Position numbers and translations under genes: made by a program. From Bacteroidaceae bacterium (lineage in GTDB: Bacteria; Bacteroidota; Bacteroidia; Bacteroidales; Bacteroidaceae), in assembly GCA_017552435.1 (NCBI GenBank), contig JAFZPZ010000096.1:1-56230 (forward strand): 56,230 bases of DNA, written 5' to 3'. The notes beneath the pieces are model-generated. The model did not search any database. It was not told the origin of the DNA and was given only the letters and a program-made list of their open reading frames with translations. This document shows positions 1 through 56,230 of this stretch, piece after piece (the stretch's first letter is position 1; the number at the start of each line of letters is the position of its first letter).

Positions 1-40
1 ACCACCTCAAAGGGTTTACTGCCCCTCAAAAAGCAAAAAC

Positions 41-92
41 AAAAGCAGATTGCATATGGCCGTCAAATACGGATTTGCAATCTGCTTTTTGT
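41..92. terminator. Bidirectional hairpin terminator
   Basis: A 14-bp perfect stem (41-54 with 76-89) has an inner CCGT/ACGG stem (59-72). T-rich tracts follow on both strands, so it could stop the minus-strand envelope operon as well as any rightward transcript from outside the window. Confidence 0.7.
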
Positions 93-119
93 TAGATAAT
101 CAGAAGATGTTCATGAATG

Positions 120-163
120 AAGGACTTTTTCAGTGCCCTCCGCAAATTGCGAAGTCCTTTTTT
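120..163 (+). terminator. Second hairpin, T-tract on plus strand
   Basis: AAGGACTT (120-127) pairs with AAGTCCTT (152-159), followed by a T run on the plus strand. It lies 20 bp past the stop of the minus-strand gene at 181, so it may act on rightward transcripts or simply protect the 3' end of the leftward mRNA. Confidence 0.45.
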
Positions 164-180
164 CGTTGTGTATCTTTTAA

Positions 181-1992
181 TTACTTAACCAGAACCTTCT
201 TAACAGTTCCATCGCTCATGCGGATGATATTGATACCCTTTTGAGATGTCTGGAGTTTGCGGCCGCTAAGGTCAAACCATTCATCTGAAGACATACCATT
301 GTCAATAGTAACAGACTGGATACCTGTTGCAAAATCTGCAATAGCAGACTGAGCGGCATTGACAATTGTACCGTTAGTGCGGTCTATAAGCAAAACAACA
401 GCTTTCAGCTTCGACTTGTCTTGAATCGGAGAACTGGTCGGGAGAGTAGCGGTATAGGTGTATTCCTGATCTTCACCTGCTGTAATTGTCGGATTAACGG
501 AGTTGTTAACACCCTTCTGAACACTCCATCCTGCAACGGCAACATGGTTGTACTCAATGCCTGACACAGAGGAACCTTGTTTGCCCCACCATGCCATATC
601 GCCGGTGCCATTGCCGCTATATGCATTTTTCTGTGCCCAGTTACTGCCTGTTCCCGTCAGTCCGTCTTCCACAAGGACATAGGCAATGCCGTACTGTCCA
701 TTGTCATCGTTGTACGAGAAGCGGGTTGTTGTTTTGAAAACAACTTTCTTCTGTGCTTCACTATCCCATTCGGCAGACAAGGCAATTGAAGCCGGTGACA
801 CCCTTTTGAACGCAGTCGTCAGGACACTTTTCAAAGAAGAGAAAGACGGGTCAGCCAGATATATGCGGTCTGTTACAGAACCTGGGTAACCATCGCAGAA
901 AGTATTGAGGATAGAGCTGTAGGCACTGATTTCCATTGGGTCGCCACTGTGCACAGCAATCTGTACCACTTGGTCGCCATAGGTTTCGTGCACCTTTTCC
1001 ATGCCGACCGTGCCTCTGGGACACCATTGACACCACGTGCCGGTGAACTCTTCGATGACAGGTGTCACAGAATACTTTTCCTTCAGGGTAATCAGGAAAC
1101 CTGTTGCACTATTCTTAGAAGCTGTATTGGGATTACCATTAACCTGGGTAATGGTGAAGGTCTTCTGGTACTTTCTGGCTTCTGCATCGGGCGAGAAAGG
1201 TACATTAACGATCTTGCTCCCGTTTAGAGCCAAAGAACCCACGGAAAGTTCCTTCTCGTCTGTAGTGCTGCCACCCTCTGTAGTAATAGTGTATGAGATG
1301 TTCTTGATAACATCTGCACCCATGTTCGTGATTGTTATGGGAATAGATGCTTCCTCTCCCTGGAGTACAATGTTCTGACCGAAATCTTCAGCGGTGGCAC
1401 AATTGCTGGGGAAGTTTCCGTTCTCGACAAGAATCTGCATGGCAAGCTTGCCAAGCCCTTGCCCATTAAGGTCAGTCCATGCCATATTTGCCTCAGGATT
1501 ACCAATCCAGAAAGCATTAGCAGCATCTGTGCCGCCGCACCTAATGAAATAGCCTGTGGTGCTCTTCACACTATATCCGACATAGAAACCCTCATTATTA
1601 ACTTCGTATGGAGTCCTGAACTTAAAGTCGTTGGCACCGGCATTCAAAGTTCCCATTGTTGTCTGTACGATGTCTGCGTCACTAACCTTGCTTGGAAGCG
1701 TTTTGGAAGCCCATATCTTCAAGTTGCTGAGAGACGACTTTGCTGATTCTGCAATATAGACACGAACACCAGCGATAGTTGACTGTCCCAGTTGTTCGTG
1801 ATTGGCAGGGATGTAGATGGCTGCCATTAAAGTCATAGCCTGCCCTGTACCGATAGTATAGTCGGCTTCATTGAAGTCGCTTTCGTTAAAGTAACCCCAC
1901 CAGACTTGATTCTCCCCAGGAGTAATAATTCGTGCCTGCGCACACACAACCGTCATAAATGCGGTTGCCAAGATGAGTAAAAAATTTTTCAT
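181..1992 (-). CDS. Omp28-like exported protein with T9SS-type C-terminal tail
   Basis: 603 aa. A signal peptide (about residues 1-20, ending in AQA) indicates export. A thioredoxin-like segment near residue 320 has CQWCP, as in the Omp28-related family. The last 40 residues (FDLSGRKLQ, then a Lys-rich end KKVLVK) look like a type IX secretion sorting tail, so surface display or secretion is expected. The first 300 residues look like beta-rich extracellular domains of no family I can name. It is the last gene of the leftward operon starting at 5693, 30 bp after its neighbour. The CxxC and the TlpA-type thioredoxin in the same operon suggest disulfide exchange in the envelope; substrates are unknown. 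Export is well supported, function is not. Confidence 0.85.
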   Translation of the reverse strand: MKNFLLILATAFMTVVCAQARIITPGENQVWWGYFNESDFNEADYTIGTGQAMTLMAAIYIPANHEQLGQSTIAGVRVYIAESAKSSLSNLKIWASKTLPSKVSDADIVQTTMGTLNAGANDFKFRTPYEVNNEGFYVGYSVKSTTGYFIRCGGTDAANAFWIGNPEANMAWTDLNGQGLGKLAMQILVENGNFPSNCATAEDFGQNIVLQGEEASIPITITNMGADVIKNISYTITTEGGSTTDEKELSVGSLALNGSKIVNVPFSPDAEARKYQKTFTITQVNGNPNTASKNSATGFLITLKEKYSVTPVIEEFTGTWCQWCPRGTVGMEKVHETYGDQVVQIAVHSGDPMEISAYSSILNTFCDGYPGSVTDRIYLADPSFSSLKSVLTTAFKRVSPASIALSAEWDSEAQKKVVFKTTTRFSYNDDNGQYGIAYVLVEDGLTGTGSNWAQKNAYSGNGTGDMAWWGKQGSSVSGIEYNHVAVAGWSVQKGVNNSVNPTITAGEDQEYTYTATLPTSSPIQDKSKLKAVVLLIDRTNGTIVNAAQSAIADFATGIQSVTIDNGMSSDEWFDLSGRKLQTSQKGINIIRMSDGTVKKVLVK

Positions 1993-2022
1993 TCTTTTAC
2001 GATTATTTGGTTATAAAGTACT

Positions 2023-2682
2023 TTATTTGATTGCTACTTTTCGAATATGTTTCCCGTCTGTCATAATATACACACCGGATGACGGACGACCCTGTACTTG
2101 TCTGCCACGAAGGTCGTACCAGCTCCCATCACCATTTTTCATTTTTAATTTTTCATTTTTTATTTCATTGATGCCTGTTGTTCCATAGAAATAATTCAGG
2201 GTAATTGTCGGACCGTTTGCGTCGAGCATCCATTTTTGAGTAAAGGGATTCTGACTGTAAGTCTGTAACTGATAGGTAACCACACATATGCCCTCGTCTG
2301 TCGGGAGCCATTCCGTCTGCATGTTTCTGAGTTGGCCAGGCATGAAGGCATCGTTTCCTGTCGAGAATGTCCCCTCGACCGACTGCCTCATGCAGTTCGA
2401 AGGAAAGCAGGTTTGGAAGGAACCGTTATCAATCTTCTGGATTGTATAACTACCACCTCCCTGCACAGTTCCGTCACTGATATTTTTGACCCATACATTG
2501 GTTGGCATCAGTATGTCCCCAAAGAGTTCATCTTCTTCATATTCTAAGATATCCAATTCCGTTCCGTCGGGAATAATCTGACCATCTTTATCGACGAACT
2601 GAAGCGGGAAATCGCTTTGAGCTTGCACGGCGAGACCAGCAAGAAGGCCCACACACAGAGTAAATATTTTTCTCATAGTCAT
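2023..2682 (-). CDS. Hypothetical exported protein with T9SS-like tail
   Basis: 219 aa with a signal peptide (residues 1-21, VQAQ) and a C-terminal tail with YDLRGRQVQ and a basic end HIRKVAIK, typical of Bacteroidales T9SS cargo. The middle has no family I recognise. Just before the tail the residues NEIKNEKLKMKNGD are encoded by an AT-rich near-tandem repeat (about 2135-2168) of the kind that is usually intergenic in this group, so the linker appears to have been created by repeat sequence. The start could be residue 3 (MRKIF). It is fourth in the five-gene leftward operon, between the Omp28-like lipoprotein and the 603-aa protein. Confidence 0.8.
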   Translation of the reverse strand: MTMRKIFTLCVGLLAGLAVQAQSDFPLQFVDKDGQIIPDGTELDILEYEEDELFGDILMPTNVWVKNISDGTVQGGGSYTIQKIDNGSFQTCFPSNCMRQSVEGTFSTGNDAFMPGQLRNMQTEWLPTDEGICVVTYQLQTYSQNPFTQKWMLDANGPTITLNYFYGTTGINEIKNEKLKMKNGDGSWYDLRGRQVQGRPSSGVYIMTDGKHIRKVAIK

Positions 2683-2702
2683 TAATTATATATGTCTATC
2701 TT

Positions 2703-3488
2703 CTATTCTATATTTTCTTTTACTTTAAATTTCACAGCTTGCTGCACTCCGCTGTCATTATAGACAAAGGCGACGATGCTCAGTTGCTCTTTATTCCAAT
2801 TGGGCTCCAGGGCCTGTGTCATCGTCTTCTGATTTGTTTCTCCCTCCTTGATACTGAAGTCTTCGCCCCAAGTACCATTGATAGCGGTGCGGAACACATG
2901 GTTGTGGATGTATTCCATATTAGCTGTGCCGTCCGGCATCAGTTGGAGAGCCGTGATGCCGTCTTCCAAAAGCCATACCTGAAGCTTTCCATTCACGATT
3001 CCGTCTGTACCTTTAGCACTTATTTGAATGTTAATGATATTATCTGCAAGGACAGCTGTTCCTTCGAGACGCAGAGGTGCAGGTTTCGCCAATTCCTCCT
3101 TCACAGCGGCAGCCCACTCAGGATAATTGACAGGTGCACGCCTGTTGACCAATCCGATTGGCTGATATTCCAGTTTCCAAGAGTTATAATATTCGGTGCC
3201 CGTCTCTGTAGCCAAACCTACAAGTTTCGCATTGCCGGCAAAACCCAGAGGGCCGCCATGAATACCGACAGCCACCAAAGCATCGCCGTATGTTTCCTGT
3301 AACTGTTCGATTACATCAGTTGCCTTAGGACAGTTCGTGCATCTTTGACCCGTGAAGTCCTCAAGCAGCACAACTCGTTGGGCCGGTTCGGGTTTCTCAT
3401 ATATCAGGCGTTCGTCCTCCGATATATGGTCACAAGCTGCTAGAATCGAGCAGATACTTCCGATTATGATGTATATGTATCGTTTCAT
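2703..3488 (-). CDS. Omp28-family lipoprotein with CxxC motif
   Basis: 261 aa. It begins with a lipoprotein signal ending SILAAC (lipidated Cys about residue 19), so it should be membrane-anchored in the envelope. EDFTGQRCTNCP (Cys50/Cys53) is the thioredoxin-like signature of the Omp28 family. The rest is a thioredoxin-like domain followed by a beta-sandwich. It lies 5 bp past the DUF6029 gene and is cotranscribed with a TlpA-like thioredoxin. Family assignment is from recalled motif and layout; a role in envelope thiol chemistry is inference. Confidence 0.85.
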   Translation of the reverse strand: MKRYIYIIIGSICSILAACDHISEDERLIYEKPEPAQRVVLLEDFTGQRCTNCPKATDVIEQLQETYGDALVAVGIHGGPLGFAGNAKLVGLATETGTEYYNSWKLEYQPIGLVNRRAPVNYPEWAAAVKEELAKPAPLRLEGTAVLADNIINIQISAKGTDGIVNGKLQVWLLEDGITALQLMPDGTANMEYIHNHVFRTAINGTWGEDFSIKEGETNQKTMTQALEPNWNKEQLSIVAFVYNDSGVQQAVKFKVKENIE

Positions 3489-3493
3489 CTGCG

Positions 3494-5149
3494 TCAGAAA
3501 TTATAGTTATACGAAATCGTCCATCCCTTCGAGGCCGGCACTTTGCGACATACACCGCCCGAACAGTTGAGGCCCTCGCGAGTGCGTCCGTAGCCTGCTT
3601 GTATGCGATGCTGTTTAATGTTATAGGTAACGAGTCCCTGATAGTAGTGCAGATTCGTCTCGCCGCAGTTCCACATATCACTGATGGTGAACATCCAATG
3701 TGGCACTAGCGACAATTCCAACAGCCCGTATGCCCAGTCACCCTTATCTTCTTTGGTCGTCAGGTACTGCAACTCACCGCGAAGAGTCACTTTTGGCGAG
3801 AACTGGTATTTTCCGTCGGCAATAAAAACGTTGGCATGCACCATATCACCGTGCCCCTCGACAACCGTCTGATTGTACAACTGGTTCACGTACATCAGGT
3901 TGAGTTTGAAGGCTTTCGACAGTTTGCGGGACAAAGTGATGTCGATGCTCCGGTAATAAGTCTCGTCGCCCCACTTGAAGAACTTCGAGGTGTAACCGTT
4001 CGTCTTCCCTATCAGGTCGCCTTGGTCGTAAAACTGCTGGTCGATAGCGCGGACGTATGACAGGTTGGCCTTCAAGTTCATACCATAGGGACCTCCCAAC
4101 AGTGTCTTGCGTTTGAAGTTATAGCCCACCTCTGCCTGATAAGCCCATTCACCGGGCACCAATTGTGTGGCGTAAGGATAGATAGTTGCCAAAGCGTATG
4201 TCTGGTCCTGCGTAAAAGCGGGCAAATGGTTAATGGTAGAAGAGATACCAATTGCTTTGGAGACTTCGTTTGTACTCTTGAACGACATATCCTCGCTTCG
4301 CTTGGCCTGCAATAACACACTCAATCCCTTCTGGGAATACGACCCCGAAAGCATGACGGCCGAGCCTTTCTTATAAATATAGTCATTGGCAAATGACGGA
4401 TCGTCGCTTTTCATCGCATATTCGCCCAACACGTTCCAAGGGCCGTGACTGAAATTAACTCGAACATCCCAGGCATTGACGAACTTCGGAAAACGCAAGC
4501 GATAAGTAGGAGAAACGTATATTTTTTCGTCGCTATCTTCATATTTATTTACCCACGAACCGCCCAGCATAATATTGGTACCAGCCTGCTGTAATGAAGG
4601 GATGAACTCTTCCAGACCGATTTCTGCATCTGCTCCACTGATGAGCGACTTGTTCCAACTCCAATAACGACGCTGCACACCGGAGAGCACCTTCAGGGTA
4701 ACACCCTTAATGGGCTTCACCACAACGCGGCCTCCAAGAAGGGAATTGTCGATACCCAGAGAGCGCTCCTCGTAGGTGCGAAGGATGAAGCCCGAACCGA
4801 ACTGCTCGTAGAACGTGCCGCCCGTTATTTCGAACTTTCCAACTCTTCCCTTTACCCAGAAGTGAGGTACACCCCACCCCTCAAAATCTTTCTCGAAGCC
4901 AGGCAGAGGGTACTCCAGAAACTCCAAGCGCGCTCCTGCATCGACATACTTGCTCTGAAGCATCAGATCGGCGTATGTATTGGTCAGGAAATTGCCTGTT
5001 TTTTCAGCCCCGGTTGCCTCATCCCGCTGGGGAATCAGCATATCGCTCTGAATACTGCCGGAAAAGGTAATGCCCTTCCAAGTATTCTGAGCAGAACCGA
5101 TAAGGCTACTTAGAAAAAACAAGCATAGACATATAGGAAATCTTTTCAT
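3494..5149 (-). CDS. DUF6029-family outer-membrane protein
   Basis: 551 aa from the ATG at 5149, chosen because the signal peptide (MKRFPICLC to GSAQ) starts there; an upstream in-frame start at 5173 would add eight residues. The body is a run of alternating aromatic/polar strands with repeated Tyr and Trp and a C-terminal TISYNYNF ending in Phe, as expected for an outer-membrane beta-barrel. I recall this as the Bacteroidales DUF6029 family, of unknown function. It is the second gene of the operon, between tlpA and the Omp28-like lipoprotein. Confidence 0.8.
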   Translation of the reverse strand: MKRFPICLCLFFLSSLIGSAQNTWKGITFSGSIQSDMLIPQRDEATGAEKTGNFLTNTYADLMLQSKYVDAGARLEFLEYPLPGFEKDFEGWGVPHFWVKGRVGKFEITGGTFYEQFGSGFILRTYEERSLGIDNSLLGGRVVVKPIKGVTLKVLSGVQRRYWSWNKSLISGADAEIGLEEFIPSLQQAGTNIMLGGSWVNKYEDSDEKIYVSPTYRLRFPKFVNAWDVRVNFSHGPWNVLGEYAMKSDDPSFANDYIYKKGSAVMLSGSYSQKGLSVLLQAKRSEDMSFKSTNEVSKAIGISSTINHLPAFTQDQTYALATIYPYATQLVPGEWAYQAEVGYNFKRKTLLGGPYGMNLKANLSYVRAIDQQFYDQGDLIGKTNGYTSKFFKWGDETYYRSIDITLSRKLSKAFKLNLMYVNQLYNQTVVEGHGDMVHANVFIADGKYQFSPKVTLRGELQYLTTKEDKGDWAYGLLELSLVPHWMFTISDMWNCGETNLHYYQGLVTYNIKQHRIQAGYGRTREGLNCSGGVCRKVPASKGWTISYNYNF

Positions 5150-5204
5150 CCTATTTTGAATATTAGATATCAAAAAGTGAAAGCGGTAGCAAATTACACA
5201 CTTT

Positions 5205-5693
5205 TTACTTTATTAGTTCCCGAATTTTCTCAATCAGTTCAGTCTCAGCGCCATCGGTATAACCATTGTGCTTATAGACAATATTCCCCTTTCCATCGAC
5301 AATCAGCGTGTAGGGAATCATCTGACAACCCAGGGCACGCTTGAAGTCACTGTTCGGATCGAGCAGGATTTCATACTCCCAACCGTGATTGCTCACCAAC
5401 GGTTTCACCTTATTAATGTTCTGAGCTTGATCGATACTAACAGCAATAATCTTTACACCCGTCTCTTCCTGCCATTCCTCATAAACTTCGCTGATGGCGT
5501 CCAATTCGCGGTTGCAAGGTTTGCACCAAGTAGCAAAGAAATCGATGATGAATGGTTTGCCGCCATTGGAAAGGGTATCTGTGCGAACTTCAACGCCGTT
5601 CATGTTTTTCAAAGTAACAGCTGGCAATTGAGCCTGAACTGGAATCATGGAATAAGCAAAAACCATGACCAAAAGGAGTACGAATCTTTTCAT
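5205..5693 (-). CDS. TlpA/ResA-type thioredoxin-like protein
   Basis: 162 aa. A signal peptide of about 21 residues (VQA) is followed by a thioredoxin fold with FFATWCKPC (Cys57/Cys60) and the cis-Pro region MIPYTLIVD, the TlpA/ResA/AhpC-TSA layout. It should act as a periplasmic thiol-disulfide oxidoreductase. It is the promoter-proximal gene of the leftward operon, whose later genes include two other CxxC proteins, probable partners or substrates. A -7 box lies about 40 bp upstream. Catalytic class is secure; physiological partner is inferred. Confidence 0.9.
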   Translation of the reverse strand: MKRFVLLLVMVFAYSMIPVQAQLPAVTLKNMNGVEVRTDTLSNGGKPFIIDFFATWCKPCNRELDAISEVYEEWQEETGVKIIAVSIDQAQNINKVKPLVSNHGWEYEILLDPNSDFKRALGCQMIPYTLIVDGKGNIVYKHNGYTDGAETELIEKIRELIK

Positions 5694-5734
5694 TAGTTAA
5701 CAATTTAATTAATGTACTGACGTCTTAATTGAGT

Positions 5735-5742
5735 GCAAAGAT
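5735..5742 (-). promoter_or_regulatory. -7 box of the tlpA operon
   Basis: TATCTTTG on the minus strand fits the Bacteroidales -7 consensus TAnnTTTG and sits 42 bp before the tlpA start. No good TTTG -33 box is seen 19-21 bp upstream, so the promoter is only partly supported. Confidence 0.45.
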
Positions 5743-5824
5743 AGGGAAAAAAGCACTAAGCAGAGCAGGAAATCAAAAAAAATGCACAATCATTGTGCAA
5801 AATCGGTCTTTTAACATCATTTTT

Positions 5825-6109
5825 TCTCACATAGAACACTAAATATCCTCATTGAAAATAAACAACCCACCACCAGAAAACTACATTCTATTTGCATTAC
5901 CAATTTAAATTTTACATCTTTAGGCTCTTCTGCAATTTAGTTGATACCAGCGAAAACTTATTGCTTCGAGAGGAAGTTTTTGTTTCTGCACCGAGAACTT
6001 ATGTTTCTGCACCGGAAACATGTGTTTCTGCGCCGAGAACTTGTGTTTCTGCGCCGGAAACATAAAATCCCATTCTATGTGAGAAGAAATTCAACTAAAT
6101 TGCAGAAGA
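5825..6109. repeat. Inverted-repeat-bounded cassette with 21-bp tandem repeats
   Basis: Two nested inverted repeats bound this stretch. The outer is TCTCACATAGAA (5825-5836) with its complement at 6073-6084; the second is a perfect 19-bp repeat, TCTTCTGCAATTTAGTTGA (5926-5944) with its complement at 6091-6109. Inside the second lie four 21-bp units at 5981-6001, 6002-6022, 6023-6043 and 6044-6064, alternating between an endpoint GAGAACTT and GGAAACAT. A degenerate unit precedes them. The ORF across it encodes only a repetitive HRE/RRK peptide and I do not call it a gene. It resembles a small non-autonomous repeat element. Its age relative to the nearby integrated element is unknown. Confidence 0.75.
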
Positions 6110-6144
6110 ACCTTCTTTTATAGTATAGGGAAAAATTGACGTAT

Positions 6145-6171
6145 AAATAAAAAAAGGTTACAAAAGTAACC
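6145..6171 (-). terminator. Original terminator of the disrupted tRNA-Met gene
   Basis: On the minus strand GGTTAC-TTTT-GTAACC is followed by a seven-T run. It lies directly after the displaced tRNA 3' half (6187-6228) and so probably ended the tRNA transcript before the element integrated. Confidence 0.65.
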
Positions 6172-6186
6172 GCTTGATTTGGGGAG

Positions 6187-6228
6187 TGGACCAGGTAGGG
6201 CTTGAACCTACGACCTCCAGATTATGAG
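6187..6228 (-). pseudogene. Displaced 3' half of tRNA-Met (attL)
   Basis: Read on the minus strand this matches the 3' half of the tRNA-Met at 24976-25049: anticodon loop end, variable loop, T arm and acceptor strand CTGGTCC. Its T stem is GTAGG/CCTAC instead of CCTGG/CCAGG. No 5' half is present, so it cannot be a functional tRNA. I read it as the original chromosomal 3' half left at the far end when the element integrated. Confidence 0.8.
6212..6228. repeat. attL core direct repeat
   Basis: This is the left copy of the 17-bp core GACCTCCAGATTATGAG. Sequence outside the core diverges from the right copy but keeps tRNA base pairing on the left side. Confidence 0.8.
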
Positions 6229-6331
6229 ACCAATTTAATGATGTTTTGTGATAGTCTATAATTTGTAACTATACTGATGGTCAACAAGTTATACTTTTAT
6301 GATTTTCACAGAAACTCACAAAATACCCCTA

Positions 6332-6366
6332 ACTGAAATAGTTTGTTTACGCATTGTTTACGCAGA
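6332..6366. repeat. Terminal 35-bp repeat, left copy
   Basis: It is identical over 35 bp and in the same orientation as 24894-24928 near the other end. It contains two tandem copies of TTGTTTACGCA. It lies about 100 bp inside attL and is probably an integrase arm-type binding site or an excision-factor site. Confidence 0.7.
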
Positions 6367-6429
6367 AACACCCAGACTTTTTAGTCAAAAATCAAGGAGA
6401 TAGCTCTATTTTTGTTTATGCAATCCCGT

Positions 6430-6452
6430 TTTGTTTACGCATTGTTTACGCA
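6430..6452. repeat. Third copy of the GTTTACGCA repeat
   Basis: 23 bp identical to the core of the terminal 35-bp repeats, again with two tandem TTGTTTACGCA units. The left end thus has two such sites and the right end one, an asymmetry common for integrase arm sites. Confidence 0.65.
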
Positions 6453-6618
6453 AATGGTCTCCAGACTAATAGTCTATAGGTATAGGGAGCGGCTATAACT
6501 CATGCATCAATTCTACAAACGACCGAATAAAATCGCCACAAATCACCGAAAAAACAGAAAAACTATAGCAGGAAGCATATAAAAATGTTAAATATTACAC
6601 TTTTTATATCAGAAAGCA

Positions 6619-6629
6619 TGTAATTTACA
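6619..6629. promoter_or_regulatory. Probable HipB operator
   Basis: TGTAATTTACA is a perfect palindrome with one central base. It lies just upstream of the -7 box at 6640, with a partial second copy overlapping that box. The downstream gene encodes an HTH protein, which suggests autorepression as in HipB systems. Confidence 0.45.
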
Positions 6630-6639
6630 AATAATATTG

Positions 6640-6647
6640 TAATTTTG
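6640..6647 (+). promoter_or_regulatory. -7 box of the hipBST-like operon
   Basis: TAATTTTG matches the TAnnTTTG consensus and lies 22 bp before the ATG at 6670. The -33 region is weak. Confidence 0.5.
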
Positions 6648-6669
6648 CATTCGAAATAATATAATTTAT

Positions 6670-6873
6670 ATGGAAAAGACAAAGTTATCAACAGTAGTAA
6701 AGGCTTTGCGCAAGGAATATGGACTTACACAGGAAGATCTTGCCATGAAGTCTGGCGTAGGCTTGTGCTTTGTACGCAATCTGGAACAAGGAAAGCCGAC
6801 GTTAAGAATGGATAAGGTCAACCAGCTACTTGATTTGTTTAACTACGAACTTACAGCAACAAAGAAGCAATGA
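6670..6873 (+). CDS. hipB: HipB-like HTH antitoxin/repressor
   Basis: 67 aa, nearly all a Cro/C1-type helix-turn-helix: the segment GLTQEDLAMKSGVGLCFVRN (residues 18-37) has the usual two helices and turn. It is the first gene of three, with a 4-bp ATGA overlap to the HipS-like gene, so translation should be coupled. By analogy with HipB it should bind the operon promoter, where a TGTAA-N-TTACA palindrome is present. In HipBST systems HipB is a regulator and HipS the true antitoxin; which holds here is unknown. Confidence 0.85.
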   Translation: MEKTKLSTVVKALRKEYGLTQEDLAMKSGVGLCFVRNLEQGKPTLRMDKVNQLLDLFNYELTATKKQ

Positions 6874-7208
6874 GACAAGCAGAAATATACCGAAAAGAAG
6901 TCCTTGCAGGTGTTCTGACGGAAGATGGTGGTGAATACCGCTTCTGTTATGATGAAGCGTATCTTGCACGTGAAGATGCGTTGCCTGTAAGTCTGACGCT
7001 CCCATTACAAGCAGAGGCATTTGTAAGTCCTGTTTTATTTCCGTTCTTTGATGGACTGATACCTGAAGGATGGCTGCTTGATGTGGCACTTCGCAATACA
7101 GACATCAGCATTCTTGACCGTATGTCACTACTGCTGTTGTGTTGTAAGGAATGTATAGGTTCTGTCAGTGTAGTGCCTATAAATAAGGAAGGAGGCGATA
7201 ATGTGTAA
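6870..7208 (+). CDS. HipS-like protein (HipA N-terminal subdomain)
   Basis: 112 aa matching only the first subdomain of HipA kinases (Couple_hipA type): the segments VLAGVLTEDGG, LPVSLTLPL and PFFDGLIPEGWL are its hallmarks. In ordinary HipA this is fused to the kinase; here it is a separate protein overlapping hipB by 4 bp and the kinase gene by 8 bp. In the described HipBST system of E. coli, HipS neutralises the HipT kinase, so this may be the antitoxin. The reading frame ends cleanly inside the next gene, which argues for a natural split and not a frameshift. Confidence 0.8.
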   Translation: MRQAEIYRKEVLAGVLTEDGGEYRFCYDEAYLAREDALPVSLTLPLQAEAFVSPVLFPFFDGLIPEGWLLDVALRNTDISILDRMSLLLLCCKECIGSVSVVPINKEGGDNV

Positions 7209-8130
7209 ATGTCTATATTGTTATAAGGAATTGGAAGAAGGTCAGAAAGACTTTCATCCAAGTTGTGCACGAAAATTCTTCGGGACAAAAGAAGTGCCAT
7301 TGCTGGAGTATAAGCATGAAGATCTCGATCAATTAGCCGAGCAGGTGATTCGTGCTCAAACATCTCTAACAGGTGTGCAGCCCAAACTGTCTCTGAACCT
7401 CGACAAACATGATGGCTGTAGCCGACTTACTATCGTAGGACTTTGGGGAGATTATATCTTCAAACCACAGACGGAGAGTTATCCACAATTGCCCGAAAAT
7501 GAGGACTTAACGATGCACCTTGCGGAAGCCGCAAAGATGAGTGTCGTTCCTCATAGCCTTATCCGTCTGGCTGATGGAAAACTTGGGTACATCACAAAGC
7601 GTATTGACCGAACCGAGAATGGCGATAAGATAGACATGGAGGATATGTGTCAGCTCACGCTACACCCTACGGAATACAAATACAAAGGCTCGCATGAGCA
7701 GATAGCAAAGACAATTTTGCAGTATAGCAACACGCCAAAACTCGACTTGACGAACTACATGCAATTGCTGCTCTTCTGCTTTGTCACAGGCAACAACGAC
7801 ATGCATCTGAAGAACTTCTCGCTATACCGACCATCCAAGGATTATAAACTGACACCAGCTTATGATCTCCTCAATGTGGCAATTGCAAATCCCAAGGATA
7901 AAGAGGAGTTGGCACTTACTCTTTCGGGAAGAAAAACGAAACTCCGTTTGGCAGACTTCCTGAATGCTGCAAAGACAATGGGACTGGAGGAAAAAGTAGT
8001 ACAGCGTCTCATTGCTGGTCTTCATAAGGCATTCCCTAAATGGCAACAGCTTATAAAAGATTCCTTCCTCAGTGAAGAGCAAAAACAAGCGTATGAAGAA
8101 TTTGTAGTTTCTCGATTGGATAGGTTATAG
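7201..8130 (+). CDS. HipT/HipA-like serine-threonine kinase toxin
   Basis: 309 aa, HipA-type kinase lacking the N-terminal subdomain supplied by the preceding gene. A small Cys/His cluster (CLYCYKEL to HPSC, residues 2-24) opens the protein. Next come the P-loop-like TGVQPKLSL with potential phosphorylation sites, the ATP-binding lysine region DYIFKPQT, the catalytic loop GNNDMHLKNFS and the metal-binding AYDLLN. Known HipA and HipT kinases phosphorylate aminoacyl-tRNA synthetases and cause growth arrest; the target here is not known. It is the last gene of the module at the left end of the element, a likely stabilisation or defence cargo. Confidence 0.85.
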   Translation: MCKCLYCYKELEEGQKDFHPSCARKFFGTKEVPLLEYKHEDLDQLAEQVIRAQTSLTGVQPKLSLNLDKHDGCSRLTIVGLWGDYIFKPQTESYPQLPENEDLTMHLAEAAKMSVVPHSLIRLADGKLGYITKRIDRTENGDKIDMEDMCQLTLHPTEYKYKGSHEQIAKTILQYSNTPKLDLTNYMQLLLFCFVTGNNDMHLKNFSLYRPSKDYKLTPAYDLLNVAIANPKDKEELALTLSGRKTKLRLADFLNAAKTMGLEEKVVQRLIAGLHKAFPKWQQLIKDSFLSEEQKQAYEEFVVSRLDRL

Positions 8131-8140
8131 ACCTTAATCC

Positions 8141-8159
8141 GAGTATGAATTTCATACTC
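8141..8159. promoter_or_regulatory. Palindrome after the HipT-like gene
   Basis: GAGTATGAATTTCATACTC is a perfect 9-bp inverted repeat with a one-base centre, 10 bp past the kinase stop. There is no T run, so an operator or mRNA end structure is more likely than a terminator. Confidence 0.4.
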
Positions 8160-8237
8160 TACCTAAGTATGATAGTTAAAGATACTCAAAGGCACTCATT
8201 TTTATGGGGATAGATAAGAATAATTGAAATAAATAGA

Positions 8238-8245
8238 GTACCTTT
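8238..8245 (+). promoter_or_regulatory. -7 box for the leader RNA
   Basis: TACCTTTG is a perfect Bacteroidales -7 box. Transcription would start near 8250, giving the structured RNA up to the terminator at 8535. The -33 box is poor. Confidence 0.55.
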
Positions 8246-8249
8246 GCAT

Positions 8250-8535
8250 CGCATTAGCATTTAGGGCAGACCATGAACGAAATGTTACTCTTCTTGTTTC
8301 TGACAGGAAAGTGAGTCTGCTCGCCAGAACGTGGACTGGTAAAAATCCATTCCGATGAATCATAGTGCGGAGGAAGTATTAGTCGGAAGATACTTCATTC
8401 AACTCCACACAAGAGGCACTTCAGGGGGTGAGACCGATTAGCATAAGCCCGGTTCCCATACAGCGACAGGAGATGCCAAGATTGCATAGCTGCATTTGAT
8501 TATTGCTTCGGCAATGGTCAAACGCAGCTATTTTT
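8250..8535 (+). ncRNA. Putative structured RNA upstream of integrase 1
   Basis: About 285 nt lie between a consensus -7 box and a strong terminator, with no convincing ORF. Several local hairpins are visible: GCAGAC (about 8274) with GTCTGC (about 8314), CCAG with CTGG (about 8323-8338), and GAAGTAT with ATACTTC around 8373-8397. The 3' half is G/C-rich and differs from the AT-rich surroundings. It could be a regulatory sRNA or an attenuating leader for the integrase at 8608. I do not recognise an Rfam family. Confidence 0.5.
8488..8535 (+). terminator. Rho-independent terminator with TTCG loop
   Basis: AGCTGC pairs with GCAGCT (8488-8493, 8524-8529), then TTTGA with TCAAA and ATTGC with GCAAT around a TTCG loop. 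A TTTTT tract follows. It ends the putative RNA 73 bp before the integrase start. Confidence 0.8.
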
Positions 8536-8607
8536 GTATATATACATGTACTGAAATGGTTGCAGCAGTGAGAACAAAAATTATTCATTCATTAAACTAT
8601 TTTAGTC

Positions 8608-10107
8608 ATGAAATTAACAAAATCATTACCCGTTATCAAGGAGCGTAACTGTTCCGCTTCCTTGGTTCTCGATTGTCGCACACAGAGGAAGAATGCGACA
8701 GAGTTTCCATTAGCCATGCGTTTCACCATTGAGCGCAAGTTCTTCTATTATGTTGTAGGAAGTACCTACACAGAAAAACAGTTCTCCGACATCTGCAATG
8801 CCACTAAGAGCGCATCCGACAACTACCGTGAGCAGCGTATGTGGCGAGAGACCATCGTCCCCAAGTACAAGAACCTGCTTACGGAACTCAACAAAGGAAG
8901 CCTGTTCACCTATGAAATGGTACGTGTGGCTGTCACTACAGGCAACACATCCCTTCAGGAGGAAGATGACCGCTCCTTCATGAGCATCTGGGAGCAGATT
9001 ATCCACGACCTTAAAACCAATGACGGAGGAGCACGTTTTACAACTGGGCAGAATTACGAATATGCCCTGAAGTCATTCCGCAAGATTATGGGGTATGATG
9101 CCATTACAGGTTTCAACATCAGTGTAGTAGAGATACAGAAGTGGAAGGATGGCATGAAGAATGGAGTGAAAGGCAAAGGTGGCAAGCTCATTGGCAAAAT
9201 CAGCGATACTACAGCTGGCATCTATCTTCGTGCATGTCGTGCCGTGTGGAACACCTGTGTTCGCGAGGGTTTCCTCAAAGATGTTCCTTATCCGTTTTCA
9301 AACAAGAAAGAGAAGGGACTTGTCAGCATCCCTGCCAGTGCAAAGAGGCGCAAGTGCTATCTCCGTGTCAGTCAGATGACGGAACTCTACAATCTCTTTA
9401 TTTCCAAACAATACCCAGAGCATTGGGGTGAGTCATATACTGCATCTGTACATTTTTCGCTTGGCTTGTTTCTGGTTCAGTATCTCTGCAATGGATTCAA
9501 TATGGCAGATGCAGCCCGATTGAAATACGACAACTACTATTTCCAGAATGAAGGCAATGCATTTCGTTTCAATCGCAAGAAAACGGAAAAGACCAGTGCC
9601 AATGGTTCAGAGGTCATCATCCCTATCATTGATCCTTTACAGCGCATCCTTGATGAGATTGCTGCACCGCCTACACGCGATGGCTATGTGTTCCCTCAGA
9701 TATTCAATGGTGCAGAAACCGAGGAAGACCGCAGGAAGAGAACGCAACAGGAAAATAAGAATGTACGGGAAAGGATGGACAATGTATGTCATGAAGTTCT
9801 TCAATGGGACGAATCCATCAAGCCATCAGGAACTTGGTGCCGCCACTCCTTTGGTACCAACCTTCATAACGCAGGTGTGGAAGTGGATTATATATCAGAG
9901 AGCATGGGACATTCAACTGGCGAACATGCCATCACACATATCTATCTTGACACATACCCTTTGGAGAAGCAGATGGAATACAACTCCAAGCTGTTGGATT
10001 TGAACACGGAGCATTCCAAGCGTGAAAAACTGCTTGCAGAATTGGCAGAGTTCTCGGAGGATGACCTGTCTCAACTCTTGAGCAAACTGAAATCGTCTAA
10101 CCAATAA
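8608..10107 (+). CDS. Tyrosine recombinase 1 (element integrase)
   Basis: 499 aa. The order is an N-terminal arm-binding region, an SAM-like core-binding domain (about residues 110-230) and a catalytic domain. The C-terminal motifs CRHSFGTN (about residue 411) and GHSTGEHAITHIYLDTY with the nucleophilic Tyr (about 446) are clear. The first catalytic-Arg position reads NGFNMADAARL, the variant seen in Bacteroidetes integrases. It probably catalyses integration and excision at the tRNA-Met core, although it lies 2.4 kb from attL. The putative structured RNA is immediately upstream. Confidence 0.9.
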   Translation: MKLTKSLPVIKERNCSASLVLDCRTQRKNATEFPLAMRFTIERKFFYYVVGSTYTEKQFSDICNATKSASDNYREQRMWRETIVPKYKNLLTELNKGSLFTYEMVRVAVTTGNTSLQEEDDRSFMSIWEQIIHDLKTNDGGARFTTGQNYEYALKSFRKIMGYDAITGFNISVVEIQKWKDGMKNGVKGKGGKLIGKISDTTAGIYLRACRAVWNTCVREGFLKDVPYPFSNKKEKGLVSIPASAKRRKCYLRVSQMTELYNLFISKQYPEHWGESYTASVHFSLGLFLVQYLCNGFNMADAARLKYDNYYFQNEGNAFRFNRKKTEKTSANGSEVIIPIIDPLQRILDEIAAPPTRDGYVFPQIFNGAETEEDRRKRTQQENKNVRERMDNVCHEVLQWDESIKPSGTWCRHSFGTNLHNAGVEVDYISESMGHSTGEHAITHIYLDTYPLEKQMEYNSKLLDLNTEHSKREKLLAELAEFSEDDLSQLLSKLKSSNQ

Positions 10108-10118
10108 TCCATAGCGTC

Positions 10119-11381
10119 ATGTTTAAGTTGAATCTTTCAAAGATACTCCCAGATTTCTCGCTGAGAAAAGAGAAAACAGACCAGCACATCCACACTTGGA
10201 AGAATCAAAACAAGGCTGTCTATGCTGACTTCAAAAGAGGAATAGACAAGGTGGCAGAAGGCGACTTCACCACATTGTATAGTATGTATGACATGATGAA
10301 GAATTGCGTTCCACTTGAAGCGCAATCCTTCTATGACTGGTTCCTAACTTTATTCACACAGAATCCATCACAACTTCAGCGCATGATGTCGGGAAATGTA
10401 CAGTGGGCTGGCGAATACACCGAGAAGATAGCTCAATGTATAGTCAACCGTCAGTTGTGGTTAGGCATCAATCTGAAGACGGGTAAGGTGGATATCTATA
10501 AATCACGCCAAAAGGGATTGCTGATGGTCAAGTCTGGTACTCCAGTTGAAACATGGAACCGTCTGCCACAGAACATAAAAGCTCATTTCATCGAACAGTT
10601 GGATAAACTCGCACGAAACTCCAAGGGTTGTATGCTGCTCAGCAAATTGGAACGCAAGCAACTGTACCAAGCTTTGTCTTTCTTCGCAGACATCTTCATT
10701 CTCTCTCATGCGGTGTTCCTGCCAAAGTTCTTGGCAAACCTATATGACAGGATTATAGAAAAAGGAGACACCTTAGCCTATTGTATGTACTACTATGTGG
10801 TATTTGACCATGGGCTTATCCAAATGATGGAAATCCTCAATGGTATCTTGACCAAAGAAGATGTAGATGAGAGTGGATTGACATTGGTTCACAATTGCAT
10901 CCACATGCTCGTTCATCATAGTATGGAAATGGGAACTGATACCAAAGCTTCTTGGGAGAATGCAGTTGAGGACTGCAATCCAGAAATCTGGAAGGATGTC
11001 ATGTTTGCTCTGCACAAGGCAAAGGGGAAGAGAGGGAAAAAGAAGTCTATCCGCACGTTGGATGAATTCCTGATTGGTGACATTCCAACTCTAAAGAACA
11101 CGATACGCCAGTTCCTTGCCGAGAATACAGATGGAATTTGTCTTGCCTATCTGCTTTGTGCCTTGGTACGGGCAAGGAAGATAGAAGCGAGCATTCCATA
11201 TATGACCTTTCACCGAGCCATTGAGCAATTCACGGAACGTCATATAGGTCATGATATTCCGCAGAAGCGATATGGCGAGTTGAAGATATTTTCACTCTCC
11301 ACTTCGCCCTATGGTGACAGCTATAAGCGAGCCAAACGTATTATTGATAAATGGACTCAAATCTTCATTGAAGTCGGTTAA
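10119..11381 (+). CDS. Hypothetical protein of the mobile element
   Basis: 420 aa starting 11 bp after integrase 1, so probably cotranscribed. It is mainly helical by inspection, with several long amphipathic stretches and a Lys-rich loop (KAKGKRGKKKS, about residues 303-313). No signal peptide, membrane segment or catalytic motif is evident. I do not recognise a family. Position between integrase and excisionase-like genes suggests a role in element maintenance or transfer, but this is only context. Confidence 0.75.
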   Translation: MFKLNLSKILPDFSLRKEKTDQHIHTWKNQNKAVYADFKRGIDKVAEGDFTTLYSMYDMMKNCVPLEAQSFYDWFLTLFTQNPSQLQRMMSGNVQWAGEYTEKIAQCIVNRQLWLGINLKTGKVDIYKSRQKGLLMVKSGTPVETWNRLPQNIKAHFIEQLDKLARNSKGCMLLSKLERKQLYQALSFFADIFILSHAVFLPKFLANLYDRIIEKGDTLAYCMYYYVVFDHGLIQMMEILNGILTKEDVDESGLTLVHNCIHMLVHHSMEMGTDTKASWENAVEDCNPEIWKDVMFALHKAKGKRGKKKSIRTLDEFLIGDIPTLKNTIRQFLAENTDGICLAYLLCALVRARKIEASIPYMTFHRAIEQFTERHIGHDIPQKRYGELKIFSLSTSPYGDSYKRAKRIIDKWTQIFIEVG

Positions 11382-11412
11382 GAACCCCAATTTTCCTCCT
11401 ATTTTGTTAAAA

Positions 11413-11460
11413 GTCGGTCGGTTTTATTTCTTGCGAATAAAGCCGACCGACAACCTTTTT
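11413..11460 (+). terminator. Strong hairpin terminator after the 420-aa gene
   Basis: GTCGGTCGG (11413-11421) pairs with CCGACCGAC (11443-11451), continued inward by TTTATT/AATAAA. A T-rich tail follows. It separates the integrase unit from the replication/mobilization genes. Confidence 0.75.
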
Positions 11461-11469
11461 ATTCCATAG

Positions 11470-11477
11470 TACCTTTG
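11470..11477 (+). promoter_or_regulatory. -7 box for the replication/mobilization genes
   Basis: TACCTTTG, a perfect -7 box, lies just after the terminator and 79 bp before the DUF3853 start. No clear -33 box is seen. Confidence 0.55.
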
Positions 11478-11555
11478 CCGTAGAATTTGATTTCAGTGAA
11501 TGTAAACGAGGCTCAAAATGCCTCAAATGTTAAACTCTTAATAATAAAAAATTTT

Positions 11556-11876
11556 ATGGCAACTCAACTTGACATCAAACAACTTCTACAGAAGCCCATC
11601 GCCATGATGACTGGCGAGGAACTGACCTTTTTGCTCAACAGCAGCATGGAGGCAAAGGCAAATGAACAAACACCTGTTGTACAGAAGCGCACCTACTACG
11701 GTATTGAGGGCATAGCACAGGTGTTTGGATGCAGCGTACCGACCGCTAACCGTATCAAGCGAAGCGGCATCATTGATGCAGCTATCACCCAGGTAGGACG
11801 CAAGATTATTGTTGATGCAGACATGGCACTGGCATTGGCAAAGGAAGCAGAAGCCAACAAAGAAAAGAAAGAATAA
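11556..11876 (+). CDS. DUF3853-family HTH protein (excisionase-like)
   Basis: 106 aa from the ATG at 11556. An upstream in-frame start at 11487 exists but the added residues look like leader sequence. The C-terminal half is an excisionase/MerR-type helix-turn-helix: YYGIEGIAQVFGCSVPTANR followed by a wing with GRKIIVDAD. I recall this as DUF3853 of Bacteroidales mobile elements. It may act as excision factor or as regulator of the downstream genes. It lies 3 bp before the primase-helicase gene. Confidence 0.8.
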   Translation: MATQLDIKQLLQKPIAMMTGEELTFLLNSSMEAKANEQTPVVQKRTYYGIEGIAQVFGCSVPTANRIKRSGIIDAAITQVGRKIIVDADMALALAKEAEANKEKKE

Positions 11877-11879
11877 TCT

Positions 11880-13082
11880 ATGGAACAGAATGACGAGTTT
11901 ATCCGTGTTGGCACTACCTATTATAAGATAGTTGACCAGCCGTTGGTCAATGGGGAGACCATAAAGAGACGTATTCCGTGGAGCATCGAAGCCCTACGAC
12001 AGGACTATGGCAAGAACTTTATAGCCGATATACCGAAATACGATGGCTTCTGTACGGTTCCCAATCATCAGGATTATAACAGAGAGATTGGAACATTCTA
12101 CAACCTGTATGAACCAATCACACACAAGTTGGAAACTGGTGAGTTCCCTCGAATCAAATCGCTGATGGAGCACATTTTCGGTGAACAGTATGAGTTAGGG
12201 ATGGATTACCTGCAACTCCTTTACGAGAAGCCGACTCAGAAACTTCCAGTTCTCTTGTTGGTCTCTACGGAGCGTAATACAGGCAAGACCTCTTTTCTCA
12301 ATTTCCTCAAACTGATCTTTCAGGATAATGTCACGTTCAATACGAACGAGGATTTCCGTAGCCAGTTCAATGCTGACTGGGCAGGAAAGTTGCTAATCCT
12401 TGTAGATGAGGTGTTGTTAAGTCGCAGGGAAGATTCCGAACGACTGAAGAACCTGAGTACAGCTCTTACCTATAAGATGGAAGCCAAAGGAAAGGACAGA
12501 AACGAGGTTCAGTTCTTTGCCAAGTTCGTATTGTGCTCCAATAATGAGTCCTTTCCTGTCATTATTGACCCAGAGGAAATCCGCTATTGGGTTCGTAAGG
12601 TTGAACCATTGGAGTATGACGACCCTGATTTCCTGCGACATATTGAAGCGGAAGTTTCTCACTTCCTGTTCCACTTGAAACACGAAAGAGTGTTGTCAAC
12701 GAAGAAAGAGAGCCGTATGTGGTTCAATCCTACGCTTATACATACGGAGGCTCTTGACAACATCATTCGCCACAACCGACCACGCGCCGAACTGGATATG
12801 GTGGAACTTTGTCTGGATGTAATGGAACGAAACAACCTGACACAATACTGCTTCTGTCCCAATGATATTCATGCACTCCTGTTGAACACGCATGTTAAGA
12901 TTGAGAAGTGGCAAATCCTGAAGGTACTGAAAGAACGCTGGCAATTGCAACCAGCCACCAATGCCTACCGATATACAACCTACAACATCGACTATACCAA
13001 TGCCACGAACTATATGGCAGTTCAACGAACTGGCAGGTACTACACCGTCCAACGGGATTTCTTGGAACCACTGCGTTGTTGA
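11880..13082 (+). CDS. Primase-helicase-like (VapE/D5-type) P-loop ATPase
   Basis: 400 aa. The central ATPase has Walker A STERNTGKTS (about residue 130) and Walker B LLILVDE (about 171), then a sensor-like KFVLCSNNE. This is the superfamily 3 helicase layout of D5/VapE-like replication proteins (DUF5906 type) found in Bacteroidetes mobile elements. It probably opens DNA for replication of the excised circle. The C-terminus looks like a winged-helix DNA-binding region. No primase catalytic motif is obvious, so the primase activity is uncertain. Confidence 0.8.
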   Translation: MEQNDEFIRVGTTYYKIVDQPLVNGETIKRRIPWSIEALRQDYGKNFIADIPKYDGFCTVPNHQDYNREIGTFYNLYEPITHKLETGEFPRIKSLMEHIFGEQYELGMDYLQLLYEKPTQKLPVLLLVSTERNTGKTSFLNFLKLIFQDNVTFNTNEDFRSQFNADWAGKLLILVDEVLLSRREDSERLKNLSTALTYKMEAKGKDRNEVQFFAKFVLCSNNESFPVIIDPEEIRYWVRKVEPLEYDDPDFLRHIEAEVSHFLFHLKHERVLSTKKESRMWFNPTLIHTEALDNIIRHNRPRAELDMVELCLDVMERNNLTQYCFCPNDIHALLLNTHVKIEKWQILKVLKERWQLQPATNAYRYTTYNIDYTNATNYMAVQRTGRYYTVQRDFLEPLRC

Positions 13083-13446
13083 TTTGTTGATTCGATGAAG
13101 ATATACAATAAAGAATCTTATATCAATATGTTACACATTGGTAATCACTCAACAAAGATACAACAACTTTCAACAGTCGGATGGAAGTCGAAATGCTATT
13201 TGTTTTTCTTTTGATTGGCAAAAAAACTTTTATAACAATGACAAATATCATCATCTTCACAAACTCGTCCTCTACAGACGAGAAGAAAAAAGCCCAATTG
13301 CGTGACCTGACAACCCACGCGACATCGTTCAGAAATGGCAGGATGTTATTTGGGGGTTGGGGGAGCAAGTATAGGTTTTGTGTCCCACTAAACCACGGCT
13401 CTGAAAGCCGAAAATGCCAGATGTCTCACTTGAACACTTCAAAAAC
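13083..13446 (+). other. Non-coding region before mobC, probable oriT
   Basis: No credible gene is seen. It holds a hairpin CTCGTC/GACGAG (13264-13282), a G-run stretch (about 13350-13365) and a hairpin CGGCT-CTGAA-AGCCG (13396-13410) just before mobC. In Bacteroidales mobilizable elements the nick region normally lies upstream of the mob genes, so this is the best candidate for oriT. The nick site itself cannot be assigned. Confidence 0.45.
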
Positions 13447-13803
13447 ATGAACACCCCAACCCCAAACAAAGGCGGTCGCCCAAGGAAGCCAGAAAGCGAG
13501 CAACGACTTCGTCCTGTCAAGGTCTATTTCGATGAGCAGAGCTACAGAAAACTGTTGAACAAACGTAGGCGTACAGGCATGTCCCTCTCCACACTGGTTT
13601 ATGAGTTAACGGTCAACGGCTATGTAAAGGAGCCCATTACCAAAGAAGATGCATCATTGCTTCGTTCCCTTGCTGGCATGGCAAACAACCTGAATCAGCT
13701 GGCACACGAGGCACACATCCATAACTTCTCCCAAGTGGAAGAACGTGTACTGCAACTGGCAAATAAAATCAATGAAATACTAATACAGGTAAGTGAACAA
13801 TAA
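13447..13803 (+). CDS. mobC: MobC-like relaxosome protein
   Basis: 118 aa from the ATG at 13447, which opens with the usual KGGRPRK basic segment; a start at 13414 would add eleven residues. The body has VKVYFDEQSYRKL and a ribbon-helix-helix-like basic region, followed by LRSLAGMANNLNQLA as in MobC proteins. It should bind oriT and help the relaxase. It is 3 bp upstream of the relaxase gene. Confidence 0.85.
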   Translation: MNTPTPNKGGRPRKPESEQRLRPVKVYFDEQSYRKLLNKRRRTGMSLSTLVYELTVNGYVKEPITKEDASLLRSLAGMANNLNQLAHEAHIHNFSQVEERVLQLANKINEILIQVSEQ

Positions 13804-13806
13804 ACT

Positions 13807-14691
13807 ATGATAGCAAAGATCCATACAGGAAACAACTTCGGTGGGCTGATCAACTATGCCAACGACATTGTGAAGAAGGACGCTGTAGTAGTGGCATCCT
13901 ATGGAGTGAGCCTCGCTTCAAATGCAGCCATCGCTGCCAGTTTCAAGGCACAGGCAAAAGCTCGTCCTGGAGTCAAGAACTTCGTCGGTCATATATCTCT
14001 CAGCTTTTCGCCTGATGATAAGGACAAGATGAGTGATGACCTGATGGCACATATTGCCAAAGAGTATATGCAGAGGATGGGAATCATCAACACTCAGTTC
14101 GTTGTGTTCCGTCACCAAGACCAGCCGCATCCTCACGTTCACATCGTTTATAATCGTGTCAACAACGATGGTGACGCCATCAACGGAGATTGTAACTTCC
14201 GCAAGTCTGCCGCCATTACTAAGGCTTTGACAAGGGAATACGGACTAACCTTTGGCAAAGGCAAGAAGAATGTCCGTCGTGAGCGCCTGAAAGGCAAGGA
14301 TGTCATCAAATACCGTCTCTATGATGAGGTAACTGCATCCCTGAAAGATTGTCACTCGTGGCAAGAACTGCGTAATACGCTTTCGGTAAAAGGCATATCG
14401 TTGGATTTTACCCGAGGTAGCGATTGTAGCGTTCGCGGAGTGACCTTTACAGATGACGAGCACCAAGTCACTTTCGCTGGTGGAAAGATTGACCATTCGC
14501 TAAGTTTTGATAGCATCGAAAATCAAATGGGGAATACCAATGGTCTTGGTGCAGCCGTAGCAGAAATGCTATTGCAACCGCATGTAGTTCCATCATCAGG
14601 AGGTGGAGGTGGCTCCAGTTCCAAGGACGACGATGATGATAAGGATAGAGATAAGAAACACAATTATATACCACGTAAACGTAGAAGATAA
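13807..14691 (+). CDS. Relaxase/mobilization nuclease
   Basis: 294 aa, relaxase of the Relaxase/Mobilisation nuclease family (MOBP-like). It has the three-histidine metal motif HPHVHIVYNRV (about residues 108-118), an N-terminal TGNNFGGLINY region and a catalytic Tyr candidate in that first segment. The C-terminus is a Gly/Ser-rich linker then acidic and basic runs (DDDDDKDRDKK, RKRRR). It should nick oriT and pilot the strand during conjugative mobilization by a helper element. The family is clear; it is shorter than many relaxases and lacks a helicase domain. Confidence 0.9.
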   Translation: MIAKIHTGNNFGGLINYANDIVKKDAVVVASYGVSLASNAAIAASFKAQAKARPGVKNFVGHISLSFSPDDKDKMSDDLMAHIAKEYMQRMGIINTQFVVFRHQDQPHPHVHIVYNRVNNDGDAINGDCNFRKSAAITKALTREYGLTFGKGKKNVRRERLKGKDVIKYRLYDEVTASLKDCHSWQELRNTLSVKGISLDFTRGSDCSVRGVTFTDDEHQVTFAGGKIDHSLSFDSIENQMGNTNGLGAAVAEMLLQPHVVPSSGGGGGSSSKDDDDDKDRDKKHNYIPRKRRR

Positions 14692-14694
14692 GCT

Positions 14695-15327
14695 ATGGCA
14701 AAAAACAGACCCACACCATTGAAGGACGAGCCAATTAGTTCGCTTGATGAAATGTGTTCAAAAATAGACACCCTTATTGAGACTATTAACCAGCAGAACG
14801 GCTATTTGCGAGTAATAGCCCAGAAAGGTGGTTTTGATAGCGAATACAACTTTATTGTCCACCAGTTCAATGCTACCAATGCTATTAAAGAGGCATTGGT
14901 GAAATACCTCAAAGAGCAGAAAGCAAAGATTGTAGTAGATGGCGAAGAGGATGGCAAACTGGCGAAAGCAGAGGAATTGTTGAAAAAATACCAATCCCTT
15001 TTGGCTGAAGCAATGGAAATCATTAAAAATCACATTTCTGCTACATCACCCGTTACGACCGTGGTCATCCATGAGCCTTTACCCACAAAAACAGTTTTGA
15101 AACCACAGCCGCCTCAGTCAACAAAGGGGATGTTCGCATACCTATTTCTCCGCTTGCCTTGGTATCATATTCGGAACTTCTTTGCATCCTCTTATTTCAA
15201 GCATTGGCTCATCATTATTATGGTGAGTGTCTGGTTTGTCTCTGTTTTTCTGACTTGTATCATGGCTATCGACAATGTCAGGATGCATCAGATGTACAAC
15301 ACCATTCTTATTCATTCAGGAATATAA
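14695..15327 (+). CDS. Mobilization-linked membrane protein
   Basis: 210 aa, 3 bp after the relaxase. The N-terminal 120 residues are charged and helical, probably coiled coil, and one membrane helix lies near residues 163-190 (WLIIIMVSVWFVSVFLTCIM). No family recognised. Coupling to the relaxase suggests a role in docking the relaxosome at the membrane, which is inference from position. It ends 17 bp before recombinase 2. Confidence 0.75.
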   Translation: MAKNRPTPLKDEPISSLDEMCSKIDTLIETINQQNGYLRVIAQKGGFDSEYNFIVHQFNATNAIKEALVKYLKEQKAKIVVDGEEDGKLAKAEELLKKYQSLLAEAMEIIKNHISATSPVTTVVIHEPLPTKTVLKPQPPQSTKGMFAYLFLRLPWYHIRNFFASSYFKHWLIIIMVSVWFVSVFLTCIMAIDNVRMHQMYNTILIHSGI

Positions 15328-15343
15328 AACAAAGTATTTGCCT

Positions 15344-16537
15344 ATGACATCAATAAAGGTAAAGTTCAGACCATCCACAGTTGATGGTAAGGAGGGAAGC
15401 CTCTATTTCCAGATTATCCATAATCGGGTAGTCCGTCAGATGAATACTGATTATAAAGTCTTTGCAGATGAATGGGATGCAGAGTCTGAGAGCATTGTCA
15501 TAAACGGCAATCGCTCAAACCTCATGCTTGGCATTCAGGAGCGTCTGTCATGGGATGTGGCTCGTCTGGAGAAAGTGGTCAGCACTTTGGAAACTGCTCA
15601 TCGTCGATTTACGGCAGATGATGTTATCACTCTGTTCCATAAACAGACTAAGGAATCATCACTCCTGAACTTTATGCATGGTGTTATAGCCCAGTTGAAA
15701 CAACTCGGCAAAATTCGTACCTCCGAGACATATACGGCTACACTCAATAGCTTCATGGCATTCCGAGAGAATCAAGATGTACCGCTTGACGGCATCAGTT
15801 CTGATTTGATGCTTCTTTACGAAGCTCACTTGAAAGCCAGAGATGTACGAATGAATACCATCTCATTCTACATGCGCATTCTTCGGGCCGTGTATAACCG
15901 TGCCGTGGAAAAAGGATTGACTCCGCAGAACAACCCTTTCCGACACGTCTATACAGGAGTAGATAAGACCGTAAAACGAGCCATACCAATCAAAACCATT
16001 AAGGAACTGAAGGAACTTGACTTGTCCTTGAAACCCTCATTGGACTTCGCCCGTGATATGTTCCTGTTCAGCTTCTACACCAGAGGAATGTCTTTCATAG
16101 ACATGGCATATCTACGAAAATCGGACTTGAAAAACGGCATTTTGACCTACAGAAGAAGAAAGACAGGTCAGGAACTAACAATCAAATGGGAGAAGTGCAT
16201 GAACGAAATCATTGCCAAATATCCTGAAAACAAAACAGAATTTATTCTCCCTATCATTAAAGAGCCTGGTAATGAGCGAAAGCAGTATGACAATGCCCTT
16301 CACTTGGTCAACTACTATTTGAAAGACCTCTCGGAAATGCTCCAACTTCAACGACCACTTACGATGTACGTTGCACGTCACTCATGGGCGAGTGCAGCCA
16401 AGGCGAAGAACGTGCCTTTGTCTGTCATCAGCGAGGGTATGGGACACGACTCGGAGGCAACGACGCAAATTTACCTTGCATCATTGGAAACGTCGGTGGT
16501 TGATAAAGCTAATAAGATGATTTTAGGATTGTTGTAG
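15344..16537 (+). CDS. Tyrosine recombinase 2, candidate DNA invertase
   Basis: 397 aa from the ATG at 15344 (a further upstream start at 15275 would overlap the preceding gene). The layout is an arm-binding N-terminus, SAM-like core-binding domain and catalytic domain with FYTRGMSFIDMAYLRKSDL, the box-II motif ARHSWASAA (about residue 343) and GHDSEATTQIYLAS with the Tyr nucleophile (about 375). It resembles the Bacteroidales recombinases that act on invertible promoters or shufflons. The gene ends 28 bp before the left inverted repeat of a putative invertible segment, the main reason for proposing it as that segment's invertase. It could instead be a second integrase. Confidence 0.9.
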   Translation: MTSIKVKFRPSTVDGKEGSLYFQIIHNRVVRQMNTDYKVFADEWDAESESIVINGNRSNLMLGIQERLSWDVARLEKVVSTLETAHRRFTADDVITLFHKQTKESSLLNFMHGVIAQLKQLGKIRTSETYTATLNSFMAFRENQDVPLDGISSDLMLLYEAHLKARDVRMNTISFYMRILRAVYNRAVEKGLTPQNNPFRHVYTGVDKTVKRAIPIKTIKELKELDLSLKPSLDFARDMFLFSFYTRGMSFIDMAYLRKSDLKNGILTYRRRKTGQELTIKWEKCMNEIIAKYPENKTEFILPIIKEPGNERKQYDNALHLVNYYLKDLSEMLQLQRPLTMYVARHSWASAAKAKNVPLSVISEGMGHDSEATTQIYLASLETSVVDKANKMILGLL

Positions 16538-16546
16538 ATAGAGATT

Positions 16547-16682
16547 TGTTTAGCAAATTTCTCATTCTCTTTCTAAGAGACGGATATCTGCCCACAAAGG
16601 TACTAAAATTTAGTCAAAATCATCCTTTTTGTGTGTTAAAAGTGGTTCGTTCGTCTGTGTTTTTTGACAATGTTTAGCAAAT
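16547..16682 (+). repeat. 12-bp direct repeats beside the invertible segment
   Basis: TGTTTAGCAAAT occurs at 16547-16558 and 16671-16682 in the same orientation; TTTGACAA also repeats at 16663-16670 and 16723-16730. They may be accessory recombinase binding sites. Confidence 0.5.
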
Positions 16683-16753
16683 CGGAATCTTAGAGAGGCT
16701 AAATATACGGAAAATCAAGAGGTTTGACAACTGTCCCGTCTCTTAGAAAGAGA
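16566..16753. promoter_or_regulatory. Putative invertible promoter segment
   Basis: TCTCTTTCTAAGAGACGG (16566-16583) is repeated exactly in inverted orientation at 16736-16753, enclosing 152 bp. Each copy is itself an inverted pair of six bases around an asymmetric three-base centre, the layout of a recombinase crossover site. Inside, TACCTTTG on the minus strand (16595-16602) is a perfect -7 box pointing away from the downstream operon. No TAnnTTTG is seen on the plus strand up to 16889. Inversion would turn the promoter towards the helicase gene. The recombinase gene ends 28 bp to the left. Confidence 0.6.
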
Positions 16754-16812
16754 CGAATGGATATCCTCGATAAAGACCACTAAATGCCAACAGGCAAAAA
16801 TAATAAAATGGA

Positions 16813-16877
16813 ACTCCCTCGTAGTGTAAAAAAAGGGCTTGGTCGCCTATCGAGACACTGCGTTGGGAGTTTTTCAG
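16813..16877 (+). terminator. Hairpin with T tract before the helicase gene
   Basis: AACTCCC (about 16812) pairs with GGGAGTT (about 16869), with AGTGT/ACACT pairing inside, and a TTTTT tract follows. It ends only about 12 bp before the helicase start, so it may attenuate the operon or block read-through from the recombinase. Confidence 0.5.
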
Positions 16878-16888
16878 AATAGTGCAGT

Positions 16889-19800
16889 ATGCTCATAGAC
16901 AACAAGACGAACAGATATCCAGACTCTGGCTTTAACATTGTTACTGTTTGGGATTTCATCAATGAATTCTCTGGTAAATCATCAGAACAAGTTGGTAACA
17001 TGGATATTGTTACAGGCTATTTTACTATCCGTGCTCTCAGTAAACTCTACCATGAGCTACCAGAAGAAGATGTGTTCCGTATTGTATCGTCAGAGATGGT
17101 TATGCAAGAAGAGGAGAAAAACCATATCATTGATTTGCTAAATGGAGACACTGGTATAGAGACCACTCTTAACCTTGATGAATATGCTCGTGATGCAAAA
17201 GCATTCTTGCAACGAAACACCGTGCAGATTAAAGCCATTGTTAATGCATTCTGTCATGCCAAGGCATACATGTTCAAGAACAACAACCCAAAGAATGACA
17301 GTTTCTATCTGACAGGTAGTAGTAACCTTACCGATGCTGGATTAGGGTTGAAAGCCACATCCAACATTGAATTGACAATGGGTGACCCTGTGAAGTTGAG
17401 TGACAAAGATTACAAGGAAGTTTGTTCTTGGTTCGAAGATATTTGGAAAATGGCCGCAGAGCAAATCCCTTCCGATTCGACAAACCCAAAGTCAGAAAAG
17501 ATAAGCGTTAAAGACTATTTCATCAAAAAGATTGATGACTATTTCCGTCGCTATACTCCAGAAGAGATTTATTATAAAATCCTTTTTGAACTCTTCAATT
17601 CTGATATTGAATTGGATGGTTCCATTGAGCATAGACAGGACATGTCTCTTCTCCAAACGAGTGAGATCTGGAAGACACTTTTCAAGTATCAGCAACAGGG
17701 AGTTATATCCCTTATCAAAATGCTCCGAAAGTTTAATGGAGCTATCCTTGCCGATGCCGTAGGTTTGGGAAAGACATTCTCAGCGCTGGCAGTCATGAAG
17801 TACTTCCAGACACAAAATTATGTTACCGTCTTACTTTGTCCGAAGAAGTTGGAACAGAACTGGACGCAATATCTTAAGCGTCATGGTTCTCGTTTTGACA
17901 AAGACGAGTTTGATTATATTGTCCGTTTCCACACCGACCTTCAGAACGACCGTTTGCAAAATGCTTACGATGACGCACCGCTTAACTGGCTACAGTCGCG
18001 TAAGAAAGTGTTGGTTGTCATTGATGAGAGCCACAACCTGCGCAATGAAAAATCAGGTCGTTATCAAGACCTTTTGCAGAACCTCATTCAGAGTCAAGAC
18101 CCAGAAAGTGGTCGCGATGTGAAGGTGCTGATGCTTTCTGCCACGCCTATCAATACAGGATTGAACGACGTGAAAGGTCAATTCAACCTTATTGGTCATG
18201 GTGATGATGCTGCATTTGATACGGAAGATTTTAACATCGAGTCTCTGAGAAATCTCTTTGCTGATAGTCAGCGTAAATACACTCAATGGTGTAGCGACCC
18301 AGACCGCACCATTGGTTCATTCATTTCTCTGCTTCCTCCTAAGTTTTTCAACCTGACAGATAAACTGATTGTTGCCCGTACACGTAAACTCATAGAGAAT
18401 ACGCTTGGTGAAGATCTCGGATTCCCCCAAAAGGAAAAGCCAGATAATGTGTATCAGGGTGTAGATCATTTTGGTAAATATCACTCCACAGATGAAATCT
18501 ATGCTGCCTTTGATGCACTAAGCCTTACGGCATACCAACCCAGCCTTTTCCTTCACGCCTCACGCAAGGAAGCAGAAAGAGAAGCCTCAGGTGATTGGAG
18601 TGACGATGTTAACCGTGAGCGTTTCCTTGTAAAGATGATGGGCATTCTGTTCATGAAGCGACTGGAAAGTAGTTGGCATTCATGCCGTACCACCATCAAG
18701 AAAGTGTTGGATGTTCATGAACAGACGCTTGCAAAAGTTGTTTCTTTCAAAGAACAGAAAACTGGAGGAAAGGTGGACGTAGAAATTCCCGATGATGACG
18801 AGAATAACGATACTGATGACATCTTCACTCTGCGTAAAGGTACAATAAACCTGGCTGACATGAAGAATTTGGGAGGCTTTGAACGTGGACTTCGCATGGA
18901 TGTCAATAAACTGCGAGCTATCTGCGAAAGTCTCGATGCTTTTGCGGAAGGTTACAAGAATGGATTTGAACAAGACTTGAAGTTGGAGAAATTGATTGCC
19001 ATTCTTGAAGACAAGCGTCAATCTTCTAATAAGAAAGTGGTAATCTTCACAGCCTATGCAGATACTGCAAGATTTATTTTCGATGAACTATGTAAGCGTG
19101 GTTTTACTCGCATGGCATCGGTTTCCGGACAAGAGATACACACTACAGGTAGACATAATACAAGTAACTTCAATGAGGTACTTCAAAGTTTTGCTCCATA
19201 CAGCAAACTCTACAAGGAACTAGATTGGAGCGATCTTTACGAGGAAGCAAAGCTCAGTCGTACAGACTATTATGATGATGACAAGCGTAGGTGGAATGTT
19301 CCCTTTGCTCTCTGGCAAAAACTTATAGCAGAACGACGAACAAACTTCAAACGCCTGTTGGATGATAGTATTGATATACTCATTGCTACGGACTGTCTCT
19401 CTGAAGGACAAAACTTACAGGATGCTGATATGCAGATTAACTATGACATTCATTGGAATCCAGTTCGTCTGATTCAGCGTTTTGGACGTATTGACCGTAT
19501 CGGTTCACCATGTAATTCTATACGTTGTGTCAACTTCTGGCCTGCCAAGTCTTTCGAGGATTACCTTCATCTTGAAACGCGCATAATGAACCGCATGGTG
19601 GCAATGAACCTTGTAGGTTCAGAGACTCAGCAGTTGAACGATGCCTATTTGAAGATGGAAGCAGATAATCCTTTACAGGATAAGAATGCCGACCGCTTGC
19701 TTGAAGAGTTGCAGAACAATAGCATCAGCGATATAGAATCACCACGTACACTATCTTTGAAAGATTTCTCTTTCGAGGTGTATCGTCAAGACTTGATTGA

Positions 19801-20308
19801 CTACTTCGAGAAACACAAGGAAGTGTTCCGTCGAATGCCTAATGGCATCTTCTCTGGTTTCCGTTTTGATGATACTCTTTTTGAAAAGATACCAGAAAGC
19901 CTTGTCGCTGTCGTAGGCTATCCTCATCGTGAGCAAGGAAACAATAAGCCTTACTCTGAAATCTATCTGATGTGCCAACCTGCCGACACGCACATTCCTG
20001 CGACTTATCAGGAACTCAACCGTGCCGAGGTGTTGGAATTTCTGCGTAAGAACAAGACGCAAGACCGTTTTGTGCCAGAATGGATAGAGACTAACAATAA
20101 GGAGCGTTTGCAGAAGCTATCGAATATCATTCAAAAATGGATGGAATCCAAAGTTCCACAGCAAGCTACTGCTGCAATCTTACAAATAGCAAAATCTCGT
20201 AAGACGATACACAAGACTACAAAACAGGAAAAGAATGCCCAATTACTTGAAGAGAAATTCAAGAAGGAGAATTTTGACCTGATTGTATGGGAGTATGTGA
20301 GTAAATAA
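16889..20308 (+). CDS. PLD-SNF2 helicase of a putative defence operon
   Basis: 1139 aa. The N-terminal 200 residues contain a phospholipase-D-like motif HAKAYMFK with a following GSSNLTDAGL (about residues 123-155), suggesting nuclease activity. A complete SNF2/RapA-type superfamily 2 helicase follows: Q-motif-like KYQQQGVISL, Walker A DAVGLGKT (about 290), DESH (about 378), LMLSATPINT, and motif VI RFGRIDRIGS (about 863). The next gene, 15 bp downstream, is an adenine methyltransferase. Together they look like a split version of single-chain nuclease-helicase-methylase restriction enzymes, or relatives of DISARM/BREX helicases. Role in defence is inference from domains and neighbours. Confidence 0.9.
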   Translation: MLIDNKTNRYPDSGFNIVTVWDFINEFSGKSSEQVGNMDIVTGYFTIRALSKLYHELPEEDVFRIVSSEMVMQEEEKNHIIDLLNGDTGIETTLNLDEYARDAKAFLQRNTVQIKAIVNAFCHAKAYMFKNNNPKNDSFYLTGSSNLTDAGLGLKATSNIELTMGDPVKLSDKDYKEVCSWFEDIWKMAAEQIPSDSTNPKSEKISVKDYFIKKIDDYFRRYTPEEIYYKILFELFNSDIELDGSIEHRQDMSLLQTSEIWKTLFKYQQQGVISLIKMLRKFNGAILADAVGLGKTFSALAVMKYFQTQNYVTVLLCPKKLEQNWTQYLKRHGSRFDKDEFDYIVRFHTDLQNDRLQNAYDDAPLNWLQSRKKVLVVIDESHNLRNEKSGRYQDLLQNLIQSQDPESGRDVKVLMLSATPINTGLNDVKGQFNLIGHGDDAAFDTEDFNIESLRNLFADSQRKYTQWCSDPDRTIGSFISLLPPKFFNLTDKLIVARTRKLIENTLGEDLGFPQKEKPDNVYQGVDHFGKYHSTDEIYAAFDALSLTAYQPSLFLHASRKEAEREASGDWSDDVNRERFLVKMMGILFMKRLESSWHSCRTTIKKVLDVHEQTLAKVVSFKEQKTGGKVDVEIPDDDENNDTDDIFTLRKGTINLADMKNLGGFERGLRMDVNKLRAICESLDAFAEGYKNGFEQDLKLEKLIAILEDKRQSSNKKVVIFTAYADTARFIFDELCKRGFTRMASVSGQEIHTTGRHNTSNFNEVLQSFAPYSKLYKELDWSDLYEEAKLSRTDYYDDDKRRWNVPFALWQKLIAERRTNFKRLLDDSIDILIATDCLSEGQNLQDADMQINYDIHWNPVRLIQRFGRIDRIGSPCNSIRCVNFWPAKSFEDYLHLETRIMNRMVAMNLVGSETQQLNDAYLKMEADNPLQDKNADRLLEELQNNSISDIESPRTLSLKDFSFEVYRQDLIDYFEKHKEVFRRMPNGIFSGFRFDDTLFEKIPESLVAVVGYPHREQGNNKPYSEIYLMCQPADTHIPATYQELNRAEVLEFLRKNKTQDRFVPEWIETNNKERLQKLSNIIQKWMESKVPQQATAAILQIAKSRKTIHKTTKQEKNAQLLEEKFKKENFDLIVWEYVSK

Positions 20309-20323
20309 TAACTAATAGAACAG

Positions 20324-23300
20324 ATGAACCTTATGAATACAGTTCTGAAAAAGTTTGTTAACGAATCCTTGTTTGATGCCAGTTCTGCTTTGCTGCATCA
20401 CTTGCATATAGTGTTTAACGAGGTGACACGAGTACCTGTGCCATTTGAAGACCTTTATCCTCTTGACTTGTCTAAGGCTTTGAATGATGTACTTGCAAAG
20501 GTGGAAAACACTTATTTCATCGGTACTGTGGATGAGTCCTCGCTGACAGGTAGTGCCGAAACACTTTCTGCCGAGGAAGTGACAGCTCGTGCTTCGGAAG
20601 GCAAATACACTGGTATGATGATTTTTGCCGTAAAGTTGCAAGCTGGAGCCACGCTCACACGTTCAGAAAGTGCCACTCTAACGCGAGGATTTAACCGCAT
20701 AGCATCAGCACAACCCGTCATCCTGTTCATTAAGCAGGGTAACGAGTTGGCCCTATCAACCTGTGAGCGTAGCGAATATACACAGCAATGGCGTGACGGA
20801 GAGAAACTTGGTAAGGTGAGCATCCTACGTGGCATCAATTGTTTGAGTCCTCATCGTGGACACATAGACATCTTGGCATCTATTGGTGACAAGACATATC
20901 CAAACTATGAAGAACTTTACAAGCACTGGATGGAAGTATTCTCCAGTGACTTGCTTACAAAGAAATTCTACTCAGAGCTCAGCGATTGGTACGCTTGGGC
21001 TGTGCAGGTGGCACGTTTCCCGAACGACCTCACAACCGATACGGATGATGACAAATTCAACCATGAGAGTTGCATCCGTCTCATCACTCGACTCATTTTC
21101 GTATGGTTTCTTAAACAAAAGCATCTCATCCCAGAAGAGTTCTTCGATGAAAAGTACATCAAAGAACACTTCATCGATGAGTTTAATCCTCACGATCGAA
21201 GGAACTTGCTCTATAATCCAGAGGAAAGCAAGTACTATCGTCTCATCCTGCAAAATCTTTTCTTTGCTATGCTTAACTGCCCAATCGTGGCGGAAGGTAA
21301 GGATGTACCAAACAATAGAAGATTTCGTGGTGACTTTCAGAAAGGTTTCTTGCGTGATGGTTACAACGTAAACAACCTGATGCGTTACAAGTCCGACTTC
21401 AAGGATGGTGGTGCAGACGAGTTTGTACAGATGGCTAACAACCATGTGCCTTTCCTCAATGGTGGCTTATTCGATTGCTTGGATAAGAAACCAGAAAAAC
21501 TATATTACGATGGTTTCTCCGAAAGAAAAGAATCGCTTGAACAGCTATATCTTCCTGATTGGCTCTTCTTTGGTGATGAAGTGGGACGTAGTATCGACCT
21601 TTCACAATGGTATGGTGACAACAATAAGAAAAGTGTTTCCGCTCGTGGCATCATAGACATTCTGAAACGTTATAACTTCACTATTGAGGAGAACACTCCG
21701 CTTGATCAGGAAGTATCACTTGACCCTGAACTATTGGGTAAAGCTTTTGAGAACTTGTTGGCATCCTACAATCCAGAAACAAAGACTTCTGCCCGTAAGC
21801 AGACAGGCTCATTCTATACACCACGTGAAATTGTGCAGTACATGGTAGATGAGAGCCTTGTAGCCCACTTGAAACGTACATGTGGTGACGAATTGGAACC
21901 TGAGTACCGCAAGTTGCTTAGTTACTCTACAGAAGAGACTACACTCAACGAGGAACAACGAAAAGCCATCATGCAGGCTATTTATAATTGTCGTGTACTT
22001 GACCCAGCTTGTGGGTCAGGTGCATTCCCTATGGGTATTCTTCAACAATTGGTGCATGTCCTTCGTCAGCTTGATCCGACTAATGAAATGTGGAAGGACT
22101 TTATGATTGATCTTGCCATTGAACAATCAAAGGTTGCCTTTGCTGAGGACGAGGAAACTGAAAGGAAAGCACGTTTGGCAGACATTGAAGAAGCCTTCAA
22201 TACGAGTGTTAACGACCCTGATTATGCCCGTAAACTCTATCTCATAGAGAATTGCATCTATGGCGTAGATATTCAGCCTATAGCGGTACAAATATCCAAA
22301 CTACGTTTTTTCATTTCTCTCGTAGTTGATCAAAAGCAGACTGATGATGCTGCTCATAATTTTGGAATTCGTCCGCTGCCAAATCTTGAATCAAAGTTTG
22401 TAGCAGCAAACACGTTGATACCAGTAAAGTATAATGGAGAACTTGTGGAAGGTAATCCTGATGTAATCAAAAATAAGAGTAGGCTAAAGGATTTAAGTCA
22501 TCAAATATTCCTTGCCAAGCGGAACGTTGACAAACAGCGACTAAAGCAAGAAATCAAAGAAACGCGCCAAGCTCTTGCTTTAGCTATTGAGGATACAGGA
22601 TTTGTCAGTCAAAGTGCAGCACAACAATTGGCAAACTGGGATATGTTTGACCAAAATGCTTCATCTTCATTCTTCGATGCAGAATGGATGTTTGGTATAA
22701 GAGGAGGGTTCGATGTTGTTATAGCTAATCCTCCATACAAGATAGTATCAAAAGACGATGAATTCAAGTCGTTCTATGACTCATTATATTGTGTTGCACG
22801 TGGTGGTAAAAGAAATCTATTCCACCTTTTCTTTGAACGTGGAATAAAACTTGCTAAGAAAAACGGTGTTCTTTCTTACATTACCCCAGATACCTATTTC
22901 TCTGGAAACGACACAGAAGCACTTAGAGAATTTTTTGTAAATAATGTTGATATAAGGAACATTATTCATTACCCGGAAAAGGAGAAGGTATTTGAAAATG
23001 TAACACAGGCAGTAGCAGTAATTGTACTTATAAAACAACAGCATGGCAAAGGTTTTCATATTATATCCAAAAGTGCCAATTCATATATCGACTACGCAAG
23101 TGTAACAAAGAGCACAAAATACATTTTTAAGGCAACGGACGGCATTGTTGAAAAGATGAAAAGATGCACATTGTCATTTGGATCTGTTTGTGAAGGATAT
23201 AAAGGCGATGTAAATCTTGGATTAAAAAAAGAATATTTCACTACATATGAAGATACCGATTGTTTACCATTAGTTCGTGGAATACAAATAACTCAATACC

Positions 23301-23806
23301 TTTACATTCCTGGCAATGAGTATTGCTCTGTTCAGGCTCTATCGAAGAATCATTCAAGTAAGGAACGTATTGTTTTTCAAGAAGTGTCAAATATGGGGCT
23401 AAGCCAACGAATAAAAGGGACAATACTTCAAAATGTAATATGTGGAGACACATGCAATCTGTTATTCTCAAAAGACAATCGTTTTGATAACAAAACTATA
23501 CTCTCTATATTAAACAGTAAAGCTGTTAATTATTTCTTCAAATATTTTAACCAAACGAATCATGTCCCCATTGGAGAGATAAGAAAAATACCTTTCCCAT
23601 CAATAGCTAAAGAAGAAAAAGAAGTGCTCATTGATCTAGTGGATAAAATTTTGAGTTCGAAAAAGACAAATCCTAACACAAGTACATCTTCATACGAACA
23701 ACAAATTGATCTTCACGTATATCACCTCTACGGTTTTACCTACGATGAAGTTCTCATCATAGACCCAGAGACAACAATAACAAGGGAAGAATATGAACAG
23801 AGATGA
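20324..23806 (+). CDS. Eco57I-like adenine-specific DNA methyltransferase
   Basis: 1160 aa. The gamma-class N6-adenine methyltransferase motifs are clear: SAM-binding DPACGSGAF (about residue 560) and catalytic NPPY (about 802). The first 500 residues are an N-terminal helical domain as in type IIG/Eco57I enzymes, with no obvious PD-(D/E)xK nuclease motif that I can see. The last 300 residues should be the target-recognition domain and are noticeably more AT-rich, with more AGA and ATA codons. It should protect host DNA and give specificity to the helicase-nuclease. Its last 14 bp overlap the sirtuin-like gene. A start at 20333 is also possible. Confidence 0.9.
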   Translation: MNLMNTVLKKFVNESLFDASSALLHHLHIVFNEVTRVPVPFEDLYPLDLSKALNDVLAKVENTYFIGTVDESSLTGSAETLSAEEVTARASEGKYTGMMIFAVKLQAGATLTRSESATLTRGFNRIASAQPVILFIKQGNELALSTCERSEYTQQWRDGEKLGKVSILRGINCLSPHRGHIDILASIGDKTYPNYEELYKHWMEVFSSDLLTKKFYSELSDWYAWAVQVARFPNDLTTDTDDDKFNHESCIRLITRLIFVWFLKQKHLIPEEFFDEKYIKEHFIDEFNPHDRRNLLYNPEESKYYRLILQNLFFAMLNCPIVAEGKDVPNNRRFRGDFQKGFLRDGYNVNNLMRYKSDFKDGGADEFVQMANNHVPFLNGGLFDCLDKKPEKLYYDGFSERKESLEQLYLPDWLFFGDEVGRSIDLSQWYGDNNKKSVSARGIIDILKRYNFTIEENTPLDQEVSLDPELLGKAFENLLASYNPETKTSARKQTGSFYTPREIVQYMVDESLVAHLKRTCGDELEPEYRKLLSYSTEETTLNEEQRKAIMQAIYNCRVLDPACGSGAFPMGILQQLVHVLRQLDPTNEMWKDFMIDLAIEQSKVAFAEDEETERKARLADIEEAFNTSVNDPDYARKLYLIENCIYGVDIQPIAVQISKLRFFISLVVDQKQTDDAAHNFGIRPLPNLESKFVAANTLIPVKYNGELVEGNPDVIKNKSRLKDLSHQIFLAKRNVDKQRLKQEIKETRQALALAIEDTGFVSQSAAQQLANWDMFDQNASSSFFDAEWMFGIRGGFDVVIANPPYKIVSKDDEFKSFYDSLYCVARGGKRNLFHLFFERGIKLAKKNGVLSYITPDTYFSGNDTEALREFFVNNVDIRNIIHYPEKEKVFENVTQAVAVIVLIKQQHGKGFHIISKSANSYIDYASVTKSTKYIFKATDGIVEKMKRCTLSFGSVCEGYKGDVNLGLKKEYFTTYEDTDCLPLVRGIQITQYLYIPGNEYCSVQALSKNHSSKERIVFQEVSNMGLSQRIKGTILQNVICGDTCNLLFSKDNRFDNKTILSILNSKAVNYFFKYFNQTNHVPIGEIRKIPFPSIAKEEKEVLIDLVDKILSSKKTNPNTSTSSYEQQIDLHVYHLYGFTYDEVLIIDPETTITREEYEQR

Positions 23807-24821
23807 AGATATTGACATAGCAGAATTAATGCGTTCAAGACCACACCTGTTTATTTTGGGAGCAGGTGCTACAAAAGCGACCATACCTAATGGAGATAAG
23901 TATGGTCGCCAAAGTCCTGTCATGGAAAACTTCATGCACGAGATTGGTATAGATGGGTTGTTGGAAGGAGTGAAACTGAAGACTAAAAGTAAAAACATTG
24001 AAGCAATATATTCAGAACTGTCAACAAAACCAGAATATGCAAGTGTTGTTTCCAAGATAGAAGATGGTATTGTCGCACATTACCGACAAATGCAAATTCC
24101 TGATGCACCAACACTATATGATTATCTCATTCTATCTCTTCGCCATAAGGATTGTATTGCAACATTCAACTGGGACCCATTGTTAATACAAGCATACAAC
24201 AGAGTCAATAAAATAACGTCAGACTTACCTCAAATGTTATTTCTCCATAGTTCTGTAGAGGTAGGTGTCTGTGAAGACTGCTATCATTACGAGCCTTTCC
24301 GTAACAGATATTGTTCAATTTGTGGTCAGCCTTTATCTTCTCCAAAACTTTTATACCCGGTAAAACATAAGGATTATTCACAGGATATATTCATAAAGGA
24401 CAGTTGGGATGCTTTCTCTGGCTATCTGGAACGTGCTTGTATCGTGACTATTTGGGGGTACAGTGCCCCAAAAAGTGATAGTGAAGCTAAGAAGATGATG
24501 TTAAAAGCCTTCTCTTCTACTTTTCGGAAGCTTGACCAAATTGAGGTGATAGATATTGCCGAAGAGGAAAAACTATATAAAACTTGGAGTTCATTCGCCA
24601 AGAAAACCAATTATCATTTGAACATATATACATCATTGATGGATACGTTTATCGGAGAATTTCCTCGAAGGAGTGTAGAAGGTTATGTAAAAAGGAATAT
24701 CGAAGGTTGGTGGGGTGGCTCTACTCTAACATTGAAGGAGTGTAAATCATTTGATGAACTTGCACACCTTTTTGCCCCTTTGTTAGCAAATGAATCAAAC
24801 GATAATTTTTGTGTAATATAA
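23793..24821 (+). CDS. SIR2-like (sirtuin-fold) protein with zinc ribbon
   Basis: 342 aa. The Rossmann motif FILGAGATKA (about residues 19-28), then ATFNWDPLL (about 123-131, the place of the sirtuin N-I-D motif), FLHSSVE with the likely catalytic His (about 151) and a zinc ribbon CEDC-x11-CSIC (about 160-177) keep the sirtuin order. Bacterial SIR2 proteins in defence systems (Thoeris ThsA, DSR, SIR2-Argonaute) degrade NAD+ on phage infection, so this may be the effector of the operon. It overlaps the methyltransferase by 14 bp, indicating coupled expression. NADase versus deacetylase activity cannot be told from sequence alone. Confidence 0.8.
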   Translation: MNRDEDIDIAELMRSRPHLFILGAGATKATIPNGDKYGRQSPVMENFMHEIGIDGLLEGVKLKTKSKNIEAIYSELSTKPEYASVVSKIEDGIVAHYRQMQIPDAPTLYDYLILSLRHKDCIATFNWDPLLIQAYNRVNKITSDLPQMLFLHSSVEVGVCEDCYHYEPFRNRYCSICGQPLSSPKLLYPVKHKDYSQDIFIKDSWDAFSGYLERACIVTIWGYSAPKSDSEAKKMMLKAFSSTFRKLDQIEVIDIAEEEKLYKTWSSFAKKTNYHLNIYTSLMDTFIGEFPRRSVEGYVKRNIEGWWGGSTLTLKECKSFDELAHLFAPLLANESNDNFCVI

Positions 24822-24893
24822 ACAAAAAACATAGAAGTGACAGCGAAAAATCTTCCTTGAAACTCTATGCCTATCTATGACACAAAAGCGGAG

Positions 24894-24928
24894 ACTGAAA
24901 TAGTTTGTTTACGCATTGTTTACGCAGA
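24894..24928. repeat. Terminal 35-bp repeat, right copy
   Basis: It is identical to 6332-6366 and in the same orientation, about 70 bp inside attR. See the left copy for its likely role as recombinase arm site. Confidence 0.7.
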
Positions 24929-24935
24929 CATAAAA

Positions 24936-24964
24936 AAGCACTTGCGAGAAAATCGTAAGTGCTT
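24936..24964 (-). terminator. Element-supplied terminator of tRNA-Met
   Basis: On the minus strand AAGCACTT pairs with AAGTGCTT, with TCG/CGA-type inner pairing, followed by a T run. It lies 12 bp past the tRNA 3' end and replaces the original terminator now at 6145-6171. Confidence 0.65.
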
Positions 24965-24975
24965 GATTTTTAATG

Positions 24976-25049
24976 TGGACCAGCCTGGGCTTGAACCAGG
25001 GACCTCCAGATTATGAGTCTGTTGCTCTAACCAACTGAGCTACAAGTCC
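24976..25049 (-). tRNA. tRNA-Met (CAT), chimeric at the integration site
   Basis: 74 nt on the minus strand: acceptor GGACTTG with CTGGTCC, D arm GCTC/GAGC, anticodon loop CTCATAA (anticodon CAT), T arm CCTGG/CCAGG with TTCAAGC loop, discriminator A and no encoded CCA. The acceptor shows a T-T mismatch at pair 6-67 and the anticodon stem an A-G at 27-43. The 5' half is chromosomal, and the 3' half past the 17-bp core came with the element. An elongator Met tRNA is most likely; a lysidine-modified tRNA-Ile with CAT anticodon is not excluded. Confidence 0.9.
25001..25017. repeat. attR core direct repeat
   Basis: This is the right copy of the 17-bp core, spanning the anticodon loop, 3' anticodon stem and variable loop of the tRNA gene. 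Confidence 0.8.
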
Positions 25050-25124
25050 AATAACACGCTACTCGCGTTATCGGCTGCAAAAGTAGACATTTCCGACGAA
25101 TTATGCAAATGAACGCGGGAAAAA

Positions 25125-25156
25125 TTTGGTGTAGCGAAGAGTTTTGACTATTTTTG
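25125..25156 (+). promoter_or_regulatory. ribF promoter
   Basis: TTTG (25125-25128), 20 bp, then TATTTTTG (25149-25156) match the Bacteroidales housekeeping promoter. The expected start of transcription, near 25161-25164, is only a few bases before the ATG at 25166. Confidence 0.7.
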
Positions 25157-25165
25157 CACATCAGT

Positions 25166-26059
25166 ATGGAGAAAAGTTGCGCTGTTACTATAGGCTTCTT
25201 CGATGGTGTTCACCGCGGACACCGTTATTTGCTGCAACAACTGGAAGCGTTGGCAAAAGCCAATGAATTATCGGCTGTGGCTGTAACGTTCGACTGTCAC
25301 CCCAGACAGGTGGTTTGCGAGGAATATGTGCCTTCGTTACTGACGACACAGGAGGAGAAGCTGGCTCTGCTTTCCGAAGCATTCAGCGGGAAAGTGGTGG
25401 TGCTACCTTTCACACACGAGTTGAGCACGTTGACTGCCAAGGAATTCATGCAAACCATCTTGCGCGAGAAGTTGAATACCAAGATCCTGCTGATGGGCTA
25501 CAATCACCGATTCGGACACGGAGGCGGAACACCGGAACAATATGCTGCGTGGGGCAAGGAGACAGACATCAGGGTCTGCCAAGCAGAAGCATTAGATGGA
25601 GAAAAAGTGAGCAGCAGCAGAATAAGAAGTCTGATAAGCCTTGGAGACATAGAAAAAGCCAACATGATGCTTGGCTATCCGTATTTCCTGACGGGCAAGG
25701 TGACAAGCGGCAAACAGATTGGACGACAAATGGGATTCCCGACAGCCAACCTTTTGCTGCCAGAACAGAAGCTTCTGCCGGCATGTGGCGTGTATGCCGT
25801 ATGGGTCGTAATGCCCAACGGAACAAAGCAGGGCGGGATGCTCTGCATCGGGCACCGGCCCACTGTAGAACCTAATGGTGATATCAGCGTGGAAGTTCAT
25901 ATCTTCGACTACTGCGGCAACTTATATGGCGAACGAATTCACATCGATTTCATCGGGAAATTGCGCGAAGAACGTCATTTTGCCTCAATAGAAGAATTGC
26001 AGCAACAGCTCTCTCTTGATGCTACATCTGCGAAAGAGATAATAAGTAGGACAGCATGA
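25166..26059 (+). CDS. ribF: Bifunctional riboflavin kinase/FAD synthetase
   Basis: 297 aa from the ATG at 25166; an in-frame stop at 25145 leaves only a TTG at 25154 as alternative. The N-terminal nucleotidyltransferase has GFFDGVHRGH (residues 10-19) and the C-terminal riboflavin-kinase domain has the GRQMGFPTANL motif. It converts riboflavin to FMN and FAD. The N-terminus is about ten residues shorter than most RibF proteins. It overlaps the next gene by 4 bp. This is the first chromosomal gene after the element, and its promoter starts less than 80 bp past the tRNA. Confidence 0.93.
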   Translation: MEKSCAVTIGFFDGVHRGHRYLLQQLEALAKANELSAVAVTFDCHPRQVVCEEYVPSLLTTQEEKLALLSEAFSGKVVVLPFTHELSTLTAKEFMQTILREKLNTKILLMGYNHRFGHGGGTPEQYAAWGKETDIRVCQAEALDGEKVSSSRIRSLISLGDIEKANMMLGYPYFLTGKVTSGKQIGRQMGFPTANLLLPEQKLLPACGVYAVWVVMPNGTKQGGMLCIGHRPTVEPNGDISVEVHIFDYCGNLYGERIHIDFIGKLREERHFASIEELQQQLSLDATSAKEIISRTA

Positions 26060-27231
26060 CAAACGAGGAGTTCATAACACAGAACAAGGATGCCGACGTG
26101 CATACTCTGGCATTGAACAAGGCTCCGACAGGAATCAATCTGCGTTACTGCCTACAACAGATAGAGGGACGGCAAACTGCACAGCGGAAGTTGCCAACAT
26201 GGGCAAAAACTAACGGCATCATCTATCCGGTAAAACTCTCGATGGAACAATGCAGCAGCGAGCAAACAGCACTCTACAAACAACAATTGGTGACACGTTT
26301 ACTGCCAGAAGGAAGAAAAAACATGGTGGACCTGACTGGCGGCTTCGGAATTGATTTCTCCTTCCTGGCACAGCTGTTTGACGAAGCCAACTATGTTGAG
26401 CAGAACGAACAGCTCTGCGAAATTGCACGCCACAACTTCCCGCTACTCGGTTTGTCGAATATTCATGTTCACAACAAGACATGCGAAGAATTTATCGATG
26501 GAATGGGACTTTTTAGCCTCATTTACCTAGACCCGAGCCGACGTGATGCAGCCGGTCGCAAAATGGTCGCTTTGAACGATTGCACCCCAGACATAGAGGC
26601 GCTGAAGGATAAACTTCTCGACCACGCCACAACTGTTCTCATCAAGTTGTCGCCGATGCTTGACATACAGGACACACTGCGACGGCTACAGAATGTGAGC
26701 GAGGTACATGTGGTGAGCGTGGACGGCGAATGTAAGGAGATGCTGATAGTGCTTTGCCGCAAAAAGCAGGACACCATCTTCTACTGTACGAATATCGCCG
26801 CCCAGACACAGACATTCAGTACCGAAAAGCGAGAAACCAAACCCATAATCGCGCCTCATCCCGAACAATACCTCTACGAACCCAACGCCTCCATCATGAA
26901 AGCCGGTGTGCAGAATGCACTCTGCCAAGCCTACAACGTCAGGAAGCTACACCCTTTCAGCCATCTGTTCACATCGCCCCATTTCATCGAGAATTTTCCT
27001 GGTCGAACTTTCGTGATAGAAGACTATTGCAGCTTTGCCAAGAAGGACATAAAGACGATGTTGGCAGGCATCAGCCAATGCAACTTGACCATCCGCAACT
27101 TCCCATCCACTGTGGCAGAACTGAGGAAACGACTCAAACTGCGCGAAGGCGGTAACATCTATTTGTTCGCCACCACGCTTAGCGACGGCTCGCATGCCCT
27201 TCTGCGTTGCAGCTCCCATTTTAACCTTTAA
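26056..27231 (+). CDS. THUMP-like class I SAM methyltransferase
   Basis: 391 aa. SAM-binding DLTGGFGIDFSFLA (about residues 92-105) and catalytic-site-like YLDPSRRD (about 156-163) mark a class I methyltransferase. The C-terminal third matches the THUMP-like domain found fused to these enzymes in Bacteroidetes. RNA is a likely substrate, but neither substrate nor modified base is known. The 4-bp overlap with ribF indicates translational coupling. Confidence 0.85.
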   Translation: MTNEEFITQNKDADVHTLALNKAPTGINLRYCLQQIEGRQTAQRKLPTWAKTNGIIYPVKLSMEQCSSEQTALYKQQLVTRLLPEGRKNMVDLTGGFGIDFSFLAQLFDEANYVEQNEQLCEIARHNFPLLGLSNIHVHNKTCEEFIDGMGLFSLIYLDPSRRDAAGRKMVALNDCTPDIEALKDKLLDHATTVLIKLSPMLDIQDTLRRLQNVSEVHVVSVDGECKEMLIVLCRKKQDTIFYCTNIAAQTQTFSTEKRETKPIIAPHPEQYLYEPNASIMKAGVQNALCQAYNVRKLHPFSHLFTSPHFIENFPGRTFVIEDYCSFAKKDIKTMLAGISQCNLTIRNFPSTVAELRKRLKLREGGNIYLFATTLSDGSHALLRCSSHFNL

Positions 27232-27262
27232 ACTTTTCAAATCTTAAACCATTCTCTATCTC

Positions 27263-28810
27263 ATGCTAGTAAAGACATTCAGCGCCAGCGTACAAGGCCT
27301 GCAAGCATCGGCTGTTACCATAGAAGTGAATGCGACTCGCGGCATCCGCTTTGTACTTGTAGGCCTGCCAGACAGCGCCGTCAAAGAAAGCTATGAACGC
27401 ATCACGGCTGCAATCGAGAACAGCGGTTATACCTTCCCAACTCGCCAGATTACCATCAATATGGCTCCAGCCGACGTTCGCAAGGAAGGTTCCGGCTTTG
27501 ACCTCCCTATGGCGATTGGCATTTTGGCTACGGGAGGAGAAGTAGATACCCATCTGCTGAATCGCTACATGATGGTAGGAGAACTGAGTCTGGATGGCTC
27601 GCTACAGCCCATCAAGGGCGCGCTACCCATCTCCATCAAGGCTCGTGAGATGGGATTCGAAGGACTTTTCGTGCCCGAAGACAACGTGCGCGAGGCAGCA
27701 GTAGTAAACAACTTGAAAGTCTATGGTGCTCGCCACATCAATCAAATCATCGGACACTTGAACGGCAAGGAACCGATGGAGCCCACCATCATCGACACGC
27801 GGGCAGAATTCTTTGCAAGGCAGAGCGAATTCGAATTTGATTTCGCAGACGTGAGGGGGCAAGAGCAAGTGAAACGTGCCTTAGAAATAGCAGCTGCAGG
27901 TGGTCATAACCTCATCATGATTGGTCCGCCGGGTAGCGGAAAAAGCATGCTGGCAAAACGTCTGCCTAGCATTTTGCCCCCTCTGACACTTCGCGAAAGT
28001 CTAGAAACGACACAGATTCATTCTGTGGCAGGCAAGCTGAAAAGCGACTGTTCACTTATTGCCCAGCGGCCCTTCCGGTCGCCGCATCACACCATATCGC
28101 AAGTTGCACTTGTGGGCGGAGGTACCAATCCCCAGCCCGGAGAGATCAGTTTAGCACATAATGGAGTACTTTTTGCCGATGAATTGCCGGAATTTCAACG
28201 TTCTGTGCTTGAAGTGCTGCGTCAACCACTCGAAGACCGCGTCATCAACATCGCCCGCGCTAAGTACACCGTCACCTATCCCTGCTCATTCATGTTCATC
28301 GCCTCGATGAATCCCTGTCCTTGCGGCTACTACAACCATCCGGACAAACCTTGTTGCTGCACGCCTGGTCAAATTGTGAAATATCTGAACAAAATATCCG
28401 GTCCCCTACTCGACCGTATCGATATCCATTGCGAGATACAACCCGTTCCGTTTGCCCAGTTGTCACAGATGCAGCCGGGAGAACCCTCAGCCACAATCCG
28501 CGAACGCGTCATCCGTGCCCGAAAGATTCAGGAAGAGCGTTTCAAGGAACATCCGGGTATCCATTGCAACGCCCAAATGAGCGAGAAGATGCTTCATCGA
28601 TTCGCCGAACCCGATGCCGCCTCGCTCGACATGCTCCGTATGGCAATGGAACGCCTCAAACTCTCTGCCCGAGCCTACAGCCGCATCCTAAAGGTTGCCC
28701 GCACCATCGCCGACCTCGCCGGCAGCGAAAATGTTCAGTCCCAGCACATTGCTGAAGCCATCGGTTACCGCAGCCTCGACCGCAGCGACTGGGCAGAGAG
28801 AGGAGTATAG
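27263..28810 (+). CDS. YifB/ComM-family AAA+ ATPase (Mg-chelatase-like)
   Basis: 515 aa. An N-terminal Lon-protease-like fold domain precedes a magnesium-chelatase-type AAA+ core with Walker A GPPGSGKSM (about residue 222) and Walker B-like LFADELPEF (about 303), then a Cys-rich loop NPCPCGYYNHPDKPCCC and a C-terminal helical domain. ComM of this family is a hexameric helicase that promotes branch migration during natural transformation. Length and order are standard. Confidence 0.93.
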   Translation: MLVKTFSASVQGLQASAVTIEVNATRGIRFVLVGLPDSAVKESYERITAAIENSGYTFPTRQITINMAPADVRKEGSGFDLPMAIGILATGGEVDTHLLNRYMMVGELSLDGSLQPIKGALPISIKAREMGFEGLFVPEDNVREAAVVNNLKVYGARHINQIIGHLNGKEPMEPTIIDTRAEFFARQSEFEFDFADVRGQEQVKRALEIAAAGGHNLIMIGPPGSGKSMLAKRLPSILPPLTLRESLETTQIHSVAGKLKSDCSLIAQRPFRSPHHTISQVALVGGGTNPQPGEISLAHNGVLFADELPEFQRSVLEVLRQPLEDRVINIARAKYTVTYPCSFMFIASMNPCPCGYYNHPDKPCCCTPGQIVKYLNKISGPLLDRIDIHCEIQPVPFAQLSQMQPGEPSATIRERVIRARKIQEERFKEHPGIHCNAQMSEKMLHRFAEPDAASLDMLRMAMERLKLSARAYSRILKVARTIADLAGSENVQSQHIAEAIGYRSLDRSDWAERGV

Positions 28811-28829
28811 TTGTAAAAACGAATAAGGT

Positions 28830-30254
28830 ATGCTTTTCAATTCCCCTGAATACTTTCTGTTCCTTTTTCTGATTTTCCTCATCTACTGGATGTTCAGGAA
28901 GCAGAGCATGCAGAATGTGTTCATCGTGGCGGCAAGTTATTTCTTCTATGCTTGCTGGGATTGGCGTTTCCTATCGCTGATATTCATTACAACTCTTAGC
29001 ACCTGGGGTTCGGGATGCTTGATGGAACGACTTAAAGCGCATAATCGAAAACGTTCAGCAGTTTTTTATTCCAATATAGCATTAAATCTTGTACTTCTAG
29101 GAGTCTTTAAATATTTCAATTTCTTTGTTCATAGTTTCTCTGCATTACTTGCCTCGTTTGGAATAAATGCCGATTATCCAACCATTAACATCATACTGCC
29201 AGTAGGCATCAGTTTTTATACATTCCAAGCTATTGGCTACTCTATTGATATATACACCCGACGAACGTCACCTTGTCACTCGCTCCTGATTTTTGCAGCT
29301 TACATCTGTTTCTTCCCCCAATTAGTCGCAGGTCCTATAGAACCGGCTTCACACTTATTACCACAATTCCAGCGACCACGCCAATTCAGCTACAAAGAGG
29401 CAGCGATAGGCTGTCGATTGATTCTCTGGGGACTATTCAAGAAGATGATAATAGCAGACAACTGTGCAGTTACCGTTGATATGGTATGGAATGACTACAC
29501 TCATTTTTCTTCTGTCATGTTAGCAATTGCGTCGGTTCTCTTTACAATTCAGATCTACTGTGACTTCTCTGGCTATTCAGATATCGCCATCGGTTCAGCA
29601 AAATTATTCGGCATAGAACTTATTCAAAACTTCAAAACGCCTTATTTCTCTACAAGTATTCCTGAGTTCTGGCGTCGCTGGCATATTTCACTAATGAACT
29701 GGTTCCGCACATACATATACATTCCTCTTGGCGGTAGCCGTCATGGGAAATACGCAACAATACGAAATGTTTTCATCGTGTTCCTCATCAGTGGACTTTG
29801 GCATGGAGCCAACTATACTTTTATTGTCTGGGGGCTATACCACGCACTTCTCTCATTGCCCTACATCATGATTGGCATTAAGACCAAACGCACAACAGGA
29901 TTGTTGTCCGTTTCGTTGAGGCAGCTGCCAGCCATGTTGTTGACATTCCTGCTGGTTAACATGGGTTGGATTATCTTCCGGGCTCCTGATTTGCATAGTG
30001 CTGCAGGCTATCTAACTCACATGTTTTCTGTTGGTATCACCTTTGTAGATTTTTCTGGTATTACAGCCATTGTAATGAGTGCCGTTTGCATGATAGTAGA
30101 ATGGGCTCAGCGCAATCATCCATATACGTTAGACTTCTCTGATTCCCGTTTGTTATCCTCTCCTTGGTTACGAGCTGTTGTTTATTATTCAATAATCTTA
30201 GCCCTGCTTGAACTATCAGCTGGGCAAGAATCATTCATCTACTTCCAGTTCTAA
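28830..30254 (+). CDS. MBOAT-family O-acyltransferase
   Basis: 474 aa with about ten membrane helices. The family's invariant His lies in SGLWHGANYTF (about residue 326) and the acceptor-channel region has WRRWHISLMNWFRTYIYIPL. Such proteins (AlgI, DltB) move acyl groups across the membrane to surface polysaccharides. The next gene, 5 bp downstream, encodes a secreted SGNH-like partner, the usual pairing. The polymer modified is unknown. Confidence 0.9.
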   Translation: MLFNSPEYFLFLFLIFLIYWMFRKQSMQNVFIVAASYFFYACWDWRFLSLIFITTLSTWGSGCLMERLKAHNRKRSAVFYSNIALNLVLLGVFKYFNFFVHSFSALLASFGINADYPTINIILPVGISFYTFQAIGYSIDIYTRRTSPCHSLLIFAAYICFFPQLVAGPIEPASHLLPQFQRPRQFSYKEAAIGCRLILWGLFKKMIIADNCAVTVDMVWNDYTHFSSVMLAIASVLFTIQIYCDFSGYSDIAIGSAKLFGIELIQNFKTPYFSTSIPEFWRRWHISLMNWFRTYIYIPLGGSRHGKYATIRNVFIVFLISGLWHGANYTFIVWGLYHALLSLPYIMIGIKTKRTTGLLSVSLRQLPAMLLTFLLVNMGWIIFRAPDLHSAAGYLTHMFSVGITFVDFSGITAIVMSAVCMIVEWAQRNHPYTLDFSDSRLLSSPWLRAVVYYSIILALLELSAGQESFIYFQF

Positions 30255-30259
30255 CGACG

Positions 30260-31279
30260 ATGCACAACAAAGCGTTCTATACATTCCTTAAAAAATTGCT
30301 GGTCCTGGCCTTGCCTATGGTCGTTGCCTTTATATGCTATCTTGCCATAGATCCGTTCAAGACAATCTGGCACTATGACCGCTATTTTGAAGACAATGTC
30401 GCTCATGTCGGTTTAAACATGGATTTTGTCTGTACAGAAAACTTCGTCAACAGAAATCCCGTTCAAAAATATAATGCCTTTATCTTCGGCAATTCACGTT
30501 CTCAGTATTGGCAGACGGATTACTGGCAAAAGTTCATTGGCGATGATTCACGATGCTATCACTATTATGGCAGTGGAGAATCACTTTATGGAATGGGAAA
30601 GAACATTCAGTTCATCCATCAATGTGGAAACAGTATCGATTACGCATTGCTCGTAGTAGATGCTGCTCTCCTCGGCCAGACAGAAGCCAAACCAGGACAC
30701 CTATTCTGCACACCACCACGAATCGTCGGGCATCGGAACTTTCTTAAATTCCATACAACAAATTTCATCGCATTCATACATCCCCTTTTTGCATACACAT
30801 ATCTGGATCTTCTATTGCACAAAAAGCTGAAACCATACATGCTGGAGAAATATTTAATCGAACAGCCTATTGTTTATAATCCGAACAGTAATGAAATCGT
30901 AGATCAGATGTTCGACGAAGCCATTGCTGACGGCACCTATTATACAGAAAAAAGGATGCTTCGCTTTCTTGACAAACAGTATCCTGACAGCATTTCGCAT
31001 CCGCTACTATTACAAGAAAACATACGTATGCTTACAGATATTGCTCACATACTACATCTGAATCACACGCAATATAAAGTTGTCATCAACCCGCTTTTTG
31101 ACCAAATAAAGTTCAATCCTACCGACTTACAGATACTACAGGAGATTTTTGGTAAACAAAACGTTTATGATTTCTCTGGTAAAAACGACATAACCTCCGA
31201 TTATCATAACTATTATGAGGAGAGCCACTATCGTCCTATTATAGCACAGCAACTAATGGATTCTATCTATTCTCAGTAG
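30260..31279 (+). CDS. Membrane-anchored SGNH-like protein, MBOAT partner
   Basis: 339 aa with one N-terminal membrane helix (about residues 12-29). FIFGNSRSQYW (about residues 74-84) has the Ser of an SGNH-type GDS-like block and the C-terminal ESHYRP offers a His. This recalls AlgX/AlgJ/DltD-like acyltransferases or esterases that act outside with MBOAT proteins. It is 5 bp downstream of the MBOAT gene. Family assignment is by pattern; sequence similarity seems remote. Confidence 0.75.
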   Translation: MHNKAFYTFLKKLLVLALPMVVAFICYLAIDPFKTIWHYDRYFEDNVAHVGLNMDFVCTENFVNRNPVQKYNAFIFGNSRSQYWQTDYWQKFIGDDSRCYHYYGSGESLYGMGKNIQFIHQCGNSIDYALLVVDAALLGQTEAKPGHLFCTPPRIVGHRNFLKFHTTNFIAFIHPLFAYTYLDLLLHKKLKPYMLEKYLIEQPIVYNPNSNEIVDQMFDEAIADGTYYTEKRMLRFLDKQYPDSISHPLLLQENIRMLTDIAHILHLNHTQYKVVINPLFDQIKFNPTDLQILQEIFGKQNVYDFSGKNDITSDYHNYYEESHYRPIIAQQLMDSIYSQ

Positions 31280-31345
31280 TAAACGTTAGGAAGTTTGAAT
31301 ATTGTTTTTTGACGACCCAAGACAATTCAAATAAATATTTTCTTT

Positions 31346-34678
<3,333 letters not shown>

Positions 34679-37345
34679 TTACTTTTTCAGCACTTTGTAA
34701 GTCCTGTCATCACGTGTACGGATGATACGAATGCCTTTCTCTTTCCCCGCTGTGGGGATACCCATAATGGAATAGGACACATATTCCTTTGCCCAGAAAG
34801 GTGCAGTGAGGATGTCTGGATCTTCGTTGTAATAGGTCCCATCATCAGCAAGCAAGATTTCGAAATGAGTAGCATTCAGCACTGGATAATCATCCTGCCC
34901 TAATGTCTGGAACCAGACGGGCTTACCTTGATCATCCCCCTCATTGAGCATATAGCAGAGTTCTCCGCTGGTAACCTGTGACTCCTCGACAAGTATGGCT
35001 TTCTTGTCGGGATAGGTGGAATAGCAGTTGGAGGATTGTGGACGTCCGCGAAGCATGGTGTCGCTCATATCCTTATAGTAGTAGCCCTCGATGGTGCCAC
35101 TCGCATAGCAGTTGTAGGCATATCCGCCCGCTGCGTAGCCGGTAATCTGTCCGCTTTCACGGCCTCCCTTCACCGGTCCTGTCACATAGCAATTGAGGAA
35201 GATGGGCGTAGCGGCTCCGCTCATGTTACAGCCGAAAATGCCACCAGCATTCTGATTGATGGCCGTAACGGAGCCTTCGTTGCCCAGACACTCCATCGTG
35301 ACGGTGCCGCTGCCATTCGAGCCACCGATGATGCCGACGAAGGCATTACCCCGGATGGAGCAGGTCTCGTCGAGCACGAAATTCTTGATGATGGCACCAC
35401 CGCCAACTACGCCGAAGAGTCCAACATAGTTGCTGCTTGATTTCATCGTCAAGCCAGAAAGGGTGTGGCCTTGACCATCGAAGCGCCCGACGTACGGGTT
35501 GCCTGTTGTGCCGATGGGTTCCATCTTGGAGCTGACAGAGGTGAGGTCCAAATCGGCTTCTATGCGTCCGTTCAGGCCCGTAAGGCCGTAGTAGTTCACC
35601 GCCTTCTGGAAGGCAAGGAAGTCCTCAGGCGAGCTGATGATGAGCAGTGTATCCGTCGGGATATCATCGTCGTCATAGTCCTTATACCCCAATTTCTTGT
35701 CTATCCAGCGGATGCGCTCATTCAGGTAGTTCTTGATGATGTCGAGTTCGCCCTGATAGGTACCCGGGGCAAACTGTTGCAGAGTGAGCAGTTGGTCCAG
35801 GTTGTCCCAACGCGTGAAATTCAACTTCTGGGATTTGTCCATTACAGTGCCCAAGCTGTCCACGTATGCCCGAAGGCTGTCCTGGCCGAATGCTCCGCTA
35901 TCGCGCATGTTTTTCCAGATGGAGCCAAGGGTTTCGGTGGCGTATGGGTCGGAGAGAATGCGGTTCACAAAGTCCCGTATACCTGTAACTGCCGAGCCGT
36001 AGTTGAAGAGCCAGTTGGACTTCCCGTTGGCTGGATACACGCGCTGATCGTTGTCCATAGAGAGGTCGAAGTCCCAAACAGGGCCGAAGTGGAAAAGGTC
36101 ATCGCTACGTTCCTTATAAAGATAGAGACTCCACATAGCATCTGTGTTTCCCGCGAATTCTCCAACCAGGAAATATCGTAGGAAACTCCCTAGGTCGAGC
36201 TTGCTGCGATACCCCTTTTCGGGATGCTGGTAATTGGATGCCCAGAGTTTGGACTCCATCTCATTGAATGCATCACGGATGTAGGAGAACTGCTCGCTGA
36301 CGATATCATCCGAGTCAGGGGACTTGATATCAACGGGAATACCCCCCTGATTGCTGTAGAAATGATAGGCCTCTCCGGGACTGGTTATCTCCAACAGGTA
36401 TCCACCGGTAATGCTGGTATCGTCAACATCCCAGGACTCCATGTTGGTGATATCCACACGATTGGGGTCAACCGTAACCTGGTCGCAAAGCTGGTAATTG
36501 CCTTTGTACTCTCCGTTCACAATGACGTCAACGTTCTGAATCCAAGGAGTATAGCTGAGTCCAAGCCGTCGGCTCATCTCGAAGGCGATGTTGTTGCGCA
36601 TCAGGCTCTTATCACGCCAGTTGGGAATCAGCGTCCACTTCTTAGCTTTAGCAGGACTTTCCAGCGGAGACCCCTTGAGCATGTGGTGGGACTTCCCGTC
36701 GTTGAACTTCACACGGTAGGGACGCTTCTTGAAGAGTTCGTAACGGGAGCCGTTGCCACGCTCACGAACCAGAATCGGATATTCCTGCAGGCGGGTTCCA
36801 TCGTCATAGATGATACACATCTCGGACTCCAGTTCATGGACTTTGTCATAGGGCTCTTTTCCGCTATAGGTATGGTAGGAGAGAGTGGGAAGGTTCGTCA
36901 GCTGGTAGAAATGGCTGTCATCACCCACGCTCTCATGACCGTAAAACTCCACCTCTGCGACATTGGATTGGCAGTCGGCTGGGGCACACCAACGAACATA
37001 GCGGAAACCGCGCGAAACAAATACACCGGTGTACGAGAACACGCCAGCATTCCCTCCATCGGTAATCATAAAGAGGGGAATCGCATCCATGAAGTCCTCG
37101 CGGTTGGAACCCTCGAAAAGCCCTAAAACCACATCCGAGCCATCGAAGCGTGGTTTCCATCCCACAAGGGTTATGACATGAGGCATACCCAAATCCAAAC
37201 CAATCCAGGAGCGCTCGTTTGCGTTCGACCCCATCACAGTCCCTGTCAACTTCCCATCTACCTTCTCTGCATACAGGCTTTGCAATGGAAGAATGACACA
37301 AAAGGTAGTCATCAAAAGCAATCTGCCAATATTACGCTTTCTCAT
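34679..37345 (-). CDS. CotH-kinase-family secreted protein
   Basis: 888 aa with a signal peptide (about residues 1-26). An N-terminal discoidin-like beta domain (SWIGLDLGMPHVITLVGW) precedes the CotH domain, recognised by LVRERGNGSRYELFKKRPYR, NWRDKSLMRN, and VWDFDLSMDND with a metal-binding Asp pair. The 600-780 region has GLUG-type repeats (LTGLNGRIEADLD, YVGLFGVVGG). The tail ends in KVLKK like T9SS cargo. CotH proteins are atypical protein kinases of spore coats and are common but uncharacterised in Bacteroidetes. It overlaps the HD gene by 4 bp. Confidence 0.88.
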   Translation of the reverse strand: MRKRNIGRLLLMTTFCVILPLQSLYAEKVDGKLTGTVMGSNANERSWIGLDLGMPHVITLVGWKPRFDGSDVVLGLFEGSNREDFMDAIPLFMITDGGNAGVFSYTGVFVSRGFRYVRWCAPADCQSNVAEVEFYGHESVGDDSHFYQLTNLPTLSYHTYSGKEPYDKVHELESEMCIIYDDGTRLQEYPILVRERGNGSRYELFKKRPYRVKFNDGKSHHMLKGSPLESPAKAKKWTLIPNWRDKSLMRNNIAFEMSRRLGLSYTPWIQNVDVIVNGEYKGNYQLCDQVTVDPNRVDITNMESWDVDDTSITGGYLLEITSPGEAYHFYSNQGGIPVDIKSPDSDDIVSEQFSYIRDAFNEMESKLWASNYQHPEKGYRSKLDLGSFLRYFLVGEFAGNTDAMWSLYLYKERSDDLFHFGPVWDFDLSMDNDQRVYPANGKSNWLFNYGSAVTGIRDFVNRILSDPYATETLGSIWKNMRDSGAFGQDSLRAYVDSLGTVMDKSQKLNFTRWDNLDQLLTLQQFAPGTYQGELDIIKNYLNERIRWIDKKLGYKDYDDDDIPTDTLLIISSPEDFLAFQKAVNYYGLTGLNGRIEADLDLTSVSSKMEPIGTTGNPYVGRFDGQGHTLSGLTMKSSSNYVGLFGVVGGGAIIKNFVLDETCSIRGNAFVGIIGGSNGSGTVTMECLGNEGSVTAINQNAGGIFGCNMSGAATPIFLNCYVTGPVKGGRESGQITGYAAGGYAYNCYASGTIEGYYYKDMSDTMLRGRPQSSNCYSTYPDKKAILVEESQVTSGELCYMLNEGDDQGKPVWFQTLGQDDYPVLNATHFEILLADDGTYYNEDPDILTAPFWAKEYVSYSIMGIPTAGKEKGIRIIRTRDDRTYKVLKK

Positions 37346-37986
37346 ATTTCTAGTTCTCGTTTATAATACTGATTGAAGAGCTGTCGCAGCTCTGCTTCAT
37401 CATCAATAATATCTTGCAACTGCCTCAGACGCCGTGCATTAGGAGAGGCATCAAACCACAGATGCAAATAACCATTACGACCGTATTTCTCATGAAGATG
37501 CAACTTCATACGACGGTAATGCTCCTCACGGCCTAAATCGGGATAGTGATCAATGCCATACTGAATAGTTCTGCGTATGATGGTGTCCGCATCTATGAAA
37601 CGGTCTGCTTCTGCAACAATCCGGCCATAGACGGTACGCGGTTCGTGGTCAGAAGATGCACGATGATCCTCGGCAGCATCGGCCATGATGTCTATCTGTT
37701 CCTCTGTGAACCATCGGCGCAGATTTTTGTCATCATGAATAATCCTGGCAGAAACTTCATGATGATGTTCGCGGCCTTCGCATAACCCGGTATCGTGGTA
37801 GGCAGCAACGACATACGCCATATCTGCATCTACGTTCAACTTCTCTGCCAACTCCATGCTTTGCCGAATCACTATTATCACATGGTCGCGTTGATGAGCT
37901 TTGTCGAAACTATCATATCTGGGTATGATGTTCTGCTCCACATACTCCCGGAGTTCTGGATTGATGACGGCATTGAATGTTTGCAT
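37342..37986 (-). CDS. HD-domain phosphohydrolase
   Basis: 214 aa from the Met at 37986 (an upstream in-frame start at 38007 would overlap the Bax inhibitor gene). HQRDH (about residues 33-37) and AAYHDTGL (about 61-68) give the HD metal site, followed by HHHEVS and EDHRASS. It should hydrolyse a phosphate ester or nucleotide; the substrate is unknown. It lies between the Bax inhibitor-1 and CotH genes with a 4-bp overlap to the latter. Confidence 0.85.
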   Translation of the reverse strand: MQTFNAVINPELREYVEQNIIPRYDSFDKAHQRDHVIIVIRQSMELAEKLNVDADMAYVVAAYHDTGLCEGREHHHEVSARIIHDDKNLRRWFTEEQIDIMADAAEDHRASSDHEPRTVYGRIVAEADRFIDADTIIRRTIQYGIDHYPDLGREEHYRRMKLHLHEKYGRNGYLHLWFDASPNARRLRQLQDIIDDEAELRQLFNQYYKRELEI

Positions 37987-37990
37987 ATTA

Positions 37991-38710
37991 CTATCTCCTT
38001 CTTCCAAAAATACGAAGCAAATAGAGGAATAGGTTGATGAAATCCAAATAGAGCGTTAGAGCTCCCAGAAGAGCCATCTTCTGGGCCGCTTCGCCAGCAT
38101 CGGGAGCCTGTATCAGCATTTGCTTTATCTTCTGCGAATCCCAAGCAGTAAGTCCCACAAAGACTATCACGCCGATGTAGCTCAGAATCATTGTCATCGC
38201 GGGACTTTTGAGGAATATATTGACTATAGTAGCAATCACCAACCCGATAAGACCCATGAACATGATTCTTCCCATCGAAGAGAGGTCTTTTTTAGTGGTA
38301 TAGCCTATCACAGCCATAGTGCCGAATGTTCCTGCTGTAATAAAGAACACCGTAGCGATGGAAGAAACTTCATAAATGAGGAAAATGACTGACATCGTAG
38401 CACCGTTGATGACAGAGTAGAGAATGAAAAGGATTGTTGCGACCAACAGAGAGAGACGGTTAATGGCAGCGCTTACTCCCACAACCAATGCTAGTTCGGC
38501 AATAATCAGCCCAAAAAACAAAACCCTGTTTGTTAAGATAGCCGTCAGAAGAGCCTGATTCGTAGCCACATAAAAGGACGTCATGCCCGTAATGAGCAGA
38601 GCAAGAGTCATCCATATATACACTTTACGCATGAGTATGGGAAACGCCTCAGATACCACACTTTGCTGCTCGGTAGAGAATTCCTGATAATTAAATTCCT
38701 GGTTTTCCAT
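37991..38710 (-). CDS. Bax inhibitor-1/YccA-family membrane protein
   Basis: 239 aa with seven predicted membrane helices and the family's conserved C-terminal segment TAWDSQKIKQM and LYLDFINLFLYLLRIFG. Homologues (YccA, YbhL, TMBIM) are calcium-permeable or FtsH-interacting membrane proteins. It is the first gene of a leftward run with a strong promoter upstream. Confidence 0.9.
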   Translation of the reverse strand: MENQEFNYQEFSTEQQSVVSEAFPILMRKVYIWMTLALLITGMTSFYVATNQALLTAILTNRVLFFGLIIAELALVVGVSAAINRLSLLVATILFILYSVINGATMSVIFLIYEVSSIATVFFITAGTFGTMAVIGYTTKKDLSSMGRIMFMGLIGLVIATIVNIFLKSPAMTMILSYIGVIVFVGLTAWDSQKIKQMLIQAPDAGEAAQKMALLGALTLYLDFINLFLYLLRIFGRRR

Positions 38711-38763
38711 ATAAAAAAGCTGAGTTTGTATTATAAAGTTGTTTTATTTCTGCAAATTCAACA

Positions 38764-38795
38764 CAAAGGTAAGCATTATTATCCATCTGCGCAAA
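38764..38795 (-). promoter_or_regulatory. Promoter of the Bax inhibitor-1 run
   Basis: On the minus strand TTTG (38792-38795), 20 bp, then TACCTTTG (38764-38771) is a near-perfect Bacteroidales promoter 54 bp before the start codon. It may drive the HD, CotH and beta-galactosidase genes too. Confidence 0.7.
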
Positions 38796-38890
38796 TTTTC
38801 TGCGAACAATAAAATCTTCACTGTAATAAACCTTATGCTCAACCACACATGAGCGTAAGTGAAGAAGAGCGAAAATTATTACAAAAAACC

Positions 38891-40303
38891 TTATAAAACT
38901 ACACCTTTGGTGATTTGGCTGAGGGTGAGAGGCACATAGACCATATTGTAGATGTAGGGTTCCTCTTCATAGAAGAAAGCGATGCGACCGTCTTTCTGCT
39001 GACACATGGTTGAGTAGGCAGAACGGGTTTGGCTGACCTGCAGACCTTCAATCCAATCCGCAGAAAAGCCGGCGGTGCTGTAGCTCTTGTCTTCCTCCAA
39101 CACCTTATAATAAATGGTTACATCAGCACGCTTGTCGGCCTTCGGCAGGCTTTGCAAAACGACATTGCAGGGCTTTCCTGTCTGAGCCAACTTCCCGCGA
39201 ACAAAGAGTATCTCGCCGTTGCAGCTATTTGCCCCCACTTTGATGCCACCAGGCGCATCGTGGCTGTTGACGGGCTTGTCCCAAGTACCCTCCGAAGTGC
39301 TTCCCTGGGCATAGGTCCAAATATTGAAGGTGCGGCCATACCACTTTCTGCCGCTCAGCACAATCTGTCCGTTGGGAAGTTCTTCCATCTTGGGTTCGTC
39401 GCTGTCGGGAGCAGCCTGGAAAGCAGGGTCGCCGCCAAGAAGTTGCCAATTCCTTCCCATATCGTCGCTATAGACGACGTAAGCACCCTTCAGACCTGTG
39501 CCGCGCACCAACAGAGCAGCATAGAGGCGATAGAACTTCCCGACCTTAATCTGGCGGCTCTGCAAGATTTTGCCGCTGCCAAAGAAACCTGCCCAAGCAA
39601 AGATCCCCGTTCCATCGTCGGTATCACTCTGCTGAAAGATAGAATGTCTATTGCCCCAGAACTGCGAGGTGATGTCTTCCGGCTGACTCCAAGTATGTCC
39701 GCCATCGCAGGTTGACTGCACCGCGATATATGGTCTGTTGGTGGCTGTGGCATAGGAATAAATACATTTCCCACTGACAGTAATGAGAACTCCATGTCCG
39801 CTCTCACGGTCCAAACAGATAGCCGGATCACCAAAACCAACGCCGAAGATATTCTCATTTCCGCCTATTCCATCGGTAATTTTCACTTCCTTCGACCACC
39901 TCTTGCCGTTGTTTTTCGAAATGCGCATCACCTGATCAACCTCGCCAAAACCAATATCCGAACCACAGACGCGGAAGTCATAGACGGCCACTAGTTCGCC
40001 CTTACGGTTCTTGGCAATAGCCGGGATGCGATAGACGTCGCGCGTACTGTCGTTGCTGTAGGCCAAGACTTGACGGCCACTGAGTGGCTGAGTGTAAGCC
40101 CCAGTATAACCGTCCACAACGGGCACAGTAGCCTGTACACCTATCGGCAACAGCAAAAAAAGGACAAGGTGCAAAGCCCCGCAATCTTTGTTGTTACAGC
40201 CGTCACAGCAACCACATTTGTTATCACTACGCAGATAGCGGTACAGCACGACAACTGCAACAGCCAATACAACGGCCAAAAGAATGATACTTTGAGTGTT
40301 CAT
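38891..40303 (-). CDS. GH33 exo-sialidase with FeoB-associated-peptide-like N-terminus
   Basis: 470 aa. Residues 85-470 are a sialidase: YRIP (about 91-94) and Asp-boxes SKNNGKRWS (about 131), STCDGGHTWSQ (about 201) and SDDMGRNWQ (about 281). It removes terminal sialic acid from glycans. The first 43 residues, a membrane helix followed by KCGCCDGCNNKDC, are instead like the small FeoB-associated Cys-rich membrane protein that normally follows feoB, and this gene follows feoAB by 18 bp. A second hydrophobic segment (LHLVLFLLLPIGVQA, about 45-59) looks like a sialidase signal peptide. Either a natural fusion or a frame merge at a seven-base homopolymer (40155-40161). Confidence 0.88.
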   Translation of the reverse strand: MNTQSIILLAVVLAVAVVVLYRYLRSDNKCGCCDGCNNKDCGALHLVLFLLLPIGVQATVPVVDGYTGAYTQPLSGRQVLAYSNDSTRDVYRIPAIAKNRKGELVAVYDFRVCGSDIGFGEVDQVMRISKNNGKRWSKEVKITDGIGGNENIFGVGFGDPAICLDRESGHGVLITVSGKCIYSYATATNRPYIAVQSTCDGGHTWSQPEDITSQFWGNRHSIFQQSDTDDGTGIFAWAGFFGSGKILQSRQIKVGKFYRLYAALLVRGTGLKGAYVVYSDDMGRNWQLLGGDPAFQAAPDSDEPKMEELPNGQIVLSGRKWYGRTFNIWTYAQGSTSEGTWDKPVNSHDAPGGIKVGANSCNGEILFVRGKLAQTGKPCNVVLQSLPKADKRADVTIYYKVLEEDKSYSTAGFSADWIEGLQVSQTRSAYSTMCQQKDGRIAFFYEEEPYIYNMVYVPLTLSQITKGVVL

Positions 40304-40321
40304 AGGTAACTTTCTTAATTC

Positions 40322-42715
40322 TTAACTAATAATGAGATGGACGATGAATGCTGCGACCCAAGCGATGCAGCACTGACCGACCATAATGAACAGCATCCAA
40401 CGGGTGCCGAGTTCACGGCGGACAGTTGCCATCGTCGCCATACAGGGCGTGTAGAGCAGGCAGAAGACGAGCAGGGTATATGCTACGCCAGGCGTGAAGA
40501 TTTCCGTAATCGCCACTCCGGCAAAGAGCGTACTGAGGGTGCTCACCACAACTTCCTTGGCCAACAGGCCGCTCACTAAAGAGGTCACGACACGCCAGTC
40601 ACCACAGCCCAAAGGCTCGAAGATGGGGGCCACAAAACTCGAAAGCTGTGCAAGCATGCTCCGTGAAGCCTCAACCGGAGATACCATTTGCAAATGGAAA
40701 TCAAAAGTCTTCAACAACCAAATGACGATGCTCGCCAAGAAGATGACCGTGAAGGCGCGATTGAGGAAATCCCGAGCCTTGTCCCACAACAGGTGCCAGA
40801 CATTCATGGCTACAGGCATACGGTAGTTTGGCAGCTCCATCACGAAGGGTACAGCCTCGCCCCGAAATAGTGTCCGCTTCAAGACAAGTGCTACAACAAT
40901 GCCAGTCAGGATGCCAATCACATAGAGCGACATCATCACCAAAGCAGCGTGTCTGGGGAAGAACGCCGCAGAGAAGAAGGCATAGATGGGTATCTTGGCG
41001 GTGCAAGACATGAAGGGAGTGAGCAGGATGGTGAGTCGACGGTCACGTTCACTGGGCAAAGTGCGGCTTGACATAATACTCGGAACAGAGCAACCGAAGC
41101 CAATGAGCAGGGGAACAATGCTACGACCAGAAAGGCCCAAACCTCTCAGCAACCTGTCCATCACGAAGGCAATTCGGGCCATATAGCCTGTGTCCTCGAG
41201 CATACTGAGGAAAAAGAACAAACACACGATGAGCGGCAAAAAGACAAGTACAGTTCCAACGCCGGAATATATACCGTCTATGATGAGCGAATGGATGGGC
41301 GGTGCGATGTTCCACTGCGTCAGCAGCTCGTCGGAGAAAGCTGTAAAGCGGTCGATTCCCTCTTGGAAGAGTTCTTGAAGCCAAGCTCCTATTGTATTGA
41401 AAGTGAGGTAGAAGACAGCAGCCATAATGAGAAGGAAGGAAGGAATGGCTGTGTAGCGACCCGTCAAGATTTTGTCTATGCGGATGCTTCGCTTTTGCTC
41501 GTGACTCTCTTCTGGACGAACAACCGTTTGGCTGCTCACTTGTAGAATGAAGCGAAAACGCATATCGGCAAGGGCTGCACAACGGTCCAGTCCGCGCTCT
41601 TCTTCCATCTGGCAGATGATATGCTCGATAGTCTCCCGTTCGTTCTGCGTCAGATTAAGAGCCTCTGCCACAAGGATATCGCCCTCGATCAGCTTGCTCG
41701 CTGCAAAGCGCACAGGGATTCCTGCTGTCTGGGCATGATCCTCGATGAAATGCATGATGGCATGCAGACAACGATGCACAGCACCACCGTGTTCTGTAGG
41801 GCTACAGAAGTCCTGTCGGGCTGGACCTTCCTCGTATCGCGCCACATGAATAGCATGACTCACAACCTCATCCACACCTTCGTTCTTCATTGCACTAATA
41901 GGGATGACGGGTATACCGAGCATACGTTCCATACGGTTGATGCGTACCGTCCCACCATTGCTCTTCACTTCATCCATCATGTTGAGGGCCAGTACCATAG
42001 GGATTCCGAGTTCCATCAATTGCATGGTCAGATAGAGGTTACGTTCAATGTTGGTGGCATCGACGATATTAATGATGCCGCTGGGATGACTCTCCAGAAT
42101 GAAACTGCGGCTGATGACCTCTTCGCTGGTATAAGGACTCAGACTGTAGATGCCCGGCAGGTCGGTGACGGTTGCATCGGGATGGCCCTTGATGATGCCG
42201 TCTTTGCGGTCAATTGTCACACCTGGGAAATTTCCGACATGCTGTTTGCTGCCAGTCAACTGATTGAAGAGTGTTGTCTTGCCACAATTCTGGTTTCCGA
42301 CCAAAGCAAAGGTAAGAGGGCCTTTTTTTGCCGATGAAATGGGGTGAAATGCGTCCTCTTCATGATAACGGCCTTCCTCACCGAAACCCGGATGAGACTC
42401 CGTCCCAGTCCCCTTCCAGCTCCCTCCAAAGAGGGAAAGTTCTTCTCCTGTTTCAACACACTCCCCCCTTGGGGGGAGCTGAAGGGGGGCCACTTCTATT
42501 TTTTCGGCATCTGCAAGGCGCAAAGTCAGTTCGTAACCGTGTATGCGCAACTCCATAGGATCACCTAACGGAGCAAACTTCTGCAGTGTCACCTGAACAC
42601 CAGGTATCACACCCATATCCAGGAAATGCTGTCTAAGTGCTCCATCGCCGCCAACACAAAGAATGGTGGCAGTTTGGCCCTTGTTGAGTTCTCTTAATGT
42701 AATCGTTTCTGTCAT
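40322..42715 (-). CDS. feoB: Fused FeoA-FeoB ferrous iron transporter
   Basis: 797 aa from the ATG at 42715; the extra upstream residues (to 42832) lack FeoA similarity and would span the promoter. FeoA-like SH3 domain is at residues 1-75, GTPase domain with G1 GNQNCGKTTLF (about residues 132-142) and DLPGIYSL at 130-290, then the Gate and core membrane helices. Fe2+ is imported across the inner membrane at GTP cost. The linker (about residues 75-130) is encoded by two GC-rich genomic repeats (42405-42440 and 42459-42493). Confidence 0.93.
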   Translation of the reverse strand: MTETITLRELNKGQTATILCVGGDGALRQHFLDMGVIPGVQVTLQKFAPLGDPMELRIHGYELTLRLADAEKIEVAPLQLPPRGECVETGEELSLFGGSWKGTGTESHPGFGEEGRYHEEDAFHPISSAKKGPLTFALVGNQNCGKTTLFNQLTGSKQHVGNFPGVTIDRKDGIIKGHPDATVTDLPGIYSLSPYTSEEVISRSFILESHPSGIINIVDATNIERNLYLTMQLMELGIPMVLALNMMDEVKSNGGTVRINRMERMLGIPVIPISAMKNEGVDEVVSHAIHVARYEEGPARQDFCSPTEHGGAVHRCLHAIMHFIEDHAQTAGIPVRFAASKLIEGDILVAEALNLTQNERETIEHIICQMEEERGLDRCAALADMRFRFILQVSSQTVVRPEESHEQKRSIRIDKILTGRYTAIPSFLLIMAAVFYLTFNTIGAWLQELFQEGIDRFTAFSDELLTQWNIAPPIHSLIIDGIYSGVGTVLVFLPLIVCLFFFLSMLEDTGYMARIAFVMDRLLRGLGLSGRSIVPLLIGFGCSVPSIMSSRTLPSERDRRLTILLTPFMSCTAKIPIYAFFSAAFFPRHAALVMMSLYVIGILTGIVVALVLKRTLFRGEAVPFVMELPNYRMPVAMNVWHLLWDKARDFLNRAFTVIFLASIVIWLLKTFDFHLQMVSPVEASRSMLAQLSSFVAPIFEPLGCGDWRVVTSLVSGLLAKEVVVSTLSTLFAGVAITEIFTPGVAYTLLVFCLLYTPCMATMATVRRELGTRWMLFIMVGQCCIAWVAAFIVHLIIS
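42405..42440. repeat. GC-rich repeat in feoB linker, copy 1
   Basis: A CCCCTTCC-AGCTCCCTCCAAAGAGGGA unit translated in frame as part of LSLFGGSWKGTG. It belongs to the same family as 32795-32823, 48917-48952, 53046-53073 and 56168-56198. Confidence 0.65.
42459..42493. repeat. GC-rich repeat in feoB linker, copy 2
   Basis: CTCCCCCCTTGGGGGGAGCT and flanks, translated in frame as PLQLPPRGECV. It lies 19 bp from copy 1. Confidence 0.65.
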
Positions 42716-42732
42716 TTGAACTTTTCGTTGCG

Positions 42733-42762
42733 CAAAGTTACATAAAAACCGGCATATTACAA
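42733..42762 (-). promoter_or_regulatory. feoAB promoter
   Basis: On the minus strand TTG (42760-42762), 19 bp, then TAACTTTG (42733-42740) match the consensus, 18 bp before the ATG at 42715. This supports the chosen start and excludes translation from 42832. Confidence 0.75.
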
Positions 42763-42840
42763 GCGACTTTTGCGCCCCATCATGGTAAAAATACCTGAAA
42801 ATGATGAGGCGCAATAGTCCTTGTTTCAGCACTTAACGCT

Positions 42841-44217
42841 TTATTCAGCGCTTTCGCTATTTTCCTCTGACGCCTCTTCTTTCTTCTTTGCCAGATACTC
42901 GGGCAGAGCCATACCAGCCTGGTCGAAGAGTTCAGCCAAAGGGGGTACGCTCTTCATCAGACCAGCAAGGAAATTAGCCGTGCTTGTCTTGCCGTCGCCA
43001 GATCCGCCGCCATTGTCCCAAACGGTTACCTTGTCGATATTGATGCCCTTGATAGCTTCGACTTGCGTCTTGACGAGCTCTGGAAGTTTCTCCAACAGGA
43101 GTAGCGTATATGCTTTCGTAGCATCGCCTCCTGCAGCTTGAATCATCTTGTCGTAACCTTCGGCCTGCTTGGTTAGAATCTGGAAAAGGCCCTTAGCCTC
43201 GGCTTCCATCTTGGCAAAGATAGCATCTGCCTCACCCTTGGCGTTGACACGCTTCTGTTCGGCTTCTGCCTCGGCAGCAATAACGAGTCGCTTTTTCTCG
43301 ATTTCCTGAGCCACGATGACATTGGCCTGTTGGCTAGCACGTTCGCGGTCGGCACGAGCATTCTCAGCTTTTTGCTCGGCAGCATAAGCTTCCTCTAGAG
43401 CTTGAGCACTTGCGACCTTTTCGGCAGCCACAGCCTTTCGTTGAGCTTCTGCCTCTCTTTCGCGACGAACCGCATCAGAATTCGCAATCGCAATCTTGGC
43501 TTCGTTCTCACCTTTCACAGCTTCGGCATTGGCTTCGGCAGTACGGATACGGGTCTCGCGAACAGCTTCTGCCTTACCAATCTCACCATTTCGCTCCTGC
43601 TCGGCAACGCGAACCTTGGCTTCATTGATGGCCTTTGCTGCTGCTTCCTGACCGAGAGCTTCGATATAGCCGCTCTCATCCTTGATGTCGGTCACGTTTA
43701 CATTGATGAGACGCAAACCAATCTTTTTCAGTTCGACCTCGACATTGGCTGTGATAGCCTCGAGGAACTTGTCACGGTCAGAGTTCAACTCCTCGATGCT
43801 CATTGTAGCAATTACCAGACGAAGCTGACCGAAGAGGATGTCTCGGGCTAACTCCTGAATCTGCTGAGGTGTCTGGCCAAGCAAACGCTCGGCAGCTGCC
43901 AGCATACTCTCGGGCTCAGTACTAATACCAACAGTAAAGCGGCAAGGCACATCGACACGAATGTTCTGCTTGGAAAGGGCATTGGTCAGGTTGGCATCGA
44001 TTCCAATAGGAGTAAGAGACAAATAAGCATAGTCTTCGATGATGGGCCACACGAAAGCACCACCGCCATGAACGCACTTAGCACTCTTGCTGTTACCACG
44101 ATTGCCATAGATAACCAGTATCTTGTCACTCGGACAGCGACGATAGCGGTTGATAATGGCCATGAAGAGGAAGACGAGTACGACAACTCCAATCACAATA
44201 AGAAAGAAAGGATCCAT
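42841..44217 (-). CDS. Flotillin-family SPFH protein
   Basis: 458 aa. An N-terminal membrane helix (residues 4-22) precedes the SPFH/band-7 domain (about 25-180) and a long Ala/Glu-rich coiled coil with AEAQRKAVAAEK and EAEAEQKRVNAKGEAD repeats, then a flotillin C-terminal end. Flotillins form membrane microdomain scaffolds. The gene downstream of an NfeD-like gene is the classical pair. It ends 6 bp from the far edge of the feoB upstream region. Confidence 0.9.
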   Translation of the reverse strand: MDPFFLIVIGVVVLVFLFMAIINRYRRCPSDKILVIYGNRGNSKSAKCVHGGGAFVWPIIEDYAYLSLTPIGIDANLTNALSKQNIRVDVPCRFTVGISTEPESMLAAAERLLGQTPQQIQELARDILFGQLRLVIATMSIEELNSDRDKFLEAITANVEVELKKIGLRLINVNVTDIKDESGYIEALGQEAAAKAINEAKVRVAEQERNGEIGKAEAVRETRIRTAEANAEAVKGENEAKIAIANSDAVRREREAEAQRKAVAAEKVASAQALEEAYAAEQKAENARADRERASQQANVIVAQEIEKKRLVIAAEAEAEQKRVNAKGEADAIFAKMEAEAKGLFQILTKQAEGYDKMIQAAGGDATKAYTLLLLEKLPELVKTQVEAIKGINIDKVTVWDNGGGSGDGKTSTANFLAGLMKSVPPLAELFDQAGMALPEYLAKKKEEASEENSESAE

Positions 44218-44319
44218 AATTACATTTACTATTTAAGGATTTACGTTTTATGATTTTTAATGTTTTTGCGTTATCACGAAATTTCTTTATGACGTTATAA
44301 CGATTTATTTTAAGGGAAC

Positions 44320-44916
44320 TTAGAGCCGCTCCACTATCAGCACTGTCTTGTTGATGACTTCTTTTACGCGAACCTTCGTACCGCTACTGATGGCTTCGCC
44401 TTCTGTCTGAGCCGGCAGTTCCTGAACCGAGCCATGAAAACTTATCTGCACCTTGCCGCTTCCGCTTCGATTGGCAGGAATACGTATATAGACTTCACAA
44501 ACTTGACCCACGCTCTCTTCGATACGATAGGAACCATTGCCCTCTAGTTTCATCAACTGCTTATACATTATTATAAATGCTCCCACCATGATACAGCCGC
44601 AGACAATAGCCGCTAAAGCCAGCAGGAAACGGTTTTGGATAACACTGCTCAAACAAACTCCACCCCAACCTACACCTAACAAAAAATTAACGGTGTTGCG
44701 GATGGTAAAGAGCTGTATGGCTCCTCCGGTGTCCATCGTTTCGCCATTGCCGTCGCCCATATCCGAAATATCGGCATCAGCATCCGTATCACCAAGTCCA
44801 ATCAAAGTAAGAGCCACCTGTATGGCAAAAACGACGGAGACAGCAATAGCTATCGTCCAATAGGCGCGCATGTAAGGAGGCAGCGCCTGATACCAATCAA
44901 TGAATGTAGTTATCAT
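44320..44916 (-). CDS. NfeD-like membrane protein, flotillin partner
   Basis: 198 aa with about three membrane helices (roughly residues 20-40, 76-98, 100-118) and a C-terminal OB-fold-like domain (EESVGQVCEVYIRIPANRSG to VKEVINKTVLIVERL). An NfeD-type protein upstream of flotillin is the common arrangement and it should cooperate in membrane-domain formation. The gap to flotillin is 102 bp. Confidence 0.82.
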   Translation of the reverse strand: MITTFIDWYQALPPYMRAYWTIAIAVSVVFAIQVALTLIGLGDTDADADISDMGDGNGETMDTGGAIQLFTIRNTVNFLLGVGWGGVCLSSVIQNRFLLALAAIVCGCIMVGAFIIMYKQLMKLEGNGSYRIEESVGQVCEVYIRIPANRSGSGKVQISFHGSVQELPAQTEGEAISSGTKVRVKEVINKTVLIVERL

Positions 44917-44947
44917 AGTTCACATATTTTTTTGTCCGTTCATTGTA

Positions 44948-45016
44948 CAAAATTAGCAATTTTTGGCGGAATAGACAACGAAAACTTGCTTTATATCGCA
45001 CTTTTCTCTACATTTG
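44948..45016. promoter_or_regulatory. Divergent promoters of the nfeD-flotillin and NUDIX genes
   Basis: Leftward: TTG (44976-44978), 20 bp, TAATTTTG (44948-44955). Rightward: TTG (44986-44988), 20 bp, TACATTTG (45009-45016). Both fit the consensus and are back to back with their -33 boxes only 7 bp apart. Confidence 0.65.
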
Positions 45017-45038
45017 CAAATCATAATTGTCAAAAAAC

Positions 45039-45599
45039 ATGATGCACTGCGAACAAAAACACCTGCTTCAGCACTTCGACTTTTGCCCGAGATGCGGAGC
45101 TAAGGGCTTCCACGAGGATACCGAGAAAAGCAAACGCTGCGAGAATTGCGGCTTTGTTTTCTTCATGAATCCAAGTTCTTCGACCGTTGCTGTTATTGTT
45201 AATGAACTGGATCGTTTGCTGACTGTTCGTCGAAGCAAAGAACCTGCAAAAGGGACACTCGACCTGCCTGGCGGCTTTTGCGACTGCTATGAGACAGCTG
45301 AGGAAGGCGTTCGCCGGGAGGTGATGGAAGAAACTGGCCTCATCGTCACCGAAACCAACTACCTCTTCTCGCTCCCCAATATGTATAAGTACAGCGGATT
45401 AGACATCCCGACGCTCGACCTGTTTTTTCTTTGCAGAGTGGCAGACACAAAAGGGGCAAAGGCTATGGACGATGCAGCCGAGGTGCTTTGGCTTCCCTGG
45501 CAGGAAGTGAGGCCGGAGGACTTCGGGTTGAAATCTATCAGCCTTGGTGTGAAACGTCTGTTACAGATGCACACTTCTGGTCTGGCCAGCGTCCGCTAA
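45039..45599 (+). CDS. NUDIX hydrolase with zinc ribbon
   Basis: 186 aa from the ATG at 45039; a TTG at 45027 is possible. A zinc ribbon CPRCG-x-CENCG (about residues 17-40) precedes the Nudix box, GFCDCYETAEEGVRREVMEE (about residues 80-99), followed by TGL; it fits the G-x5-E-x7-REUxEExGU pattern. The layout matches NADH pyrophosphatase-like NUDIX proteins, but the substrate is unknown. Its last 62 bp overlap the end of the convergent acyltransferase gene. Confidence 0.88.
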   Translation: MMHCEQKHLLQHFDFCPRCGAKGFHEDTEKSKRCENCGFVFFMNPSSSTVAVIVNELDRLLTVRRSKEPAKGTLDLPGGFCDCYETAEEGVRREVMEETGLIVTETNYLFSLPNMYKYSGLDIPTLDLFFLCRVADTKGAKAMDDAAEVLWLPWQEVRPEDFGLKSISLGVKRLLQMHTSGLASVR

Positions 45600-46578
45600 G
45601 CCAAGGAACACGTTCTATATAAGGCACAAGCCAAGCACAGAGACAAAAGATGACGGGCAACAGGATGAGCACATCATCGACTCGTCCATAAATGCTCCTG
45701 CCAAAAGAAAGGTGTGTGAATTTGTAGAAATAGAGCATCGGATAGTGCGAGATGAAGAAGACCATACTGTGCTCTCCAATGAAGCAAAGTAAGGGTATAC
45801 GAGGTACTTGCAAAGTCAGTAGAACTCCAGCCAAGCCACATAATATCAAGGTAGCATTCACAACCGCCACCACAGGATTACCAGTAAACTGATTCTGACT
45901 CATATTGTAGGTACCTGGAGTAATTATCCCCAAAACAACAAAGGCAACCACCATCAACCATGAGGCAATCATGACCTGTTGACTGCTGAAACGCTGCATC
46001 ACCCATCGCCACAACCTGCCTAAGTAGAAAAAATAACAGGCGATAAAAACATTGCCGAGACTCATCGGTACATTGTTTCCTGTTCGGAAAGCCAAATAGC
46101 TGATAGCGGGAAAAAGAATCGTCAGCCAATAGAGATGCCGCACTTTGTCAATATAGCGCACCATCATATAAACGGTGAAGAACGAGAAGAGAAACCAGAT
46201 TGGCGAGTTTCCGTAGAATCCGCTCTTCATCCAAACATGGCTCCATTCCAACGGCTCGACGAACTTATGATAGCGGTCTGTCAAGGGATAATAGAAACTG
46301 AAATAGACGATGGCCCCGATGATGCCACTCATCAGATAAGGTACCAACAATCGTTTGCTTCTGTCTCGCAGATAATCAAGATCTGAACCTGCTGAAGTAC
46401 CCTTATTGAAATAGCCAGCCTTGAAAAAGAAGAAGCTCATGAAGAAGAAACTCCACTGCATCACTTCGAGCCACCAGTCTTGCTTGTCCTGTCCACAGAA
46501 GGCCATGATGTGCAGCGTCACCATCCGAATAATGCAGATGCCGCACAAAATATCGAAGGCGTGATTTCTCTGTTTCAT
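45538..46578 (-). CDS. Acyltransferase-3-family membrane protein
   Basis: 346 aa with about ten membrane helices and the RNHAFDILCGICIIRMVTLH start typical of the acyltransferase 3 family, which puts acetyl or other acyl groups on surface sugars. It is cotranscribed with licD: starts overlap by 4 bp. The 3' end overlaps the convergent NUDIX gene by 62 bp; residues beyond about 325 could be non-essential. Confidence 0.88.
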   Translation of the reverse strand: MKQRNHAFDILCGICIIRMVTLHIMAFCGQDKQDWWLEVMQWSFFFMSFFFFKAGYFNKGTSAGSDLDYLRDRSKRLLVPYLMSGIIGAIVYFSFYYPLTDRYHKFVEPLEWSHVWMKSGFYGNSPIWFLFSFFTVYMMVRYIDKVRHLYWLTILFPAISYLAFRTGNNVPMSLGNVFIACYFFYLGRLWRWVMQRFSSQQVMIASWLMVVAFVVLGIITPGTYNMSQNQFTGNPVVAVVNATLILCGLAGVLLTLQVPRIPLLCFIGEHSMVFFISHYPMLYFYKFTHLSFGRSIYGRVDDVLILLPVIFCLCAWLVPYIERVPWLSGRWPDQKCASVTDVSHQG

Positions 46579-47411
46579 ATCTTTTCCGGGAAGACAAGTT
46601 CTTCGGGTCGATGACTGACCTTCATTTCGTCGGGAATGTCCTTGCGAACGGAGCCGTAATGATTGTTTAGGTAGAGCAAGAGATCTCTCGGAGCGCTGAC
46701 TTGCAAAGGACCAAGCGTGACGGTTTGGACCTCCTCAATGTCTTCGACAGGCACTCGTTCGCTTCGGGTGATGATATTCTTCACCTGTCCCTTACCCCCG
46801 TTGAAGGCAGTCTGCACCTTATACATTATATTATATATAGTGTGTTTGCTAAACAACGTGATTAGTATGCGAGTAAAAAAGCACGGCAGCCAGCCTCTCT
46901 TTCTGGGCTCGGGAATGTCACATTTGCCGCAATGCTTCCACTGCCATATCTCCTTAGCAATGAAAAGACCGTTGAGAAAGTAAAACAGGTGCTGCTGCAA
47001 CCGTTCGAGCCACTTTTGCCTCGGAATCTTGTCGAAAGGAAAGATATCAACATATATGCCTTGATGCATCTTGATATGGCGAAAGGTGGATTCCGAGAAA
47101 CGAGAACCATTCATACGTACTTTCATGAAAAAGAAAGGCGTATGAGGCTCCGTCTCTGGTGTCTGAAGGAAGAATCGATTGCCCATCTCCTCTTGTGACA
47201 CTTCAGCGAAGCGCTCGTAGTCAGGTCGCATCATGCCCACATCGACATCATCGTCCCACGGCAGAATCTTTTGCCAGAAATAGGCGCCAATAGCCGTACC
47301 ACCCGTCACGAAATAACGGATACCGTGTTTGTCGCAGATACGCTTCACCTCGGCAAGCGTCTCATAAAGCGCTTCTTGAAGGCGGGCTAACTCTTCCTGA
47401 CTATAATTCAT
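46575..47411 (-). CDS. LicD-family phosphotransferase
   Basis: 278 aa with the nucleotidyltransferase-like motif VTGGTAIGAY (about residues 35-44) and LPWDDDVDVG (Asp53-57), the LicD metal site. LicD-type enzymes attach phosphocholine or related groups to glycans. It is the middle gene of a leftward group with a YhaM-like gene upstream (37 bp) and an acyltransferase downstream, suggesting glycan decoration. Confidence 0.9.
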   Translation of the reverse strand: MNYSQEELARLQEALYETLAEVKRICDKHGIRYFVTGGTAIGAYFWQKILPWDDDVDVGMMRPDYERFAEVSQEEMGNRFFLQTPETEPHTPFFFMKVRMNGSRFSESTFRHIKMHQGIYVDIFPFDKIPRQKWLERLQQHLFYFLNGLFIAKEIWQWKHCGKCDIPEPRKRGWLPCFFTRILITLFSKHTIYNIMYKVQTAFNGGKGQVKNIITRSERVPVEDIEEVQTVTLGPLQVSAPRDLLLYLNNHYGSVRKDIPDEMKVSHRPEELVFPEKI

Positions 47412-47448
47412 GATTCACAATTGAGAGCAGCAGCAAATTCTTTACTCT

Positions 47449-48330
47449 TTATTCTTCACTCTTCACTAAAAGAGGTGCCACTTTTTTCGTCCCCAGCGCA
47501 TTCATATATTCCATATCTCCTGTCCCTTCCCAAGTATCGGTCTTGGCACTGAGATTATCAATATGGTTTACAACGATGGCTTCTTGAGTGCAAGGGACAA
47601 CGGGGCTTCCGAACTCTCGATTTCCATGATGCGCCAGAACACAGTGAACGATGCGCTTCGTCTCTTCCTTGTCAAAGCCTTTGCCATCAAGGATGTTCTG
47701 CAACCAATGTGCTCCGATGTAGATGTGCCCAAGCAGATACATATCAGGCTGAGGCTCGCCCTGTTTGCTGTATTCGCTCATCTTGCCACAGTCGTGGAAA
47801 AGAATAGCCAAAATACAATGTTCAACCTTGATGCTGTATGGCAAACAAGGATAGAGTCCTTCGAGCATGCGAAGCATCTGGTGGGTATGGTTGAGCAAAC
47901 CTCCAGGATAGGCATGATGCATACTGGTGGCTGCTGGATAGAGGCTGAATGGCTCGAAGAAGCGACCGGCAAACTCCTCTATGATATCTATCAACGCCCT
48001 ATCACTGCAGAAACCTACCAGTTTCTGGATGGTGTTGTCCCACACATCGCGGCGGATAGGACGAGGCAACAGGTTATAGAGGGGGTGGTCAAGCAAAGGT
48101 TCACCGCAGGCCTTGAGGTCGCGGAAATCGCACGATTTCTTACCATCATTGTCCTTGATGTTGTAAAAAACAACAAGTCCACCCACCTGTGGCTCTGCCG
48201 TAGGGGGCATATCCCAAACAGCTACGTTGATGGTTTCCGTGAGCGAGGCCACCTTAAGCGATGCATAGGGCGAACCTGTCTTCGTTGTACCGTTACTGCG
48301 ACTAATAACAAGGTATTCCTTATTGTTCAT
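47449..48330 (-). CDS. YhaM-like HD-domain 3'-5' exoribonuclease
   Basis: 293 aa. An N-terminal OB-fold nucleic-acid domain (residues 1-90) is followed by an HD domain with HHAYPGGLLNHT and LFHDCGKMSEY (about 138 and 178), plus AHHGNREFGSP. This order matches the YhaM/CbfA exonuclease family. The last residues are ordinary. A divergent promoter region lies between this gene and tadA. Confidence 0.88.
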   Translation of the reverse strand: MNNKEYLVISRSNGTTKTGSPYASLKVASLTETINVAVWDMPPTAEPQVGGLVVFYNIKDNDGKKSCDFRDLKACGEPLLDHPLYNLLPRPIRRDVWDNTIQKLVGFCSDRALIDIIEEFAGRFFEPFSLYPAATSMHHAYPGGLLNHTHQMLRMLEGLYPCLPYSIKVEHCILAILFHDCGKMSEYSKQGEPQPDMYLLGHIYIGAHWLQNILDGKGFDKEETKRIVHCVLAHHGNREFGSPVVPCTQEAIVVNHIDNLSAKTDTWEGTGDMEYMNALGTKKVAPLLVKSEE

Positions 48331-48380
48331 CTTTCATTTACCATTTAATCATTTACCTTATTTAATGGCATTTCTCTTCG

Positions 48381-48408
48381 CAAAGTTACAAAAAAATCCC
48401 TAACTTTG
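48381..48408. promoter_or_regulatory. Face-to-back promoters of yhaM-like and tadA
   Basis: TAACTTTG occurs on the minus strand (48381-48388) and on the plus strand (48401-48408), only 12 bp apart, so each -7 box overlaps the other's -33 region. Occupancy may be mutually exclusive. Confidence 0.6.
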
Positions 48409-48468
48409 CAGCAGAAAAAGGGAAAAAAGACACTGCAAAGTATTAAATGGTAAATCGTAAATGGCTAA

Positions 48469-48909
48469 ATGGTAAATGAAATTGACAATTTCTACATGAA
48501 ACAGGCTTTAGCGGAGGCAAATGAAGCCTATAAGCAAGGAGAGATTCCTATCGGGGCAGTTGTTGTGTGCAAAGATCGCATCATCGCTAAAAGTCATAAC
48601 CTTACAGAATTACTCCACGATGTTACCGCCCATGCAGAAATGCAAGCCATAACGGCTGCAGCAGAACACCTTGGCGGGAAGTACCTGACCGATTGTACAC
48701 TTTATGTTACGGTGGAGCCTTGTGTGATGTGTGCGGGAGCCTTGGGGTGGTCGCAGATAAGCCGGATTGTCTATGGAGCTTCCGACGAAAAGCGTGGCTA
48801 TAGTCGTTTTGCTCCGAAAGCTTTACATCCGCGCACTGAAGTCACAAGTGGCGTGATGGCTGAGGAGTGCACCGAGCTGATGCAGAGGTTTTTCAGAGAG
48901 AAAAGGTAG
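48469..48909 (+). CDS. tadA: tRNA adenosine(34) deaminase
   Basis: 146 aa from the ATG at 48469, or 137 aa from the ATG at 48496; the first lies inside a TAAATGG-type repeat, so the start is uncertain. The deaminase zinc site is complete: HAEMQ (about residues 55-59) and PCVMC (about 84-88). It makes inosine at the wobble base of tRNA-Arg. The stop is 4 bp from the stop of the convergent M20 gene. Confidence 0.93.
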   Translation: MVNEIDNFYMKQALAEANEAYKQGEIPIGAVVVCKDRIIAKSHNLTELLHDVTAHAEMQAITAAAEHLGGKYLTDCTLYVTVEPCVMCAGALGWSQISRIVYGASDEKRGYSRFAPKALHPRTEVTSGVMAEECTELMQRFFREKR

Positions 48910-48913
48910 AAAA

Positions 48914-49981
48914 TTAAATCCCCTCGCCTTTGGAGAGGACTAGGGTGAGGTTGTTTATTGCCTCCCTTATTTCCACCAGTTCGATATATTCGTCGGCGGT
49001 ATGGCTGCGGCTGCTCTGGCCGGGACCCATCTTGAGGCTCGGGAAAGGCATGAGGGCCTGGTCGCTGAGGGTGGGCGAACCGAAGGGCTTGCCGCCCATC
49101 GCTATGATGCGCTGAACAAGGGGATGATTGATGTCGATGCCTGAAGAGCCGAGACGGGTGCTGCGAGCCTTGACTTCCGAGCCAACGTGCTCCCTGATTC
49201 TGTCAAGGAGCTCTTGGTTCGTGTAGCATTCATTGGAGCGCACATCGACGGTGAAGGTGCAGGTGTCGGGGATGACATTGTGCTGCGTTCCGGCATTGAT
49301 GATAGTCACAGTCATCTTCACCGGACCAAGCAGAGGAGATTCTTTCTCCCACTTATAATTGCGGAACCATGCGATGTCGTCCATAGCGCGATAGATGGCA
49401 TTGTCGCCCTCGTCGCGGGCAGCATGACCGCTCTTGCCTCTGGCCGTGACATCAAGCACCATCAGTCCCTTTTCGGCGATGGCGGGCTGCATTCCGGTCG
49501 GTTCACCCACCAAAGCCACATCTATCTTTGGCAGCAAGGGCAGAACACTTTCTATGCCACTTTTCCCGCTTACTTCCTCCTCGGCACTGGCCAGGAAGAC
49601 GAGATTGTAATTTGTCGGTTTGTCCTTGAGTGCGGCGAAGACATGGAGCAAAGTGACTAGGCTTGCGCCGTCGTCGTTGCTGCCCAGGCCGTAGATGCGG
49701 TCACCTTCCCGCGTCGGAGTGAAAGGATTGCGCTGCCATCCCGCCACAGGCTTGACGGTATCGATATGCGCGTTCAGGAGCAAAGTCTGTTTCGCGGCAT
49801 CGAAGCATGGGCTGACCGACCACAGGTTGTTCCCGTCGCGCTTCACCTCAAGTCCAAGCTCACAACTCATATAGTCCTGCAGCAAGTCGGCAGCCGCCGT
49901 TTCCTCCCTGCTGATGCGAGGCACTTCGATAAGTCTGCAAAGTAAATCCACAGCCTTTGCTGTCAACATTTCGATGTCCAT
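48914..49981 (-). CDS. M20-family metallohydrolase (ArgE-like deacylase)
   Basis: 355 aa with the metal-site motifs LNAHIDTV (about residues 78-85), GSNDDGAS (about 111), and ASAEEEVSG (about 134). Closest in layout to acetylornithine or succinylornithine deacetylase, which would serve arginine synthesis; substrate is not proven by the sequence. The last residues, about LSKGEGI, and the stop codon come from a GC-rich genomic repeat (48917-48952). Confidence 0.87.
   Translation of the reverse strand: MDIEMLTAKAVDLLCRLIEVPRISREETAAADLLQDYMSCELGLEVKRDGNNLWSVSPCFDAAKQTLLLNAHIDTVKPVAGWQRNPFTPTREGDRIYGLGSNDDGASLVTLLHVFAALKDKPTNYNLVFLASAEEEVSGKSGIESVLPLLPKIDVALVGEPTGMQPAIAEKGLMVLDVTARGKSGHAARDEGDNAIYRAMDDIAWFRNYKWEKESPLLGPVKMTVTIINAGTQHNVIPDTCTFTVDVRSNECYTNQELLDRIREHVGSEVKARSTRLGSSGIDINHPLVQRIIAMGGKPFGSPTLSDQALMPFPSLKMGPGQSSRSHTADEYIELVEIREAINNLTLVLSKGEGI
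48917..48952. repeat. GC-rich repeat forming the end of the M20 gene
   Basis: It contains CCCCTCGCCTTTGGAGAGGA and the AGGGTGAGG arm. It encodes the last residues of the deacylase and touches its stop codon, and it lies between two convergent genes. Confidence 0.6.
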
Positions 49982-50075
49982 TCTCTCTCCCTTTTGGGGG
50001 CAAAGTTACAAAAAAAACAAATATCTTTACTCGAAAACATAAAAATATGAATTATGAATTATGAATTAAAAATCC

Positions 50076-50083
50076 TACCTTTG
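50076..50083 (+). promoter_or_regulatory. -7 box of the acyl-CoA ligase operon
   Basis: TACCTTTG is a perfect -7 box, 46 bp before the ATG. Tandem ATGAATT repeats (50045-50068) occupy the -33 region and TAATC repeats the leader. Confidence 0.6.
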
Positions 50084-50129
50084 TGCTATCAAACGCTAAT
50101 CTTTAATCCTTAATCTCTAATCCTAACGC

Positions 50130-51938
50130 ATGCAGAACCCCAGTCCCCTACCCTCTCTCATACAGAGTCAGGCCGAAAAATACGGCAACCGGGCCGCGAT
50201 GCTTTATCGCGACGACGAACAGCAGACATGGAAGGAAATATCGTGGAACAGCTATGCCCGGACGGTTAGTCGCGTCTCGGCATCCATGCTGGAACTGGGC
50301 ATCGGCGTGCAAGAAAACATTGCCGTCTTCTCACAGAACATGCCGGAGTGCATGTATGTGGACTTCGGAGCCTACGGCATTCGGGCTGTCACCATTCCCT
50401 TCTATGCCACTGCCAGCGAGATGCAGGTAAAGTACATGGTCAGCGATGCCAAGATTCGCTACATTTTCGTCGGCGAACAGTACCAATACGACACGGCCTA
50501 TCGCATTCTCAAGATCGAGCACTCTATGCGGAAGCTCATCATCTTCGACCGCACTGTCCAGAAAGACCCTCAGGACAATGTGAGCCTCTACTTCGACGAG
50601 TTCCTCGCCCTCTCCGACGGGAAGGACCACACCGATGAGATTGCCCAGCTTACTGCCGAGTCCGAGGAGGACGACCTGGCAAACATCCTCTACACGAGTG
50701 GCACGACGGGCATCAGCAAAGGAGTGATGCTGACGCACAAGATGTACAATGCCGCCTTCCGGGGACATGTGGGGGCTTTGCCGCTCTCGGACAAGGATCT
50801 CATCATGAATTTCCTACCCTTCACCCATGTCTTCGAGCGCGGCTGGTCGTACTTATGCATCAAGACAGGCTGTACGTTGGCCGTCAACCGCCGTCCGCAG
50901 GACATCCTGCAGAGCCTCCAAGAAGTTCATCCTACTTGTATGTGCGCAGTACCTCGCTTTTGGGAGAAGGTCTATAGCGGCGTGCAGGAGAAGATGAACA
51001 CCTCCAGCCCCATCCAGCGGCGAATGCTCGAAGATGCGCTCCGCATCGGCAAAGAATACAATGTGGATTACAAGATGCGAGGCCTCACGCCGCCCTTGGC
51101 GCTCAAGATGCGCTACCTCTTCTACGAGAAGACCGTCATTGCCCTACTACTCAAGACGCTGGGACTGGAGAGAGGCAACTTCTTCCCCACTGCCGGAGCA
51201 GCCATTCCTCCTGTTATCGAAGAATTTGTTCGTTCGGCAGGTATCCTGATGATTACCGGCTACGGACTCACCGAGAGCACAGCCACCGTTTCTTGCGATC
51301 GTTGGAACAAACCCATTTCACTCGGCTCCATCGGACGACCACTCGATGGTGTACAAGTCAAGTTTGGCGAGAACGATGAAATCCTGCTTAAAGGTGACAC
51401 TATCACCAAAGGATACTACCGCAAAGCAGAAATCACAGCGATGGCAATCGATGACGAAGGATGGTTCCATACGGGCGACGCCGGCTATATACAAAACGGC
51501 GAGCTTTTCATGACTGAACGCATCAAGGACCTCTTTAAGACAAGCAACGGTAAGTACATCGCCCCGCAGATGCTCGAGTCGAAGTTCTGCGTCGATCGCT
51601 ACATCGACCAGATTGTTATCATTGCAGACCAACACAAATTCGTATCGGCTCTCGTCATCCCTGAGTACAAACTTCTTGAAGACATCGCCAAGAAACGCGG
51701 CATCGCCTACAGCTCGCGTGCCGATCTCTGTGCCAACGAACAGATAGTGCAGTTTGTCATGGACCGTATTGAAACCATCCAACAGGACCTCGCTTCCTAC
51801 GAACAGGTGAAACGCATCACCCTCCTACCCGAACCCTTCAGCATGGAACGCGGCGAACTCACCAACACCCTCAAAGTCAAACGCCCCGTCCTCAACGAAC
51901 TCTACAAGGAACAAATAGATAAGATGTACGAAGAATGA
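50130..51938 (+). CDS. Long-chain acyl-CoA synthetase (AMP-binding)
   Basis: 602 aa. The AMP-binding signature YTSGTTGISKGVML (about residues 190-203), the A5-type TGYGLTE (about 375-381), and WFHTGDAG (about 449-456) and KTSNGKYIAP (about 470-479) are present in the right order. It activates long-chain fatty acids to acyl-CoA. It starts after a leader of TAATC-type tandem repeats and its stop overlaps the prfB start (ATGA). Confidence 0.92.
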   Translation: MQNPSPLPSLIQSQAEKYGNRAAMLYRDDEQQTWKEISWNSYARTVSRVSASMLELGIGVQENIAVFSQNMPECMYVDFGAYGIRAVTIPFYATASEMQVKYMVSDAKIRYIFVGEQYQYDTAYRILKIEHSMRKLIIFDRTVQKDPQDNVSLYFDEFLALSDGKDHTDEIAQLTAESEEDDLANILYTSGTTGISKGVMLTHKMYNAAFRGHVGALPLSDKDLIMNFLPFTHVFERGWSYLCIKTGCTLAVNRRPQDILQSLQEVHPTCMCAVPRFWEKVYSGVQEKMNTSSPIQRRMLEDALRIGKEYNVDYKMRGLTPPLALKMRYLFYEKTVIALLLKTLGLERGNFFPTAGAAIPPVIEEFVRSAGILMITGYGLTESTATVSCDRWNKPISLGSIGRPLDGVQVKFGENDEILLKGDTITKGYYRKAEITAMAIDDEGWFHTGDAGYIQNGELFMTERIKDLFKTSNGKYIAPQMLESKFCVDRYIDQIVIIADQHKFVSALVIPEYKLLEDIAKKRGIAYSSRADLCANEQIVQFVMDRIETIQQDLASYEQVKRITLLPEPFSMERGELTNTLKVKRPVLNELYKEQIDKMYEE

Positions 51939-53044
51939 TTACCCAAGATCAACTCAAAGAAGTCAAGGACCGCACCGAACAGCTCAACCGCTACCTTGAC
52001 ATCGACTCGAAAAAGATACAATACGAAGAGGAACAGCTCCGCACCCAGGCTCCCGGCTTTTGGGACGACCAGAAACGTGCCGAAGCGCAGATGAAACTCG
52101 TCAAGGGCCTTGAGAAATGGCTCAAAGGTTATGCCGAAGTCAAGACGCTTTGTGACGAGCTCGACACCGCCTTCGAATTTTATAAGGAGGAACTTGTCAC
52201 GGAAGAAGAGGTGGATGCCATCTATGCCAAAGCCATCGCCGCCATAGAGGAACTGGAACTCAAGAACATGCTCCGCCGCGAGGAGGACAGCATGGATGCC
52301 GTGCTCAAAATCAATTCCGGCGCTGGCGGCACAGAGGCTCAGGACTGGGCACAGATGCTCATGCGAATGTATATGCGCTATGCCGAGACGCACGGATATA
52401 AGTGCGTGGTCAGCAACATCCTCGACGGCGACGATGCTGGCATCAAGTCCTGCACGCTCGAGATTCAGGGCGAGTTCGCCTACGGCTACCTCAAGAGCGA
52501 GAACGGCGTCCATCGCCTTGTCCGCGTCTCTCCCTACAATGCCCAGGGCAAGCGCATGACCAGCTTCGCCTCTGTCTTCGTCACCCCGCTCGTGGATGAC
52601 ACCATCGAAGTCAACATCGAACAGGCACGTATCTCGTGGGACACCTTCCGCAGTTCTGGTGCTGGCGGACAGAACGTCAACAAGGTAGAATCCGGTGTCC
52701 GCTTGCGCTACCAGTACAAAGATCCCTACACGGGCGAGGAAGAAGAAATCCTCATCGAGAACACCGAGACGCGCGACCAACCCAAGAACAAGGAGAACGC
52801 GATGCGCTTGCTCCGCTCCATTCTATATGATAAAGAGCTGAAGCATCGTATGGCAGAGCAGGCGAAAGTCGAGGCTGGTAAGAAGAAAATTGAGTGGGGC
52901 AGTCAGATCCGTAGCTATGTCTTCGACGACCGCCGCGTCAAAGACCACCGCACCAACTATCAGACCAGCGACGTCGGCGGTGTCATGGACGGCAAAATCG
53001 ACGCCTTCATCAAGGCATACCTCATGGAGTTCGGCGCAGAATAG
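51935..53044 (+). CDS. prfB: Peptide chain release factor 2
   Basis: 369 aa, full-length in a single frame. The GGQ motif lies in SGAGGQNVNK (about residues 245-250). The stop-recognition tripeptide, SPF in E. coli, reads SPY in RVSPYNAQGKR (about 199-201). The region where many bacteria have a programmed frameshift reads RYLDIDSK, with CTT GAC in frame instead of CTT TGA C. So the autoregulatory frameshift is absent. It releases peptides at UGA and UAA. Translation is probably coupled to the upstream ligase through the ATGA overlap. Confidence 0.94.
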   Translation: MITQDQLKEVKDRTEQLNRYLDIDSKKIQYEEEQLRTQAPGFWDDQKRAEAQMKLVKGLEKWLKGYAEVKTLCDELDTAFEFYKEELVTEEEVDAIYAKAIAAIEELELKNMLRREEDSMDAVLKINSGAGGTEAQDWAQMLMRMYMRYAETHGYKCVVSNILDGDDAGIKSCTLEIQGEFAYGYLKSENGVHRLVRVSPYNAQGKRMTSFASVFVTPLVDDTIEVNIEQARISWDTFRSSGAGGQNVNKVESGVRLRYQYKDPYTGEEEEILIENTETRDQPKNKENAMRLLRSILYDKELKHRMAEQAKVEAGKKKIEWGSQIRSYVFDDRRVKDHRTNYQTSDVGGVMDGKIDAFIKAYLMEFGAE

Positions 53045-53045
53045 A

Positions 53046-53073
53046 AGACCCCCCGACCCCCTTTAGGGGGAGA
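53046..53073. repeat. Intergenic GC-rich repeat after prfB
   Basis: A CCCCCCGACCCCCTTTAGGGGG type copy, 2 bp past the prfB stop. Nearly the same as the copy inside the lacZ-like gene. Confidence 0.65.
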
Positions 53074-53123
53074 ATACCATCACTCTCATTAAGCCCATTA
53101 AACCTATTAAACCTATCAACCCT

Positions 53124-53621
53124 ATGCCTCTCCTCGAAATCGAACGCAAATTCCTCGTCACAGGCGAGTTCAAGAGCCTCGCCACCAGTTCCACCCACAT
53201 AGAGCAAGGCTACATTGCTTCCGGCAATGGACGTACTGTCCGCGTCCGTATCAGAGACGACAAGGGCTACCTCACCATCAAAGGTCCCAGCAACGAGGCA
53301 GGTCTTGCACGCTTTGAATGGGAAAAGGAGATTACTCTGGAGGAAGCAAGGGCTCTGATGAACATCTGCGAACCCGGTCGAGTAAAGAAAACACGCTGGC
53401 TCGTGCCCTCAACAGACGACCGTCACACGTGGGAGGTCGATGTCTTCGAGGGCGACAACGAGGGGCTCGTTATGGCAGAGATAGAGTTGGAAAGCGAGAA
53501 CGACACCTTCGAAAAACCCGATTTCATCGGCAAGGAAGTCACCGGCGACCGCCGCTACTACAACAGCCACATGCGGAAATATCCCTATAAACTATGGAGA
53601 GAGGACAATAAAGGCGACTGA
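53124..53621 (+). CDS. CYTH-domain triphosphate-binding protein
   Basis: 165 aa with the CYTH hallmark EIERKFLV (residues 5-12) and alternating charged strands (VRVRIRDD, LTIKG, FEWEKEI, EVDVFEG, MAEIELE) lining a tunnel for metal and triphosphate. Members are inorganic triphosphatases or class IV adenylate cyclases; triphosphatase is more common. Its stop lies in the stem of the terminator at 53607-53640. A leader of tandem TTAAACCTA repeats precedes the ATG. Confidence 0.9.
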   Translation: MPLLEIERKFLVTGEFKSLATSSTHIEQGYIASGNGRTVRVRIRDDKGYLTIKGPSNEAGLARFEWEKEITLEEARALMNICEPGRVKKTRWLVPSTDDRHTWEVDVFEGDNEGLVMAEIELESENDTFEKPDFIGKEVTGDRRYYNSHMRKYPYKLWREDNKGD

Positions 53622-53640
53622 AATTCAGCCGCCTTTATTT
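53607..53640. terminator. Bidirectional terminator, CYTH gene and metG
   Basis: AATAAAGGCG pairs with CGCCTTTATT, with inner CTGAA/TTCAG, and T runs on both strands. The CYTH stop codon lies within the stem. It separates two convergent genes. Confidence 0.8.
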
Positions 53641-53657
53641 GTATGTAGTGTTTGCTT

Positions 53658-55724
53658 TTATCCGACTTGACTGCCGCCCTTGACGTCGTCGAGGGTTGTA
53701 GTGACGCTGAGGTCGCCGTTGTAGTTGACAGCACTAAGAATCATGCCCTGACTCTCCTCTCCCATCATCTGGCGAGGAGCAAAGTTGGCAATGAATAGGA
53801 CTCTCTTGCCTACAAGCTGCTCCGGCTCATACCACTGGGCTATGCCAGAGAGGATGGTACGGTCTTTACCAGAACCGTCATCAAGGGTAAACTTCAGCAG
53901 TTTCTTGCTCTTCTTAATCTTTTCGCAAGCCTTCACAAGACCCACACGGATATCCAACTTCTCAAAGTCCTCGAAGGGGATGATATCCTTCACGGGAGCG
54001 GCCTTATAGTTAGCGGCCTCGTTGGCCTTGATGGTATCTTCCAACTTCTTTATCTGAGCAGCTACCACTTCATCCTCAATCTTGGTAAAGAGCAACTCGG
54101 GCTTTGGCAGCTGTTTGCCTGCAGGTAGGATGTCGGTGCGTCCGAGGAGTTCCCATGAGAAGGTGTCGAGGCTTATCATCTCGCGGAGTCTCTTACTGCT
54201 GAAAGGCAGGAAGGGCTCGAAGGCAATAGCCAGATTGGCTGTCAGCTGCAAAGATATATTGATGATGGTCTTTACACGCTCAGGATCGGTCTTGATAACC
54301 TTCCAAGGTTCACAGTCGGCAATATATTTATTTCCGATACGAGCCAGATTCATAGCCTCCTTCTGTGCCTCACGGAACTTGAAGCCTTCCAGCAAAGCTT
54401 CCAAACGTTCCTTTACACCTTGGAACTCAGCCAAAGTCTCGCGGTCGTAATCGTTCAACTCGCCACAGGCAGGTACCACGCCTTCGTAATATTTCTGGGT
54501 GAGCTGCAGGGCACGATTCACAAAGTTACCATACACAGCCACCAACTCGTTGTTGCAACGAGCCTGGAAATCAGCCCAGGTAAAGTCATTGTCCTTGGTC
54601 TCAGGTGCATTGGCGGTAAGCACATAACGAAGTTCATCCTGACGATTGGGCAGTTCTTCCAGATACTCATTCAGCCAAACGGCATAGTTCTTAGAGGTGG
54701 AAATCTTATTACCCTCCAGGTTCAGGAACTCATTGCTGGGCACATTATCGGGTAGGATATAGTCACCATGTGCCTTCAGCATAGCAGGGAATACGATGCA
54801 ATGGAACACAATGTTGTCCTTGCCGATAAAATGAATAAGACGTGTTTCAGGGTCTTTCCACCAAGTTTCCCACGAGCCCAGTTCAGGATGTGCATCGCAC
54901 AACTCCTTGGTGTTGCTGATGTAACCAATGGGAGCATCAAACCACACATAAAGCACCTTGCCCTCAGCACCTTCGATGGGCACAGGAATACCCCAGTCGA
55001 GGTCGCGCGTCACAGCACGGGGACGCAAGCCGCCGTCCAGCCAACTCTTGCACTGACCATAGACATTAGAACGCCACTCCTTGTGGTCTTCCAGAATCCA
55101 TTTCTCCAGCCAAGGCTGATCTTTATCCAAGGGCAGATACCAGTGCTTGGTCGGCTTACGCACAAACGAAAGCGGTTCCCCAGTCTCAGCGTTATAAGGG
55201 TTGATGAGTTCCTCTGGTTCAAGCGCGCGACCGCACCCGTTCTCACATTGGTTGCCGTATGCGTCGGTTCGGTGGCAGTATGGGCACTCGCCTTTGATGT
55301 CGCGGTCGGTCATAAAGCGACCCGTGTCAGGGTTGAAAGGCTGTTCCGTCACCTGCTCAACAAACTTACCGTCGTCATAGAGTTTGCGGAAGAAATCGCT
55401 GGCCAACTTGTGATGTGTCTTGCTGGTGGTACGACTATATACATCGAATGAAATACCGAACTTCTCGAAGCTGTCCTTAATAAGATAATGGTAGCGGTCC
55501 ACAACCTCCTGAACGGTAATACCCTCCTTGCGGGCACGTATGGTAACGGGCACGCCGTGCTCGTCGCTTCCGCCGATGAACAGAACGTCGCGACCCTTCA
55601 GACGCAGGTAGCGGACATAGATATCGGCTGGCACATACACACCTGCCAGATGGCCTATATGAACAGGTCCGTTAGCGTATGGCAAAGCGGACGTAACAAG
55701 GGTTCTTTTGAATTTCTTTTTCAT
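53658..55724 (-). CDS. metG: Methionyl-tRNA synthetase
   Basis: 688 aa. Class I signatures HIGH (residues 22-25) and KISTS (about 341-345), a zinc finger CPYC-x9-CENGC (about 145-163), anticodon-binding helices and a C-terminal EMAP/Trbp111-type tRNA-binding domain (from about 575, [10 protein letters not shown]). Function is charging of tRNA-Met, the tRNA disrupted and restored by the element in this window. Length is normal for the type with the extra domain. Confidence 0.95.
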
Positions 55725-55743
55725 GTTTTTACATTATTTCGCG

Positions 55744-55774
55744 CAAAGGTACGACTTTTTTTCTTATAAACAAA
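55744..55774 (-). promoter_or_regulatory. metG promoter
   Basis: On the minus strand TTTG (55771-55774), 19 bp, TACCTTTG (55744-55751): a perfect consensus match, 20 bp before the start codon. The 5S terminator overlaps its -33 side. Confidence 0.75.
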
Positions 55775-55805
55775 GAAAGCCTCCGAGATTTCTCTCGAAG
55801 GCTTC
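55775..55805 (-). terminator. rRNA operon terminator
   Basis: On the minus strand AAGCCTTCGAGA pairs with TCTCGGAGGCTT, followed by a T-rich tail. It ends the 5S transcript and overlaps the metG promoter. Confidence 0.7.
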
Positions 55806-55811
55806 CAGAAA

Positions 55812-55921
<110 letters not shown>

Positions 55922-56195
55922 AATTGACTTTCATTGAACATTCAACATTGAACATTGCCCCGCGCATTAAAAGCGCGCCTTGGTGCTGAAGCATCCAAGA
56001 ACATTTTTCTGCCTGCCTGGCCGGACGCGACATCTAATGGTCAATGGTCAATCATCAATGGTCAATCAATATAGGGTTGACATATCTGTGCGAAAGCAAA
56101 TGCGCAGCGTCTCTTCTCTTTCAAAGCTGCAAATATAACAACCTTCGTGCTTTCCTCCCGATTCCGTTCTCCCCTCCTTGGGAGGGGACGGGGGA
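55922..56195 (-). other. 23S-5S spacer with short repeats
   Basis: About 270 bp. It contains AT-rich near-tandem units (TTGAACATTCAACATTG around 55935-55958; AATGGTCAATC around 56038-56068) and a GC-rich repeat copy at 56168-56198. No gene is seen. Confidence 0.6.
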
Positions 56196-56198
56196 GGC
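56168..56198. repeat. GC-rich repeat in the rRNA spacer
   Basis: CTCCCCTCCTTGGGAGGGGA and a GGGGGAGG arm. Same family as the copies in lacZ, feoB, the M20 gene and after prfB. Confidence 0.6.
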
Positions 56199-56230
56199 CG
56201 AAAGTTTCGGGCAATTAGTAGTGCTCGGCT
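56197..56230 (-). rRNA. rrl: 23S rRNA 3' end (partial)
   Basis: Read on the minus strand the last bases give GAGCACTACTAATTGCCCGA, which fits the 3' terminus of a Bacteroidales 23S rRNA just upstream of 5S. Only the end is in the window; assignment rests on position and recalled sequence. Confidence 0.6.

Follow-up and report, generated by a model that had tools for sequence, protein, structure and literature searches.

The segment between positions 16566 and 16753 is very probably an invertible promoter that is flipped by the adjacent recombinase and leads, by way of a pseudoknotted leader RNA, into an operon on a mobile element. It lies in a window of 56,230 nucleotides, i.e. the whole stretch of DNA analysed here, contig JAFZPZ010000096.1 of a Bacteroidaceae bacterium. 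The switch belongs to a known type, the invertible promoters of Bacteroidales, and what is new is the pseudoknotted leader between switch and operon, which an earlier sequence-only reading of this DNA had missed. The features of the switch are the following.

15275..16537, plus strand: tyrosine recombinase, the proposed invertase of the segment (Pfam Phage_int_SAM_5, Phage_integrase, Arm-DNA-bind_5)
16545..16557, plus strand: TTTGTTTAGCAAA, proposed arm-type (accessory) recombinase site outside the left arm, at a conserved position in relatives
16566..16583, plus strand: left arm of the inverted repeat, core TCTCTT-TCT-AAGAGA (repeat detection)
16584..16735, strand not applicable: invertible segment of 152 bp, in both orientations among relatives (box-based state, alignment orientation)
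16595..16602, minus strand: -7 box TACCTTTG, pointing away from the operon (OFF), 21-22 bp inside the arm as in relatives
16669..16681, plus strand: imperfect second copy of the proposed arm-type site, within the segment, at a conserved position in relatives
16736..16753, minus strand: right arm of the inverted repeat (repeat detection)
16765..16882, plus strand: leader RNA with pseudoknot (covariance model match of 113.8 bits, the window being among the model's own sequences; covariation)

The sequence-only reading had described 18-bp perfect inverted repeats 152 bp apart (16566-16583 and 16736-16753), each with six inverted bases around an asymmetric centre, and both points are borne out, the design being TCTCTT-TCT-AAGAGA. 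The recombinase frame indeed stops at 16537, 28 bp before the left arm. A chance repeat is rejected, as perfect inverted repeats reached at most 12 bp when 16538-16888 was block-shuffled 2000 times, compared to the 18 bp observed, and the window holds no further copy of the 18-mer arm with up to 3 mismatches. Among the matches listed, the core CTCTTTCTAAGAGAC is found only at the two arms in the window's genome (3.5 Mb, 87.9% complete; up to 2 mismatches). We then compared the site geometry in 24 loci, comprising the window, 21 recombinase relatives and 2 loci from a DNA search; the relatives were first chosen for visible repeats before the arm pattern was applied, and L041 (mutated right arm), L054, G047 and G049 were left out for want of two arms that fit it. 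In all 24 pattern-fitting loci the two arms are identical at all 15 bases, while the centre varies from locus to locus (TCT, TCC, CCC, CCT, CGT, TTC, TCG and others). Agreement within a locus combined with differences between loci is what strand exchange would require. The site TTTGTTTAGCAAA has a fixed position of -21 relative to the left arm in 22 of the 24 loci (up to 2 mismatches), and a site of this type occurs within the segment at +87 to +89 in 15 loci, with none there in 9, compared to 1.1% of shuffled segments. The strand of this inner site tracks the ON/OFF state in 15/15 loci (12 OFF, 3 ON). We propose that the adjacent recombinase (15275-16537) would recombine the two TCTCTT-N3-AAGAGA sites, aided by the TTTGTTTAGCAAA arm-type sites, and that the 152-bp segment would flip.

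Bacteroidales promoters carry the motif TAnnTTTG. As claimed before, the segment contains a perfect -7 box on the minus strand, TACCTTTG at 16595-16602, and there is no plus-strand TAnnTTTG before the operon in 16538-16888; the minus strand has one more box, TATTTTTG at 16795-16802, beyond the invertible segment. A TAnnTTTG box is located 21-22 bp inside one arm in 22 of the 24 loci, pointing toward the cargo (ON) in 5 and away from it (OFF) in 17, and only L043 and L045 have no perfect box. The window is among the 17 OFF loci, its box facing the recombinase gene. Judged by box direction it is assembled in the OFF orientation, in agreement with the earlier OFF call when set beside the ON-state relatives L036, L039, L050, L070 and L071. 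While the box faces the recombinase gene in this assembled orientation, in the inverted one it would fire through the right arm into the pseudoknotted leader of about 115 nt and then into the helicase-methyltransferase operon. The -33 box, whose weakness was the main doubt of the sequence-only reading, is confirmed to be weak. The conserved upstream letters in 22 aligned promoters are roughly AATAAgGTGgattTTG at -28..-13 and TTTT at -39. Taken together, box placement and the two orientations in relatives support the earlier proposal of an invertible promoter before the operon that would presently be OFF.

Evidence for inversion comes from the comparison of homologous loci, a check that had been suggested with the proposal and that reveals both orientations among relatives. 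A DNA search with 16500-16900 over 301 family genomes gave a match in 27, and in G141, G047 and G049 the inner part is opposite in orientation to the right flank. Reading the downstream regions of the window and some 33 recombinase relatives side by side showed a shared anatomy in most. The segments of L038, from a goat reticulum MAG, and L070, from MAG RUG14675 (counted as one locus with G141:C3), are 52.2% identical as read and 157/158 (99.4%) identical after inversion, with flanks that agree at 31/31 positions on the left and 347/350 on the right. Their recombinase genes align at 89.8% only, and the two loci are not near-identical throughout. As the L070 recombinase frame is short (304 aa compared to about 397), this ON copy may no longer flip; full-length frames of 397-422 aa are present in the ON loci L036, L039, L050 and L071. 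The box-based state matches the better-aligning orientation in 153/153 locus pairs that are at least 60% alike. Based on these alignments the segment inverts in relatives of this locus, and the window's own contig, which shows the OFF orientation only, would be one of the two states.

Contig ends in relatives suggest that they are products of mixed-orientation populations, since assemblers break where both orientations coexist. The end of G247:C4 and the start of G247:C27 share 55 bases, stopping where the two orientations diverge, and the contigs of L035, G197:C27, G180:C20 and G042:C28 end at an arm. By hand count over 83 relatives (80 plus 3 viral), 12 contigs break off within 400 bp downstream of the recombinase gene and 2 begin within 400 bp upstream of it. 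In Segatella albensis DSM 11370 (L049) a run of 170 N, the sole one there, sits exactly between two whole arms, which is suggestive of mixed orientations in a collection that masks some stretches too. In G047 and G049 the box is in the ON orientation and a right arm is present in whole or in part, with no left arm seen. These loci (L199 in G047, L182 in G049) are possible locked-ON remains; the G049 contig ends about 540 bp upstream, so that a lost switch there is a guess.

The 118 bases 16765-16882, between the switch and the first gene, are conserved before many operons, some of them without repeats nearby. Their helices, counted by hand from the sequence, include the following.

16766-16771 with 16849-16854: leader P1
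16775-16778 with 16841-16844: leader P2
16812-16827 with 16855-16871: leader P4
16835-16838 with 16845-16848: leader P5

P1 to P4 were counted from 30 sequences, the first covariance model held P1-P3 only, and a second one added P4 and P5. In 52 aligned matches 87.0% of the cells are paired compared to 36-43% when the strands are slid, and the covariation score is 0.341 against 0.198 (sd 0.008) for shuffled alignments, a score that the kinship of the related leader sequences can raise. In P1, 97.1% of the cells are paired and each of the six pairs shows changes on both sides. As P1-P3 were fitted by the model, P4 and P5 provide a less biased test. P4, outside the first model, shows a covariation of 0.307 compared to 0.229 (sd 0.012) and a pairing of 82.6% compared to 42-55% when slid; the pairing drops to 74.9% in the outer half of the helix, where one pair is not formed in 27/52. 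P5, likewise outside the first model and initially picked up by RNAalifold, has a covariation score of 0.412 compared to 0.235 and is paired to 93.7%, compared to 32-71% when slid. P4 encloses only one strand of P1, the 3' one, and the predicted leader fold is thus a pseudoknot.

With compensatory changes at a conserved place before genes, the leader would by comparative analysis be a structured cis-regulatory RNA. Conserved DNA without structure is disfavoured by the covariation, despite mixed single-sequence fold z scores of -4.09 (window), -1.47, -2.47, -4.59 and -0.89 (L036). Given this range, from -4.59 to -0.89, stability alone fails to separate all five from shuffles. A known Rfam leader or riboswitch was likewise considered and rejected, as nothing of the kind reaches the gathering score in 16400-17100, in 8 further leader loci or in the whole window. 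At E<=1, 16400-17100 yields three sub-threshold matches only. One of these, L13-Bacteroidia at 16597-16683 (18.6 bits compared to a cut-off of 38), falls within the invertible segment, outside the leader; the 8 further loci yield five sub-threshold matches only, and the whole window at gathering score 5S rRNA and tRNA only.

The leader in its P1-P3 form was found in 35/399 family genomes and 13/30 genera. It is not widespread beyond the family, with 4/344 order genomes including its own under strict filters and 1/395 class genomes, its own genome only, with the second model and strict filters. It mostly stands directly before restriction, BREX or helicase operons, in most cases without a switch. 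Arms were found on both sides in 16 of 52 leader loci, on one side in 4 and not at all in 32, counts that are not a frequency as 13 of the 52 came via the recombinase search. This context set differs from the alignment set of 52 in containing G141 where the latter has L036. The first gene starts -9 to +24 nt from the model end in 47/52 loci, where frames that ran into the leader had been trimmed to begin at the nearest start codon past it, which favours short distances; it is farther away in G128, G082, G394, G369 and G029b. Among the families listed, the first genes of the 52 loci match, with overlaps, ResIII (25), SNF2 (20), N6_Mtase (7), C5 DNA methylase (7), HSDR_N (6), HsdM_N (4), Eco57I (3), BrxA (2), N6_N4 (2) and T5orf172 (2), and they form 28 clusters at 40% identity. 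There is no defence match at the leader loci G394 (fasciclin), G247 (none), G029b (M6 peptidase second) and L061 (TPR). As a control we took 28 of the 46 upstream genes. Set aside in advance were the loci obtained through the recombinase search, the window and G141, as well as two recombinase genes and an 83-aa frame. PADLOC AbiEii models match in one member and RmrA in one.

The leader might instead be a conserved recombination hot spot or an att-like DNA hairpin for cargo swapping and not a regulatory RNA, a reading that we regard as unlikely. A conserved leader adjoining diverse cargo would fit it, as would the variable regions that lie downstream of invertible promoters in Bacteroidales ICEs according to the accessible part of PMC8748976, and the five z scores just given, not all separable from shuffles, are compatible with it. 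It is opposed by the compensatory changes in nested and pseudoknotted helices alike, by the conserved spacing to promoter and start codon and by the 32/52 loci where the leader is present and no arm was found. For the regulatory RNA, the position of P4 points to a likely mode of action. Between the end of its 3' strand (16865-16871) and the ATG lie 17 nt, and U makes up on average 52% of the 11 alignment columns that follow P4, which makes control of the translation start or early termination likely; bearing on the terminator reading of P4, TTTT occurs within the last 14 alignment columns in 27/52 leaders. Standing before unrelated defence operons with or without a switch, the leader would probably act as a second control layer through translation or early termination. 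More tentatively, and with somewhat more doubt than conviction, we suggest that it might be a pseudoknotted cis-regulatory RNA of a new class, reserved for anti-phage defence operons of Bacteroidaceae/Prevotella-type bacteria, a common sensor or gate before unrelated restriction, BREX, Dnd and PLD-helicase first genes. Together with the mobile invertible promoter it could form a two-key switch in which the flip decides which cells and the RNA decides when.

The segment could also invert while a fixed promoter or an upstream transcript drives the operon, inversion then being neutral or, in the OFF state, antisense on the recombinase. This is improbable. The weak -33 element speaks for it, as does the OFF box facing the recombinase gene together with the prevalence of that state, since in the wider recombinase family the 62 loci with repeats comprise 46 OFF, 9 ON and 7 without a clear box. 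Against it stand the fixed distance from box to arm in 22/24 loci and the lack of a plus-strand TAnnTTTG in 16538-16888. Moreover, 12 of the 32 arm-less leader loci have a TAnnTTTG at -46 to -57 from the leader, which is the place of the ON box (at -50 in G141, L039 and L050).

The invertible promoter would most likely be served by the recombinase next to it, as judged from the linkage of gene and repeats. A protein search with this recombinase yielded 271 relatives, of which the best 80 were retained; these come from Prevotella, Bacteroides, Parabacteroides, Phocaeicola and others, and include the isolates Segatella albensis DSM 11370 (L049), Bacteroides xylanisolvens XB1A (L077) and Phocaeicola plebeius DSM 17135 (L082). 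As many relatives align only from residue 24, its true start may be at about 15344. Perfect inverted repeats (at least 13 bp, 120-200 apart, within 900 bp) lie downstream of the gene in 59/70 relatives with at least 600 bp of downstream sequence, whereas the same test upstream of the gene gave 1 locus and shuffles gave 4/1400. The single upstream match has the geometry of the L061 switch. One of the 59, L062, was counted through an unrelated 13-bp repeat, its TCTC arms being farther away. For the 11/70 without perfect repeats, the causes include a mutated arm (L041), an N gap (L049) and a switch on the other side (L061). In L061:5481-7191 the switch and leader are upstream of the recombinase and point in the opposite direction, leading into a gene for a TPR protein.

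A recombinase elsewhere in the genome might nevertheless invert the segment, with the neighbour as a passenger. We give this a small probability. Several invertible-type sites exist in some genomes, where a recombinase elsewhere could act in trans, and G247 has two; a master recombinase, Mpi, exists in B. fragilis as cited in the available part of PMC5903667. The repeats beside the gene in 59/70 relatives argue against such a role here, as do the two arms being the only matches of the core listed for the window's genome. The paired-arm pattern was found in 39/399 family genomes, compared to 0 for a backwards control pattern among the matches listed, and with several sites in some genomes it is widespread. 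G249, G379, G293, G062 and G080 each contain 3 to 8 invertible-type segments with TCTCTT-N3-AAGAGA arms, many of which have the centre AGT while the flanks differ.

Several further observations concern the recombinase family. Identical arms TCTCTATGTAAGAGATACT are found 41 bp past the recombinase match in L066, L069, L072-L074, L076, L077, L085, L088 and L090. The genus labels of these records differ, which hints at the recent spread of an element, or else at errors in binning. The IMG/VR contigs L145 and L146 carry the same recombinase type with repeats downstream; the viral collection holds distant relatives only (3 loci, L147 without repeats), and so does the plasmid collection (3 records at 60-80% identity). 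Broken-looking frames include a short recombinase at L070:2675-3589 and a split one at L051:3780-5096.

The recombinase, switch, leader and cargo appear to be part of a larger unit, for which we propose from the genes and repeats an 18.8-kb mobilisable element in tRNA-Met. Its landmarks are the following.

6212..6228, plus strand: left copy of the duplicated tRNA-Met piece GACCTCCAGATTATGAG, proposed element end (duplication)
8608..10107, plus strand: separate tyrosine recombinase, proposed element integrase (Pfam Phage_int_SAM_5 3.6e-6; Phage_integrase 6.8e-6, just below cut-off)
13414..14691, plus strand: mobilisation genes, MobC/NikA-like 13414-13803 and relaxase 13807-14691 (Pfam)
25001..25017, plus strand: right copy of GACCTCCAGATTATGAG, inside the intact tRNA-Met 24975-25049 (minus strand)

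The duplicated piece is 17 bp long, and a 35-bp direct repeat lies just inside each end (6332, 24894). The interior holds a HipA-like gene, an integrase-type gene, DUF6043, DUF3853, a DUF5906/primase-like gene, MobC and relaxase, followed after the relaxase by the recombinase 15275-16537, switch, leader and cargo. The integrase-type gene, relaxase plus MobC and the tRNA-Met duplication are, from the genes as read, features of a mobilisable integrative element. The HipA-like gene is at 7201-8130, near the proposed left end; outside the element a riboflavin kinase/FAD synthetase gene follows (25154-26059). As the element has its own integrase and tRNA-Met ends, the switch-side recombinase is probably not the element integrase but an invertase-type gene within the element, distinct from 8608-10107. 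That the repeats are an attachment site of the element integrase and not a switch is rejected as the main account and highly unlikely, for although a tyrosine recombinase lies 28 bp away, the arms resemble crossover sites and the window carries a mobilisable element, there is another recombinase in the element (8608-10107), the proposed ends are the duplicated tRNA-Met piece (6212/25001) with its direct repeats, and the repeats at the switch are inverted, not direct, around a segment found inverted in relatives.

The cargo of the switch consists of three genes.

16889..20308, plus strand: PLD-like and SNF2/ResIII helicase, first cargo gene (Pfam, PLDc_2 and DEAD below cut-offs; PADLOC C3a139 HKD+Snf2 4.7e-70)
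20324..23806, plus strand: Eco57I-type/type IIG-like adenine methyltransferase (Pfam Eco57I 1.8e-36; PADLOC REase_MTase_IIG 4.7e-61)
23793..24821, plus strand: third cargo gene, no family match

The third gene, labelled SIR2-like earlier, has no match in sequence searches of Pfam, NCBIfam, PADLOC or PDB. The best PADLOC match of the helicase is to C3a139 (HKD+Snf2), a PADLOC candidate system, at 4.7e-70. DISARM is defined by the core genes drmA, drmB and drmC beside a helicase or methylase. It was considered and rejected, as 16889-24821 contains just the three cargo genes, and among its best 25 matches the helicase is closest to C3a139 and far below the NCBIfam cut-off for DrmD. The first genes after the switch differ among close relatives. 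Relatives of the window helicase at 40% identity or more are present in L038, L039, L041, G141 and G042, the L038 copy being short (612 aa compared to 1139; L038:2543-4381). Other switch loci carry other PLD/SNF2 helicases, DndC in L036 (PADLOC 1.4e-140), BrxC as the second gene in L034 (PADLOC 1.7e-159) and a type III methyltransferase in L059. In 28 more distant relatives, the first genes (frames of at least 120 aa near repeats, some of them close copies of one another) match, with overlaps, Eco57I (8), N6_Mtase (5), N6_N4_Mtase (2) and ResIII (2), and also single surface or sugar-enzyme domains, e.g. alpha-amylase. We take the cargo of L045 and L063 to be lipoprotein operons and, by reading, not defence; there the recombinase-and-switch unit stands before lipoprotein operons without family match (L045:7478-13190, L063:7487-13201), which possibly include a tubulin-like protein as read from the sequence. 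L198 (G247:C27) similarly has a switch before a lipoprotein operon, with the recombinase on another contig. The cargo of L046 (5299-7437) reads like FabG plus ketoacyl synthase (fatty-acid-synthesis-like), presumably not defence and possibly aryl polyene synthesis.

Jiang 2019 reportedly deals with invertible promoters (invertons), and Ben-Assa 2020 is said to cover phase-variable restriction-modification by DNA inversion. Bacteroidales invertons resemble the present candidate switch in their short segment, inverted repeats, nearby invertase gene, on/off behaviour and TAnnTTTG-type promoter. The accessible parts of the sources cover invertible promoters, ICE invertases and restriction-system inversion (PMC8748976, PMC11892184, PMC12632263, PMC5903667, PMC11868660, PMC10333322, PMC10939037, PMC12839542). 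Invertons with tyrosine invertases in Bacteroidales are the subject of PMC11892184 and PMC12632263, whose available text emphasizes surface structures and also mentions restriction systems; in contrast, the recombinase family described here often stands before restriction/defence operons, in part with a shared leader RNA. IP-ARG, i.e. invertible promoters before resistance genes on Bacteroidales ICEs, likewise combine an invertase, an invertible promoter and a variable cargo region on mobile elements, but here the cargo is defence, with mobilisation genes on the element, and the accessible portion of that paper makes no mention of a leader (PMC8748976). In hsdS inversion, DNA inversion also diversifies a restriction system within a clone; as far as the available part of PMC5903667 goes, the specificity gene changes there, while here the promoter of a whole operon would turn, with several kinds of defence. 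Bacteroides capsule operons similarly combine an invertible promoter with a further layer of control in the leader, which is UpxY antitermination in the accessible text of PMC12632263. Unlike capsule leaders, the leader described here is a structured RNA common to unrelated operons, and there is no UpxY among the first-gene families listed. Among the matches listed from the open-licence literature, no publication describes an invertible promoter that precedes mobile defence operons, and none describes the leader RNA.

Carried on the 18.8-kb mobilisable element in tRNA-Met, the unit would render its defence cargo phase-variable, with expression confined to part of the cells in a population. Should the recombinase act as proposed, whole defence systems would be phase-variable as well as mobile in rumen and gut Bacteroidales, and phase variation would reach beyond surface coats and restriction specificity. 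This would help to account for the patchiness of phage resistance within clones and for methyltransferases that are silent in genomes. Being defined by its sequence, the leader lends itself to reporter fusions, and as a shared element it may provide a handle on how one signal regulates costly, unrelated defence systems.
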